From assembly GCA_027405735.1 (NCBI GenBank), contig JAPEHQ010000003.1, positions 62,001 through 126,000 on the forward strand: a stretch of 64,000 nt of DNA, written 5' to 3'. The stretch is from Mucor racemosus. Its lineage: Eukaryota; Mucoromycota; Mucoromycetes; Mucorales; Mucoraceae. The stretch's first letter is position 1. Every line of letters starts with the position of its first letter. The notes under the pieces were generated by a model, which was not told where the DNA came from, made no database searches, and worked only from the letters and a program-made list of their open reading frames with translations. The position numbers and the translations under genes were made by a program. This document shows positions 1 to 64,000 of this stretch, piece by piece.

Positions 1-1367
1 AATAGCAAGTTTCTTTTCTGACATGGCCTCCAATCGAGATTTCTCTTCGGCAGATGCTAATTTTGATTCAAGTTGCTTTGATTGAGATTTGTAATTGTTA
101 AATTGAGATTCCAATTGGTCAAGAAGATCATTTGCAGAAGAATGAGGACTAACAATTGCATGAACATCATATTTTAAAAGTATCTTTTTCAAAGTTTGAG
201 TAATTGTGTCCAATTGAGAGTGCAAGCCATGTAATTGTTCTTTGGGACTAGTTGGCTTTAAAGGAGAGGAGCTTTTAGGAGATGTCAACTGATATGAATT
301 CTCCAATTTTTGTAGACCAACACACAGAACACCAGCTGTGTGCTTTAAAATTTGGTATTGGGTCTCTACTTCCTCGGATTGTAATTCATTTAATCTTTGT
401 GTTAATATCTTTACTTTTTTATCTGCCTCTACTGCTTCATCAAGAAGCAACATGACAGATTCTCGGTTCTTGTTGGATGATAGGTTTGAAAGTGAATGTG
501 ATGTTTCCTGGATCTTTTTATCCAACTCTAATCTGGCAATGGAGTTTTGTACACGATTTTTCAACCTTGCATGGTGCTATAAATTGTGTGATTAATTTCA
601 TATTAAATATCTGTGAGAATACGCTAATTTACCTGCTTTAATGTCTCATACTCCTCAAATGATAATACTTTATATTCACGTGCATCAATAACAGCATGGG
701 ATATAAGCAATTGCATCAACATATCTTCAGAGTTAATATCTACTTTAACTTCTTTTTGTGGTTGTTGTTGTGGTGTATTTGATTTTAATTTCCATATATT
801 TTCAAGTTCCTGACTAAGATCATCTTCTACTGTTGCAACTGAAGAAGAAGATGAAGATGATATTGATGAGTAAATAGTGGGTTGTTCATCTAAACTCGAG
901 TTTGATTTGTTATTTATATCTATGTGTAATTGTTACCATTAGAAATATATATGACACACAAAATTTCAATAATTAATGGTATTACCACGTGATCTTGTTG
1001 TTGCGGAAGCAGCAGCAACGGCAGCAGCTTGTTGAGAATCTCTTATACGAAACGGCGATCTTGCTGGTAGTGTTGGTGATAATACTGGAGGTGGAGATGA
1101 AGAATGGCTATAACCAGATTGATTACTATTTCTTTGTTGTTGCTGTTGTTGATTATGGTCATCAAAATTTCTCATCATGAGAGGTGATTGATGATTGCTG
1201 TTGCCATTGCTATTTGATGATGGTGTTCTTTTTAAATTGCTCTCGTTATTATTATTATTATTATTGTTATTATTATTATCTTTTTTGGGGAAATTGAAAA
1301 AATTGGTACGAGTAAATTTTAGACCCATAGGTCTATCATCATCATCACTTGACTGCCTTGGCATCAT
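1..1367 (-). CDS. Uds1-domain coiled-coil protein (3' end beyond window)
   Basis: The gene runs leftwards and is cut by the window edge. Exons are 986-1367, 633-919 and 576 to 1, with introns of 66 and 56 nt; phases agree. The N-terminus is low complexity, with an eleven-residue Asn run, Gln runs and Ser/Pro-rich stretches. From about residue 190 come 'LLISHAVIDAREYKVLSFEE' and 'YETLKQ', then 'HHARLKNRVQNSIARLELD', 'QETSHSLSNL' and 'LKHTAGVL'. This matches the Uds1 family (up-regulated during septation), a coiled-coil region found in fungal septation and polarity proteins. The visible C-terminal part is heptad-rich and probably coiled coil. The family role in septation is known only loosely; the function of this member is inferred. 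The start is the first ATG in frame after an A-rich leader. Confidence 0.8.
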
Positions 1368-2079
1368 CGGTAACTACAATTCGTTTGTTAATATTAGTTG
1401 AATATATCTAATGGTGTCAGTATATACCATATTGACTTGTGTAAATGTTAATAATAAAGAGAGAGAGAGAAAAAAAAAAAAAAAAAGGGACCTGGAAAGA
1501 CAAATGTTAATTGGGTACTTTGAGCTGTATAAGGTACCACAAACCAAGACTCTTTTTTTATTTTAGCTTTAATTGTTATATTAATAAAATGACGCTAAAT
1601 CTGAAGCTTGATTTAAGCTTGAAATTATGCATTTTTCATTCAGTTTACGCATAACCGTATATTAATTTTTTACTCTGCAAGTTTGAATGTGTTTTTAATA
1701 TTTGGTATTTAGGAAATACATATACATGGCTCAAAGGTAATTCGGTATTTTTAATTTCGGTTGACTGGAACACCACTTCCTTGAGGTTATGTATTATACA
1801 CTTGCTCGATAATGGAGGAAAGCCTCCAGATCAGTTTCAATTTTGAGAAATATACGTCTGCATCCTGTTTGAGGTAATTTTAAACAATGCAATATGTGCA
1901 AAAGATCGTTATAAGCTATAAATCATCTATATATAAATACACAACAGAATTATGCCCTAAAACGAGAACTTTTAAAAAGCAATGCGCACCACTGCAAAAT
2001 ATATATGAAGTATTTCAAATCTCGGGATACAACGGGAATAGGTAATATTTACAGCTTTTTCACCAAAAATAGGCCAGGC
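1368..2079. other. Intergenic, 5' flank of the Uds1 gene
   Basis: No gene is seen. The stretch next to the Uds1 start contains a GA run followed by an A tract (about 1458-1487), which probably lies in the promoter or leader. The rest is AT-rich and unassigned. Confidence 0.4.
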
Positions 2080-2960
2080 TTTTCATCCTTGCTCAACTTT
2101 TTTTTTCCCTAAATAACATCAAGAAAAAATTATATGCCAATGTACCTGAGATGACCAACTTTAATCCAAAAATGAGTATCCAGAAATATCCTACTTTTTG
2201 CAGGTGGTATTAATTTTTCAGTGCTAATGTTTCAGATTTTTACGCGTATTTCACTGCTAAAAAATGAAAACTTTGAGTCTCCATATCTTAGCAAAAAATT
2301 AAGCTATTCTAACAATTTTTAATAATAAAATTTACTAGTTTTGAGGTACTCTATAACATATTTAAGTATGAAAATATTCTGAGCGTCTTTATTTTTTTCA
2401 TTTTTTTTTGGCATTTCTGTAGGAGATTTCAAGATATTGGTTAAATTGAACAACACTCTTTTTACATTCATGTCATTGAGCTCGTTAAGCTCTCTCAGAC
2501 CCAATTTAGATTTTTTGAAAATATTAATTTTTCGTGGAGATATCCGCAAAAATGTGTACAAAAAGATACCTTCATTTCTAGCTTCCATTTTCCCCTTGTA
2601 TACCTTCATCTCAAATTCTGAATTTGAAAAAAAAAATTGACAAAAATCGTGTTTTCTCTACGAACAATGCAGCTAGAAGGTTCAGCAATAGCTCTATCGA
2701 TAGATAATGTTGTTTTGCATCCTTTCCATTATTTATATTTAAGATGTGCTTATAAAAAGTGATATGTATCTTTAAAAAAACCTCCAAAATTTCAATCGCA
2801 TTTTACATAAAATTTGATGTGAAATGTTTGCCTGGACTTTATTTCAATAGATGCAGGATTTAAAACTATACAAAAATTATTTAATACATTAGTTCAACTT
2901 ACTTTGTAGTTTATGAGCTATTGAACATTTTTATTTTTCTAACCATTTTTTGGCTCCGTA
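2080..2960 (+). repeat. Repeat B, copy 1
   Basis: This matches, with substitutions, the segments at 20,195-21,290 and 29,179-30,545 (reverse) and at 40,260-41,638 and 56,200-57,424 (same strand). Shared landmarks are 'CTCGTTAAGCTCTCTC', 'CATCCTTGCTC' and 'TTTTGCAGGTGGTATTAATT'. The reverse strand carries a roughly 70-codon frame containing 'ISPRKINIFKK' and 'LRELNELND' that recurs in other copies. No terminal repeats or transposase were recognised, so the class is unknown. Confidence 0.75.
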
Positions 2961-3440
2961 TATGCAATGATCTATAATTTTGGACTAACAACAAAGATGG
3001 ATAATATGCTTATAGATATTATTCTTGCTATTATAAATTGGTGATCACTGGATTGATGAAGGTTGGTGTTCTTATTTGTAAATTAGATATTTATTAGTGA
3101 ATAAATAAAAGTAAAGGGAGTGTAATAACAAGACAGATAAATTTACATATGGCATTACCGATATCTATTTCCATAGTCTCCGTCCTGGGTGTACCCATAT
3201 CATCATTGTATTACCCGAGATTGCCATCTATTACATATATCCCCACATTGCATATTGAATAAACTCCACCTTTTACTCTTGTTTAATTCTTATTGTTATT
3301 GATAAAACAACAATAATATAGCTTGATAAAGAATAAATTAAGCATATTTTTCATCAAAATAAATTGTATAATATTGAAAAGAAATATTTTATAATTGTGT
3401 TTATTTATAACTTACTTTTAGTAAATAGTTTGTATTTTTA
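2961..3440. other. Intergenic
   Basis: AT-rich sequence between repeat B and the broken transposase gene. I see no gene or clear signal. Confidence 0.35.
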
Positions 3441-3455
3441 TGCGTTTAAACAAAA

Positions 3456-5646
3456 CTACAACAAAGAAGGAGAAGGCGAATAAAACTGGCATTTCTTTAG
3501 AATTTGTTTACCAGGGCAACTGTACACGTTATCAAAATTAAACTTTTCACATCTGAAGCACTTTTTTCCTAGATTTTCTAGTTTTCTTTTTTTACGACCA
3601 GTGGCACATTGTTCTGGATTAAAAATGTAGTGTGGCCTAATAGGTTCAGGAGGTACCAGCAAGCCATGAGTTTTCTTATTAGTAATTAAATTAGTTGGAG
3701 TTCTGGCTGCATTTGATGATTGTCGAGGTGATATATTAGCTAGGCGAGAAAGCGACACAGGAGGATTTACTACAACAACTAGACAATCAGCAGGGTCCAT
3801 AGTTACGAGAGCTACACTAATTTCTGGCACATTTTTTGACGTCTTGGTGCCGTTACAATAAGTATTATTATTCTGAGGTTTGCTGTAGAATAATTCAAGT
3901 AACTGTGGAAGCTTGCAATAGTCTGTAGAAAATTTATCTTCTCCCAATGCTTCATTAACTGTATTACATCTTAGACACCATTCTTTTGCCATCTCAACAA
4001 AATGAGATTTTGCTCTGCTATATAATTCTAGTTCATTATTATAAACTTCTTCCCAAAACTTATCTTACTCTTTTTTGGTATGAATGGAGGTAGCCAGATA
4101 CTTTGTGCCTTGTATGTCGGCTGTTATGTCAATACTCATCCTATGTCTCACATCCAAGGTCACAGTCTATAATTAGTGTTACAGTAAATCAATGTGGATC
4201 ATTGACTTACATCATATTCTTAGATAGTAAAACCCTAGTAATAGTTATAATTAATGTATATAAATACATCCAAGGGATGTATTGTTAATAAAAGTGCAAT
4301 ATTCTGGCAAGATTATTTATATAGACTCTTTTGACATTTCATCGGCCAAGTACTGCTAATAGGTTGTTGATAACTTTTTTCTACGAATACATAGATACTA
4401 TGGGCAATACACAGAGTTGCAATACGTCTTCAACCAAAGAAGTAGAAATTAACCAGCGATTGCTGCTTTTATTACTGGGAATAATTTTCAGATGTCTAAT
4501 GGTGAATTCAAGCACAGGACAGATACCGAAAAACTCGTCAACCGGGAAAGTTGTAAATGGCCGTGCTGCCAGGATCATAATATGACCATTTTACAGTTAA
4601 ACCGACCAAGTTCATTCTTCAAGTGATTAATACCTTGAACAAGCCAGGGGTTGTAGTGGCTTTTATGTATAATATTATATCTATTGAGTGAACCCACCTA
4701 TTCAAATAAATGTTATTAATTAAAGCATTATGAGAATATAATAGTACTTACATTGGTATTGCGCCTGAGACGATAATTTGCCAACAAGCAATCCATGAGC
4801 CTTGGGGATGCGTTGTACATGGAAAACTTGCGTATAATATTCGTGTGAACACCTTCTTCTAAACTGTTGGTGCCACAAATACATCTGCAGTATATACTGT
4901 ACTGGCAAAGCAAGATCGTTGACATATCAAACGTAGTAGAGAGGTACACCCACAACAGGATCCGATACATGTCCTTTTTTTGTCGCTTCCAAGGTTTTTT
5001 TTGCCTGAGCCTTGTTGCATGCATTATCAAATAAAGGTTGTCCACTCTTTGCGCTCACAGCATTTCCTAGATCCTGGAAAAGCTTTTCACCACAAGTAGT
5101 AACTCATTTGAATGTGGGATTGTCCTTCTTCTTCTTACTCGCATTGCTATCCAACCTGGGCTTTCTCTGATCACTTTACCCCACGTAGTTTTCTGGTGCT
5201 GAAGGGCTTTGCTCACTCTTTTCTTGTCATTCTAGCTTGTTACAAACAGGGCATCGCTAAAACGAGCCATAAATACTTGTTGAGCACCATGCTTCTCGGA
5301 AATTGGAAGCGAATCCATCAAATGAAAAGCATCCTTCAAAACTAAAGTTGGTAAGGTTGAATTATTATCCATTAGTGGATCCTTTTTTGTAGGAAAAAGT
5401 TTGGTTGTCTTCAAGCAACTGGATTGTATGTGCATTGTTGTGATGTTGTCCTGTGCACCAAGGCCAGAAAAAGTTCTAATAAGCCTCTTTGAAATTCTTT
5501 TTTTGCCATGTTGTTGACAAACTGGTGCCAAAGCATCATCAGATGAGAAAACCTTCAAAATTTTAACCTCAACACAACGTGTGCATTTAATAGAACTATG
5601 AATAATAGGAGTACCCAAGATCTCTGAAATTGCTAACTGTTTACCG
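3456..5646 (-). pseudogene. Broken transposon-derived gene, interrupted at its 5' end by a CACTA-like terminus
   Basis: Several frames on the minus strand form one decayed gene in collinear order. 5232-5640 has CTRC and 'VLKDAFHLMDSLP' with 'FMARFSDALF'. 4728-5045 has 'CGTNSLEEGVHTNIIRKF' and 'ASPRLMDCLLANYRLRR'. About 4381-4578 has 'FFGICPVLEFTIRHLKIIP'. 3456-3992 has 'FSTDYCKLPQLLELFY' and a C-terminal Cys cluster, 'CFRCEKFNFDNVYSCPG', possibly zinc-binding. These phrases resemble a widespread unnamed transposon-associated family in fungal genomes that I recall, but the assignment needs a search. The frame changes between pieces, and reading upstream it meets a stop exactly where the CACTACGG terminus at 5647 begins. 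The N-terminal half is missing. Confidence 0.55.
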
Positions 5647-8600
5647 CACTACGGCCGACCTGTGCTGCATAAGATGATTTCGTTGCGCCCACTGAATATG
5701 GTTAAAACGATAACAAGATGCACATGGACACAACAAAAGAAAATGCACACAAACACAACGCTAAGCCTGTATGTGCAGAATTATAGATTCTGTCCATGTG
5801 CATGACATTAACCCCATGTGTGCATAATAGTAGAATTGCCCATAAGCATATCATTATCCCTATTTGTGCATAATAAGGAATCTGACCATGAGCATAATGA
5901 GCTGATCGTATGGGCACAAACTGGTTTGTACATGAGCATCGTGCCGTTCTCAAAATTCCATTGCATTGTTTTTACTGGAATGGGGTATTAAATTACATTT
6001 GTTGTTTTTATTAATATAGATTTATTGTAGACAATACAATTCAATACATTGTTGTTGATGTAGAGCAATACATGCAACAGCCAATATACTGTATTTAGTA
6101 TTATCATCATTTGTAAATATGTTTATTGCTATAATAATGATTACAGCAACAATGGTTTCTGCTCGAGCATACACTTAAATAACACTTACTGCTTGAATTT
6201 ATATGGAAACCAAATCTAAGATTATAGATGTTACTTTATCACACATAAAATTTAAACAAATTAACCTTCTTTAAACTTACTATTTTAGTTTACTATTGTC
6301 AGTTGTAAAGAGATTTGTTTTAAAGTATACAGTAGCTACGATTAAAACTATTATGGTTATTAAGCAAAACATTAGATTGCTTTTTTTTATTTCTATATCA
6401 TTTGAGATTTCACCATTTTTCTGGAACATTTCGTGAGATTGTAGTCAGTTCTAGCTTTTCGTTGAGTAGATATAAATATCATTCCCTTCGATTTGATCTG
6501 GTAATCAAGAAATACGTCCAATAATACAGTAGTAAATAATGATATTTGATCTTAAAATGCGATTAAATGAAAATATCAGTCTCTAGTATGGACTGCTATC
6601 TATATTAAAAACACTATTCCTTTACGTTAGCATGCATATTGAGATAAAAGAAAAGAATATCAACTGGATAGTCTGATATGCCTTATCCAACGGTAAATAT
6701 ATCCTTGGAATATGAAAACAAAAAGATAGAAACAACACACGTAGAATAGGATTTTCAAGGCTTTACATTATTTAGCGCAATTAAACCCCTGCTAAATTGA
6801 AAATTGCTCATTTCAGCCAATGTAGAAGTAGCATTAAAGCGCATGAACTATAATCTAAATAAAATAGGCAATATCTGTTATCATAGAAACATGCATTTTT
6901 TTTACCAGAAAAACCGTCTGTCATATCATAGATTCGTTGAAAAATTGCAAAAATGATCCCGCAGATCAACGTCGTAATTGAGCATACTGTAGCAAGGTTG
7001 AACGGCTAAGTCTCTTATACTATGGTATATATCAAAGTTTTAAATAAAAAAGCGGTTTTTTCAACTTTTCTTATATTTGCCCACGTACGGTCTGAAAATT
7101 CAGACTTTGTAGCGGACATTTTTTGGGGCTCATTTTACCCTTACCAACACTCATGATTTTGGTCAAAAAACAGAAAAACCAAATTTTGATACCAAAATCA
7201 ACGTTTAAATATACTATATTATGAGAGAAAATTGTAGCTATGGATAATAGACACTTTATAAAAGCTTAATATTAAATATTAAGTAATGAAACTTTGTACT
7301 TTTGGCCCAAAAACGGTTTTTTGATTAAAGGATTTTCATGTAATATTTTGCAATAAAAATACTGTATATTTTTTATTGGACAAATAGAGCGCTAAATGTT
7401 GTATATGTGTAGATTTTTTGTTTTTATGATTGGTAGTATAATCAACTTTAGATTTGCTAAATCAGAAAAAAAAAATTAAAAAATGTCAAAATTGATGATT
7501 TGGACAAGAATAATTTTTGAAATTAATATTCCGCTTATAGGCCTTGTAAGCCTTAAAAATAAGAGATTTTATAATACTTGGGAGCTTTTTCAAAAATTTA
7601 CGATGCTGTAATACCCACTTGATTCAAGCTTATTGCTATAAATCTTTACACATGTTGTTTTATGGTAGTTTATTTGATGATAATATATTCTTACTTTATA
7701 ATTATTGCGCTAAAGATGGTTTACATTAAGGTTTAGTAGTCTTACCTCTCCAATGTTATAAACATAAACATGGCCATCATCACTGGAGCCTATTGAATGA
7801 TGATTTGTGGCACTACCAAAAAAAAGAATGAATGCTTCAAGAGTTTTCTGCATATCGAATCATGCAATTTATTAGCAATGATTGTACTAACTGTGCTTTT
7901 GGAACCTGTTGTATATTTTCAGGATTGACAAATAATACTTAAAAAAGAATACAGTTATAAAAGAACGAGTAATTAATCAGTTCTTCAACTGTCTAGTAAA
8001 AACAAGATATCGTTTATTTAGATATAAAAGTATGGCCTTTTATATTGATTTGACATTGAGATCCTGAGATGTAATTTAAGGCACTAGTAAACCACTAGAT
8101 CTGTTTGATAGTAATCTATGGATTGAAATGGATCAATCATAATTTGACCGTTTTTGCAGAGTTTATGAGTTGTCTTGTTTCAATGATGCGCTAAATATGC
8201 TTGGATGTTGATTTGATAACTACTTGATTGGTCAACTACTGGGATGAAATAATGTGGTGTCCTAATTGAGGTCCAAGCGTTCTTGGTTATTACTGGATTA
8301 AACTTGATACGCTAGGAGTTTCTTATATCCGATATCAAGACTTGCACTTCAATACATGTCGTAGTCAATAGATTGCAAGATATATTGATACTGTAGAAGG
8401 TGATAATGTATGATACTAGTAGGTGGAATACAACAGAACCTATTGATGTTAATCAGAATAATTAGTAGTGCTTTCATTCAAAAGTAAGCTTTGCTTTATA
8501 CATTTACATTCACCCATTCAATAAATGATAGTGCATTTATTATCCGTCATCATATCAATAATCAACCTACTTCATCTTGATTCGATACATTTGAGATTAG

Positions 8601-9180
8601 ACGACCTCTTTTAATAATTTTGTATACAATGAGCTAATAATGGACCGTTATTATAGATACGCTAATCAAGGATGGTGAGTTAACTCTAATGGACAAACGA
8701 GTCGATTAGCAGTATATTGTATAAACGAAATGCTAAAATCAAATATAGCAATTGAATGAGCAAGAGATGATAAACCATGTAAATTAGCATAATTGAATTA
8801 TTCCAAGCGTTTTGAACTGAATATGTCTTTACTTTTGACCTATAAAAATTGATTTAATGGTAAAACCGATTAACAGGTAATCATTATGGTGTACCTTTGA
8901 TAGTTGGTAGCGGTATACAAGACAACATCTCGTTTTCCTCCTTGTTTGTTAGTCATTAAACAGAAACAAATATTTTTTAAAAACTAAATAGGTTAAAATG
9001 AGTTTATTTAGGTATTCATTCAAATCCAGTCAATATTATACATAATACGTTTATAATCACCAATTTTTCTCCAGGTAGATATCGACTTTAGACAAAAAAA
9101 GCACTGCTTATAACGAAGATAATGGAACAAAATGACTAAGCCTTAGATGCTTTTTTTTGTTCGACAAAAATATTATAACG
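5647..9180 (-). mobile_element. Element A, copy 1 (CACTA-like, one terminus present)
   Basis: It begins CACTACGGCCGACCTGTGC at 5647. A subterminal zone to about 5990 is full of short repeats such as TGTGCATAAT, GAGCATAAT and TTGCCCATAAGC. It then follows the layout of copies 3 and 4: 6.0-6.7 kb, the conserved core at 7.02-7.56 kb, a short piece of the captured dynein exon at 7746-7796 (minus; 'SDDGHVYVYNIGE' before a GTAAG donor), and 7.8-9.18 kb matching 27.5-28.6 kb of copy 3. The opposite terminus is missing, replaced near 9181 by copy 2 in inverted orientation. Confidence 0.65.
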
Positions 9181-10860
9181 CGACCTAGTTAAATGGAACC
9201 AGTCAATTTAATTCATGGACTTTGAATGAAAATAACGAAGAACCATTTGCAAGTACTTAAGTGGATTTTGGTAAAGTATTGTTGAATAAATTGGCTTGGG
9301 ACAAAGAGAATAAAAAGGCAGAAATAAATTCCAGTGGCGCCCATGTTTATGTTTATAACATTGGAGAGGTAAGACTACTAAACCTTAATGTAAACCATCT
9401 TTAGCGCAATAATTATAAAGTAAGAATATATTATCATCAAATAAACTACCATAAAACAACATGTGTAAAGATTTATAGCAATAAGCTTGAATCAAGTGGG
9501 TATTACAGCATCGTAAATTTTTGAAAAAGCTCCCAAGTATTATAAAATCTCTTATTTTTAAGGCTTACAAGGCCTATAAGCGGAATATTAATTTCAAAAA
9601 TTATTCTTGTCCAAATCATCAATTTTGACATTTTTTAATTTTTTTTTTCTGATTTAGCAAATCTAAAGTTGATTATACTACCAATCATAAAAACAAAAAA
9701 TCTACACATATACAACATTTAGCGCTCTATTTGTCCAATAAAAAATATACAGTATTTTTATTGCAAAATATTACATGAAAATCCTTTAATCAAAAAACCG
9801 TTTTTGGGCCAAAAGTACAAAGTTTCATTACTTAATATTTAATATTAAGCTTTTATAAAGTGTCTATTATCCATAGCTACAATTTTCTCTCATAATATAG
9901 TATATTTAAACGTTGATTTTGGTATCAAAATTTGGTTTTTCTGTTTTTTGACCAAAATCATGAGTGTTGGTAAGGGTAAAATGAGCCCCAAAAAATGTCC
10001 GCTACAAAGTCTGAATTTTCAGACCGTACGTGGGCAAATATAAGAAAAGTTGAAAAAACCGCTTTTTTATTTAAAACTTTGATATATACCATAGTATAAG
10101 AGACTTAGCCGTTCAACCTTGCTACAGTATGCTCAATTACGACGTTGATCTGCGGGATCATTTTTGCAATTTTTCAACGAATCTATGATATGACAGACGG
10201 TTTTTCTGGTAAAAAAAATGCATGTTTCTATGATAACAGATATTGCCTATTTTATTTAGATTATAGTTCATGCGCTTTAATGCTACTTCTACATTGGCTG
10301 AAATGAGCAATTTAGCAGGGTTTTAATTGCGCTAAATACTGTAAAGCCTTGAAAATCCTTTTCTAGGTGTGCTATTTCTCTCATTTTGTTTTCACATTCC
10401 AAGAATATATTTGCCGTTTGATAAGGCATATCAGACTATCAAGCTGGTACTCTTTTGTTTTATCTGAATACGCATTCAAACATAAGGGGCTAAAGTTTTT
10501 AATACAGGTAGCAGTCTATATTCGAAACTAGTATTTTAATTTAAATGCATTCTAAGATCAAATAGCATTATTTACTACTGCATCGTTGGACGTATTTCTT
10601 GATTACCAGATCAAATTGAAGGCAATGATATTTATATCTACTCAACAAAAAGGTAAAACTAGTTACAAACCCACAAAATGTTCCAGAAAAGTGATTAAAT
10701 TTCAAATGATATAGAAACAAAAAAAAAACAAAGAATAATCTAATGTTTTGCCTAATAACCATAGTTTTGATCGTAGCTACTGTATACTTGAAAACAAATC
10801 TTTTTACAGCTGACAATCGTAAACTAAAATAGTAAGCTTAAAGAAGGTTAATTTGTTTAA
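9181..10860 (+). mobile_element. Element A, copy 2 (partial, inverted relative to copy 1)
   Basis: It starts within the captured dynein exon. About 9193-9370 translates with stops to a degraded 'KLAWDKENKK' and 'VYVYNIGE' followed by GTAAG. It continues through the conserved core (9.56-10.09 kb) to about 10,860. From 9344 to about 10,345 it is almost the exact reverse complement of 6770-7770. Both termini are absent. Confidence 0.65.
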
Positions 10861-11050
10861 ATTTTAGGTGTGATAAAGTAACATATATAATCTTAGATTT
10901 GGCTTGCATATAAATTTAAGAAGTGAGTGAAAAAAGTTGAGCAGGAATGAAAAGTGGGACCCAGTTTTCAAGAAAAAAGCAATGAATTTTACGTGTTTTT
11001 GAGTCTTTCCTGAGATATAAAATAGGAATAAATAACATGATGCACTGCGC
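10861..11050 (-). repeat. Repeat B fragment, copy 2
   Basis: A short piece around 10,930-11,030 ('GAATGAAAAGTGGGACC', 'TTTTACGTGTTTTTGAG') matches one end of repeat B in reverse orientation, directly joined to element A copy 2. The rest of B is absent. Confidence 0.5.
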
Positions 11051-11887
11051 ATTGTTCAAATAGTTTGGATTATGAGTTTAATTGATTTACGAGGTAGTTA
11101 TAACGAGCCTCGTTGGATGGATTGTAACCCAAATAGTAAATTCCTAGATATTTTCATTTGTTTAAAAGGTAAATGGAAAGACAAATATCAAACTTGGGGC
11201 ATTTATATTGACTGAAGTCGCCCCGACTATGATAAGTGAGCCGAAAAAGCAGCAAAACGGCTTCTGCGTATGCATTCATACTAGTGAAAAAATAATTAAA
11301 GCGCTATGGAAGTGCCTAGGCGTTTGTGAGCCTACGATTGTTATTGTGTCATTATTATTACTTGAATACGGTGTGCTCCATTAAATTGCAATGAGGTGAA
11401 TCGTCATAACCTGATCTCATAGAAATATTTTTATCGTTTTGTCATATTTTACATTTTGAACCGTCCATTCCTTCATTTCAATTTTATTTTTAGAGAGGTT
11501 TTGGCCAGGAAATACCAAATCAAATTTCCAATTTAACAAAAAATGAAATCCAAAAAACTTTCGGCATTTAAAATATTTTTGGCGACGGCAGTTGGGAATT
11601 CAGCGTTGGATCCATTCTAAAAGATTATTTCGGCTGTATTTATGCATGTAAAGTTGATATACAAGTACTTACAGCTTTCTAAGACCAATGAATGTGCAAG
11701 CAAGTTTATTGGTTTTAAGTTTCAGTTTAGTGAATATGTAATTTTCAAGTAAATTACAATGAATGTGAATTTTAATATAATACCGACGATTTTTTTGTAC
11801 CTGGACACTTTCCATTTTGAGTGTATTCAGGAACGAATTTTATTTAATTTAATTTAAAATTGACATTGATTATATACTATTGATTGA
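11051..11887. other. Intergenic
   Basis: AT-rich sequence downstream of the Q-rich hypothetical gene. It should hold that gene's 3' UTR. No other signal is recognised. Confidence 0.35.
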
Positions 11888-12994
11888 TTAAAAGAACCAA
11901 GATCCAATCTTCCTTAATGTTTGAGATTGTGTCATTGGAGTAGAAGCAGTATCTGTATGAGCTTTTCCTTGAGATTTCTTATATTTGACCCATTTCTGGA
12001 ACCTTTTCCCTGTCAACAAAGTAGGGGATGGGAAACCTGATGGAGTAGGAGTTGTTGTAGTTTCTGTTTCTTTAGGTAGAACTGATGGTGGTGGTTCATG
12101 TTCAGCAATTGCAGTTTTTGTTTCTGATGTACTCATCCAAGCTGGCATATCTTGGTGTGCCGGGGTGATAGTTGCTATGGGTACTGATTTGTCGCTCAGG
12201 CAACTAAGAGACTCTCTTAATTTTGTAGTAGTTGCAATATTAGTACTACAACATGTTTGTTGCTGCTGTGGTTGTTGTTGTTGTTGTAGAGGGTAGTGAT
12301 GATTCAAATCTCTCTTTTGGTTTGCTTTTAACTTTAATATTTCTCTCATAGCATACAAACCAACAGTTTTGACATGTGCGCATGTGACAGGATCCATCAA
12401 GGGTAAACAGCGCATGATGGTACACCAATGAGTATATTGTGTATCCAGCATGTCATTTAAAGATTGTTGACTTGATCCTATAAACGATGAGGAGTTTGTA
12501 GTTTGAAACGGTTCGATTGGGTTTGGCCATGGTACACCATCTGCAGAAGATACAGTTCCAGTACTAGCACAGCATTCGTTGGGACATTTTTGAAGGCTCT
12601 CAATGTCCTCTAAACGTTGTAATAGTGCCCCGTAATTTTGTGGTACATAAGAAGCCCAGGGATCAATGATTGTATGGGTAGGTGGTCTTTTTAGTTTGGT
12701 GTCTTTTTTTTTATTGTGATGCTGATGCTGGTTTTCTTGAGGTAACGGTGGTAATGGAGGTTGTTGCTGTGGTTGCGGTGTTGATTCCGATGTTTGTTTG
12801 TTTTTAGCTGATTCTTTTTCTTTCCATGTTTCCAGATCATCAATTTGTACAGATAACCTTTTTACCAGAAAAGCTAAATCATCCATAGATACATTTCCAT
12901 TGGCTGATGCAGGATTTAAAGTAATAGGCTCTACTTTGGATCGTTTTCCACCAAGCAAGTTTAATTTTCGAAATGAATGATTATTTGATAGCAT
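11888..12994 (-). CDS. Hypothetical Q/T/P-rich protein, 368 aa
   Basis: A single uninterrupted reading frame, not recognised. The ATG at 12,994 is chosen because the frame upstream holds only a TTG. The opening 'MLSNNHSFRKLNLLGGKRSK' is basic. A possible short coiled coil follows ('VKRLSVQIDDLETWKE'), then Gln/Pro runs, a segment 'DPWASYVPQNYGALLQRLED', a helical-looking stretch 'YTHWCTIMRCLPLMDP' rich in Cys and Met, a second poly-Gln run, and a basic C-terminal tail 'GKRFQKWVKYKKSQGK' before 'IGSWFF'. No catalytic motif is visible. The length, clean frame and low-complexity linkers fit a real fungal regulatory or scaffold protein, but no function can be assigned. Confidence 0.75.
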   Translation of the reverse strand: MLSNNHSFRKLNLLGGKRSKVEPITLNPASANGNVSMDDLAFLVKRLSVQIDDLETWKEKESAKNKQTSESTPQPQQQPPLPPLPQENQHQHHNKKKDTKLKRPPTHTIIDPWASYVPQNYGALLQRLEDIESLQKCPNECCASTGTVSSADGVPWPNPIEPFQTTNSSSFIGSSQQSLNDMLDTQYTHWCTIMRCLPLMDPVTCAHVKTVGLYAMREILKLKANQKRDLNHHYPLQQQQQPQQQQTCCSTNIATTTKLRESLSCLSDKSVPIATITPAHQDMPAWMSTSETKTAIAEHEPPPSVLPKETETTTTPTPSGFPSPTLLTGKRFQKWVKYKKSQGKAHTDTASTPMTQSQTLRKIGSWFF

Positions 12995-14230
12995 TTGTTT
13001 TTTAAAATGAAAAGAAGAAAAAGAGGAAGATTGCAAGAATTCCTTTCATTTTATCGAGAGGAATTATGCATTACAACAATCGTCAGAACAGCTTTAATAT
13101 TATAACTTGAACTATTATTATTTTTTAAAGAATTTCGGAGAGAATCTTTTTGAAATTTCCTTCAGTGTTGAATTAAAAAAAAAAAAAAAGAAGGGGAACA
13201 GAACAAAACAGTAGTTCCCGTACCACAACAGCAACATAGTCTCGCTTTAAACTATCCAAAAAGAAATTGTACAACCCTTCTGGAAGCTGTGTTTGGTTAT
13301 TTTGAATAAGGTACGGTGGTTACGAGGCCACTTGCATTGTATAAACATATATGCACAATACGATCTGTCCTCATAATCGGACTTTATCGAGAAGTATTAT
13401 TCTATTAAGGTGTTGATACCATCTCTTTATAAATTACTTGTTGTTACAAAAACTCATTTAGATCATATTTTATACAATAAAATGATGTTATAGCCTAAAT
13501 TAAAGTTAAGACAATAAAAAGCATCCAGTTTACGACAATGACATATAGCCAAGGGCAAGAGCCGTTCTTACCCGCCTTTAATTCGTAAGCTCTTCAAAGA
13601 GAGTTCTGAATCCAAAGAATTGCGGCAAAAGGGAAAATGAATCCCCCAATAATGATGACATATCAAGAGGAGCATTATATAATGTTGAATCCGACACGGT
13701 TTGAAAGAGGTCCCTTCCTAAATGTGATTATTATTAATAAAAAATGCCACAGGTACGCGCTAATCTCTTTAAAAATCTGTATTAATTGCAGAAAGAGCAC
13801 TAGATATAACACTTTTTGAATAAGAATTCATCAGCTCTTCGAGATGTTTTATTTTTTAATTTGTTTTCATTGTTTATTTATGGCTATACGTATTTTCCAG
13901 GTTGAAATGAACCACGGCACGGAATTCTTTTCATGATCTACCTGTTTGTTACACTTGTAGTTTTTCCCCCTTGCATGCATGCATCCGAATGTATCTGAAT
14001 TAAACAACTTGTAAACGAGGCGTAGGATCTTTACTACAACTATTTTTAAAACTCGGATTAACAAATCCCCCTTAGAATGGAATTTATATAATCCCAACAA
14101 CACAATCATATCGACAAATATGATGACCAAAATAAAAGCAAGAAAAAAACCTCCTATATTTTCATGGTTTTCCGTCAACCGGCAATCATTACACAAGTAC
14201 AATAAAGCGCAGTTGATGACATTAATAGAA

Positions 14231-14257
14231 TTGTGTGTGCGTGTGTGTTTTTGTGTA

Positions 14258-14292
<35 letters not shown>

Positions 14293-14300
14293 ATGCGTGT
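14231..14300. repeat. (TG)n microsatellite
   Basis: Imperfect TG/GT dinucleotide repeat of about 70 bp, with TA and GC interruptions. Its reverse reading produces a His-Thr alternating peptide that is an artefact. Confidence 0.9.
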
Positions 14301-14490
14301 ACAGCATATGATTTTCTACTAGTTTCAAAAGCACATGTAGATGTAGTTTCATACTAAATGTTGATTTTATTTATCTATTGACAGATTACATGAAACAAAA
14401 TGAAAGTTTTGGGGTTAGAGAATCAAGGAGGAAGCAAGTACGCAAGCAGACAAGGAGATACAATAACAATAAACAAACTGAATGTTGTAT

Positions 14491-14513
14491 AATGATGATG
14501 ATGATGATGATGT
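14491..14513. repeat. (ATG)n microsatellite
   Basis: Perfect trinucleotide run of seven units in intergenic sequence. Confidence 0.85.
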
Positions 14514-14962
14514 TTGAAATAGAGTTTGTTTGTTTATTACAGTGTAAATGCGCTGAGGATGATCGTATTTAGAAGGACATGTGGATATAATAATGCAATA
14601 TTTGTTATGATTGGTGACAAGGAGATATTTTAACTCGACAACAAGCATACATGTAGTTTTATCGTATCCTTTTTCATACACGCTTTTGTGCTAATGATTG
14701 GTATATAAATATATATAAAGTAAATGGTAGAATTCTTCTTGTTCCATGTTACCTTTGTATTACAATTATACCAGAAAAAGACAATTATCTTTTTGAATTA
14801 ATTGTGTTGTACGAGAGAGCTTTTTTTGTTTTTATTGTAAAATGAAAATGAGTGAATGAATGTATAATTATATATGTATAAAAAAAAAGTATGTATAAAA
14901 GGAGCGACTAGGATATTTTGTTATATGTACAGAGAGATATAGATTGTTAGATGAAATATTTT

Positions 14963-15856
14963 TTAAGCACCAAAAGCAAGATCTTCGTAAACGCTTCTTG
15001 CTAATTCGTAAACGCGGCTATATAATTCGGACTGAAGGTCAGATGTTAATTCAAAAATGTATCTATTCAAGAATCCATGTTGAGGCTCTTCTCTAATGGA
15101 AGATGATTCTTGACCAGATTTGCTAGTAAATGAAACGAGAATAGATGTCCAAATTTTTTCGGTTAAAGTTTCTTCTTCAGTCTCGGTATCAGCAAAGGGG
15201 TTATTCTCTTGATCAAAGATGGATTGACATGATTTTAAGGCCATTTTAACCTTGTAGAGAATATCAAATTTATCAACAGCAGCAATGATATGATCAGCAA
15301 TGTCCATATTTAACAATTCCAAAGAAGTAACGAGCTCATCCATGACCTCTTGTTCCCAGTAACCTTTGTGAATGGCATCCAAAATAAGTTGACGATATTC
15401 AATATCTGAGGTAATCCAAGATTCAGAGACAATAGCATCTACGCTAGAATAAAGTACGTTGCTGAGTTCATGAATTTGATTAGCAATCATTCCTGGCATT
15501 TGTGCAACACAGACATCTGTTGAAAGGAAAAGAAATAAAGTCAGTAAATTACTCATAATGTTTCTGTGTAATTTAATTATAAAATTACCTTGAATGTTGG
15601 AAGATCCCATCAATAGTTCAGATTGAGGTCTCAAGGCATTTTGCATGTCATGGGGGGTTTTTATCACAATGGATAATTCAGTTAATAATCCCTCATTGTG
15701 TTGACTAAGAATATCATCAATAATAGATTCATAATGAGCTTGAGCAGTATCTTTAATCAGCATGTCAGATTTAATGGAATTGAAGTTGATTTGAAGGCCT
15801 TGAACGGCAATCAATAAAGTGCATGTAAAGAACAAAATGTATGATAAAATAGACAT
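14963..15856 (-). CDS. Secreted helical protein of unknown function, 273 aa
   Basis: Two exons, 15,589-15,856 and 14,963-15,516, are separated by a 72-nt intron (GTAATT...CAACAG). The intron length is a multiple of three, so the unspliced frame stays open, but its translation ('LLTLFLFLST') is unlike the flanks and both splice sites are good. The ATG at 15,856 is preferred because it starts a clear signal peptide, 'MSILSYILFFTCTLLIAVQG'. The mature part is acidic and apparently mostly alpha-helical ('IIDDILSQHNEGLLTELSI', 'ILDAIHKGYWEQEVMDELV'), with few Cys and no recognisable domain. It could be a secreted or wall-associated protein; no family was recognised. Confidence 0.75.
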   Translation of the reverse strand: MSILSYILFFTCTLLIAVQGLQINFNSIKSDMLIKDTAQAHYESIIDDILSQHNEGLLTELSIVIKTPHDMQNALRPQSELLMGSSNIQGNFIIKLHRNIMSNLLTLFLFLSTDVCVAQMPGMIANQIHELSNVLYSSVDAIVSESWITSDIEYRQLILDAIHKGYWEQEVMDELVTSLELLNMDIADHIIAAVDKFDILYKVKMALKSCQSIFDQENNPFADTETEEETLTEKIWTSILVSFTSKSGQESSSIREEPQHGFLNRYIFELTSDLQSELYSRVYELARSVYEDLAFGA

Positions 15857-16929
15857 TGTACGTGCTTGTGTATATATAAAAAGTGAGCAATTGACCAGCA
15901 ACTGTGCAAAGTTAGAAAGGAGATAAAGTAATGTAGAGAGAAAGAGAAAAATCGAATTTTAAAACTTGTAAATCATGTCCTTTGTATTTATACTAATTCA
16001 AACATCTAGAACTACTCTTTGTGAGTAATTCAATCTCCATCATATAACATGGACTAGACTATTACGTTGTACACACCCAAAAACCAGCAAGAAAACAAAT
16101 AGATTATTTACGCACAGATCTCGTGATGAGATGATGGGTTACACCTTAATGAGGGCAAGTAGTTTTTCTTGACTGATAGAGAAAACAGCGATGATATTTG
16201 TGTAAATATGCATGTGTGCTAAACACAATTTGTAATATATATATGCAAATACTGGGTCCTTTCATTTGTCTGTCCGTCTCATTGTGTTGCCTTTTGATAA
16301 TATGCTAAAATATACATATATGCTCATTGTGAAACTCATTAAACACCCGAATAAACTACTACCATCAAGAGCCCAGATATTAACAAACGAGGAGGGAAGG
16401 AGGGAGGAGGAGGGGGGGGGTTCTTTCATGTTGAAATGTATAGAACAAAAACAAGGGGTTGTGTTTTTCGCTGATGCTCTAAAGAAAGGTTTTTTTTTTT
16501 ACTCCTTTTACATAATGAATCCATTGCCATTATTTATATCAATATACAGGTGTAGTCCACTTTATATCCGAACCTTAATTTCTAAATGATTTGATATCCA
16601 TAATAGGTGAAAATTAGTGTCCCTTGATTGGGTATTTTCTTGATTAATTTTTTTATTCTAAAAGGAGGGGCATCTCCATGAAATTTACAATAGTTTGGAT
16701 TTAGAAAGCATACGCACTTTTACAGTGAATTTCGCTCTGTTTCACTTAAAGTGAGTTGATCTCTCTTCATCCTTGCTTAATTTTTCTTTTTTCATCATTT
16801 TATGCGGTTATTCAATATACTATAACTTCCACACATATCAAATCGTCTTGTTACACTACACATCTTTTGGTGGAGGAAAAGAATTTTTTCGTATTTACTC
16901 GCCTTCTTTGTTTCAATTATAAACATATC
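15857..16929. other. Intergenic with a G-rich tract
   Basis: Divergent spacer between the secreted-protein gene and THOC7. It contains the leader and promoter of both, and a purine tract at about 16,390-16,421 with many GGG runs. A 107-codon frame here spans this tract and a poly-T run and looks fortuitous. Confidence 0.45.
16390..16421 (+). other. G-run tract with G-quadruplex potential
   Basis: A purine-only stretch contains repeated GGG/GGAGG runs and ends in about ten consecutive G. This satisfies the usual four-G-run pattern for an intramolecular quadruplex on the plus strand. It lies about 0.5 kb upstream of THOC7. Any function is inference. Confidence 0.5.
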
Positions 16930-17842
16930 ATGGAAGAAGGTAATACATTTAAGCATTAAACTACCATTCAATATTAACTGTTTTTGGTTTAAATAGAAGC
17001 ATTTTTAAAGCAGCGTTTAGCGTTGGATGATAGACACGTCAAATTACTAGAAAAGAAGTACTACAACTTTTTACAAACTTTATACGATGAACCACTGGAG
17101 CGATCGTATGTTTTAACTATAATAGTATATAAATATATTTATTAATTCATTTATTAGCCAGTTTCAGTTGGAAAATCTATTGATTTTATTATTAAATTAT
17201 CAAACAAGTCTTGAACGCCATCCTCGCATCCAAGCTGCTAATAGTCAAGAAGTGGAAGAATACAAGAATATTGTAGAAAAAACTGCTATTATACAAACAC
17301 AAGCAGGTTCGGATATTGTTACATTAAAAGACGATTTAGTAAAAGCGCAGAAATCAAGAGATCAGAAACTAGAATATGATCGTGTTGCAAGAGAAATTAT
17401 GAAATTCGAAACTAGAAACACATATGCAGATTCTATCAGCAACCTTCAATATGACATCGAATTATTACAGAGAGAAAAAGCTAACAAATTGGAAGCATTT
17501 GAAAGCCGTAAACAAAACTTGACAAAACTGGTAGATTCATTGAAGAGTTTACAAAAATCAGTTGAGGATGAACGTGCCAATTTGGTAGGTTGAAATAGAC
17601 GTTATCTTATCACAGGATACTAATTTTCCTTACAGACTGATGATCAAAAGAAACTTACAGATATGGAAAGAGGTTATGTTTCTTCAGATGAAGAAGGAGA
17701 TATGGGTCTATCTGATGATGAACCTGAAATTGAGGAAGAAAAGGAACCTGCAGCATCAACAAATCACAGATTCCAAGAAAGAAATGATGAGGAAGACGAA
17801 GAAGAAGGCATTGTACTCGATACACCCATGGTAGATCAATAA
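16930..17842 (+). CDS. THOC7: THO complex subunit 7
   Basis: Four exons: 16,930-16,939, 16,997-17,105, 17,158-17,584 and 17,636-17,842; phases agree, giving 250 aa. The first exon is only ten bases (M-E-E plus one base). The central region is coiled coil with the family phrases 'IVTLKDDLVKAQKSRDQKLE', 'YDRVAREI' and 'LKSLQKSVEDE', as in THOC7 proteins. The tail is acidic. THOC7 is a structural subunit of the nuclear THO/TREX complex that couples transcription to mRNA export. The identification rests on motif order and length. The stop codon lies 20 bp from that of the convergent SDR gene, so the 3' UTRs must overlap. Confidence 0.8.
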
Positions 17843-17862
17843 GTTTTTTTTTTTTTTAATTA

Positions 17863-18939
17863 TTATTTTAAATATTCCTCTACTGCATTTTTACTGTATA
17901 TATAAAGTTGTTGTTGAATTTCTTCATCTTGACTCTCCTTGTTATTTAATAATGTAAATGGTTTACTATTCATATAATACATGCCACCTTTTGTGATGTT
18001 TGGATTTGATGCTAAATAGACGGTGGTTTGCGCTCCCTGAGCAGGAGAATTGGAGAGTAAATAAAAAATAGGATAAAATACGACATCCAATATGTGGAAC
18101 ATGCCCGAATTTTTAGCGAATTGAGTGCGTACCATACCCGGATGGACTGAATTGGCAATCAACCCTTTGTGTGTTCTATCCAAATAATTAGCATACATGA
18201 CATTGGCTAATTTAGATTGAGTATATGCTTTCCAACTTGTGAATTTGCGCTTCTCGAAATTGATATCTTGAAAATCGATATGACCAAATAGCATGGCATG
18301 GCTGGATAAATTAATAATTCTAGCAGGATTCGATTCACTTAATAAAATCATTGATTTTTGTAGTAGTAATTCTGTCAATAAAAAGTGGCCTAAATAATTG
18401 GTGCCAAACTATATTGAAACAATCTTTAATCACGGATGTAGCATTCATAAGATATACCCTCCATTTACCTGCATCTCAAATCCATCTTTTGTTTGTCTTT
18501 TTTCATTCAAAATGACACCAGCGTTATTAATCAAAATATCGATAATTATCGAATTATTACCCAATCGACCCACGAAATCCTTAATTGAACTCAAGTCGGC
18601 TAAGTCAATAAACTCTAAAACTATATTTTGTTTATTGTTTTCGGTGTATTGTTCGCACACCAATTGATGTGCTTGTTTAGCTTTGTCTGATTCACGGCAT
18701 GCCATAATTATCATTTTTGGTTTCATTCTAGCTAATTCGAGTGCAGTTTCTTTGCCTATGCCATCACTTGCACCTATATTAATCAGTTATTTAGAGAAAT
18801 TCGCTTGAAAGTTATTTATCGTACCAGTAATCAATATCACCTTGTCTGAAATACCTATATAAACAAACAAACAAGCACATGAATAAGTTTGGAAGTTTAA
18901 TTTTAATCGATTTCGTATCTATATACCATTTTCCCCCAT
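17863..18939 (-). CDS. Short-chain dehydrogenase/reductase, retinol-dehydrogenase-like
   Basis: Four exons: 18,927-18,939, 18,825-18,854, 18,469-18,773 and 17,863-18,408; phases agree, giving 297 aa. The first two exons are 13 and 30 nt. The spliced N-terminus reads 'MGENGISDKVILITGASDGI'. NAD(P)-binding TGxxxGIG lies at residues 14-21, NNAG at 97-100, the catalytic Ser in 'INLSS' near 151, and YxxxK ('YTQSK') at 178-182, so the active site is complete. After it comes 'NSVHPGMVRT', typical of the retinol dehydrogenase/WW-oxidoreductase-like SDRs. It should be an NAD(P)(H)-dependent alcohol or ketone oxidoreductase; the substrate cannot be told. A hydrophobic stretch near residue 220 ('ILDVVFYPIFYLL') may dip into a membrane. 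It is convergent with THOC7. Confidence 0.88.
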
Positions 18940-20194
18940 TTTTTGTTTATTGTTAAAAGAAAAGAAAGAATTTGAATTATATACACAATGGTTTTTAATA
19001 AGATATACCACCACATGATTTTTATTCCTAAGATGCATAAAAATTCTCGATATAGGGAGGTGGTTTTGCTGGATTTAAAGGAGCCCAACTGTGTCAAGAT
19101 CACCGTGTAATCTTTTTCAGTATCTTTTACATGAAACTATGTACAAAAACTTTTTATATTGTAGTACTATATCTGGGAAAGTTAGCTGAATCGAAGAAAT
19201 GACGAATATATCTTAATTTGGGAGAAGGTTGCAATACAAGTTTATATAGGAGCTGTAAATAGAGGATCGAGATGGATACAATTTACCACCTATAGGATTT
19301 TCTTTACCCCATCATTTAGATTACCCATCGCCATACTATATATCTTTGTTTTAAATTAGCTACATCGTTTTAATTTGGTGTCACGAAATCATATATCGTT
19401 TCAAAAGACAGTTTACATAGTGGTACAAATTAATCGTTTTTCAAATAAGAAATATAAATTATTATATACATCATACTGGTTCCGAGATATATGTATATAT
19501 TTTGAAGCCAATAATCTAGCTTGACATCTTGTTTCATCAGTTACTCCATCAAAAATGTATGTTTTTAGTTTATGATTTTTACGTACAATTGTTGAAACAA
19601 TATTGAATATCCAAAATCTTCTTTTAAAAAAAATGTAAACCCATTGCACTATGACCTCGATTATGTATAAAAAGAATGCTTACTGATTAATTTCGGTAGT
19701 TGTCATTGTTGTGTGTGTTAGCTTTGGTTGATTTAGTTCTATTCTTAGTTTGAAATGGTCTGTTATGACATGCACAAACCCCACTCGATAAAAGCACGCG
19801 TTTTTTTCTTAAAATTTAACCAAGAAATCAATGGGGTGCTAAAATTATAGCGCTGACTATTATCACAGCTGTAGTATACACTTTGACACTTCCAAATCAT
19901 TTGGATCAGTATTCACTAATTGCAAGTATTTTCCCCTTTGCTTTATTTTCTTCAAGGTAAGAGGTGAGAAATAGTGAGCTTATTGACCTTAATAGATGTA
20001 AATAGCAGGTAACAAACCTGTTCTTCAAATCTCATCGAATTTATAATGACGCATGTTTGCTGATACTTGTACGTATAATATATATTTATACCTATGTAAA
20101 TGTAGAATTGCAGCTTACTTGGATCAGTATTTATAGAGATCGTATTCTTTTAATTGCTTTCAATGAAATTGTGAAATATAAAACTATAGGCATA
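18940..20194. other. Intergenic
   Basis: AT-rich spacer upstream of the SDR gene. No gene, RNA or recognisable repeat is visible; the short open frames have no protein-like character. Confidence 0.35.
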
Positions 20195-21290
20195 CCATAG
20201 GTTGTCGCGAATGGTTTTAGATGCTTTTCGAATTTCTTCGCCCAATATTGAATCGAATTGCATTAAATCATTAAATCTCTAAAGGCGATGTACCTCATTC
20301 CACAGGCCATTGATATCTTTTCGAAAATAAAAGAATTAATACCAGAGTATAAGTGCGCTTGATTTATTGAGACTTTGTAAATTAAAATCAACGTAAAAAG
20401 TACCGTTTCTTAGAATAAATTAAATATGGGTTTTTATAGTTATTGGAATTGTGTGATAAGATCTAATAGACAGGGATCTATTAGATGTGACAATAGATAT
20501 TATTATTAATGTGTATGGATATAATATATTATGTTTCAGTGGTAATATTGCTATAAGTTATGTTTCATTATTAGTTCCTAAATGACAGGAACCAGTTACT
20601 GGATAGATAAGATCTGCTAGATCTGTCGGAGATCTTCTATATATTGAATGTTGTAATTCTGATAGATCAGCGCTGACTTAACATTTGACACTGGACTAAA
20701 AGTGACCTAAAACCAATTGTAGAAATTAGGCACTTAAATTGAGGTATTATTTTTTGTATATTTAAGTTACGTCTAACTACAAGCTACTCTGCATTTTTTG
20801 TTTCAGCGAAAAATATCGATTTTTCGTCGAGGAAATCAAAATAATGGTTCACATTACAGCTTAAAGCCTATGCCAACTGGGTTCCAAAATTCATCTGTGA
20901 AATCGATCAAAAAATGATTCAAAAAACAAAATTGTTTAATGGCTCATAAACTGCAAAGTAAGTCGACCTAGTGTATTAAATAGTTTTTGTGCAGTTTTGG
21001 ATTCTGCATCCATCTAAATAAAAATTAGACAAACATTCCACATTAAATTGTGCGTAAAATGCAACTGAAATTTACAAGGTTTTTTGAAGATATACATCAC
21101 TTTTTATAATTACATTTTACATTTAAGTAATGGACATAATGTACAAAAACATTATCTATCGGTCGAGCTATTGCTGAACCTTCCAACTGCATTTTTCGTA
21201 GAGAAAACCAGGTTTTTGTCAATTTTTTTTTCAAATTCAGAATTTGGGATGAGGGTATACAAGGGGAAAATGGAAGCTACACATCCAGGG
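20195..21290 (-). repeat. Repeat B, copy 3, interrupted by a putative solo LTR
   Basis: It aligns in the same orientation as 29,179-30,050, including 'TTCGCCCAATATTGAAT', 'GATATCTTTTCGAAAATA' and 'ACAAGGGGAAAATGGAAGC'. It is split by about 264 bp of unrelated DNA (20,452-20,715) and stops near 21,290, lacking the distal part present in copies 4 and 5. Confidence 0.7.
20452..20715. mobile_element. Putative solo LTR (TSD ATTG or AATTG)
   Basis: Relative to repeat B copies 4 and 5, this block is an insertion. It starts TGTGATAAGATC and ends CTAAAACCA. It is flanked by ATTG on both sides (20,448-20,451 and 20,716-20,719), or AATTG if the last base is given to the duplication. It contains several AGATCT palindromes. 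No retrotransposon coding part is present. Confidence 0.45.
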
Positions 21291-22798
21291 AGTAATTCAG
21301 TGGCTTAAATACATTTTTAAGGAATTACTTTTTTTTGGAACATTTAGGTAAATTAGACTAATGCTATATACGGAAGACTAACCATATCAGCTAAATAAAA
21401 TATTAATAATATCGCCTTTTATTGGGTTAAATACGTAATTTTTTGTTAGATAAAATGTAAACGTTATATTGCTGGATATATTTTTGTTCAGATATTATTG
21501 ATCCATTGAAAGCATGCTGCTTGGCAGATATTTTGAGGAGGTTCAAATGGATATATAAACCCAAATGCAACCTATTGCAAAAGCAGCAAACAAGCAGTAT
21601 ACAACCTATTAAAGACACATATTGAACGATCTCATACAAACCTAAAGATAAATTTGTTAGTAAACAATGTTTTAAGATATCAAATGTTATATTTGGTTAT
21701 ATCTTATTTACGTCTGCTACTTGTTGTTTAACATCTAAAATAAACAGTTTAGTTATTACTCTTTCAAAATGAGAAAAATACATTTCTTACCTTGATCCGT
21801 TCTGAATATATCCAAAGTTGTCTACATCGAAAGAGTGAAGTTATTTTTCGATTGTAATGATAAAAAGACACGTAAATTGGACACCTCATATGATAAAGGA
21901 TGATTTACAGCTTACTATGCTATAAGAAAATGTTGATATAAATATTAGCTTAAAATACAAGCTTTGGATCAATCAATTTACTTTATCATAGATTAAAATT
22001 TGTAGTGTAATTGTTAAACGAAATAACGCTATATTAATGAACACGTAACAGCTAAATGTCATAAAGCGAAATTAGAGTGGTTACAAATTTTTGTTCAAAA
22101 GAGTATCGTTATTAACTATAAGAAACAGTAAGTCAGAAAAGATGACGAGAAAATATCGTTGAACTCACAATATATAAATTTTATAAACCCAAACGAAAGG
22201 GAAAATAACAAACTTTTGCTGCTATCAGGTACGACTACACGATATATAAAAATCAACTCTTTACTATACAATACTATAAAGAAAAATATCTTAATTTTGC
22301 CACATTAAGGAAAATAAGAAAATTTTCACCGCTTATTTTTTTGAATTTCTGTTGCATCCACCGGTTAATCGTAAGATAATGAACCTTTTGATTTGTAATC
22401 CTTATTTTCAAGAAGTCAGCTAACTGATCTATGACAACATTCTCGATTGTTCTTATTTTTCTAAAGCAAGATCCGGGAAGCGGGATATGTGAGACATACC
22501 CACTTGTTGGATTTAGCTATATAAAATAAGCTGAACTTAAATGTGCTGTGTTACTAATGTAAATAAAATGACCTGACAATAGAATGTCAGAAAGATATAA
22601 TCGATCCAAAGCTGATCTTACGGATAATTGTAATATAGAATTTGTATATAAATAGGACAAATTATTGATATTAAATAAAGATTCTCTTCAGTTTTTGTGT
22701 GTGATTTAATTTAACGAGTTCCTTTATTAAATTATACATTTTTTTCTTGCCATAATATTTATTCTAAATCTTTGGCATTTCAATTTCGTCTTAATAAT
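21291..22798. other. Intergenic, possibly decayed LTR-like sequence
   Basis: No gene was found. The part at about 22,480-22,700 has a TATA-like box (TATATAAATAGG) and a downstream AATAAAG, as in an LTR promoter/polyA module, but I could not find matching target-site duplications and make no call. Confidence 0.35.
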
Positions 22799-24295
22799 AT
22801 GGCACAACAATTAAGAAATTTTTTTCTTCATAGTGCAATGTTCAATAATCCCATTAATTTAAAAAAAATAAAGCCATGCACTGTTGAAGGATACAACTCT
22901 GACTTTCACGATACTTACGATTTGAATTGACATTTGAAAATGCACAAGAAAAATAACTATACTGGCCATAACTCAATTAATTTCTATGAGCCATCTCGTA
23001 GTACAGCCACCACCATTGAGTAACCAGCCGCAGCAGGTCAATCATTCTTAACTATTGAGCCTACCATGCTGAGCTTGGAGAGAATGGTATTCTATAAAAA
23101 TGATCAAGCAAAAAGTCCTGACTATAATGACGAAGAAGATGATAATAATGAGATTGTAGATGAAAATACTGGATTTACATTATCACCAACGTCCGATGAA
23201 GCCGAAGAAAATGTTGAGAATTTGGAGGATGAATTAATCCGAGAAAGTGGTTTCCGTGGTGAATTTTTCCCTTTCAAAGATAAGATTCATCAAATCATGT
23301 ATCAATTCTACTATCGCATAGGTAGTGATATTTCTCAAGTCTTGATGAAGGAGATTGTCAAGCTTGTGAACGATGTTGCTAATGCCAAAGCTGAATACTC
23401 TGGAGCCAGGGTCCTCAATGCTAATCTCTTGTTCAATTTTGACAACAAGATTCCTGTATTGAGGCAGACAGCACACAAAGTTCTAATTAAAAAGCTAAAT
23501 GGTAATCTCATCAAGAAAGCTGAAATGATGTTGGTAATAGACAGGTTTTTTACATTGAACCTTACGACCATTATGGGTCATGGCTATGAAGTTGTCCAAC
23601 AAGAAGAAGGGGCGTTTTGGTTTGTAGACCTGGGAAAAAAGATATCGTTCAAGTTGGATAAAATTACTTCAATAGTTTCAAAGCAGCCAGAAAATTTATC
23701 ATTTTTCTTTTAGGCGACTACAGATCATGATGGTAATGCTATTGTTTCGAGGCTTACCAGGCGTCACTCCCTCAAAAGACCTTCTAAAAATTTTTCTCGA
23801 CCATTCATGCCTGTAAAGGTTATACCGTTAAACATGTTTACCGATGATATGAGTGGGAATCGCACGAAAACATTTAACAAGTTTGACAGCTGGATAATGG
23901 TACCCGCAGCTTTACTTTTATCTGAAAGGCACGCATTGGAAAACACTGCATTTATTTGTACAGACCATTTTCTGTCTGCGATTCAAATGCTTCCTGCAAT
24001 TGTGGAAGACCTCGTTTTGCTTGAAGACGGCGTAGAGATGTTGTTGCCTGATGGTAAAATGGTCATTGTAACTGCTCCATTGCAATTCATAATAACTGCT
24101 GACAATTACCGCCATGCGGAAATTTCTTCTAGTCGTGGTGTAATATCAAAAATGCCATGCAGAAAGTGTACTTGAGAATTGAAAACCCTGGTCGGGAAGA
24201 CGTGTGGACTACAATAGCGCTCCCCGCTCTGACGATGTTGCTATTGCGAGTATGTATCAGCAGAATAACTTAAGATCTGGGGGGTAACAAGACCT
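22799..24295 (+). pseudogene. Decayed tnp2-like transposase gene (5' half)
   Basis: One frame runs from the ATG at 22,799 to a stop near 23,713, broken only by TGA (about 22,928) and TAA (about 23,021). A second block, 23,728-24,175, follows an apparent acceptor (TTTTAG), and a frame-shifted tail ('VDYNSAPRSDDDVAIAS') reaches about 24,290. The N-terminus has a zinc-finger-like C-x4-Y-x12-H-x3-H, so one Cys of a C2H2 finger is lost. Then come an acidic linker, 'IHQIMYQFYYRIGSDISQ', and the diagnostic 'VIPLNMFTDDMSGNRTK' with 'DSWIMVPAALLLSERHA' and 'DNYRHAEISSSRG'. This arrangement recalls tnp2 (CACTA/EnSpm) transposases. The 3' half is missing. Confidence 0.65.
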
Positions 24296-25059
24296 TGTAA
24301 GTCGATAAAACTACAGGTTACAATTTGCAGTGGAATTGCATACTAAAAACGCTTGATTATAATAAAACAACCTAAATTCCAAGTGTCGCTCATAAAATAT
24401 TATGCCACTTGAAATGTGAACAACAATAATAAACAAACGCTTCAATTGAACACAATAACAAACGCATGCTAAAAATATGAAATATTCTTTGATATACAGG
24501 TCATGTAGATAGTAGATGATAGCACCTTGATCATGGTGCAATCAATCACACAAATGCCATATATTATATATATCAAAACAGGATTCTATCCAAATCAATA
24601 ATAATAATAAACAAAGATATCAATTTAGCCGATTACTCATCTATATTAAAGTTGCACTATCAATATAAAATAAAATTCAAGCATACAAAAATTGCCCCTT
24701 AATTCAAGGTTACATAATAATATAGATATAACAATAATAAACAAAACAACCATTTCCCAAAAGGTCGATATTGTCACACTTGACATCAATCCTTATGGTC
24801 AATAATGCTCTACATGGTTTACCCCTTAAAATATTAAATCAATAACAATGTACTCCAAACTGGAAGATTACTAAATATACATCCATTTAAGTCTGATGGT
24901 ATCCAAATTTTCCAAATCATTGTAAATACCCTCATACTTTTTCAATTATTTTAAATCTTCAGAAATCTTTTGTAGTAAAAATTTTAGCTGATTATGATTG
25001 TATTTCTAGATTTCTACCGCTTTTTATTTTTATATTTTTAGTGAAAAACATTGTTCTTT
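24296..25059. other. Intergenic
   Basis: Very AT-rich. The phrase AATAATAAACAAA appears three times (near 24,425, 24,602 and 24,733) at roughly 130-180 bp spacing, perhaps a decayed tandem repeat. No gene is seen. Confidence 0.35.
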
Positions 25060-28000
25060 ACTGCAAAATTAATCCCATGTATGCATAATGGTAGAATTGC
25101 CCATAAGCATATCATTATCCCTATTTGTGCATAATAATAAAATCTGACCATGAGCATAATGAGCTGATCGTATGGACACAAATTGGTTTGTACATGAGCA
25201 TTGTGGCGCTCTTAAAATTCCATTGCATTTTTTACTACAATGGGTTTTTAAATTTCATTTGCTTTTATTAATATAGATTATGGACAATAATACAATTCAA
25301 TACGTTGTTGATGTAGAGCAATACATGGAAGAGCCAATATATTTACGATTATTATCATCTGACATTTGTAAATATGTTTATAGCTATTATAATATTTATA
25401 GTAATAATGGTTTTTGCTCAAACATAAACTTAAATAGCCCTTACTGCTTAAATTTATATGCAAGCCAAATCTAAGATTATATATGTTACTTTATCACTCA
25501 TAAAGTTTAAGCAAATTAGTCTTCTTTAAACTTTTACTACTATTTTAGTTTAGGATTGTCAGTTATAAAAAGGTTTGTTTTCAAACATAGCTATGATCAA
25601 TATTATGGTTATTAGACAAGGCATTAGAGTATTCCTTTTTTTTTTGTTTCTATATCATTTGAAATTTTACCACTTTTCTGGAACATTTCATGGGTTTGTA
25701 ACTAGCTCTACCTTTTTATTGATTAGATATAAATATCATTACCTTCGATTTGATCTGGTAATCAAGAAATACGTCCAACAATACAGTAGTAAATAATGAT
25801 ATCTAATCTTAGAATGCAGCTGAATGAAAATATCAGTCCTTTATGTTAGCATGCGTATTCAGATAAAAGAAAAGAATATCATTGATAGTCTGATATTTCT
25901 TATCAAACGGTGAATATATCCTTGGAATATGAAAACAAAATGAGAGAAATAACACATGTAGAAAAGGGGTTTCAAGGCTTGACATTATTTAGCACGATTA
26001 AAACACTGCTAAATTGCTCATTTAAGCCAATGTAAAAGCAATATTACAGCGCATAAACCGTAAAGTAATAAACAAAATAGGCAATATCTGTTATCATAGA
26101 AACATACATTTTTATACTACCAGAAAAACCGTCTGTCATATCATATATTCATTAACAAATTGCAAACACGAGCCCGTAGAGCGATGCCGTAATTGAGCAT
26201 AACACGATCGAACGGCTAAGTCTTTTATACTATGGTAAATATCTAAGCTTTAAATGAAAATGCGTTTTTTTTTTTTACTTTTCTTATATTTAACCATGTA
26301 CGGTCTGAAAATTCAGTTTTTGTAGCGGACATATTTCGGGACTCATTTTATCCTTACCAACACCCATGATTTTTATCAAAAAACAGAAAAATTAAATTTT
26401 GATACCAAAATCAACGTTTAAATATACTACATTATGAGAGAAAATCGTAGCTATGACTAATACACATTTTATGAAAGCTTAATATTAAATGTTAAATAAT
26501 GAAACTTAGCATTTTTGGCCCAAAAACGGTTTTTTGATTAAAGGATTTTCATGTAATGTTTTGCAATAAAAATGCTTATTATTTTTTATTGAGCAAATAG
26601 AGCGCTAAATTCTGTATATGTGTATATTTTTTGTTCTTATAAATGGTAGTTTAATTAACTCTAGATTTGCAAAACCAAAAAAAAAAATTTAAAAAATGTC
26701 AAAATTGATGATCTGGACAAGAATAATTTTCGAAATAAATATTCCGCTTATAAGCTCTGTAAGTCTTAAAAATAAGAGATTTTACGATATTTGAGAATTT
26801 TTCAAGAGTTTACGATGTTGTACCCACTTGATTCAAGCTTATTACTGTAAATCTTTATACATGTTAATATTATGTGATAGTTTATTTGATGATAATATAG
26901 ACTTACTTTATAATTATTGCGCTAGAAGTGATTTACATTAAGATTTAGTCTTACCTCTCCAATATCATAAACATAAAAATAAACTTGGCCTTCACTAGAA
27001 CCTATTGCCGCCTTTTTACCCTCTTTATCCCAAGCCAGTTTATTCAATGCTTTACCAGAACCAACTTGAGTACTTACAAATGGTTCCTCAGTATATGCAT
27101 TCAAATTCCATAAATTAAATTAATTGGTTTTATTTACACTACTATCAAACGTATCATCAGCCCGCTTTATGATAAATGCCAATCTAAAATCAGAAACATC
27201 CCATTGTCATTGTTGTAAGCTATAAAAAGCTTGATTTTTAATATTACAACAATCAAATAAGAAACAAGATGATACTACTAATAGCACATGGTGAGTATTT
27301 AACATCTAAGTAAGTTTGATGAAATATACTTTTAAACCCTTTTAAAAATTCTGAGGCAAATACAACATCTTGATCGTCCTGTAATTTCTATCCTCCATCA
27401 AAATGTTGCAATTTCCACTACACAATGAATGTACATTAGGTATCAGTTTTTTAACAGTTGTGTTGTTTTCTCTGATTCATTAATATTCAGTCATATTGAA
27501 CAATGATTTGTAGCATTGCCAAAAAAGAAAGGGATAAATGCTTCAAGAGTAGTTTTCTGTATATAAAATTATGCGATTTAATAGCAATGATTACACTTAA
27601 CTATGCTTATTGAATCTATTGATGTTAATCAGAATAATCAGTACTTTCATGCAAAAGTAAGCTTTGCTTTATACATTTACATTCACCATTTCAATAAATG
27701 ATATTGAATTTACTATCCGTTATATCAATCAACCGATTTCATCTTGATTCGATACATTTGGCAATTAAATACCTAAATTACTGCACTTGAGTCACCAGAT
27801 ATTGCCACAAACAAATATCGTACAGGTCGGCGAAACATTACAATTTGGATCATTTTTTTGTGTTCATAGATCTGAGCTCTCTCACACATTTATAGATTTC
27901 TGTATAAACCATATCTCTATCTGTTGTTCCATTTAACTGAAATACATTGAAGATCAACATTGTACTCCATAAAACGCCTTATTACTTTATTGCGAGTCAA

Positions 28001-29178
28001 CACAGCTAATTTAATGCTAGTTTAGCATCAGGCCATCAGCAGTTGAATTAGATAAATTTGAGATTAGACAACCCCTTTCAATAGTTTTGCATACCATGAG
28101 CTAAGAATGGACCGTTATTATAGATACGCTAATCAAGGATGGCGGGCTAACTCTAATGGACGAACGAGTCGATGTAGCATTATAAACGAAATATTAAAAT
28201 CAAATATTGTAATCGAATAAAAAAGAGATAATAAATCATGTAAATTAGCATGATCGAACTGTTTCAAGCGTTTTAAACTAAATAAACCTTTACTTTTGAC
28301 CTATAAAAGTTGATCTATTAGTAAAATCAATTCACAAGTAATGATTCTGGTGTACCTTTGAGAGCTGGTAGTGGTATACAAAACAACGTCTTGTTTTCCT
28401 ATTCTTGGCTGTTGGCCAACTAAACAGATTAACATGCGTATATTATTCATTCATTTAAATCAAGTCGATACTATACATACTTTTATAATCACCAGTTTTT
28501 TTGCAGGTATATATCGATTTTAGACCAAAAAAGCATTGATTGTAAAGTAGATGATGGAACAAAATGACTATGTAGACTTGGATGATGTTTTTTTTGTTCG
28601 AGAAAATATTATAACATGCCTTAACATTAATAGTCAATAATTCATTTCCAAATAAACAATAGAAAAAACATGTACTTGTACCTGCTACTTGATTTAAGTT
28701 TATAAAAAATATTGGTATTTTTGCTGTAGTTTTAAACATAAATAAAAGAGCCGAGGAAAGAGTGGGGAAGAAAAACGAAAAATAATCCTAAATCAGTCGA
28801 TTTTGTGCGTTACAAACAGAAATTTGCAAATGCACAAATACTTTTAGTGTTGCCAAACAGGTTGTTGTCGTTGTTCCCATTTGGTTCCCGAAAGAAGAAG
28901 AACATGGGCAGAACTCTTTCAAACCCCAAATTTCAAATTGATAGATCTCGTCAATGAAGCAATTCTGTTGAATTAGAGTAACTTACATCTGCTTTAAACC
29001 GCTCAAATTATCTTTGTTATTAATTATATTATGATTGATATACTTTAGTAAATTGTCTAAAAAACTTTGATCTCATCGCTCTGCTCATTTGAGCTGCCTG
29101 ATCGACACAAATTTTCTTATTCTGCCCATTTGTGCAGATCATCATGCCCATGGCAAGCATAGTTCGGCCGTAGTGAAG
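25060..29178 (-). mobile_element. Element A, copy 3 (left arm of the large inverted repeat)
   Basis: The terminus at 29,166-29,178 reads TTCGGCCGTAGTG, the reverse complement of the CACTACGGCCGAA start of copy 4. Nearby are the subterminal phrases CCCATTTGTGCAG and CATGCCCATGGC. Going left it holds a 94-codon frame (28,455-28,739), the captured dynein exon, the conserved core and a partial subterminal zone ending near 25,060. The second terminus is absent. From about 26,900 rightwards it is nearly identical to the reverse complement of copy 4; further left the two copies diverge gradually. Confidence 0.75.
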
Positions 29179-30460
29179 GCTTTTGTTATCGATTTTTTAC
29201 GGTTGTAAAAAGTAGGTTTCAGATGGTTTTTAAATGGTTTTTAAATGGTTTTCGAATGTTTTCGTCCAATATTGAAATGAATCGCGAAAATCCTTCAAAG
29301 ACGATGTGTCTTTCCTCCATAGGTCATTGATATCCCTCGAAAAATAGAAATACTAATACAAAAATATAAGTGCAATACAACTGTCCAAACATTGACTTAA
29401 AATTGATTATAAAAAATTGAGCATCTAAACTGGGATGTTATTTTTTTGTATTTTCAAGTTAGGTCCCACTAAAAGCTACTCTGCATTTTTTGTTTCATTG
29501 AAAAATATTGATTTTTGGTCGAAAAAATCAAAATAATAGTTCACATTACAGCTTAAAGCCTATGCTAACTGGGTTCCAAAATCGATCAATGAAATCGACC
29601 AAAAAATGAATCAAAAACCAAAATTGTTTAATGGCTCATAAACGGCAAAGTAAGTCGACCTAGTGTATTAAATAATTTTTGTACAGTTTTAAATTTTGCA
29701 TCTATCTACATAAAAATCAGACAAATATTCCACATTAAATTGTGCGTAAAATGCAAATGAAATTTTAAAGGTTTTTTTGAAGATATACATCACTTTTTAT
29801 AGTTACATTTTAAATATAAGTAATGGGAATGATGCACAAAAGCATTATCTATCGATTGAAATATTGTTGAACCTTCTAGCTGCATTTTTCGTAGAGAAAA
29901 CGAGATTTTCTTCAATTTTCTTTTCAAATTCAGAATTTGGGATGAGGGTATACAAGGGGAAAATGGAAGCTAGAAATGAAGGTATCTTTTTGTACACATT
30001 TTTGCGGATATCTCCACGAAAAATCAATATTTTCAAAAAAACTAACTTGGGTCCGAGAGAGCTTAACGAGCTTAATGACATTAATGTAAAAAAAATTTTG
30101 TTTAATTTAACCAATATTTTGAAACCTACTATAGAAATGCTAAAATAATGAAAAAAAATAAAAGTGCTCAGAATTTTTTTATATTGAAATATGTTATAGA
30201 GCACATCAAAACAAGTAAGCTTCATTATTAGAAAGCGTTAGAATAGCTTAATTTTTTGCTAAGATACGGAAGCTCAAAGTTTTCATTTTTTAACAGCGAA
30301 ATACGTGTAAAAGTCTGAAACATTAGCGCTGAAAAATTAATACCACCTGCAAAAAGTAGGATATTTTTGGATACTCATTTCTGGATTAAATTTGGTCATC
30401 TCAGGTACATTGGATTATAATTTTTTCTTAGTGTTATTTAGTAAAAAAAAAAAGTAGAGC
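26900..30460. repeat. Large inverted repeat, left arm (partner 40,350-43,915)
   Basis: Matching landmarks in the two arms have a constant coordinate sum of 70,814 (26,922+43,892; 28,455+42,359; 29,777+41,037). Over about 3.5 kb there is therefore no net insertion or deletion. Identity is close to complete in the inner 2.5 kb and falls outwards. Confidence 0.9.
26955..27115 (-). pseudogene. Captured dynein intermediate chain WD40 exon (copy 3)
   Basis: The minus strand translates 'NLWNLNAYTEEPFVSTQVG', then 'SGKALNKLAWDKEGKKAAIG' and 'SSEGQVYFYVYDIGE', followed at once by a GTAAG donor. This closely resembles the last WD40 repeats of cytoplasmic dynein intermediate chain (LWNLN, ALNK..W, G.S.G.V.IYD.GE). 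A duplicated Val-Tyr-Phe-Tyr lies near the end. The upstream 'DGT..QF' part seen in copies 5 and 6 is degraded here. It is a lone exon inside a repeat, so it is classed as a fragment. Confidence 0.7.
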
Positions 30461-30545
30461 AAGGATGAAAAGTGAGACCTAGTTCCCAAGGAAAAAACGG
30501 GGAACTTTACGTGTTTTTGAGGCTTTGATGAGATATAAAGCAAAT
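29179..30545 (-). repeat. Repeat B, copy 4 (inner part of the left inverted-repeat arm)
   Basis: It directly abuts the CACTA-like end of element A copy 3. Up to about 30,460 it is nearly identical to the reverse complement of 40,350-41,638. It contains an open frame at 29,777-30,148 (123 codons) and an overlapping reverse frame of 126 codons; both are identical in the other arm. Homology to the other arm fades by about 30,530. Confidence 0.8.
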
Positions 30546-31098
30546 CTAGGAACAGGTATATAGCATGATTTCTGATTTTGATATGATATATGCAGAATAA
30601 ATCGATTGTATTATAATAAAAAATAAACAGTTTATCCTATTCCTATGAATCAAATAAACAAAGCTAAAAATACTCCAATCATTTAGACATGTCTTCCTAC
30701 GAATACTCCTTTACCTTTATGATAAATCCATCTTCTGGTAACTGGCAGCAACATCTTTGACGTCAATATATAATAAATTCGGGCCAACAATTTAATTTGA
30801 CCATGGATTACTGATAAAAAGTACATTTTGAGTATTTGCGTGAATTAGTACTATGCTTGAAGCACTTCAAGCTTGTAAGCTTTGCAATACCTGAAAACAA
30901 TTACAAATGTTCCAAAAAACCTTTCCAACGTCTATTATTACCCTTCAGCCAGCTCAATTCCTTACCAATTTGTTCTAAAGCAAGCTTTTTTCAAAAAAAA
31001 ATTTTTTTTTTTCTTTACACATTCGAGAATACTCCAAGCAAGGTTTTCTTCGCTAGACTATTTCAACCGCTTTTAAGATAATCAGAAGGATATTATAA
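30546..31098. other. Intergenic with weak coding potential
   Basis: This is unique sequence just inside the inverted repeat. A frame at 30,836-31,081 includes a poly-Phe artefact over a T tract; I see no reliable gene. It may hold an upstream exon of the small hypothetical ORF that follows. Confidence 0.3.
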
Positions 31099-31099
31099 A

Positions 31100-31363
31100 A
31101 TGTATTGCCATGGTACCACATTGTTTCGTATCCAATATAGGTCTTTGCATTCCTTTAAATGTGATATGAATGTTATCAAATTTGGAGTGAAATTCGATAA
31201 TCAGGGCAAAGTAAAGGAACCAAATCCAGATACAAAATACCCAATCTATATGTACTCCAAAATAGAATATAAATCATTGGAAGGGCAATATGATATAACT
31301 GAATACATGTGTAGACAAGCCAGAAAGTATCTTTCGGATTCACAAATCAAGGCGACCGAATAA
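31100..31363 (+). CDS. Small hypothetical protein, 87 aa (or a terminal exon)
   Basis: A short ATG-started frame whose second half looks protein-like and hydrophilic ('NPDTKYPIYMYSKIEYKSLE', 'YDITEYMCRQARKYLSDSQI'). The first part, 'MYCHGTTLFRIQYRSLHSF', is less convincing, and CAATATAG at about 31,133-31,140 could be an acceptor, so the true gene may start upstream and use this as its last exon. It is not recognised. It ends 62 bp before the DCN1 stop on the other strand, so the two genes are convergent. Confidence 0.4.
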   Translation: MYCHGTTLFRIQYRSLHSFKCDMNVIKFGVKFDNQGKVKEPNPDTKYPIYMYSKIEYKSLEGQYDITEYMCRQARKYLSDSQIKATE

Positions 31364-31425
31364 GATAATTTGCACAACAATTAACCAATGCAAAAAAATA
31401 TGATTTATTATGTATATTCGAGTAA

Positions 31426-32605
31426 TTAATGCTGCATGTATTCTACAAACTAATGAACTCATCAATTCAAACTTTCTATGAAATGCTTATTAATTTTACG
31501 TACCTCGTCAATCAATATGGGCCAAGCTCCCTCTGAATCGTAAGTCTGCATATCTAAATCTTTTTGACTAGCAAAATCAAGAAACTATATGAAAATCAAT
31601 CAGTATTTATCCTTTATAATGAATTATGTAGAGACTTACTAAATTCCAGGTATCACGAGAGATTGCTTTACCGTGCTTTTCCTAGCATTATATGTTATCA
31701 GTATTTTATCCCAAACTAGATAAATATGTAAACACATGATCCTTACTTCCAAAAACTTGATCCATTGCTCTAATAAATTGAATCTATCGGTCAATAATAG
31801 TCTCCAAAGCTCAGTAGCAGCCTCTAATGCTATTGAATGCATTAGTCCATACAAATCCCAACTTTAAATTACTGTTTCTTACATAAACTCTTTTGACCAG
31901 TTTGTCTTCCCAACATAAACGCATAACTGTAAATCTTTTTAAATCCTTCATCTGTTTGGAATTGTTGTTTCAAAGTAGTATTTAATGCTTGCTTTAATTT
32001 CTCAACTGTATCTACTTGCAATTGGACACATCCCTTAGTAAATGCGTCGCGTGTAAATTCACCCATTCTCTCAGATCCTAATTGATGTGATATCAATAAA
32101 AATTCTAATTGAGTAGGTTCAATATCGAGATCTTGACATAGTTGCATGGTGCCATCAACAGTGATTAAATCAGGTTTTTGATTATCTATGTACATATAGA
32201 AATTAATTTTTATTTCGTTTACCATGGTGATTACTACTTGATTAATTGATTACCTTTGTAGGTATCAAATAAATTTTTGATATTTTGGGTATAAGCTTTT
32301 GTAGGTTTAAAGCTTTGTTGTTGCTGTTGTTGTTGGTTATGTATTGCTTGCTGATCATATACATGGTTCAATGCCATGTTAATATCCCAGTTATATGCTT
32401 TTAATACTCTTGAACTGTCTTTTTCACTATTTTTCTTGAAACTTGAGTTTTTTCCTGGTTAAAATCTTTAAAGATTTTTTTTGTACCTTAAACCAGTGAA
32501 ATCCATCAGTTGCTTTGCTTTTTCCATTTGTTGTTGACGCTAATAATATGTTAATATTTTAATTTTGACATGTTGTTTAATAGAATATTTATTTACACTA
32601 GTCAT
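31426..32605 (-). CDS. DCN1: DCN1-like protein, cullin neddylation cofactor
   Basis: Eight exons: 32,597-32,605, 32,487-32,539, 32,254-32,441, 31,883-32,185, 31,747-31,829, 31,640-31,681, 31,504-31,584 and 31,426-31,449. All phases join, giving 260 aa. The N-terminal UBA-like domain runs from 'MTSRQQQMEKAKQLMDFTG' to 'VLKAYNWDINMALNHVYDQ'. A Gln run is followed by the potentiating neddylation (PONY) domain: 'LFDTYK', 'MQLCQDLDIEPTQLEFLLI', 'GQKSL', 'ATELWRLLLTDRF', 'ISRDTWNL' and the signature 'DSEGAWPILIDEFVEYMQH' at the C-terminus. DCN1 acts as a scaffold E3 promoting NEDD8 transfer to cullins. The last exon encodes only FVEYMQH. The gene is divergent from AIM24. Confidence 0.9.
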
Positions 32606-32764
32606 AATGCTTATTAGTAGAGTAAGAAGAAGTTTAATACGCGCCTTCTTTGGTCAACAGAGAGACAAAAATTACCCCGGGGTTTATAAAAACTACATCC
32701 AAAATGCCTTATTATTTGTTTTCGTTAGCCCTTCCCTTTATCCCCTAACTTTGTATTGTAAAAT
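32606..32764. promoter_or_regulatory. Short bidirectional promoter, DCN1/AIM24
   Basis: Only 159 bp separate the two ATGs, so both transcripts must start within or across it. It contains a C-rich CCCCGGGG palindromic core near 32,676, unusual in this AT-rich DNA. No specific factor site is assigned. Confidence 0.5.
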
Positions 32765-34335
32765 ATGTATAGACGTTTAATAGTGGCTACCGTTCAACCA
32801 TCTCGTCGTACTTATGTTGGCCTTGCTTTCAACCAGACTCATAAAAACGATGCTATCGATAGATCATTAAAATCATTCCAACATACTGTCAATGGTCCAA
32901 CAAACACTATTTCTGAAGTCGGCAAAGGTATTATTTTTGTGTATTATACAACCAACATGAAACTAATAATATAATTGAATAGATATTGACATGGAAAATG
33001 AAACAGAACCTATTTTTGAAGTAGTTAATTCTGGCGTTGGTAAGAAATTATGTTATTGTCTCGATTATATATTTCATTTAGTTTAACCCCACAATTCATA
33101 ACATTCTAGGATCAGCATTGCTGGTTAAAGTGAGTTACCATGGCAACAAATTTACTATCATCAGCCAGTTAAATATTTAATCTTTATAGTTACCTCCCGA
33201 TACTGAAATTACTGCTGCAACTGGATCAGCTCTAGGTTTATCAACCAAAGTTAGTTCAAAATTATCTCTCGATAAAAGCGCTGTAAAATCAATCGGAAGA
33301 AAATTAGTTGGTGATGCCATGTTTTATCAAAAAGTAAGTATTTCCGTTTATACTCAAATCATATACTAAAACAGTATACATTTAGTATCATACCAATAAT
33401 GCAGCTGGTGATATTTTATTAGCACCTTCTCGTTTAGGTGAAATTACAACTATTAATTTAAAGAATAGCACAAAGTACATTATGAGACGTGATGCATTTT
33501 TAGCCAAAACAGAAAAGGTGACATTTGATCTAGGTGTTAATCATGATGAAACTGTAAGAATTGCGTAAAAAAACTATTATGCATTGGTAATAATTAAATC
33601 CTTATTTTAGGGTTTGTTGAATAAATTGATTCATACTGTCAGTGGACCAGGAACATTGGCCCTGAGCCATTATGGTGGTATTTATCGTATTTCACTTGCA
33701 GCAGGCGAGGAATATCAAGCAAATCCTCGTAATTTAATCATGTGGGATAAACGTACAAAGCCTACTAGACTTCATGCTCGTCATCCTGTTGTTCCTTCAC
33801 CTAAATCTAGGCTTAGAAAGTATGAAGTGATTAGAAATATTGTGGATAGTCCTTCTCTTCAACCCAAGTTACAATATATAGATAGTTTATCAAAGACTAT
33901 TCGCAATTTAATGTTGGGTGCTCCTGTAAGTAGTGATGGTTTTGAATACAAAAAAAAAAGATGGTTGACAATAGCATTTGTACATTAGGATTTTGTGAAA
34001 TTGAAGGGACCTGGTGATTTCTATTTAGCTTCTCGTGTTGAGCCTCGATTTGAAAAATCTAGATTGTAAGAAAAATGTTTCTATCTATAACATTGTTTAC
34101 TAACATTGAAATGAACAATAGACTGAATGCTATTGCTGCTGCTAATGATTCTGCTTCTCAATTATTTGAAAAATCTACAGAAATCTTCCCTGCTGCTCCT
34201 GCTGAAGTTATTGATCCATTAACCAAAAAGAAACATCCTGGATATGCTCAAAAATCTTCAAATGGTCGTCCTTCTTATTATGCTGAAATTGGCTCAAAGG
34301 GTACTGTCGAATTTATTCCTGCCAGACAAGAGTAA
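32765..34335 (+). CDS. AIM24: AIM24 family mitochondrial protein
   Basis: Eight exons: 32,765-32,927, 32,983-33,039, 33,110-33,129, 33,190-33,333, 33,386-33,553, 33,611-33,925, 33,989-34,065 and 34,122-34,335; phases agree, giving 385 aa. The start 'MYRRLIVATVQPSRRTYVG' is basic and amphipathic, like a mitochondrial targeting sequence. The AIM24 domain follows: 'FEVVNSGVGSALLVKLPPDT', 'ATGSALGLSTKV', 'GDAMFYQKYHT', 'DILLAPSRLGEITTI' and 'GPGTLALSHYGGIYRISL'. Yeast Aim24 (394 aa) is an inner-membrane protein needed for normal MICOS composition and mitochondrial inheritance. The family identification is firm; the role here is by homology. One exon is only 20 nt. Confidence 0.88.
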
Positions 34336-35414
34336 AAGAGTATTTTTATTGCATAAGTAGAATGTATTATAAAAAAAAATTATATAAATATCACATCGTT
34401 TGTACATTGATTGTGTTATTCGCAAAATAGTATTTCTGTTTATTTTAACACTGTTTGATGCTCTTAAAATATTTTCGTGAGCGTTCAGAATGAGATAACC
34501 ATATTCCGCAACTTGCGAAATCCTGGGCGCAATGATATAGGAAGGAAGAAGGTTATGGTAAAACACAGCAGCCTAGCTTGTCAAGTTGAGCATCCTATTT
34601 TTTTGTAGGCATATATGTGTGACCAGGACATCAAAGTTGAATCTGACACATTACTAGTATCCTCACGATCACTAAGGATTTTTTAACATTTCTGTAGTTT
34701 CAAGAATTATTTTGGCCATTTACCCACGCTTATAGAAGAGTTAATAACTGAAGGACATTTTCTAGCATGTCAAAATCATTATAATGTTTTTGTTTTTATG
34801 AAATTCGAATAAAACACGAGGTAGTTTATGAGACGGAAAGCAGTTATTCGAGTTCAGAGAGATCTTTATTTTGATCCTCGTTTCGATAACAATTTTCCCG
34901 CTAAATATGCAAATTTGTGAGATACCTTGGTATCATTGGAATAAAGTGCAGTTTTTAGCGAGAAAAGCGTATGACATATATAAGCTGCTCAAATATAAAG
35001 ATAATTTCACAGTGTCATCATATCCAGTAATTGGTTTTTATAATATCTCATCGTTGAATTTGACATCTAAATGTCATATAGTACATCTAAAAGTCCAGCG
35101 AGAACAGTTACACATACATTGTTATAATTTTGAAGTGTAAATCAGACATCTTCTTTTCTATAGTACAGTACATATAATGAATATCCTGAGTAGTTCAAGT
35201 ATGATATAACAACAATGTTGCTCAGCTTTTTATCTTGTGATTATTCAGAAACAAGAACAACAATTGCCGGAAACAAAAGTGCTGCTGTTCAGTAATTTAT
35301 CGGCACAGCCCGTGGTCTACACAAACCATTCAACCGAATAGATAAAACTTTAACCCTCCATGACAAATTTAATTTCTTGATTTCCTTTGTCTCTTTCGTT
35401 TACTCTCTTTTCTC

Positions 35415-35457
<43 letters not shown>

Positions 35458-35490
35458 TTCCTAAAAAGTGCTTTTTATTATAATACCAAT
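34336..35490. other. Intergenic and leader of the transporter gene
   Basis: This holds the AIM24 3' UTR and about 1 kb without a convincing gene. An 89-codon frame at 34,871-35,140 has no recognisable features. The last 100 bp form a pyrimidine-rich leader. Confidence 0.4.
35387..35462 (+). repeat. (CT)n pyrimidine tract upstream of the transporter ATG
   Basis: About 75 bp of TCTCT/TTTCTCTC repeats end 28 bp before the chosen ATG. Such CT tracts are common just upstream of or within leaders of highly expressed fungal genes. The frame is open through it to an ATG at 35,377, which would add a Ser/Leu run; that start is considered unlikely. Confidence 0.7.
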
Positions 35491-38400
35491 ATGAAATCTC
35501 CTTTACTTTTCTTTAAAGGCAAAGGAGAATTATGGAAAATTATAACAAAATGTGTGATAGCTTATGAAATAGCTACAATTCTTGTATTAATTCCTGCATT
35601 TTATAGAATTGCAGGCAGCCCACCCTATCTTGTACCACTTGGAACTCTATTTTTCAACGCAAGCGGAACAGCTGGCAATCAGATTATGGGCATGTTGCTC
35701 AATGTATTAACTATGACACCTGCTGCTTTTTGGAGTGGAATCATTGTTAAACTATGCACTGTATATAACCATGCAAGATTGAATGGACATCCGCATTTAT
35801 ACAGCAATGGTGCTGGTGTCATTGCTGCAATTGGATTTGGCATTTGTGTATTTACTACAGCATATTTCAGATTAAAATACCCTCGATTATATATACCTGC
35901 TTTACAAGGCTTTACAATGCCTTTCTTCATTATCACTTTAGGTGCTTATAAGACTGAGTTTAATGTTTTGGACGTTGTAAACACATTTTATCCTGTATTA
36001 ATGGGTGGAGTAATTGCGTTGATTGTTAATCTTGTATTATGGCCAGAAACAGCAGCAAAGGCAGCAGAGTAAGTAGATTGTCTCTACGAATATGAATATG
36101 AAAGGTCAAATTATTTAACTAACTACCAAATTATCAGACGATCTATTGGAAATACAATGGAATCAATGAAGGATGTTCTATCTTTTGTTCATGAAGATTT
36201 ATTGAAAAATGATGATTCGGGTGTGATGACAGGCGATGTTTCTGCTAGTACAAAGCTTCAAGGATTGAATAATAAGCTTCAAAAAGATATTGGCAACATG
36301 AAGGCTGCAAGAAAAGATGCCAAATATGAAATCATTGTTTCTTACTATAAACCTGATTATTACAAGCCATTACATCATTCCTTGTGCGTTTTGTCGCAAG
36401 ATTTACTAGGATTTTCTTTGGCAATCAAGAGAGAAGTTCGTATTATGCTAGAAAAAAAGGTCAAAGCACATCTAGATAGTTTAAAACGAAAACAAGATTA
36501 TAGGGATCAAGCAACTGCTGTATCATCTGGTAGACAGCAATTTGTAGAAAAAGCGCCTAAACCAATTTTACCCACTACAGTTTCAGCCAATTTGACTATA
36601 TTAAACAACGATCACTTGCAAGCTAGTGTTTTATCGGGCGATACACTTTTACAAGGAAGAGAATATAAAGATATTGACAGACTTCAACAATCAATCCAAC
36701 CTGCACTCAAGCGGTTTTTAAACACTTGTATTCTGACGTTGGATCAAATCGAAAACGAACTGGTGGAGCATAAAGCAATTACCGTTAAAAAGAAGACACA
36801 GAAAATCCACAGTACATCTAAAATTGATTTGAATGCAGCATTAGCCGAATTTAAAGAAACGGAATTAATGTTACAGCAAGAATACGATCAATCAGGCAAC
36901 GTACCAACAGAGGATCACTTTTTAGTCTTTACTGTCATCTTCACATTGGTAGAATTCGGTAAAGAATTAAATGCCCTGCAAAATCATGTACATGAATTGA
37001 TCTTGAAAAGCAATAAAGGTCGTTGGTGGCCATCGAGGATCTATTTCCCACATGTCAATATCAATTCTTGGCTTAGTAAAGGATCTGCTCATAAAGGAGA
37101 ACAATCAATGTCAGAAAAAGCCATTTTGGAACATCAAGAATTAAGAGAGATGCAGAGATCAACTACAAACCACGAGATGAACAGAAGATCTACAGTTGTT
37201 GCCCCTGCTGATTTACTCGAAAATGAAGGTGATAGCGGTGAAGAAGATGGAGGAAGCCTTGCTTTGAATCGTCGAATTAGTAGAATTGTTTCTCGCATTG
37301 AAACTAATCCAAGAGCCCTTAATGACGCTTCAGACGATTTTTTAACACAAGAAGAGCAGCATGAAAAAGAAATTGGATTAGAGGAAGCAGAATCGGTACC
37401 ATTGCAACAGGCTAAAGGCCGTTATATTTGGAATAAATGGCTTTATAATTTAACAAAATGGTTTCAATATGGTCCTACTCGGTACGCACTCAAATTCACA
37501 ATTACATGTGAATTGTTAGTATTAATGGCATTTCTACCTATTGATGGAGTGAATGAATTATACAATAATAACCATGGTCAATGGGCACTTTTATCTGCTA
37601 TGGTTGTATTTAATTATACAGTTGGTTCTACAGCACTGCAATGTGTATTCCGTGTGATTGCAACAGTTATTGGTGCTGTAGCTGGTTATATTTGTCTTTT
37701 GGCAGGTAATAGAAACCAAAATCCATATGTCGTTGCTGTCATGGTCCTCATATTACAAATTCCCATGTGGTACTTTTTGTTTGCTACTAAGTATCCTCGT
37801 ATTGGTTTTATCTCTATCTTGACACTTGCAGTTATCACATCTACTGGTTATGAAAATACATTAGATGAATCTATTTTTTCTCCTATATGGAAACGTAGTG
37901 TTACAGCTTTTTTTGCTATCATTGTAGTCATGTTGGTAGATCAAATTGTATGGCCGGTTTGGGCAAGAAAGAAGCTTCGAACTAATTTAGCTGATTTACT
38001 CATTGCTACTGGTATACAATATTCTCGAGTAGTTTCATTGGTGTGTCAAGAAAATACTAGCTTATACAGATATCGTTCTACATTTGAAGAATGTGAGGCA
38101 AATCAAAAGATATTGACAAAACAAATGCATGTGGTACATGAAATGTTGGTATTGGCTGCTGGTGAACCACGATTAACCAAAGGCCCATTTCCCATCAAAG
38201 AGTATGAACTTATTTTAGAACATGAACGTAACATTTTGCATTGGATTCAACATATACAAAAAGCACAAACATTTATCACAACCAGTGTTCGGCAAACTAT
38301 CATGAATCCAGTCAATTCTTATAGAAAAGAAATGGCAGCAGCCGTGCATTTGTATCTTTTCACACTAGCATGCGCATTACGAACGAAATCATCCTTGCCA

Positions 38401-38682
38401 GCATCTCTACCGTCCGCAGAAATGGCTCGTCGCATGTTGCAAACCAAGCAATCCATGGGATGGAAAAAGAATTATGAATCATTATGCAAAATATCTGCAA
38501 AATCAATAGCTAATCGTCAAAGTGCAGAACATCAAGTGTTTTGGCACACTTATGCTGCTGGATCTACTGAAGTTGTCGTAGAACAAGAAGCTATGGGAGA
38601 TATTGTAGCAAGATTAATGGGACAGCATGTGTTTAAGGCTGCTACCAAGGACTGGAATCATTATACTTCATCATTAGAATAA
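35491..38682 (+). CDS. ArAE/FUSC-type membrane transporter, brefeldin-A-sensitivity (BRE4) family
   Basis: Two exons, 35,491-36,068 and 36,138-38,682, joined through GA|A, give 1040 aa. Residues 1-193 hold about five to six membrane segments ('IAYEIATILVLIPAFY', 'VPLGTLFFNASGTAGNQIM', 'MPFFIITLGAY', 'MGGVIALIVNLVLWP'). A long hydrophilic middle (about 194-640) has coiled-coil and acidic stretches. A second membrane block follows near 640-810 ('YALKFTITCELLVLMAFLPI', 'GQWALLSAMVVFNYTVGSTA', 'RVIATVIGAVAGYICLLAG', 'MLVDQIVWPVWARKKLR'), then a helical cytosolic tail. This two-block layout with the FUSC-like 'GQWAL' and W-P motifs is that of fungal aromatic-acid-exporter-like/BRE4 proteins. The substrate is unknown. 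The gene lies inside the inverted-repeat bracket. Confidence 0.85.
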
Positions 38683-40259
38683 ATTATTACCCTTCCTTCC
38701 TTAATACTATAAATATTTAATAAATAAACTCATTTCTGCATTGTATAAAATCAAAGAAACCATCGTACATTTTGAGTAGGTTTAATTCAAAAATTACTGC
38801 CCTAAATGAAGAAAAACCTCGATAGTCTGTTAAACATGATTACCAGACTACAGAAAATACAATGAGTAAGATCAAAGCAACTACCTCAACCTTTCCTTTT
38901 GTCCTTGTCTAGCGCACCATTTTGACAACAAGTGAAAAAGATTAGGTCAGCCCAAATGGGCTGATTATGCCCAAAAGGACAGACAATTAAAGTAAATCTT
39001 TGAATGGATAGTCATCCTCAATCTCAATTAATAAAAGCATGTATATAATTCTTTATAAACTCAAGTATATTAACATGGTCTTTTTTATTGGAATTTTCAA
39101 AACTCGCAAAGGCCATTATTGATCAAAAAAAGTGTTGACCCAAAAGGGCCGAATAATTTATTTGATAATCATTTCATAAAATAATCGACAGATAGCCCCA
39201 ATTTTTAATTCTGTTTAAAAGATTAAAAAAGACCATCGACAGAGACGCTTTCTTCTTCTTTTAATGCTTTTTTTTTTTTTTTTTTTTTTTTTTGTATTTA
39301 TCAAATGCATTTCGTAGAGAGAGATTTATTATTTATAAAAATCGGCCCAAATGGGCTGATCCAACTAATCTCCTCCTATTAATTGTTAATTGGATAACGG
39401 ATATTCAAACTAAAGCATTCGATTGGAACAAATGCACCAATAAACGCTCTCCAATATTTTGGAATTCGCCTTGATTTTTCATTCTTTTGAAAGGATCAAA
39501 ATGTGAAATTTTCATTGAGTGGTTTGTAAATAGCAAAATTTTTCTATTCTATTCGGTTAATTACGCCAATTAATGACTTTTCATTTAATTATGTGAGTAT
39601 ACTTGTTGAATCGTTGAACAGCACAAAATTATATATGTGAAACAATTCACCAGTGGGTATCTAATATTAGCTATTCGGCTAGATTAAATATGCCAATGAA
39701 AGCGTCATAATGTGAGTCTTCCTCAACTACACAACGGATTTTAAGACCTTAAGCATGGTGCATTTTTATAGATTAGACAATGGATATAACTTTCAAAAGA
39801 TATAATTGGTGCAGATGAACAAATAAATGCTCTTCATTAACCAGCGCGCGTTGTATTCATCTTCTGGACTGAAAGAGTTGTTGAAAAAACACAAAATTAT
39901 ATGTGTAATAATTGACTAACGAGTATTTAATATGTAGTTTACCTCTATCACATAACAATACATTTTAGGTCCTTAAATAGTTGGATCTCACAAAAAATTA
40001 GACATTTACTGCTTTTTCACATTTAACAAGTCGATATAGTTTCCTGCTTGCCTTACTTTTCAATTGATAGCAACAAGATAAATTATACATAAGCGTACGG
40101 GAGATGGTTCAAGTTTTCACTGCTAAAAAGAAAATCTTCAAAATCGGAGCATGCATTCTATTCTATAACTAATGTCATACTAAGCACGTTTTAGGATATA
40201 CCTTAGACACTGGTAAATAAATATAAATTGGCTATATTATTTTACCTGTTCCTAATTTT
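38683..40259. other. Intergenic with short palindromic repeats and a T tract
   Basis: Downstream flank of the transporter gene. CAGCCCAAATGGGCTG (near 38,948) and CGGCCCAAATGGGCTGAT (near 39,344) are near-perfect palindromes, and CCCAAAAGGGCC occurs at about 39,140, so a small family of hairpin-like motifs is present. A run of about 25 T lies at 39,268-39,293. No gene is recognised. Confidence 0.45.
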
Positions 40260-41638
40260 ATTTTACGTCTCACAAAGCCTCAAAAACACGTAAAGTTCCC
40301 CATTTTTTCCTTGAGGACTAGGTCTCACTTCTAGGTCTCACTTTTCATCCTTGCTCTGCTTTTTTTTTTTTACTAAATAACACTAAGAAAAAATTATAAT
40401 CCAATGTACCTGAGATGACCAAATTTAATCCAGAAATGAGTATCCAAAAATATCCTACTTTTTGCAGGTGGTATTAATTTTTCAGCGCTAATGTTTCAGA
40501 CTTTTACACGTATTTCGCTGTTAAAAAATGAAAACTTTGAGCTTCCGTATCTTAGCAAAAAATTAAGCTATTCTAACGCTTTCTAATAATGAAGCTTACT
40601 TGTTTTGATGTGCTCTATAACATATTTCAATATAAAAAAATTCTGAGCACTTTTATTTTTTTTCATTATTTTAGCATTTCTATAGTAGGTTTCAAAATAT
40701 TGGTTAAATTAAACAAAATTTTTTTTACATTAATGTCATTAAGCTCGTTAAGCTCTCTCGGACCCAAGTTAGTTTTTTTGAAAATATTGATTTTTCGTGG
40801 AGATATCCGCAAAAATGTGTACAAAAAGATACCTTCATTTCTAGCTTCCATTTTCCCCTTGTATACCCTCATCCCAAATTCTGAATTTGAAAAGAAAATT
40901 GAAGAAAATCTCGTTTTCTCTACGAAAAATGCAGCTAGAAGGTTCAACAATATTTCAATCGATAGATAATGCTTTTGTGCATCATTCCCATTACTTATAT
41001 TTAAAATGTAACTATAAAAAGTGATGTATATCTTCAAAAAAACCTTTAAAATTTCATTTGCATTTTACGCACAATTTAATGTGGAATATTTGTCTGATTT
41101 TTATGTAGATAGATGCAAAATTTAAAACTGTACAAAAATTATTTAATACACTAGGTCGACTTACTTTGCCGTTTATGAGCCATTAAACAATTTTGGTTTT
41201 TGATTCATTTTTTGGTCGATTTCATTGATCGATTTTGGAACCCAGTTAGCATAGGCTTTAAGCTGTAATGTGAACTATTATTTTGATTTTTTCGACCAAA
41301 AATCAATATTTTTCAATGAAACAAAAAATGCAGAGTAGCTTTTAGTGGGACCTAACTTGAAAATACAAAAAAATAACATCCCAGTTTAGATGCTCAATTT
41401 TTTATAATCAATTTTAAGTCAATGTTTGGACAGTTGTATTGCACTTATATTTTTGTATTAGTATTTCTATTTTTCGAGGGATATCAATGACCTATGGAGG
41501 AAAGACACATCGTCTTTGAAGGATTTTCGCGATTCATTTCAATATTGGACGAAAACATTCGAAAACCATTTAAAAACCATTTAAAAACCATCTGAAACCT
41601 ACTTTTTACAACCGTAAAAAATCGATAACAAAAGCCTT
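40260..41638 (+). repeat. Repeat B, copy 5 (inner part of the right inverted-repeat arm)
   Basis: Reverse complement of copy 4. Near 40,319-40,345 a 15-bp tandem duplication (TCTCACTTCTAGG...) distinguishes it from the left arm. It ends exactly where the CACTA-like terminus of element A copy 4 begins. Confidence 0.8.
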
Positions 41639-43915
41639 CACTACGGCCGAACTATGCTTGCCATGGGCATGATGATCTGCACAAATGGGCAGAATAAGAA
41701 AATTTGTGTCGATCAGGCAGCTCAAATGAGCAGAGCGATGAGATCAAAGTTTTTTAGACAATTTACTAAAGTATATCAATCATAATATAATTAATAACAA
41801 AGATAATTTGAGCGGTTTAAAGCAGATGTAAGTTACTCTAATTCAACAGAATTGCTTCATTGACGAGATCTATCAATTTGAAATTTGGGGTTTGAAAGAG
41901 TTCTGCCCATGTTCTTCTTCTTTCGGGAACCAAATGGGAACAACGACAACAACCTGTTTGGCAACACTAAAAGTATTTGTGCATTTGCAAATTTCTGTTT
42001 GTAACGCACAAAATCGACTGATTTAGGATTATTTTTCGTTTTTCTTCCCCACTCTTTCCTCGGCTCTTTTATTTATGTTTAAAACTACAGCAAAAATACC
42101 AATATTTTTTATAAACTTAAATCAAGTAGCAGGTACAAGTACATGTTTTTTCTATTGTTTATTTGGAAATGAATTATTGACTATTAATGTTAAGGCATGT
42201 TATAATATTTTCTCGAACAAAAAAAACATCATCCAAGTCTACATAGTCATTTTGTTCCATCATCTACTTTACAATCAATGCTTTTTTGGTCTAAAATCGA
42301 TATATACCTGCAAAAAAACTGGTGATTATAAAAGTATGTATAGTATCGACTTGATTTAAATGAATGAATAATATACGCATGTTAATCTGTTTAGTTGGCC
42401 AACAGCCAAGAATAGGAAAACAAGACGTTGTTTTGTATACCACTACCAGCTCTCAAAGGTACACCAGAATCATTACTTGTGAATTGATTTTACTAATAGA
42501 TCAACTTTTATAGGTCAAAAGTAAAGGTTTATTTAGTTTAAAACGCTTGAAACAGTTCGATCATGCTAATTTACATGATTTATTATCTCTTTTTTATTCG
42601 ATTACAATATTTGATTTTAATATTTCGTTTATAATGCTACATCGACTCGTTCGTCCATTAGAGTTAGCCCGCCATCCTTGATTAGCGTATCTATAATAAC
42701 GGTCCATTCTTAGCTCATGGTATGCAAAACTATTGAAAGGGGTTGTCTAATCTCAAATTTATCTAATTCAACTGCTGATGGCCTGATGCTAAACTAGCAT
42801 TAAATTAGCTGTGTTGACTCGCAATAAAGTAATAAGGCGTTTTATGGAGTACAATGTTGATCTTCAATGTATTTCAGTTAAATGGAACAACAGATAGAGA
42901 TATGGTTTATACAGAAATCTATAAATGTGTGAGAGAGCTCAGATCTATGAACACAAAAAAATGATCCAAATTGTGATGCTTCGCCGACCTGTACGAGATT
43001 TGTTTGTGGCAATATCTGGTGGCTCAAGTGCAGTAATTTAGGTATTTAATTGCCAAATGTATCGAATCAAGATGAAATCGGTTGATTGATATAACGGATA
43101 GTAAATGCAATATCATTTATTGAAATGGTGAATGTAAATGTATAAAGCAAAGCTTAGTTTTGCATGAAAGTACTGATTATTCTGATTAACATCAATAGAT
43201 TTAATACGCATAGTTAAGTGTAATCATTGCTATTAAATCGCATAATTTTATATACAGAAAACTACTCTTGAAGCATTTATCCCTTTCTTTTTTGGCAATG
43301 CTACAAATCATTGTTCAATATGACTGAATATTAATGAATCAGAGAAAACAACACAACTGTTAAAAAACTGATACCTAATGTACATTCATTGTGTAGTGGA
43401 AATTGCAACGTTTTGATGGAGGATAGAAATTACAGGACGATCAAGATGTTGTATTTGCCTCAGAATTTTTAAAAGGGTTTAAAAGTATATTTCATCAAAC
43501 TTACTTAGATGTTAAATACTCACCATGTGCTATTAGTAGTATCATCTTGTTTCTTATTTGATTGTTGTAATATTAAAAATCAAGCTTTTTATAGCTTACA
43601 ACAATGACAATGGGATGTTTCTGATTTTAGATTGGCATTTATCATAAAGCGGGCTGATGATACGTTTGATAGTAGTGTAAATAAAACCAATTAATTTAAT
43701 TTATGGAATTTGAATGCATATACTGAGGAACCATTTGTAAGTACTCAAGTTGGTTCTGGTAAAGCATTGAATAAACTGGCTTGGGATAAAGAGGGTAAAA
43801 AGGCGGCAATAGGTTCTAGTGAAGGCCAAGTTTATTTTTATGTTTATGATATTAGAGAGGTAAGACTAAATCTTAATGTAAATCACTTCTAGCGCAATAA
43901 TTATAAAGTAAGTCT
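40350..43915. repeat. Large inverted repeat, right arm (partner 26,900-30,460)
   Basis: It spans repeat B copy 5 and the first 2.3 kb of element A copy 4. The arms differ by scattered substitutions, mostly transitions in what I compared (for example GATGCTTCGCC here against AATGTTTCGCC in the left arm), and these become denser towards the outer ends. Confidence 0.9.
43700..43859 (+). pseudogene. Captured dynein intermediate chain WD40 exon (copy 4)
   Basis: The translation is the same as in copy 3 except for Gly to Arg in the final 'YDIREV'. It is open from NLWNLN to the GTAAG donor. Upstream, where copy 6 has 'TVDGTGQFDLW', this copy has a stop (CCAATTAA). Confidence 0.7.
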
Positions 43916-45698
43916 ATATTATCATCAAATAAACTACCACACAATATTAACATGTATAAAGATTTACAGTAATAAGCTTGAACCAAGTGGGTACAACATC
44001 GTAAACTCTTGAAAAATTCTCAAATATCGTAAAATCTCTTATTTTTAAGACTCACAGAGCTTATAAGCGGAATATTTATTTCGAAAACTATTCTTGTCCG
44101 GATCATCAATTTTGACATTTTTTAAATTTTTTTTTTTGGTTTTGCAAATCTAGAGTTAATTAAACTACCATTTATAAGAACAAAAAATATACACATATAC
44201 AGAATTTAGCGCTCTATTTGCTCAATAAAAAATAATAAGCATCTTTATTGCAAAACATTACATGAAAATCCTTTAATCAAAAAACCGTTTTTGGGCCAAA
44301 AATGCTAAGTTTCATTACTTAACATTTAATATTAAGCTTTTATAAAGTGTGTATTAGTCATGGCTACAATTTTCTCTCACAATGTAGTATATTTAAATGT
44401 TGATTTTGGTATCAAAATTTGATTTTTCTGTTTTTTGATCAAAATCATGTGTGTTGGTAAGGGTAAAATGAGTCCCCGAAAAATGTCCGCTACAAAGTCT
44501 GAATTTTCAGACCGTGCATGTCTAAATATAAGAAAAGTTGAACAAAAACGCCTTTTTATTTAAAACTTATTAGATATACCATAGTTATAAGAGACTTAAC
44601 AATTCAATCTTGCTATGCTCAATTACGGCGTCGTTCTACGGGCTTGCTTTTGTAATTTTTAATGAATGTATGATATGATAGACGGTTTTTCTGGTAACAT
44701 AAATGTATGTTTCTTTGATAACAGATAATGCTTATTTGTTTAGTTTATGGTTTATGTGCTGTAATACTGCTTTTACATTGGATGAAATGAGCAATTTCCA
44801 ATTTAGCAGGGTTTTAACTACGCTAAATAATGTAAAATTTTGAAAATCTTTTTCTACGTGTGTTGTTTCTCTCTTTTTGTTTTCATATTCCGAGGATATT
44901 ATTCATCGTTTGATAAGGCATATCAGACTATCAAGCTGGTACTCTTTTGTTTTATCTGAATACGCATTCTAACGACATAAAAAACTAATGTTTTTAATAT
45001 AAGTAGCAGCCTATATTAGAGACTCATATTTTCATTTAACTGCATTCTAAAATCAAACATCATTACTATATTTACTACTATATTGTTGGACGTACTTCTT
45101 AATAATTACCAGATCAAATCGAAGGCAATAATGATATTTATATCTACTCAATAAAAAGCTACGACTGGCTACAAACCCACAAAATGTTCCAGAAAAGTGA
45201 TAAAATTTCAAATGATATAGAAACAAAAATAAAAAAAGGAAAATCTGATGTCTTGTTTAATAACCATGGTTTTGATCGTAGCTTGTATACTTGAAAACAA
45301 ATCTTCTTACAGCTGACAATCGTAAACTAAAATAATAAGTTTAAAGGAGGTTAATTTGTTTACATTTTATGAGTGATAAAGTAACATTTAAAACCTTAGA
45401 TTTGGCTTGCATATAAATTGAGCAGTAAGTGTTATTTAAGTTTATGATCGAGCAAAAACCATTGTTGCTGTAAGCATTATTATAGCTATAAACATATTTT
45501 CAAATGATGCTAATTGTAAATATATTGGTTCTTGCATGTATTGCTTCCCTACATCAACAACGTATTGAATTATACTATTATCTATAATCTATATTAATGA
45601 AAGCAAATGTGATTTAAAAACCCATTATTACAGTAAAAAATGCAATGGAATTTTGAAAACGGCACGATGATCATATACAAACCAATTTGTGCCCATAC

Positions 45699-46062
45699 TG
45701 ATGTATCATTCTTAAACCGGATTATGTCAAATCCAAAAAAGTAAACAATAACAGATCCGGAACCGGAAGTTCCTTAATTAAATATTAATTATACAATGCT
45801 CCTAAAAGCATGGTATAGAAGCATGGTATAGAAGCATGGTATAGAAGCATGGTACAAAAGCATAATACGCCAGTGCGATATTCCAACATGATATACCAAC
45901 ATGACACATTACTATTAAATAACATCTAAACTACCCTACCACACCATTAATTCCTCAAATCAAATAGTATATAAACCCTATTAATTTCATTCCAATAAAC
46001 GATATCTCTTTACTTGATTAAATTTCTAATTTTATTTAACCTAAACATATTTTGATAAATCA
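45699..46062. mobile_element. Solo LTR with 5-bp TSD (CATAC), inside element A copy 4
   Basis: Compared with copies 1 and 3, the subterminal sequence ...CCCATAC/GATCA... is split here by 364 bp. The insert begins TGATGTATCA and ends TGATAAATCA (TG...CA). CATAC stands on both sides (45,694-45,698 and 46,063-46,067). Inside are TATATAAACCC (about 45,969) and CCAATAAACG, as expected for an LTR promoter and polyA signal, and a 13-bp tandem repeat. No internal retrotransposon remains. Confidence 0.8.
45807..45858. repeat. 13-bp tandem repeat, four units
   Basis: AGCATGGTATAGA occurs three times perfectly and a fourth time as AGCATGGTACAAA, inside the solo LTR. Such U3-region minirepeats can be enhancer-like; that role is inference. 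Confidence 0.85.
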
Positions 46063-46371
46063 CATACGATCAACTCATTATGCTCATGGTCAGATTTAAT
46101 TATTATGCACAAATAGGGTTGTTAATGATATGCTTATGGGAAATCCTACTACTATGCGCACATGAGATTAATGTTACGCACATAGACAGAATCTATAATT
46201 CTGCACATACAGGCTTAGCGTTGTTGTGCTCGTGTGCAGTTTCTTTTGTTGCGCCCATGTGCATATTGTTATCTTTTTAACCATATTCAGCAGACACAAC
46301 AGTTTAGGCTATAGTGTGCAGCCCACCTAGTCACAGCGAAATCATCTTGTGCAGCACAGGCCGCCGTAATG

Positions 46372-47880
46372 TGCACTCATTGCTATTAAATCGCATAATT
46401 TGACATGCATGCAGAAAACTCTTGAAGAATTTATTCTTTTTTTTTTTGGCAATGCTACAAATCATTGTTCAATATGACTGAATGTTAATGAATCAGAAAA
46501 AATAATACAACTGGTAAAAAACTGATACCCAATGTATATCGAGGGCAAGATAGATAAAAGATGCATTCATTGTGTAGTAGAAATTGTAACGTTTTGATGG
46601 ATAGAAATTACAGGACGACCAAGATGTTGTGTTTGCTCAGGATTTTTAAAAGGGTTTAAAAGCATGCTTTATCAAAATTACTATTTAGATGTTAAATACT
46701 CACCATATGCTATTGGTATCATCTTGTTTTTTATTTAATTACTGCAGTATTAAAAATCAAGCTTTTTATAGCTTACAGCTTACAACAATGACAATGGGAT
46801 GTTTCTGATTTTAGATTGACATCATCTATTATCATAAGGCGGGCTGATGATATGTTTGATACTACTTTAGATGGAACCAGTCAGTTTAATTTATGGAATT
46901 TGAATGCAAATACCGAGGAACCATTTGTAAGTACTTAATTTGATTCTGGTAAAGCATTGAATAAATTGGCTTGGGACAAAGAGAGTAAAAAGGTGACAAT
47001 AGGTTCCAGTGATGGCAATGTTTATGTTTACGATATTGGAGAGGTAAGACTAAAACTTAATGTAAATCACCTCTAGCGCAATAATTATAAAATAAGACTA
47101 TATTATCATCAAATAAACTACCACACAATATTAACATGTATAAAGATTCACAGTAATAAGCTTCTTGAATCAAGTGGATACAGCATCATAAATCCTTGAA
47201 AACGTTCTCAAGTATTATAAAATCTCTTATTTTTAAGACTTACGAGGCTTATAAGCGGAATATTAATTTAGAAAATTATTTTTGTCCAGATCATCAATTT
47301 TGACATTTTTTAATTTTTTTTTTCTGATTTTGCAAATCTAGAGTTAATTATACTACCAATTACAAAAACAAAAAATATACACATATACACAATTTAGCGC
47401 TCTATTTGATCAACAAAAAATAACAAACATTTTTATTATAGAATATTACGTGAAAATCCTTTAACCAAAAAACCGTTTTTGGGCCAAAAGTACAAAGTTT
47501 CATTACTTAATATTTAATATTAAGCTTTTATAAAGTGTGTATTATCTATAGCTACAATTTTCTCTCATAATGTAGTATATTTAAACGTTGATTTTGGTAT
47601 CAAAATTTGATTTTTCTGTTTTTTGATCAAAATCATGAGTGTTGGTAAGGGTAAAATGAGTCCCCGAAAAATGTCCGCTACAAAGTCTGAATTTTCAGAC
47701 CGTGCATGTCTAAATATAAGAAAAGTTGAACAAAAACGCCTTTTCATTTAAAGCTTAGATATTTACCATAGTATAAAAGACTTAGCCGTTCGATCGTGTT
47801 ATGCTCAATTACGGCATCGCTCTACGGGCTCGTTTTTGCAATTTGTTAATGAAGATATGTGTTTATATATTTTATAGAAT
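46372..47880 (+). mobile_element. Element A, copy 5 (partial, no termini)
   Basis: It begins within the element at the position equivalent to about 43,222 (ATTGCTATTAAATCGCATAA), immediately after the terminus of copy 4, as if copy 4 had inserted next to or into it. It contains the captured exon at 46,870-47,043, the core at 47,220-47,740, and ends near 47,880. Confidence 0.65.
46870..47043 (+). pseudogene. Captured dynein intermediate chain WD40 exon (copy 5)
   Basis: It translates 'LDGTSQFNLWNLNANTEEPF', a TAA after VST, then 'SGKALNKLAWDKESKKVTIG' and 'SSDGNVYVYDIGE' before GTAAG. It retains more of the 5' part of the exon than copies 3 and 4 but has a stop. Confidence 0.7.
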
Positions 47881-49105
47881 AAAAATCAATGCATTATACA
47901 TTTGACGATATTCAAAGCCTATCCTTTATATTATTTTATTATCACTGAAATTACATCGTTACTATTATTAAGCTTTTTGTTACGAAGATGATTTCTCAGG
48001 CGTTGATATATATACAGTATATTCATTAAAAATAGCCTGCAGGGCGATGCCGTAATTGAGCGTAGCGAGACTGAATGGTTAATCAATTATAATACTATAT
48101 CTATACAATTAACCCCTTTCAATAAAAACCAATATTTGGATACAAAAAAAACATGGCAGCTCCATCCTTTTAAGCCGTTAGTTAAGAGGCTATTATATTT
48201 ATTGATGGACTGGAGTTCAATATCAGCTTTTCTGTTGGGTTAATTGAGCCAATGACTACTTGTCATTGTTAAAATGAAGGTTGAGATATAGTAAATGCAG
48301 AACTCAAAAGTTGCTTTAGATGCTATTTTAATGTCTGAATTATCAAATCATCATGAACTATTGATATAATGTAATAATAACAATATGTTTTACAACAGAT
48401 CCCTACTAATGATGCCTCTCCCAAAATTGTTGAAGCACTTTCACGCAACCCCTCCTTTCATTAAAGAGCTTGTGAGCCCTCAAAGAGCCATCAATACCTT
48501 GTAAAAAAACACAAGTTTGATAAATATAGACATCAAAAATAGTTGCAGATATTTTTTCTTCTATATTTGAGAGCTCAGAGAAATATAATGAGACATCTAA
48601 ATTCTAAATTGGCCACAAACGGTCTCCATTGATAAGCATGCCCTAACTTTTTGTCTATGCCATCTTATTTTAAATAAAAAATATGGAGCTGTATATCATA
48701 TGCTATCAGTTTAGGTCCAATATTATATAGACATTTATCTCATGTGTATATGCTCAAAAAAATCCTTTGAAGATGAGAAAAAAGTTTGATGGTCGTAGCA
48801 ATTAAACTCCTCCCGGTTGCTATTTTCATGCTGGAAGCTCTGATAAAACGGCAATTTTATATATTTATGTATAGCTTAATCAGCAAAAGATAATCTTTAA
48901 TATATTTTTTATAACATAGTGAGGGTATATGTGGTTTTTAAAACCTTCAAACATCTCCATTGCCAATACAACTGTAGTGGGATATCTTGAAAACTTGTAG
49001 CTATTGTGACTGGGAAGACAAACCTTTCCCCTCCTTTTTGACATATAACCCCGGGCTATGTCAAGAATTATCGTTTCTCTTTATTAACTCTACTATTATC
49101 ATACA
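47881..49105. other. Intergenic
   Basis: It includes a short piece near 48,030-48,085 ('GCCGTAATTGAGC') resembling element A, then about 1 kb of unassigned sequence upstream of mL41. A short exon-like phrase at about 48,402-48,460 after TTTACAACAG ('IPTNDASPKIVEALSRNPSF') may be a gene remnant but cannot be supported further. Confidence 0.35.
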
Positions 49106-49469
49106 ATGTTTGGTGTTATCAAGTCTATTCCCAGAGGTGCAAGCCGTTTACAATTAACAGCAAAGAAGGGACACAATTTTTACAAAGGTAGTTTACAAAT
49201 CAATTTGAGGATTAAGAATGTTTAAATGTTGATGAAATCGAATAATTAGGTACTGGTTCTGGTGCTATGGGTAGACATACCAAGAATGGTGGTTATTTAG
49301 TTGATTGGAATAAAGTTAGAAGCTTCGTTGTGCCTGATCTCGAAGGATTTGCTGTATGTATTTCATTTTATAAAAGACATTTCTCATATAATTAACATGC
49401 AAATTATAGCTTGGACCTTACGTTTCTCGTAAAACACCTGTTTTAGCCAAGAAGAATGCCACCATCTAA
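49106..49469 (+). CDS. MRPL27: Mitochondrial large-subunit ribosomal protein mL41
   Basis: Three exons, 49,106-49,187, 49,250-49,353 and 49,410-49,469, give 81 aa. The protein contains 'LTAKKGHNFYKGTGSGAMG', 'RHTKNGGYLVDWNKVRSFVV' and 'PDLEGFALGPYVS', the hallmark of mL41 (MRPL27 in yeast, MRPL41 in animals), a component of the mitochondrial ribosome large subunit. The basic N-terminus 'MFGVIKSIPRGASRLQ' fits mitochondrial import. It is shorter than many homologues, ending right after the conserved core. It is convergent with UFD2, with 191 bp between stops. Confidence 0.88.
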
Positions 49470-49660
49470 TATTTGTAAATCATCACTCAGTAAATTAAAT
49501 GGATAGATAGACTCTCATACAACCTATTCATTACAAACTAAACTTGGAAATTAATAATAAAAAAGAAAGATATTGTGTATAGTAAAATTTTCTTTTTATT
49601 TATTTGTTTGTGTGTGTGTGTGTATATGTATCAAGACGAGAGTGTATTAGATTGTTAGGG

Positions 49661-52600
49661 TTAAAGACTTGTATCCATAGCATCTGTCTTTTTGCCTTTT
49701 TGTTCTGCTTTCCATTCGGCAATTTTAGTTTTTAATTCAGTTGCAGGTTCAACCATGTCCATGGATAATGGCATACGATTGAAAGGATCACGAGTATCAC
49801 CCAACAAATGAGCACGAATAGTACCACGATCGACAATTACTTGAGATGTAGGTAATAAAACTGGATCTTCCATTAAAGTAAAGAAAATAGGATCTAATAC
49901 GATAATTAGTATCAACATTTCACCAACAAAAGCATTAAAAAGCCTACCCAAAAATTCATCGGGAACCTCGCCCAACTCTTCCTCTTCCTCAACACCACTT
50001 TGAATAGCCAATTCTACACGATTAACAAACTTTTCAAGTGCACGGATATCATCAATTGATTTCAAACCATGTTTTTGTAAAATAGAAGCAGCCTTTGAAA
50101 AGTATTCTTTGCGGTAAGATCTGCCATCACGGGCAACAGCTTCAACAAAAGTAGTTGAGTTCAAGTTTAAATAGACATCCATAATCTCGGATAGCAATTT
50201 ACGAGGTTGGAAGTGGTATTTTTCAGGATTGGCTACCTTGAGTTCAGTACATTTAGGTCCAACTAATTGAACTAGATTGTAATCCAACATGGCAGCTAAA
50301 CGATCTACAATTTCATTGACCAAGAAAGGTTCAATAACTTCAGCTGTCATATATTTAAGCATATGTACTGTTTCATTGCCAAGTGCAACATAGGATTGAG
50401 CTTGTCTTTCTAATGATGGAAGACTACCTTCACGTTCTTGACGATGTTGCTATTGGAAATCAAGTTAGGTTGATTGCGGATAGCTTGCAATAAGTTTATT
50501 ACTTACAGGTGTTTGTGCTTGCCAAGATACTTGATCTTTCATTTCTAATTGAATTTGATGAATTTCAGTAAGTTTACTCAAACTTTCGTCCATGAGATAG
50601 GTCACATCACTCATCAACATGTTGACAAAACGAGTAAAAGTGTTGGAGTTTCTAATGTAAATCAATAAATTTCTAGTTATTTTACATGATTAATGATATT
50701 TGTCTTACTGGCTTTCTTCTCTCAACTTGGCGCGATGAGCAGGATGACTCCAAATGGTCTTCATAATATGGCTGATGTTATAACGAATGTTGAATTTGTC
50801 GTAGAACTGAGAACTAGCACCAGTTTGTTCAACCTCTGTCAAATGTATATGTTTAACACAACTGTAAATAAAATACGTTTCAAATAATGAAACTTACCAA
50901 CATAGAAATTCATCAAAGAAGGAACCAAATGTTGCAATGCTAAAGGATGAGAATTAAGAATAGATTCTAATTCACCTGGCACACCTTTCGCAATAGGGTA
51001 AGTAAAGAAGAACAGAATTTCCACTAATTTAGCCTTCAAGTAAGGATTCTTTACATATTTGGTACTTCTCAAGAAGGTAATAATAAAAGTAACGAGTTCA
51101 TCATGAGGGCATTGCATCATGACTCTAGTTTCATAGCCATATTTACCAATAAAGATGAACAACTCAACAATATCTTCAATGATCCATTCAGGGAGCATAG
51201 CAAATGCTTCGGGAACAGTATCGGATAATGGCAAATTGACTTTTTCCCAAGGATGTTTATGCTTGGGATCCACAATACGGATCATCCATGCCATGACAAG
51301 ATCATAGAAACGTAAAGCTTCAGTCAAGAAAATAGGATCTAAAAGCATTGTTTCATAAGCTAAACGATATGTTGTCATTTGATCGAATTTAGCCTTCATT
51401 CTTTTGGCAACGAAATCGCTCATGACACCTTGAGGAGTCTATAATAATGTGAGCAAATGCAAAAATCAATTATCTATAAATCTTACATTGGCTGTACGAA
51501 GAGCATCTGCTTGAGCTTTATCGTTTTGCTTCTTGACTTCGTTATATTCACGCATAAATTCATTAAAATTGACTAAAGCACGAATGGGACCATAATGCAT
51601 AAATGCAAGCGTCATGAAAAATGCCTCAGTAATGAAATTATGATCTATGTGAAATGTTAGATCAAGAATCCGATCATCTAATGTGGAAACTCTTTACTCT
51701 TCAATTCCTGTATTTGGCCATAGTAGGCATCAGATTGTTCTTTGGTTGCATTGATCTTTGTGTCCTCAGAGACATCTAAACGTTTGCTAGTGCGGAAGAA
51801 TGTAGGATCGATTTTATCAATCTTGGAAGCACGGACATCCAAGAATGGATCACAAAAAGATAAAAGAACAGCAGCAATATTGTGCATGAATCCATCCGAA
51901 GAAACAGCTTGTATATCTACTTGCATTTGCGCTCTCTTTTCATTCAATCTAATAATATGTCCAAAATATTCCAATAAATGATTTCTGGCATCTGGACTTG
52001 CTCTGACAATAGAATTACTAATACCAAACATGGATCTCTGTAAAAATTCATTAATTGTTAAATTTTTCGTTTGCAATGTCGAAAATTTCGTACCTGAATA
52101 TTTTGAACACTGCCTCGAAGACCATTTTTGCAAGATGCAAGGTCTGCAGCATTTCTATTTTCTGAGTTTTGGAAATAGGATTCAGCAACTTTTGGCTGAA
52201 TTATGTAATATTAGCATTAAATCAATTTCTTATTTGTGATGGAACTTACTGCCATATCAGGATATGCACTTAATTTAAAAAAGGGGCCAAGAAGCGAGAC
52301 ATCTTCGATATTTTTGGCTGTAACATTGGAAGGGTTGAATTCAGGAAGTTCAGCCATCTACATTTGAATATTAGAATTCATACTAATCTCTTACAATTTC
52401 AATAAATTTACCATTGCAGCAACAGCCTTGTTTTCACACAAATAAGAAACTGATTGAATACTGGTTTTACAATCTCCCAAGATATTTTGCAAACGAAGTT
52501 CACCTGAAATTGAAGCAAAAGCAGGGCCAAGAATCTGCATAATATTTAATATTTTCCCTAATAAAAAATCGCAATATCTATATATATATATATACCATAT

Positions 52601-53797
52601 CAAGTCCATCATTATTGAAACGACTAATCAATTCTACGATATATTCACTTGGTAATCCTTGAGGTGTATCAGGTTGAGATCTAAGACGAGGCACAAGCTG
52701 TTCTGCAGCTCCAACTGGAACACTAAATAATCCAAAGCGTTAATTGCATATCTCGAAGCTTGTAAATTTGTTTCTTACTTTTGAACTTGAGGGAACATAT
52801 CAGGCATCTGAAGCACAAGTCCAGAGTAAGATACAATCAAAGTTTTAACACTATCTAATACTGCCAATCTCTGATCAAGAACGGATTTTTGCAAGTTTTT
52901 GCTTTTTTGAAGTGTATTCTTACGAATTTCATATACTGTTTTCCAGCAATTCAAAAGGTAATCAAAATGTAAAGTATATAAAGTGTTTGCAATATCTTGA
53001 GGAAGCTCTTGATGTTGCTCAGTAGGATCTAATGAGAGTCTAGCGACGATAATACGATCCAAATATTGTTGGTTGAGCTTATTTGGTTGAGGCTCTAAAT
53101 TTGGTAATGCATTAGCATGAATTTTTGTTGTATGTAGGTTTACTATTTTACCTTGTTCTTCAACGAGTTCGTCTACCAAACCAGCCAAATATACACACTT
53201 TCCTTGCTTATATATGTTGGCGGACTACATTACAAGTTAGTTTACTTGATTTCATATCACTGTTGTTGATAAAAGCTTACATTCAAAGTTACTTGCAAGA
53301 TACGAGAAAGTACATCATCTTGCCAATCCTCAAAACTTTTAGCTGGTTTAACTACAATTGGTTGTGATTGAGTAGGTGTAGTTGGCGTATGTACAGGCTG
53401 AATAGATTTCTAATTGTTTTATGAATATATACGTTTAGGTCATATTATGTCAAGATTAATGTGTATTTTTTTTTTTTTTTTTACCTCTGTGGTGGGGGTT
53501 GTAACATTGACAAGAGACTTTTTGGGCTTCTTTAAAGGCACCACTTCATCTAAAGTTTGGAGCACTGGTTTATTCGCAATACTAGATTTGTGCTCGGTTG
53601 CTTTTGGTTGAGGTTCTGTGGAGGATGTCGCTGATGATTGCGTCGCCGATGCTTGTTGTTGTTGTTGCATCTTTGCTAGACGCTTGAGACGTATCTATAA
53701 TAATGGTTGATTTAGTATTTTAGTCATGTCAAATCGTCCTGATTTCTTAATATTTTACTTTGTCAGCATCAGATATTGATTGTTCGTTATTATCCAT
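49661..53797 (-). CDS. UFD2: Ubiquitin conjugation factor E4 (U-box, UFD2)
   Basis: Fifteen exons join in phase to 1108 aa: 53,759-53,797; 53,485-53,694; 53,281-53,409; 53,152-53,224; 52,779-53,094; 52,596-52,722; 52,412-52,534; 52,250-52,357; 52,094-52,195; 51,698-52,037; 51,487-51,644; 50,898-51,438; 50,709-50,835; 50,507-50,651; 49,661-50,449. The start is 'MDNNEQSISDADKIRLKRLA'. The large core is helical, as in Ufd2p ('FNPSNVTAKNIEDVSLLGPF', 'NPYLKAKLVEILFF', 'TFTRFVNMLMSDVTYLMDES'). The C-terminal U-box is 'DPIFFTLMEDPVLLPTSQVI', 'VDRGTIRAHLLGDTRDPFNR'. The protein extends short ubiquitin chains with Cdc48 (E4 activity). Several introns are multiples of three, so unspliced frames stay open. 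Confidence 0.92.
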
Positions 53798-54229
53798 TAT
53801 TCGTAATAAGGTTTTTCTTGAAGATGGGAAGGGTATTAATCACATTACATTGCAAACGCGCATTTTGTACATGATTAGAGCAGCCACGTCATATACTAGG
53901 AACACCACTATGGACCTGATTTAATAATGTATCAATCAGTTATAGATCATCATTTCGAGATGTTGTCATTTAACAAATGATGCTAATTTATTTTTGGTTG
54001 AATTTAGCAGTATGTATGCTATATCCACAAAAGCAAACCGTTCAAATTTGCTTTGTAATCCAAGACTTTCTTAATTCTTTAACCAACATTGACAAATGAA
54101 CATTTGGAGATGATTCATGCCATTAACATTGAATTCCCGGCAAACTTAATTTATAATTTTTTTTATACAAGAATTTCTTCTCTTCTCACTCACTTGCTAT
54201 ATTTTTGATAAAACATAAACAATTCAAAT
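53798..54229. promoter_or_regulatory. Divergent promoter region, UFD2/CAB5
   Basis: 432 bp separate the two start codons. The CAB5 side is pyrimidine-rich (TTCTTCTCTTCTCACTCAC). No individual site can be assigned. Confidence 0.45.
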
Positions 54230-55008
54230 ATGAAACTCATTGGATTAACAGGTGGAATTTCTACAGGTAGTATTTTGATATGAAGCAAATATAATCGCAA
54301 ATATATTAATCAAATAAACGTCAAGGAAAATCAACTGTATCCGCACTGTTAAAAGAGCAAAATATTCCCATCATCGACGCTGATAAAATTGCAAGGGATA
54401 TTGTTGAACCGGGAAGAAAAGCAAATCAATTAATCAGACAGCATTTTGGTGATGAAGTCTTCTTGCCAGATGGCCATTTAGATAGACCGAAATTAGGTCA
54501 AATTATCTTTCAAGATCCTGAAAAAAGAAAAATATTGAATCGCTGTACACATCCGTACGTAAGACTTGAAATGTTGAAACAAGCATTTATTTATTGGATC
54601 AAAGGTGCTGACCTTGTTATATTTGATGTGCCATTATTGATTGAGAGCAAGTTGGATCGATTTATGAGCACAACAGTGGTTGTATATTGCTCGGATATAC
54701 TTCAATTGCAAAGGTTAAGAAGAAGAGATAACTTATCTGAAGAGCAAGCATTACAGCGAATGAAAGCACAAATGCCAATGACCGACAAAATAGCAAAAGC
54801 AGATATTGTATTGGATAATTCAAGTGATTTGTTACAACTGGAAATTCAAGTGAAAAATATGACTAAAAAACTTAAACCATCTACATTTACTTGGTTATTT
54901 GAATACGCTGGTCCTCCTGTAGCTTTGGTTTTACTATCTGTTCTAGTTAAACAATATGCCCCCACTTTATTAAATACCATTGGCGATAGCATTGCAACCT
55001 TAAGATAA
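54230..55008 (+). CDS. CAB5: Dephospho-CoA kinase
   Basis: Two exons, 54,230-54,266 and 54,326-55,008, give 239 aa, close to yeast Cab5 (241). The intron splits the P-loop codon. The spliced N-terminus reads 'MKLIGLTGGISTGKSTVSAL', with Walker A at residues 8-16; Ser-Thr stands where most homologues have Ala-Ser. Then come 'PIIDADKIARDIVEPGRKAN', 'THPYVRLEML', 'LVIFDVPLLIESKLD' and 'ADIVLDNSSD', all diagnostic of CoaE kinases. It phosphorylates dephospho-CoA in the last step of CoA synthesis. A C-terminal hydrophobic stretch ('PPVALVLLSVLVKQYAP') could anchor it to a membrane, as suggested for fungal CoA-synthesising complexes. Its stop is five bases from that of DFR1. Confidence 0.92.
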
Positions 55009-55013
55009 TAAAA

Positions 55014-55662
55014 TTATTCTTTAATATATAACGTAAATTCATATTCCAATTCCTTGTGTTTTTGAATTCCTTGAGGACATTGTTGCTCGACATAATCTTC
55101 TAATTCTTGATGGCTCGCCAAACGAAACTTTTTATCGTCAATTGTTGGGAAAAATGTATCGCAATCAACCTTGGATTTCACTCGAGTAAGTAAAATATGA
55201 GAACAATCAGCCTGTTGAATTGCTAAATTGTACATCTGTGCCCCTCCAATAACAAATACGCGACCATGTTTTGTGGGATCAACAGCTTTGAAAGCGCTTT
55301 CAAGAGAATCTACTACAATAGTATTTTGTTGTGTAGCGTCTGCGAGAAATCTATAAGGTAAGAGCTTAGATGGTTGAAAAATTATTGTATGTACAAAATA
55401 ATTACAAATCGTAGGATGGGTTTCTTGATACGACAATATTAAATCTGTTGTCCAACGGCCTAAATTTGGGTGGAATAGATTCCCAAGTAACTCGGCCCAT
55501 AATAACAGCGTTTTGAACATTAGGTTTTTGTAAAGCTTGAGGTACGTGTGCTGTTACATGTTTAAAGAATGCCATGTCTTTGGGAATACGCCATGGTAAA
55601 TTGTTTAGGATTCCAATACCTAATTCTTCGGTAGCTGCGACAATTAAAGCAAATTGTGTCAT
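55014..55662 (-). CDS. DFR1: Dihydrofolate reductase
   Basis: Two exons, 55,406-55,662 and 55,014-55,350, give 197 aa. The start ATG at 55,662 is chosen because it opens directly into the DHFR fold, 'MTQFALIVAATEELGIGILN'; the frame upstream is open but unlike DHFR. Key motifs are 'NNLPWRIPKDMAFFK' (substrate Asp/Glu position and the WRIPKDM loop), 'NAVIMGRVTWESIPPKFRPL', 'NIVVSR' and 'VFVIGGAQMYNLAI', all matching fungal DHFR. It reduces dihydrofolate with NADPH and is the classic antifolate target. The 3' UTR must overlap CAB5. Confidence 0.92.
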
Positions 55663-56199
55663 GTTTTGAGTTAAAAGTGTAATTTCAGGCCACATATGTC
55701 CATCAAGTTTAGTTTGCATGTATAAAAATGTGACGCTACAAAGAGTGGCTTGAATTGCATCTATGTGATTGATTACAGGCCCAGACAATTAGAGAACTGT
55801 CAAATACATGACAAAGGAAGAACTTACAGTAGCGACATGAGCCTTTCGAACCTTTTGTTTCGTTAAATCCCATAAGTAATATGCAATTTATTAAACACTC
55901 TTTATTGCGTCAAAGGTTCTCTGTTTGAATTTACGATGTTGGAGGGATGATAATATCTAAACATGGACTTAGACCCAATTGTAGCGACAGTAGTTTCAGC
56001 CAATATATAATACGATGCTCGATGTACTTTTCATTACATACGTCTGTTTGATTGAGCATATATAACGCCTTGAAATTTGCCATCTGGATATTGATCAATA
56101 GGGGGGTTTTTTTTTCAAAGTTTTCATTTTTTTGAAATCGAAGCGTAACTTATCTCCTTTTCTAAGACTAACGCAATACTAAGTACTTTTTGGGATACA
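55663..56199. other. Intergenic, upstream of DFR1
   Basis: Promoter side of DFR1. The DHFR frame remains open for 42 codons upstream of the chosen ATG, so a longer N-terminus cannot be wholly excluded. Nothing else is recognised. Confidence 0.4.
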
Positions 56200-57424
56200 A
56201 CTTAGATACTGTTAAACAGATATGAATTGGTTGCGTTATGTTACATATTCCTAAATTTATTTTATATCTCACGAAAGACTCAAAAACACGTAAATTTCAC
56301 TGTTTTTTCCTTGAAAACTGGGCCTCATTTTTTATCCCTGCTCTACTTTTTGTTTTCACTAAATAACACAAAAAACAAATTATATGCCAATGTACCTGAG
56401 ATGTCCAGCTTTAATCTAAAAACAAGTATCCGAAAATATCCTATTTTTTGCAGTTGGTATTAATTTTTTAATGCTAAGGTTTCGGATTTTTACGCGTATT
56501 TCACTGCTATAGGATTGAAAACTTTGAGGCTTCATATCTCTAGAAAAAATTAAGCTATACTAACACTCTCTAATAATGAAACTTACTTGTTTTGAAGTGC
56601 TCTATAACATGTTTTAATATAAAAAAATTCTGAGCAGTTTTATTTTTATTCATTTTTTTGGCATTTCTATAATAGGTTTCAAAATATTGGTTAATTTAAA
56701 CAAAATTCTTTTTACATTCATGTCATTGAGCTCGTTAAGCTCTCTCGGACCCAATTTAGTTTTTTTGAAAATATTGATTTTTCATGGAGATATCCGCAAA
56801 AATGTGTACAAAAAGATACCTTCGTTTCTAGCTTCCATTTTCCCCTTGTATACCCTCATCCCAAATTCTGAATTTGAAAAAAAAATGACAAAAATCTCGT
56901 TTTCTCTACGAAAAATGCAGCTAAAAGGTTCAGCAATATTTCAATCGATAGATAATGCTTTTGTGCATCATTCCTATTACTTATATTTAAAATGTAATTA
57001 TAAAAAGTGATGTATATCTTCAAAAAACCTTTAAAATTTCATTTGCATTTTATGCACAATTTAATGTGGAATATTTGTCTGGTTTTTATGTAGGTGGATG
57101 CAAAATTTAAAACTGTACAAAAACTATTTAATACACTAGGTCAACTTACTTTGCCGTTTATGAGCCATTAAACAATTTTGGTTTTTGATTCATTTTTTGA
57201 TCAATTTCATTACTACTACTGATCGATTTTGGAACTCAGTTATCATAAGATTAAGCTATAATATAAACTATTATTTAGATTATCTTGACGAAAATCAATA
57301 TTTTTCGATGAAACAAAAAATACCAAGTAGCTTTCAATTGGATTTAACTTGTTAATACAAAAAATTATTGCCGCAATTAAGAAGCTTAATTGTTACAATG
57401 GATTTTAGGATAATTTTTGGTATA
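56200..57424 (+). repeat. Repeat B, copy 6 (interrupted)
   Basis: It matches copy 5 (40,260-41,400) along its length with substitutions and small indels, including 'AAGCTCTCTCGGACCCAA' and the reverse-strand frame. It is interrupted at 57,425 by a solo LTR; a distal piece resumes at about 58,030-58,165 (ATGAGAAAATTCGAAACC). Confidence 0.75.
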
Positions 57425-57722
57425 TGTTAGTAGTATCTGAGAGTTTATGGATACATACAACCTTATTTATAGAAAGAATAATAATAAAGACTAGTAACAT
57501 TTATCATAGAGAACGTAGGCTTTCTTATTACTACAAAAACTAATGGTAAAAGAAAGAACTAAGAGCTTCTAGGTCTTGGTTTAAAAGACCATTTATAAGA
57601 ATTACATTTCAATATGAGTTAGAAATGGAATTAGCTTCAAAATTGGCTGTTTAATATCCTCGAAAACCGACAGTATCTTTTATATCTATGCTAAATAAGC
57701 GATATCCTGTTTTTGTTATACA
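57425..57722. mobile_element. Putative solo LTR (TSD GTATA) inside repeat B copy 6
   Basis: This 298-bp block starts TGTTAGTAGTATC and ends TTTTTGTTATACA (TG...CA). GTATA stands immediately on both sides (57,420-57,424 and 57,723-57,727). It breaks the alignment of repeat B and holds an AATAATAAAG signal. It has no coding capacity. Confidence 0.6.
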
Positions 57723-57727
57723 GTATA

Positions 57728-58029
57728 GTTGAAGAACTAATTCATTACTCATTCTATTTTAATTGTATTCTTTTCAAGTAATATTTATCAAACCTGAAAA
57801 TATACGACAGGTGCGAGTAAATTGATATTGTAATGTGGTCATTAGTTGTGTCACAGTGGGGGTAGTAATACTGTAGAATGGCTTGCATAAGCTGGAGATT
57901 GATATGCAATACGGATAAGGTAATAATATGTAATGTGATTGGAATAATAGAAATAATAGATTAAGCTAGACAGGCTCATGGCAGTTAGGCCAATTCATTT
58001 ATATTCTGGTATCAACCTTTCCATTTACA
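57728..58029. other. Unassigned sequence inside repeat B copy 6
   Basis: About 300 bp between the putative LTR and the resumption of repeat B; no homology to other B copies was noticed. It may be a second insertion or a portion lost from copies 4 and 5. Confidence 0.3.
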
Positions 58030-58165
58030 AACAGTTGGCAATGGCCCATAGAGGGATGGTACATCTTTGAAAACCTGATAAAATTCGACTCAGTATTGGA
58101 TGAGAAAATTCGAAACCATTTGAAATCGTTCGAACCTTACTTGACATTGTGGTAACAAAAACCTT
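58030..58165 (+). repeat. Repeat B, distal fragment of copy 6
   Basis: It resembles 41,470-41,638 (end of copy 5), including the terminal GGTAACAAAAACCTT, which corresponds to GATAACAAAAGCCTT just before the CACTA-like terminus at 41,639. No element A follows here. Confidence 0.5.
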
Positions 58166-59480
58166 ATCTCTGAAATACACAAGATTTAGAATAAATATTA
58201 ATTCAAAAAAAATATATAATTTAATGAAAGAAACTTGCTAAATTAAACTACATACAAAAAACTGAAAATAATCTTTATTTATATAATATCAATAATTTGT
58301 CCTATATATTTATGCTTTACAATCTAATTCAAAAGTATAGCTGGATAGATATATTAATTATATGCATATGAAACAAATATATACTAATAATGATAAACAA
58401 AGCGTTTCTATAAATGCATACTCTGAAAATTAATTATTTTTGTCGTATGTACATCATACTTGCCGACCTTATCAGTGCTCCGTTTTCACTTCTATTGGTT
58501 ATTTTGAGAAAGCTTTAATAGAAATAGAGAATGAATTTTTTATTTCACTCTGAAAAATTGATTAAAGAAGAGTGTACGAAATTATTAAGAATTTCGATAA
58601 AAAAAACAAAGGTGGAAATTATCGCAAGATGGTTGCTGAGGTGCAAAGATGCAGTAAAAAAAGGTTTAAATCACTAGTATTATGAACATGATTTTGTCTC
58701 CACAACTAGATTCAAATCGATATCATAAAAATGTAAGCTTCTGTCATTTTCAGTTCACCAATTGATGTCCGACCAACTTCTGAAATGTTGTTGGCCATTT
58801 CAATAATCCACCATCATATTTGATAAACAAAATAAGAACAAGCAGCATCATTGACCAAATGGAGCATGATATTTGCCATGACATTTACCCTTACATTCAA
58901 AGTTGGAGTAACTACATACCAGCAAGAGACTTTGTGCTGAGAAAGCCGAACTTGATGTTAGGATGAAAAGAATGGTTGATATAAATTCAAACGACAGCAG
59001 GATAAGCATTACAGGAGTACAGCAAGGTAAATAAAAATTTGATGGAGACTATTACCAAAAAAAAAGAAGCATCAATTTGCAAGCTTAATATACAATAACA
59101 AGCAACTAATAACATAGTATCTTCAGGCATTTTATGAGCTAGATGTTTACTTGAAGTATATGTTTAAAAAGGATAACGAGCAACCATGATACCAACAGTA
59201 TTAATGAAGACAGCGAAAAGTCTTCTTTTACAATTTGGGGCAGAGGGATCTAGTGGTGTTAACATCAAATAAACGAAACACGCAGGAACAAGATTACAAT
59301 ATAACATATTTTGACCAGATCAGAAGTTAGTTGAGAGGATGTACAGCAGAATATTGTATATGTAATATATCTAGAGGACGATGAATACCATAAGAGAAAC
59401 TTTGAGCGTATGTATGCTCATAGATAACTAACTATTTTTTTTTCTAAAAATTCCTAACAGCTATAACATAGAATGAGATA
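58166..59480. other. Intergenic with possible coding remnants
   Basis: Mostly AT-rich. On the plus strand at 58,754-58,960, frames with one shift read 'SPIDVRPTSEMLLAISIIHH' then 'HDIYPYIQSWSNYIPARDFV', which look like decayed protein sequence. No family was recognised. Confidence 0.35.
59164..59307 (-). pseudogene. Small protein-like remnant, 47 codons
   Basis: The ATG frame 'MLYCNLVPACFVYLMLTPLD' continues 'PSAPNCKRRLFAVFINTVGI' and 'MVARYPF', hydrophobic and protein-like. The frame upstream hits TGA soon. It could be the last exon of a lost gene or a remnant; no family was recognised. Confidence 0.25.
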
Positions 59481-61312
59481 TTAAAATGAAAGTGAAGCAT
59501 CAGAAAGCTTTTGTTTTTTACTTTGCTTTTTTTTCGTGGCTGGATGAAAGCAAGGAGGAAGAGGAGAAGGAGTAGCAGCTTTCCAATTTACTTTTTCACA
59601 GGTGGAAGAGCAAATCTGGTCGACTGTGTCTTCCAATATCATTTTAGCAGCCCAAACAAGCTCTAAACAAGGTCTAAGATCATTGAAGAAGCAACGAAAT
59701 GTTGTGGGATGAGTATAGGTACGTGTTCTAGAAACACGACAGACTGAGCCACAAGGGACATCCATCACAAGCAACTTCACTTCACAAGCTAGATTAAATT
59801 ATTTAAGTATAATATTACTATGAATTCAAGGAATAAACTTACCACTGGTGACCATACAAATCGTACAAAGAGAGCTTACTTTCGTTGTTTTCATATCAAC
59901 CAGTTTCTTCAACATTTCTTTCATTATTTTAGGAGCTTTGAATGCAGTGTCAGACATATCCTTTGTTCCTTGTTCACAAGCAATTTTGGCTGTTTCAACG
60001 AAACCTAATTCACGATTACCAAATGAGAATAATATATCTGGGCGCTTGCTTAATTTCTTTCTTTGGATGGGTTCAATGCTTGATAGTCTTCTTTTCAAAT
60101 TTGAACTCTCGGAGTACACTTGTGATGGAGATTTCCTTAGAAATAACAGATCAATTAGATCCATTGCGAAATATTCGTATAAAGATATAAACTTACATTC
60201 GTGCAAGGATCTCCGAATGATCGAAAACGGACATTAGCATTCCCCAGATCCTTGTTGCATAATCACTTTCACCAAGTGATCCTTTGTTGAAGTAGTTGGA
60301 GAGCAAAAGTTCTAACCCATTTCTTGTCGTTGATTGAGCCCAATGGGCTGCAGGATGTTCAACGGGGTCAAAATACTCTGACACAGCAGCCTTGTATGCG
60401 TCTTTGATGTTTTTGTTCTGCAAATTGAATGATAATTAGCAAAATGTATGTTGAACATTTGACTTTTAGCAATTAATTACTTTGACTAAACTACTGAGAT
60501 ACTCAACGATTTCAGGATCTAAATCTTCAAATGATTTTCTATTGTGTTCGTTGATTTCAATAATTTCCTTTTCAGTGAAATAGTCATTCCAAGTATCATC
60601 ATTTGTATCTAAAATCAATGAGTGCGAGGGACTATAAAATTAACAGCAGATTAGACTAGTTTGCATACATTTAATAAAAATTATACATTACTGTTCATAA
60701 TTGGCTTTAATAGCCAGTTCTTGCATTATGTCTTCCACATATCTACCCGAACATTCTAGCTTCCATTTGTTTTTGGAATCAAGAGACTTGTACATGTCTA
60801 CAATATTGCTTTTGTCGGTTGAATTTAGTGGGATTGCAGTTTGCGTGGTGGTTGATGCTGTTGAGGTGGTGGTGTTGGTGGAAGAGGTAGGGGTCTCTGT
60901 GGTTGTAGTAGTTGAGGAATTGGCGCTAAAGATCATCTTACCCTCTAAACTACTCCAGGCATCTTCATTTTCCACTGGGTCCTTTTCAATCAAAATTAAA
61001 TTAAAATGTAATCATATAATTGGGGACAACGAAATTACCAGTTGCACATTCAAAGCCCTGGCCATATTATGAATTCTAGTGCTCCATATTCTTTTCAGTG
61101 CTTCAAATGATTTATATTTTACTGTAATGTGTGCATCTATGATGCTTTCATGAATCTCATCAACGATTTGTTTTAAATTGGGTTGTGAGTCAGCTGAAAC
61201 CCGAAGAATAGCAGGTGTCAACACTAATCATCGTAAGATAAATATGAGATCATGAACATTTATTTTACTATTTCCTTTATCAATTACCCTCTTTGAATCT
61301 TATTTCGTTCAT
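59481..61312 (-). CDS. Mucoralean-type protein of unknown function, 490 aa
   Basis: Seven exons: 61,288-61,312, 61,039-61,223, 60,692-60,981, 60,481-60,631, 60,197-60,417, 59,843-60,135 and 59,481-59,788. All phases join without a stop, so the gene appears intact. The start is 'MNEIRFKEVLTPAILRVSAD'. A Thr/Ser-rich linker lies near residues 85-110. The C-terminal half contains 'LSKRPDILFSFGNRELGFVE', then 'TAKIACEQGTKDMSDTAFKA' and 'VMDVPCGSVCRVSRT', and a Lys-rich tail. The D...E-x-x-K spacing in PDILF...ELGFVETAK recalls a PD-(D/E)XK nuclease core, but this is only a visual resemblance. I recall similar proteins as expanded hypothetical families in mucoralean genomes. No function is assigned. 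Confidence 0.75.
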
Positions 61313-61744
61313 ATATTAATAAAAAATGTGTATGAGCGTATCCAAGGAAGTGGTGTAAAAGAAGTTCAAGGATAAATTTATTTTTTTAAGCTTAGGGGGG
61401 CGAGATTTGCCAAAAGATCTCATTTTACTCGCGTCCACCATATTTGTTGCGCTTCTATATTAAACTCCACTCACTTTTGCACTACTTGACAACAATAACA
61501 ACATATCCTTGTGATTTACTTTAATCTCCCTTGTACTGTATATAATCATACGCATCTTAGCCAACAAACCAAGCACGAGGAAATAATTCGCTCACTACAT
61601 TTCAGAGAAAGCTATATAGACTTTACTAGTTATTGTGATGAGAGGGTTTCGCTTCTCTCTACGTTTTTATTAAGCATATGATATGAAGTAATCAAGTAAA
61701 TATCGAAATAGATCTCACTTTTACCATACACAAATATCCAAACC
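61313..61744. other. Intergenic, divergent flank
   Basis: Between the 490-aa gene and the truncated ORF at 61,745. It has C-rich patches (CCACTCACTTTTGCACTAC near 61,470) suggesting a promoter. A short G run lies near 61,395. Confidence 0.35.
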
Positions 61745-61849
61745 ATGGTTCTTTTCTGGAACAATGTCTATGATTTTCTTCCTCCTCGTTTAAGTACAAG
61801 TGTTCCCAATTTTTTTACATGGTACTGTAGATGGAACCGGCCAATTTGA
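61745..61849 (+). pseudogene. Truncated N-terminal ORF cut by element A copy 6
   Basis: An ATG in good context (ACCATGG) opens 'MVLFWNNVYDFLPPRLSTSV' and 'PNFFTW', after which the sequence at about 61,818 switches to the captured dynein exon in another frame and the ORF ends at TGA. It could be the first exon of a gene destroyed by the repeat. The protein is not recognised. Confidence 0.3.
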
Positions 61850-62720
61850 TTTATGGAATTTGAATGCAGGTACAGAGGAATCACTTGCAAGTACTCAAGT
61901 TGGTTTTGGTAAAGCATTGAATAAATTGGCTTGGGATAAATAGGGTAAAAAGACAGCAGTAGGCTCCAGTGATGGCCACGTTTATATTTATGACATTGGA
62001 GGGGTAAGATTAAAGGTCAATGTAAATCAACTCTAGCGCGATAATTAAAACATATGACTGTATTGTCATTGAATAAACTACCGCACAGTATCAACAGGTA
62101 TAAAGATTTATAGTAATAGACTTGAATCAAGCGATACAGCATCGCAGATTTTTGAAAAAGTTCTCAAATATCGTAAAATCTCTAATTTTTAAGACTTACA
62201 GGGCTTATAAACGAAATATTAATTTCAAAAATTATTCTTTTCCAGATCATCAATTTTGACACTTTCCAATTTTTTTTTCTGGTTTTGCAAATTTAGAGTT
62301 AATTGTACTACCAATCATAAAAACAAAAAATACTTACATGTACAGAATTTAGCGCTTTATTTTTTTAATAAAAAATAAAAAATATTTTTATTGCAAAATA
62401 TTGCATGAAAATTCTTTAATCAAAAAACCGTTTTTGGGCCAAAAATGCTAATTTTTATTACTTAACATTTAATATTAAGCTTTTATAAAATGTATATTAG
62501 TTATTGCTACAATTTTCTCTCACAATGTAGTATATTTAAACGTTGTTTTTGGCATCAAAATTTGATTTTTCTGTTTTTTGATCAAAATCATGAGTGTGGG
62601 TAAGGATGAAATGAGTCCCGAAAATGTCCGCTACAAAATCTGAATTTTCAGACCATACGTGGTTAAATATAAGAAAAGCTATAAAAAACGCCTCTCTATT
62701 TAAAATTTGGATATATTATT
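61818..62720 (+). mobile_element. Element A, copy 6 (dynein exon plus conserved core only)
   Basis: It contains only the captured exon (61,829-62,003) and the conserved core (62,160-62,690), with no termini. The exon reads 'TVDGTGQFDLWNLNAGTEES', 'STQVGFGKALNKLAWDK', a TAG, 'GKKTAVGSSDGHVYIYDIGG', then GTAAG. It is the copy closest to a genuine dynein intermediate chain, preserving 'VDGTGQFDLWNLN'. Confidence 0.65.
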
Positions 62721-62815
62721 ATAGTATACAGTTTAGTCGTGGTCTGTTCCAGCTAAATGGAGACCTGTCTCTACTTAACGTAAATCTGTTACAGCTTAAT
62801 TGAGACCTGGTAAGA
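62721..62815 (+). repeat. Direct repeat, two units of about 45 bp
   Basis: CTGTTCCAGCTAAATGGAGA-type sequence recurs as CTGTTACAGCTTAATTGAGA, each followed by CCTG. Two imperfect copies stand in tandem next to the end of element A copy 6. Confidence 0.55.
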
Positions 62816-63440
62816 GATTTAGTAGTTCAATCTCTCTACGCTCAGTTACGACGTCGCCATGCAGGCTTTATTCTTTTATTTTGCAATTTGTTGTATATAA
62901 TAGTCTTTTAATTTCGTCACGCTTGTTTTTTGTAATCTCTTTTATGATAGGTGTATTATATTTATATGTATATAACCGTTTGATGTTGCTATACTCTTGC
63001 ACTTTATCTGAAATTAATGTGTTCTACGCAATGAATATTTTAACCCGCTACACTCATTTCTGTAATTTGTTTTATGATAAATTACTTATATTAATAGACT
63101 ATTGATCTCACTGCGCTTGCTTTTGCAATGTGTACTATGATTAAGTGTTACAAATAGCTGTTTAATCTCTCTATATTCGATTATGGCAAAGAAATCGCCT
63201 TGTGAGTACTTTTTTTTTTTTTTTAGCTTTTTTCTTGAATAATGAACGTATTATATATGATAGACGTATAATATCGCTACACTCAATGAAGATGTGCTCT
63301 GTGGGCTCGCTTTTACAATGTTTCTAATGAATATATTATATGACTGGCAACTCTATCCCATTACTCTCAATTACTGTCTCTCTAGTCGAAAAGTGTATGT
63401 TTTTATGGTGTTTATTTAATGTAACAGATATTAATGAGGT
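62816..63440 (+). repeat. Degenerate tandem modules derived from the element A flank
   Basis: Phrases of the type CTCAATTACGACGTCGC, GGGCTCGCTTTTGCAATTTG and AATGAATATATTATATGA recur four to five times in varying decay (near 62,840, 63,055, 63,110, 63,180 and 63,290). The same module occurs once at the end of the core in each element A copy (26,150-26,220; 47,805-47,850; 48,035-48,080). Confidence 0.45.
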
Positions 63441-64000
63441 TTATGAACAGTTTTTTTTCAATGAAAACTCTGATCTTTTGATTGGCATGTCCCTTTTTTT
63501 AAAAAAGTATTATTTGTAGTATATATAAAGGATTAATCTATGTTCTAACTTATATCTATCCACCGCAGTTTAATTTTCTGAAATACCTCAATTTTTGATG
63601 GAGAAATGCATTTAATGATTCGAATGTTTTTATTCGGATTTTTTTTGCCTTTTTTATTGTTTTAATCAAATACACCTCATTTTCTCGTTTAAAAGCCAAT
63701 ATTTTCTCATAGAACAAAATATGCACTAATTTTAATAATCTGTCTCTATGCTATGTACGTACAGATAGTACATTTTGCTAGAACGATGTTGGCAGAATTC
63801 ACGAGTTTTTAACTATCTGCATTTTTAAATATCTAGTGTGGACATCTAAAGTAAGTGTTTTAGTAGCTACCGCACCAGCGCGAGCCGCACTGGATTGCTT
63901 TTTTCGTCATCAACTCTCCCAACAATTACAAAATAAACAACTTCCTTTGTTTACACTTCTTTGCTTTTTCTTTAACAGTTGATGTATGGCACGCTAACGG
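63441..64000. other. Intergenic, window end
   Basis: AT-rich, turning more C-rich in the last 130 bp, where CTTTTTCTTTAACAG precedes an ATG at about 63,984 that could start a gene beyond the window. This is not enough to call. Confidence 0.3.

Follow-up and report, generated by a model that had tools for sequence, protein, structure and literature searches.

Transposon capture of gene fragments is best known in plants and, among fungi, from the Helitrons of Dikarya. CACTA elements generate a 3-bp target-site duplication, while Helitrons have 5' TC and 3' CTRR ends and insert between A and T with no target duplication. Gene-capturing Helitrons have reportedly also been seen in Pleurotus. More than 1,000 genes are represented by fragments in over 3,000 rice Pack-MULEs, and maize and Brassica harbor gene-capturing Helitrons; in maize, small RNA and methylation data reportedly point to a conflict, mediated by siRNA, between donor genes and the fragments captured from them (all after PMC13317346).

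Here we describe one conserved-gene fragment, from cytoplasmic dynein intermediate chain, that in an early-diverging fungus is found in two unlike carriers and can be recognised in ~1,600 copies, starting from a 64-kb window (the whole stretch of Mucor racemosus DNA analysed). Our literature search found no report joining Mucor, dynein intermediate chain and transposon. Like plant Pack-CACTA and other Pack-type TIR transposons, the window element has CACTA-like inverted termini, no visible transposase, a gene fragment and many copies. Unlike Pack-CACTA, it shows no 3-bp target duplication, and its fragment appears to have come pre-processed from another element; unlike the rice Pack-MULEs, as portrayed in PMC13317346, a single fragment is present in very many copies. 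More complete forms of the fragment (types 2 and 3 below) are similar to gene-capturing Helitrons in their ends, which resemble TC...CTAG, in apparent A^T insertion and in the capture of flanking host DNA. They differ in that a hairpin is not clear, repeats of up to ~260 nt flank most type-2 copies, no Rep/helicase partner was found, and the fragment seems to have been handed to a second, dissimilar kind of element.

A CACTA-ended element with a dynein exon

Inverted termini of the CACTACGGCCGA type delimit a non-autonomous element (copy C) at 41639..46371 on the + strand. It starts with CACTACGGCCGAACTATGC (left terminus 41639..41657, +) and finishes with ...GGCCGCCGTAATG at 46371; the right terminus (46353..46371, −) is degenerate, its reverse complement starting CATTACGGCGGCC. 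Inverted termini starting CACTA are present in the window element and in genome copies, and the 19-nt terminus CACTACGGCCGAMCTRTGC has 488 exact matches in the genome (reversed control 0). Related copies at the other loci compared terminate at the same points as C, which confirms the ends proposed by an earlier sequence-only reading. That reading had also seen no transposase, and indeed no ORF of at least 120 aa lies within 41639-46371. Subterminal repeats in C were noticed by eye only. At 45699-46062 lies a 364-nt solo-LTR-like insert with CATAC on each side, which is foreign to the element.

The internal exon and its own splice donor are also borne out: the exon spans 43673..43859 (+) and is directly followed by GTAAGACT, with the donor GT at 43860. 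Translated, 43695-43859 gives a peptide with a match to cytoplasmic dynein 1 intermediate chain 2 (E 5.7e-9), in agreement with the identity first suggested. The captured exon is the second-last exon of the dynein intermediate chain gene, truncated to about codons 32-91 of the 91 present in type 2. Comparison with the host gene (locus L052) and type-2 copies places a remnant of the last dynein intron at 43860..43888 (+), reaching the junction of a ~330-nt deletion. The non-coding stretch that follows (43889..44672, +), from downstream of the captured gene end, is common to type-2 copies and the 3' flank of the host gene. The host gene is the one complete copy among the scored matches, at C4:386017-386874 plus further upstream, and the WD region of its protein is 99% identical to that of Mucor velutinosus and 90% to that of Phycomyces nitens.

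The exon had been reported to recur at 7746, 9193, 26955, 46870 and 61829, and these recurrences are real, the first being only ~50 nt of the exon end (7746..7795, −) in an inverted arm of element A. Element A also holds the copy at 9186..9368 (+) and has a right-type terminus, CACTACGGCCGACCTGTGC, at 5647..5665 (+). The copy at 26955..27141 (−) belongs to element B, an inverted duplicate of C with its left terminus at 29157-29175 (−), and that at 46863..47043 (+) to a partial copy (46371-47859) adjoining the right terminus of C. No CACTACGG terminus turned up near the last copy (61820..62003, +); in the tree, the stretch downstream of it clusters with type-2 copies. The exons at 26955 and 43673 lie in a 4.1-kb inverted duplication (arms 26338-30453 and 40361-44476, 99% identity), and a second inverted pair (arms 6801-7773 and 9341-10313, 100%) has those at 7746 and 9193 at its ends, so that the six window copies represent about four independent ones.

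Three nested forms and a proposed history

The fragment occurs in three nested forms. Type 3 consists of the exon, the last intron, the last exon and the 3'UTR. Type 2 carries the ~330-nt deletion and has Helitron-like ends without CACTACGG. In type 1 the exon is cut further and typically sits inside a CACTACGG element, as in the window. The stretch of last intron, last exon and 3'UTR was missing from all loci initially compared, the host gene excepted; the sampled type-1 and type-2 copies thus have one common deletion, which indicates that the CACTA-like element took over an already processed fragment. The deletion sits between CAATGTAAATCAA and CAATATAAATCAA, which are near-identical 13-nt repeats. 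The deleted stretch is retained, at 69-88% identity, in 20 places besides the host gene (15 near-complete, 5 partial); among the matches listed, the exon directly adjoins it at at least 12 of these 20 and lies 474 nt off at one more. Two loci are best read as links between forms: L056 has the whole exon yet runs ~340 nt into type-1 sequence, and L035 has the whole exon but groups with type 1 in the tree. Since the fragment boundaries fall within exon and intron, the captured material was genomic DNA and not mRNA, and the elements hold what Pack-type transposons hold, a host gene fragment with intron DNA and no transposase.

No CACTACGG-like terminus was found in any of 13 type-2 loci, allowing up to 4 mismatches. 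Type-2 ends instead read CTAGCCGTT in 6/10 copies. Three of ten copies examined by eye were readable at both ends; all three are preceded by A and followed by T, although for L035 this takes the element's last base as G for A and L059 is alternatively readable as a TTAA duplication, and two of the three have TC and two CTAG. The three termini folded have no common 3' hairpin, and a repeat as long as ~260 nt flanks most type-2 copies on both sides.

Because the forms are nested, the steps can be ordered, with the exon serving as a tag for element origin. The full history that we favor, and hold to be reasonably probable, leads from Helitron-like capture through the ~330-nt loss to a CACTA-like carrier. 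We infer that copying of a small Helitron-like (rolling-circle) element ran past the element's end into the 3' end of a dynein intermediate chain gene, so that the last two exons, the intron between them and the 3'UTR were carried off (type 3). With the loss of the ~330 nt between the 13-nt repeats, the downstream DNA would then have become joined to the exon and the beginning of the intron (type 2). A derivative of this form, truncated further, would have landed within an element bounded by CACTACGGCCGA inverted termini, giving type 1, and this carrier may then have made many of today's copies. We likewise infer how the copies divide between the carriers and their mobilisation by an autonomous partner.

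Synonymous divergence of the host exon

The host exon and the type-2 consensus encode the same residue at 90/91 positions, differing at 1 of 213.7 non-synonymous sites, and yet they differ at 24 of 59.3 synonymous sites, while the adjacent non-coding DNA of host and elements differs by 7-9%. At fourfold sites, 17/41 differ versus 53/724 sites in the downstream non-coding stretch (Fisher p 9e-9). This anomaly is not accounted for by simple capture from the host gene as it now stands; it may reflect horizontal transfer, or else a gene's escape from silencing by the exon stolen from it.

One possible, if tentative, explanation is that the donor gene belonged to a different Mucor-like species (or was a paralogue since lost), that the element then entered this genome, and that the host 3' part was later replaced by an element copy or received one as an insertion. 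The concentration of differences at synonymous sites fits such a donor, as does the observation that the exons at 13 type-3 places are all nearer the type-2 consensus than the host. The first codon of the exon is Ala in the consensus and M. velutinosus and Pro in the host, and the last exon ends in GGK in type 3 and M. velutinosus and in GAK in the host; other residues of the type-3 last exon, however, agree with the host where M. velutinosus differs. The host last intron differs at 5/25 sites in its first 25 nt and at 2/34 in the remainder, as if a breakpoint lay inside it, and host downstream DNA falls within the variation of element copies in the tree (with low node support). Nevertheless, two events are required, and the synonymous excess in the last exon (4 of 17.3 sites, above the downstream rate at p 0.04) is not expected if the breakpoint precedes that exon.

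Capture from the host's own gene, followed by faster synonymous change in the host exon, for instance through escape from small RNAs of the ~1,600 copies, appears rather unlikely. Besides the coding excess at fourfold sites, it would draw on a gradient in synonymous differences, from 18 per 38.0 sites in the part common to all three forms, through 6 per 21.3 in the part confined to types 2 and 3, to 4 per 17.3 in the last exon, present in type 3 only. Host 21-mers found in any of 49 copies follow a similar order (0/162 in the all-forms part, 11/74 in the types-2/3-only part, and 313/718 downstream). However, the gradient is within chance (18/38 versus 6/21, p 0.18; versus the last exon, p 0.14), the 21-mer result would also follow from a different donor gene, and the 3'UTR, also mRNA, has no clear excess (17/185 sites together with the following stretch). 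RNAi does target transposon RNAs in Mucor lusitanicus (PMC11943222), and as in the siRNA conflict of maize (PMC13317346), captured copies could supply small RNAs against the donor gene, the signal here being synonymous divergence alone. That small RNAs from ~1,600 exon copies select for synonymous change in a working, essential motor-protein gene we judge less likely still; if true, the host's captured exon diverges several times faster than neighboring DNA.

Transposon class of the carriers

Direct capture of the exon from the host gene by a CACTA element that went on to spread it, as the sequence-only reading proposed, is improbable. The CACTA-like inverted termini, the lack of a long ORF and the internal gene fragment would fit, but the more complete, whole-exon copies are found outside CACTACGG elements, in loci that have other, Helitron-like ends. 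Nor was the 3-bp duplication expected of a CACTA element present at any of the five elements with both termini (C, L070, L071, L072 and L073), of which L071-L073 have similar right flanks and so count as less than fully independent; L069, whose flanks are inverted copies of one another, was excluded. That interpretation holds in part, the CACTA-like element being a late carrier of the fragment.

No autonomous partner was found in the genome. Transposase_21 (PF02992) has two broken matches, with no terminus in common with the element, and Helitron_like_N (PF14214) has one, also broken; these fragments have no real sequence link to the elements, only 19-24-nt matches. The PF11540 profile matched neither the genome nor the controls and so carries no information. 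L069 and L070, 7.4-kb terminus pairs, were rejected as autonomous elements, each region having one ORF of at least 90 aa (140 and 100 aa). L069 is a near-perfect palindrome.

Copy number, decay and spread

A 24-mer of the exon has 1,615 sites in the 53-Mb genome, one of them presumably the host gene (reversed control 0). Recognisable exon copies, mostly broken, thus number ~1,600 throughout the genome. This much of the original proposal is supported: a dynein exon, in a non-autonomous, CACTA-like-ended element, has spread through a fungal genome. A downstream 24-mer has 2,338 sites (reversed control 0). We considered whether the downstream stretch is an independent, older exon-less element and rejected this, since 17 of 20 hand-picked sites, mostly those with no listed perfect exon site, carry dynein exon or intron sequence (15 by alignment, 2 more as an intron remnant seen by eye); the other three have no dynein sequence beside the stretch and are uninformative.

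Relative to their own consensus, pN/pS is 0.79 for 10 type-2 copies and 0.65 for 39 truncated copies, typically, if perhaps not in every case, within a CACTACGG element; the copies are best matches and not a random sample, with arms of inverted pairs counted separately. The truncated-copy consensus has a fixed stop codon, and 18 further stops occur in the 49 copies. These values suggest that the copies drift almost neutrally, and a still working coding exon under selection in the elements is very improbable in spite of the open frame in several full-length copies and the near-identity of the type-2 consensus protein to the host, as the copies were picked by similarity, which favors open frames.

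Exact repeat words had no matches in viral or bacterial/archaeal contigs. Relatives of the fragment copies seem to exist in other assemblies: 292 short proteins are similar to the exon, and among the matches listed (120 of 292) we examined 21, of which P0130, P0133, P0134, P0135, P0139, P0160, P0167 and P0229 read like type-1, type-2 or type-3 copies.

Capture and amplification of a dynein gene fragment

The capture of a gene fragment is real, and the fragment has been strongly amplified. We examined a 53.2-Mb genome in 54 contigs, in which the window corresponds to C3:62001-126000. The peptide of the window exon matches cytoplasmic dynein 1 intermediate chain in its C-terminal part (E 5.7e-9), which bears out the origin proposed in the sequence-only reading; Pfam matches to this peptide are WD40-like and weak, with none above the cut-off. 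The host gene, whose product is 99% identical to that of Mucor velutinosus in the WD region, which points to a Mucor-like mucoralean, lies at C4:386017-386874 (minus strand) and further upstream. A short intron separates its second-last exon from its last one, which encodes VATPKPDDWSLLQKNISEMISNQENPNGAK. No second complete dynein gene was seen, since among the scored matches query residues 1-131 are covered only at the host place.

An exon 24-mer allowing up to three mismatches occurs at 1,615 genomic sites, one of which should be the host gene, and a 24-mer from the non-coding stretch downstream of the captured gene end occurs at 2,338 (controls 0 for both). On 49 aligned copies these words recover 48 and 49, respectively. 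Among 20 hand-picked downstream sites, 15 have exon or intron by alignment, L081 and L087 have an intron remnant visible by eye (in L087 immediately after a CACTACGG right end), and three (L079, L082 and L088) have no exon or intron sequence. Gene-fragment capture is of a kind already known; what is unusual is the copy number, the two-step carriage and the synonymous anomaly. Our literature search found no publication joining Mucor, dynein intermediate chain and transposon. Transposons make up 5-37% of Mucor genomes, and in one species most of them are Helitrons (PMC7011435); numerous Helitrons are also described from Mucor genomes elsewhere (PMC7928374).

Nested forms of the fragment

The fragment exists in three nested forms. 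Type 3, the most complete, retains a stretch missing from types 1 and 2, which is present at 20 places besides the host gene (15 near-complete, five partial) and absent from all earlier-retrieved loci except the host gene. Among the places listed, it lies directly beside the exon at at least 12 and 474 nt from it at one more. In type 2 (10 copies aligned) the exon begins at, or a few codons after, codon 1 of 91. Its junction is shared with type 1, whose exon begins at about codon 32 or later and is followed by 26-29 nt of intron and then directly by the downstream stretch. The type-1 sample comprises 39 truncated copies, including the window's six, with arms of inverted pairs counted separately. 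The junction joins a pair of 13-nt near-repeats, CAATGTAAATCAA within the intron and CAATATAAATCAA about 330 nt on, and types 1 and 2 therefore carry a deletion; together with the nesting, this gives the order type 3, type 2, type 1. Judged by their sequences, two loci are links between the forms: L035 has the whole exon yet clusters with type 1 in the tree, and L056 has nearly the whole exon and runs on for about 340 nt into type-1 sequence. The copy at 61820, counted among the truncated copies, clusters with type 2.

The copies do not resemble functional genes. In a sample biased to well-preserved copies, pN/pS against their own consensus is 0.79 for type 2 (four stops) and 0.65 for truncated copies (14 stops), whose consensus contains a stop codon.

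Helitron-like ends of type 2

In gene orientation, type-2 elements start with CTAGCCGTT (6/10 copies) and finish with TATTATAAGA or similar, which reads TC...CTAG on the opposite strand; these ends are Helitron-like in sequence. Both ends can be read in L035, L059 and L066; in all three an A precedes and a T follows the element, L035 fitting only with its last base read as a changed A. No clear hairpin was seen at the type-2 end, and the genome's sole Helitron_like_N match is a broken fragment with no link to these elements. A related repeat, judged by eye and at most about 260 nt long, lies 5' of the exon in 9/10 copies and clearly 3' of the downstream stretch in 7/10. The type-2 end also sits downstream of the host dynein gene, where read-through from an element beside that gene would leave it. 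The terminal repeat of the type-2 elements is likewise found 3' of the host gene (L052, about 1-390), marking either the capture place or an element-derived gene end.

An excess of synonymous differences in the host exon

The type-2 consensus exon equals the host at 90 of 91 residues and differs from it at 24 of 59.3 synonymous sites versus 1 of 213.7 others. At most of the differing synonymous sites the copies agree with one another and not with the host, one site being split 5:5 among the 10 type-2 copies. Fourfold sites differ at 17/41, compared with 53/724 in the downstream non-coding DNA (p 9e-9). In the last intron the first 25 nt differ at five positions; with a type-3 reference that is the majority of three copies only, differences number 2/34 in the rest of the intron, 6/93 in the last exon (four synonymous on 17.3 sites and two nonsynonymous, one of which is absent from L097) and 17/185 in the 3'UTR and beyond. 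The host state at differing sites is found in about 20% of copies in downstream DNA versus 3-9% in the exon, and the downstream tree places the host among type-2 copies with low support (branch 0.09 versus about 0.11-0.18 for most). The histories of the host exon and of the downstream DNA therefore seem to differ.

Two readings may account for this. In one, the fragment came from the dynein gene of another species, for which the consensus first codon, Ala as in M. velutinosus, speaks, and the host 3' part descends from an element copy. In the other, the host exon has changed fast since capture, as escape from small RNAs would predict: the excess falls in coding sequence, divergence peaks where the three forms overlap (18/38.0 synonymous sites, then 6/21.3, then 4/17.3), and host 21-mers recur in any of 49 copies at 0/162 in the first part versus 11/74 in the second. 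However, this gradient does not exceed what chance would give (p 0.18 and 0.14), and the 3'UTR has no clear excess. These two points, together with the partial type-3 places, slightly reduce the odds of the small-RNA reading and of the main reading of the capture. RNAi is reported to act against transposon RNAs in Mucor lusitanicus (PMC11943222), and a conflict between siRNAs and donor genes is reported from maize (PMC13317346).

Carriage by a CACTA-like element

The element at 41639-46371 begins CACTACGGCCGAACTATGC and closes ...GGCCGCCGTAATG. Its boundaries, as drawn in the sequence-only reading, hold in other genomic copies: seven more left ends (L015, L045, L063, L069, L070, L071 and L072) and a left-like end of L073 stop at the same points, ends identical in the first 40 bases being entered once. 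By eye, left-end flanks are mutually dissimilar, and right ends have several flank kinds. Exact matches to the terminus number 488 (reversed control 0), an undercount because an exact 19-mer misses drifted copies. No CACTACGG-like terminus was found in the loci of type-2 copies, and the placement of type-1 copies inside CACTACGG elements is putative for each individual copy.

A 2-3-bp target duplication, of which that reading had proposed the 3-bp form as a check, is absent at all five elements with both termini (window copy, L070, L071, L072 and L073); L069 was excluded because its two flanks repeat one another in inverted orientation. In the window copy, L003/L063, L013 and L016 the right end is followed by a shared stretch of internal element sequence, and right flanks common to several copies indicate that some derive from rearranged or nested insertions. 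L071 (4168-4271), L072 (3365-3461) and L073 (1-106) have a common right flank and differing left flanks, the former being either a nested target or part of a larger unit. A foreign, solo LTR-like insert of 364 nt (45699-46062; TG...CA, CATAC at both sides) has a 99% identical copy in L012 (150-513) and thus moved recently. L067 and L068, on different contigs, are broken Transposase_21 copies, 97% identical, with no link to the dynein-carrying element.

Inverted pairs and other repeats

The exon copies at 26955 and 43673, listed separately in the earlier reading, are real but lie in the arms of one inverted pair (26338-30453 and 40361-44476; 4.1 kb, 99% identical), and the 9.9 kb separating these arms hold other reading frames. 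Besides this pair, we counted by eye 13 equal-score, opposite-orientation pairs on the same contig among 150 scored exon places, spaced 2.8-24 kb apart, and one further equal pair in the same orientation. The opposite-orientation pairs seem to have arisen by inverted duplication rather than by separate insertion; the most perfect may be assembly artefacts. Arms reach 4.1 kb and 99.7% likeness in L061, and 3.2 kb and 99.9% in L069, where they extend beyond the termini. A second repeat family occupies 2079-2953, 20690-21279, 29380-30558, 40158-41429 and 56157-57420, some copies having a 130-aa open frame (for example 40577-40969, plus strand).
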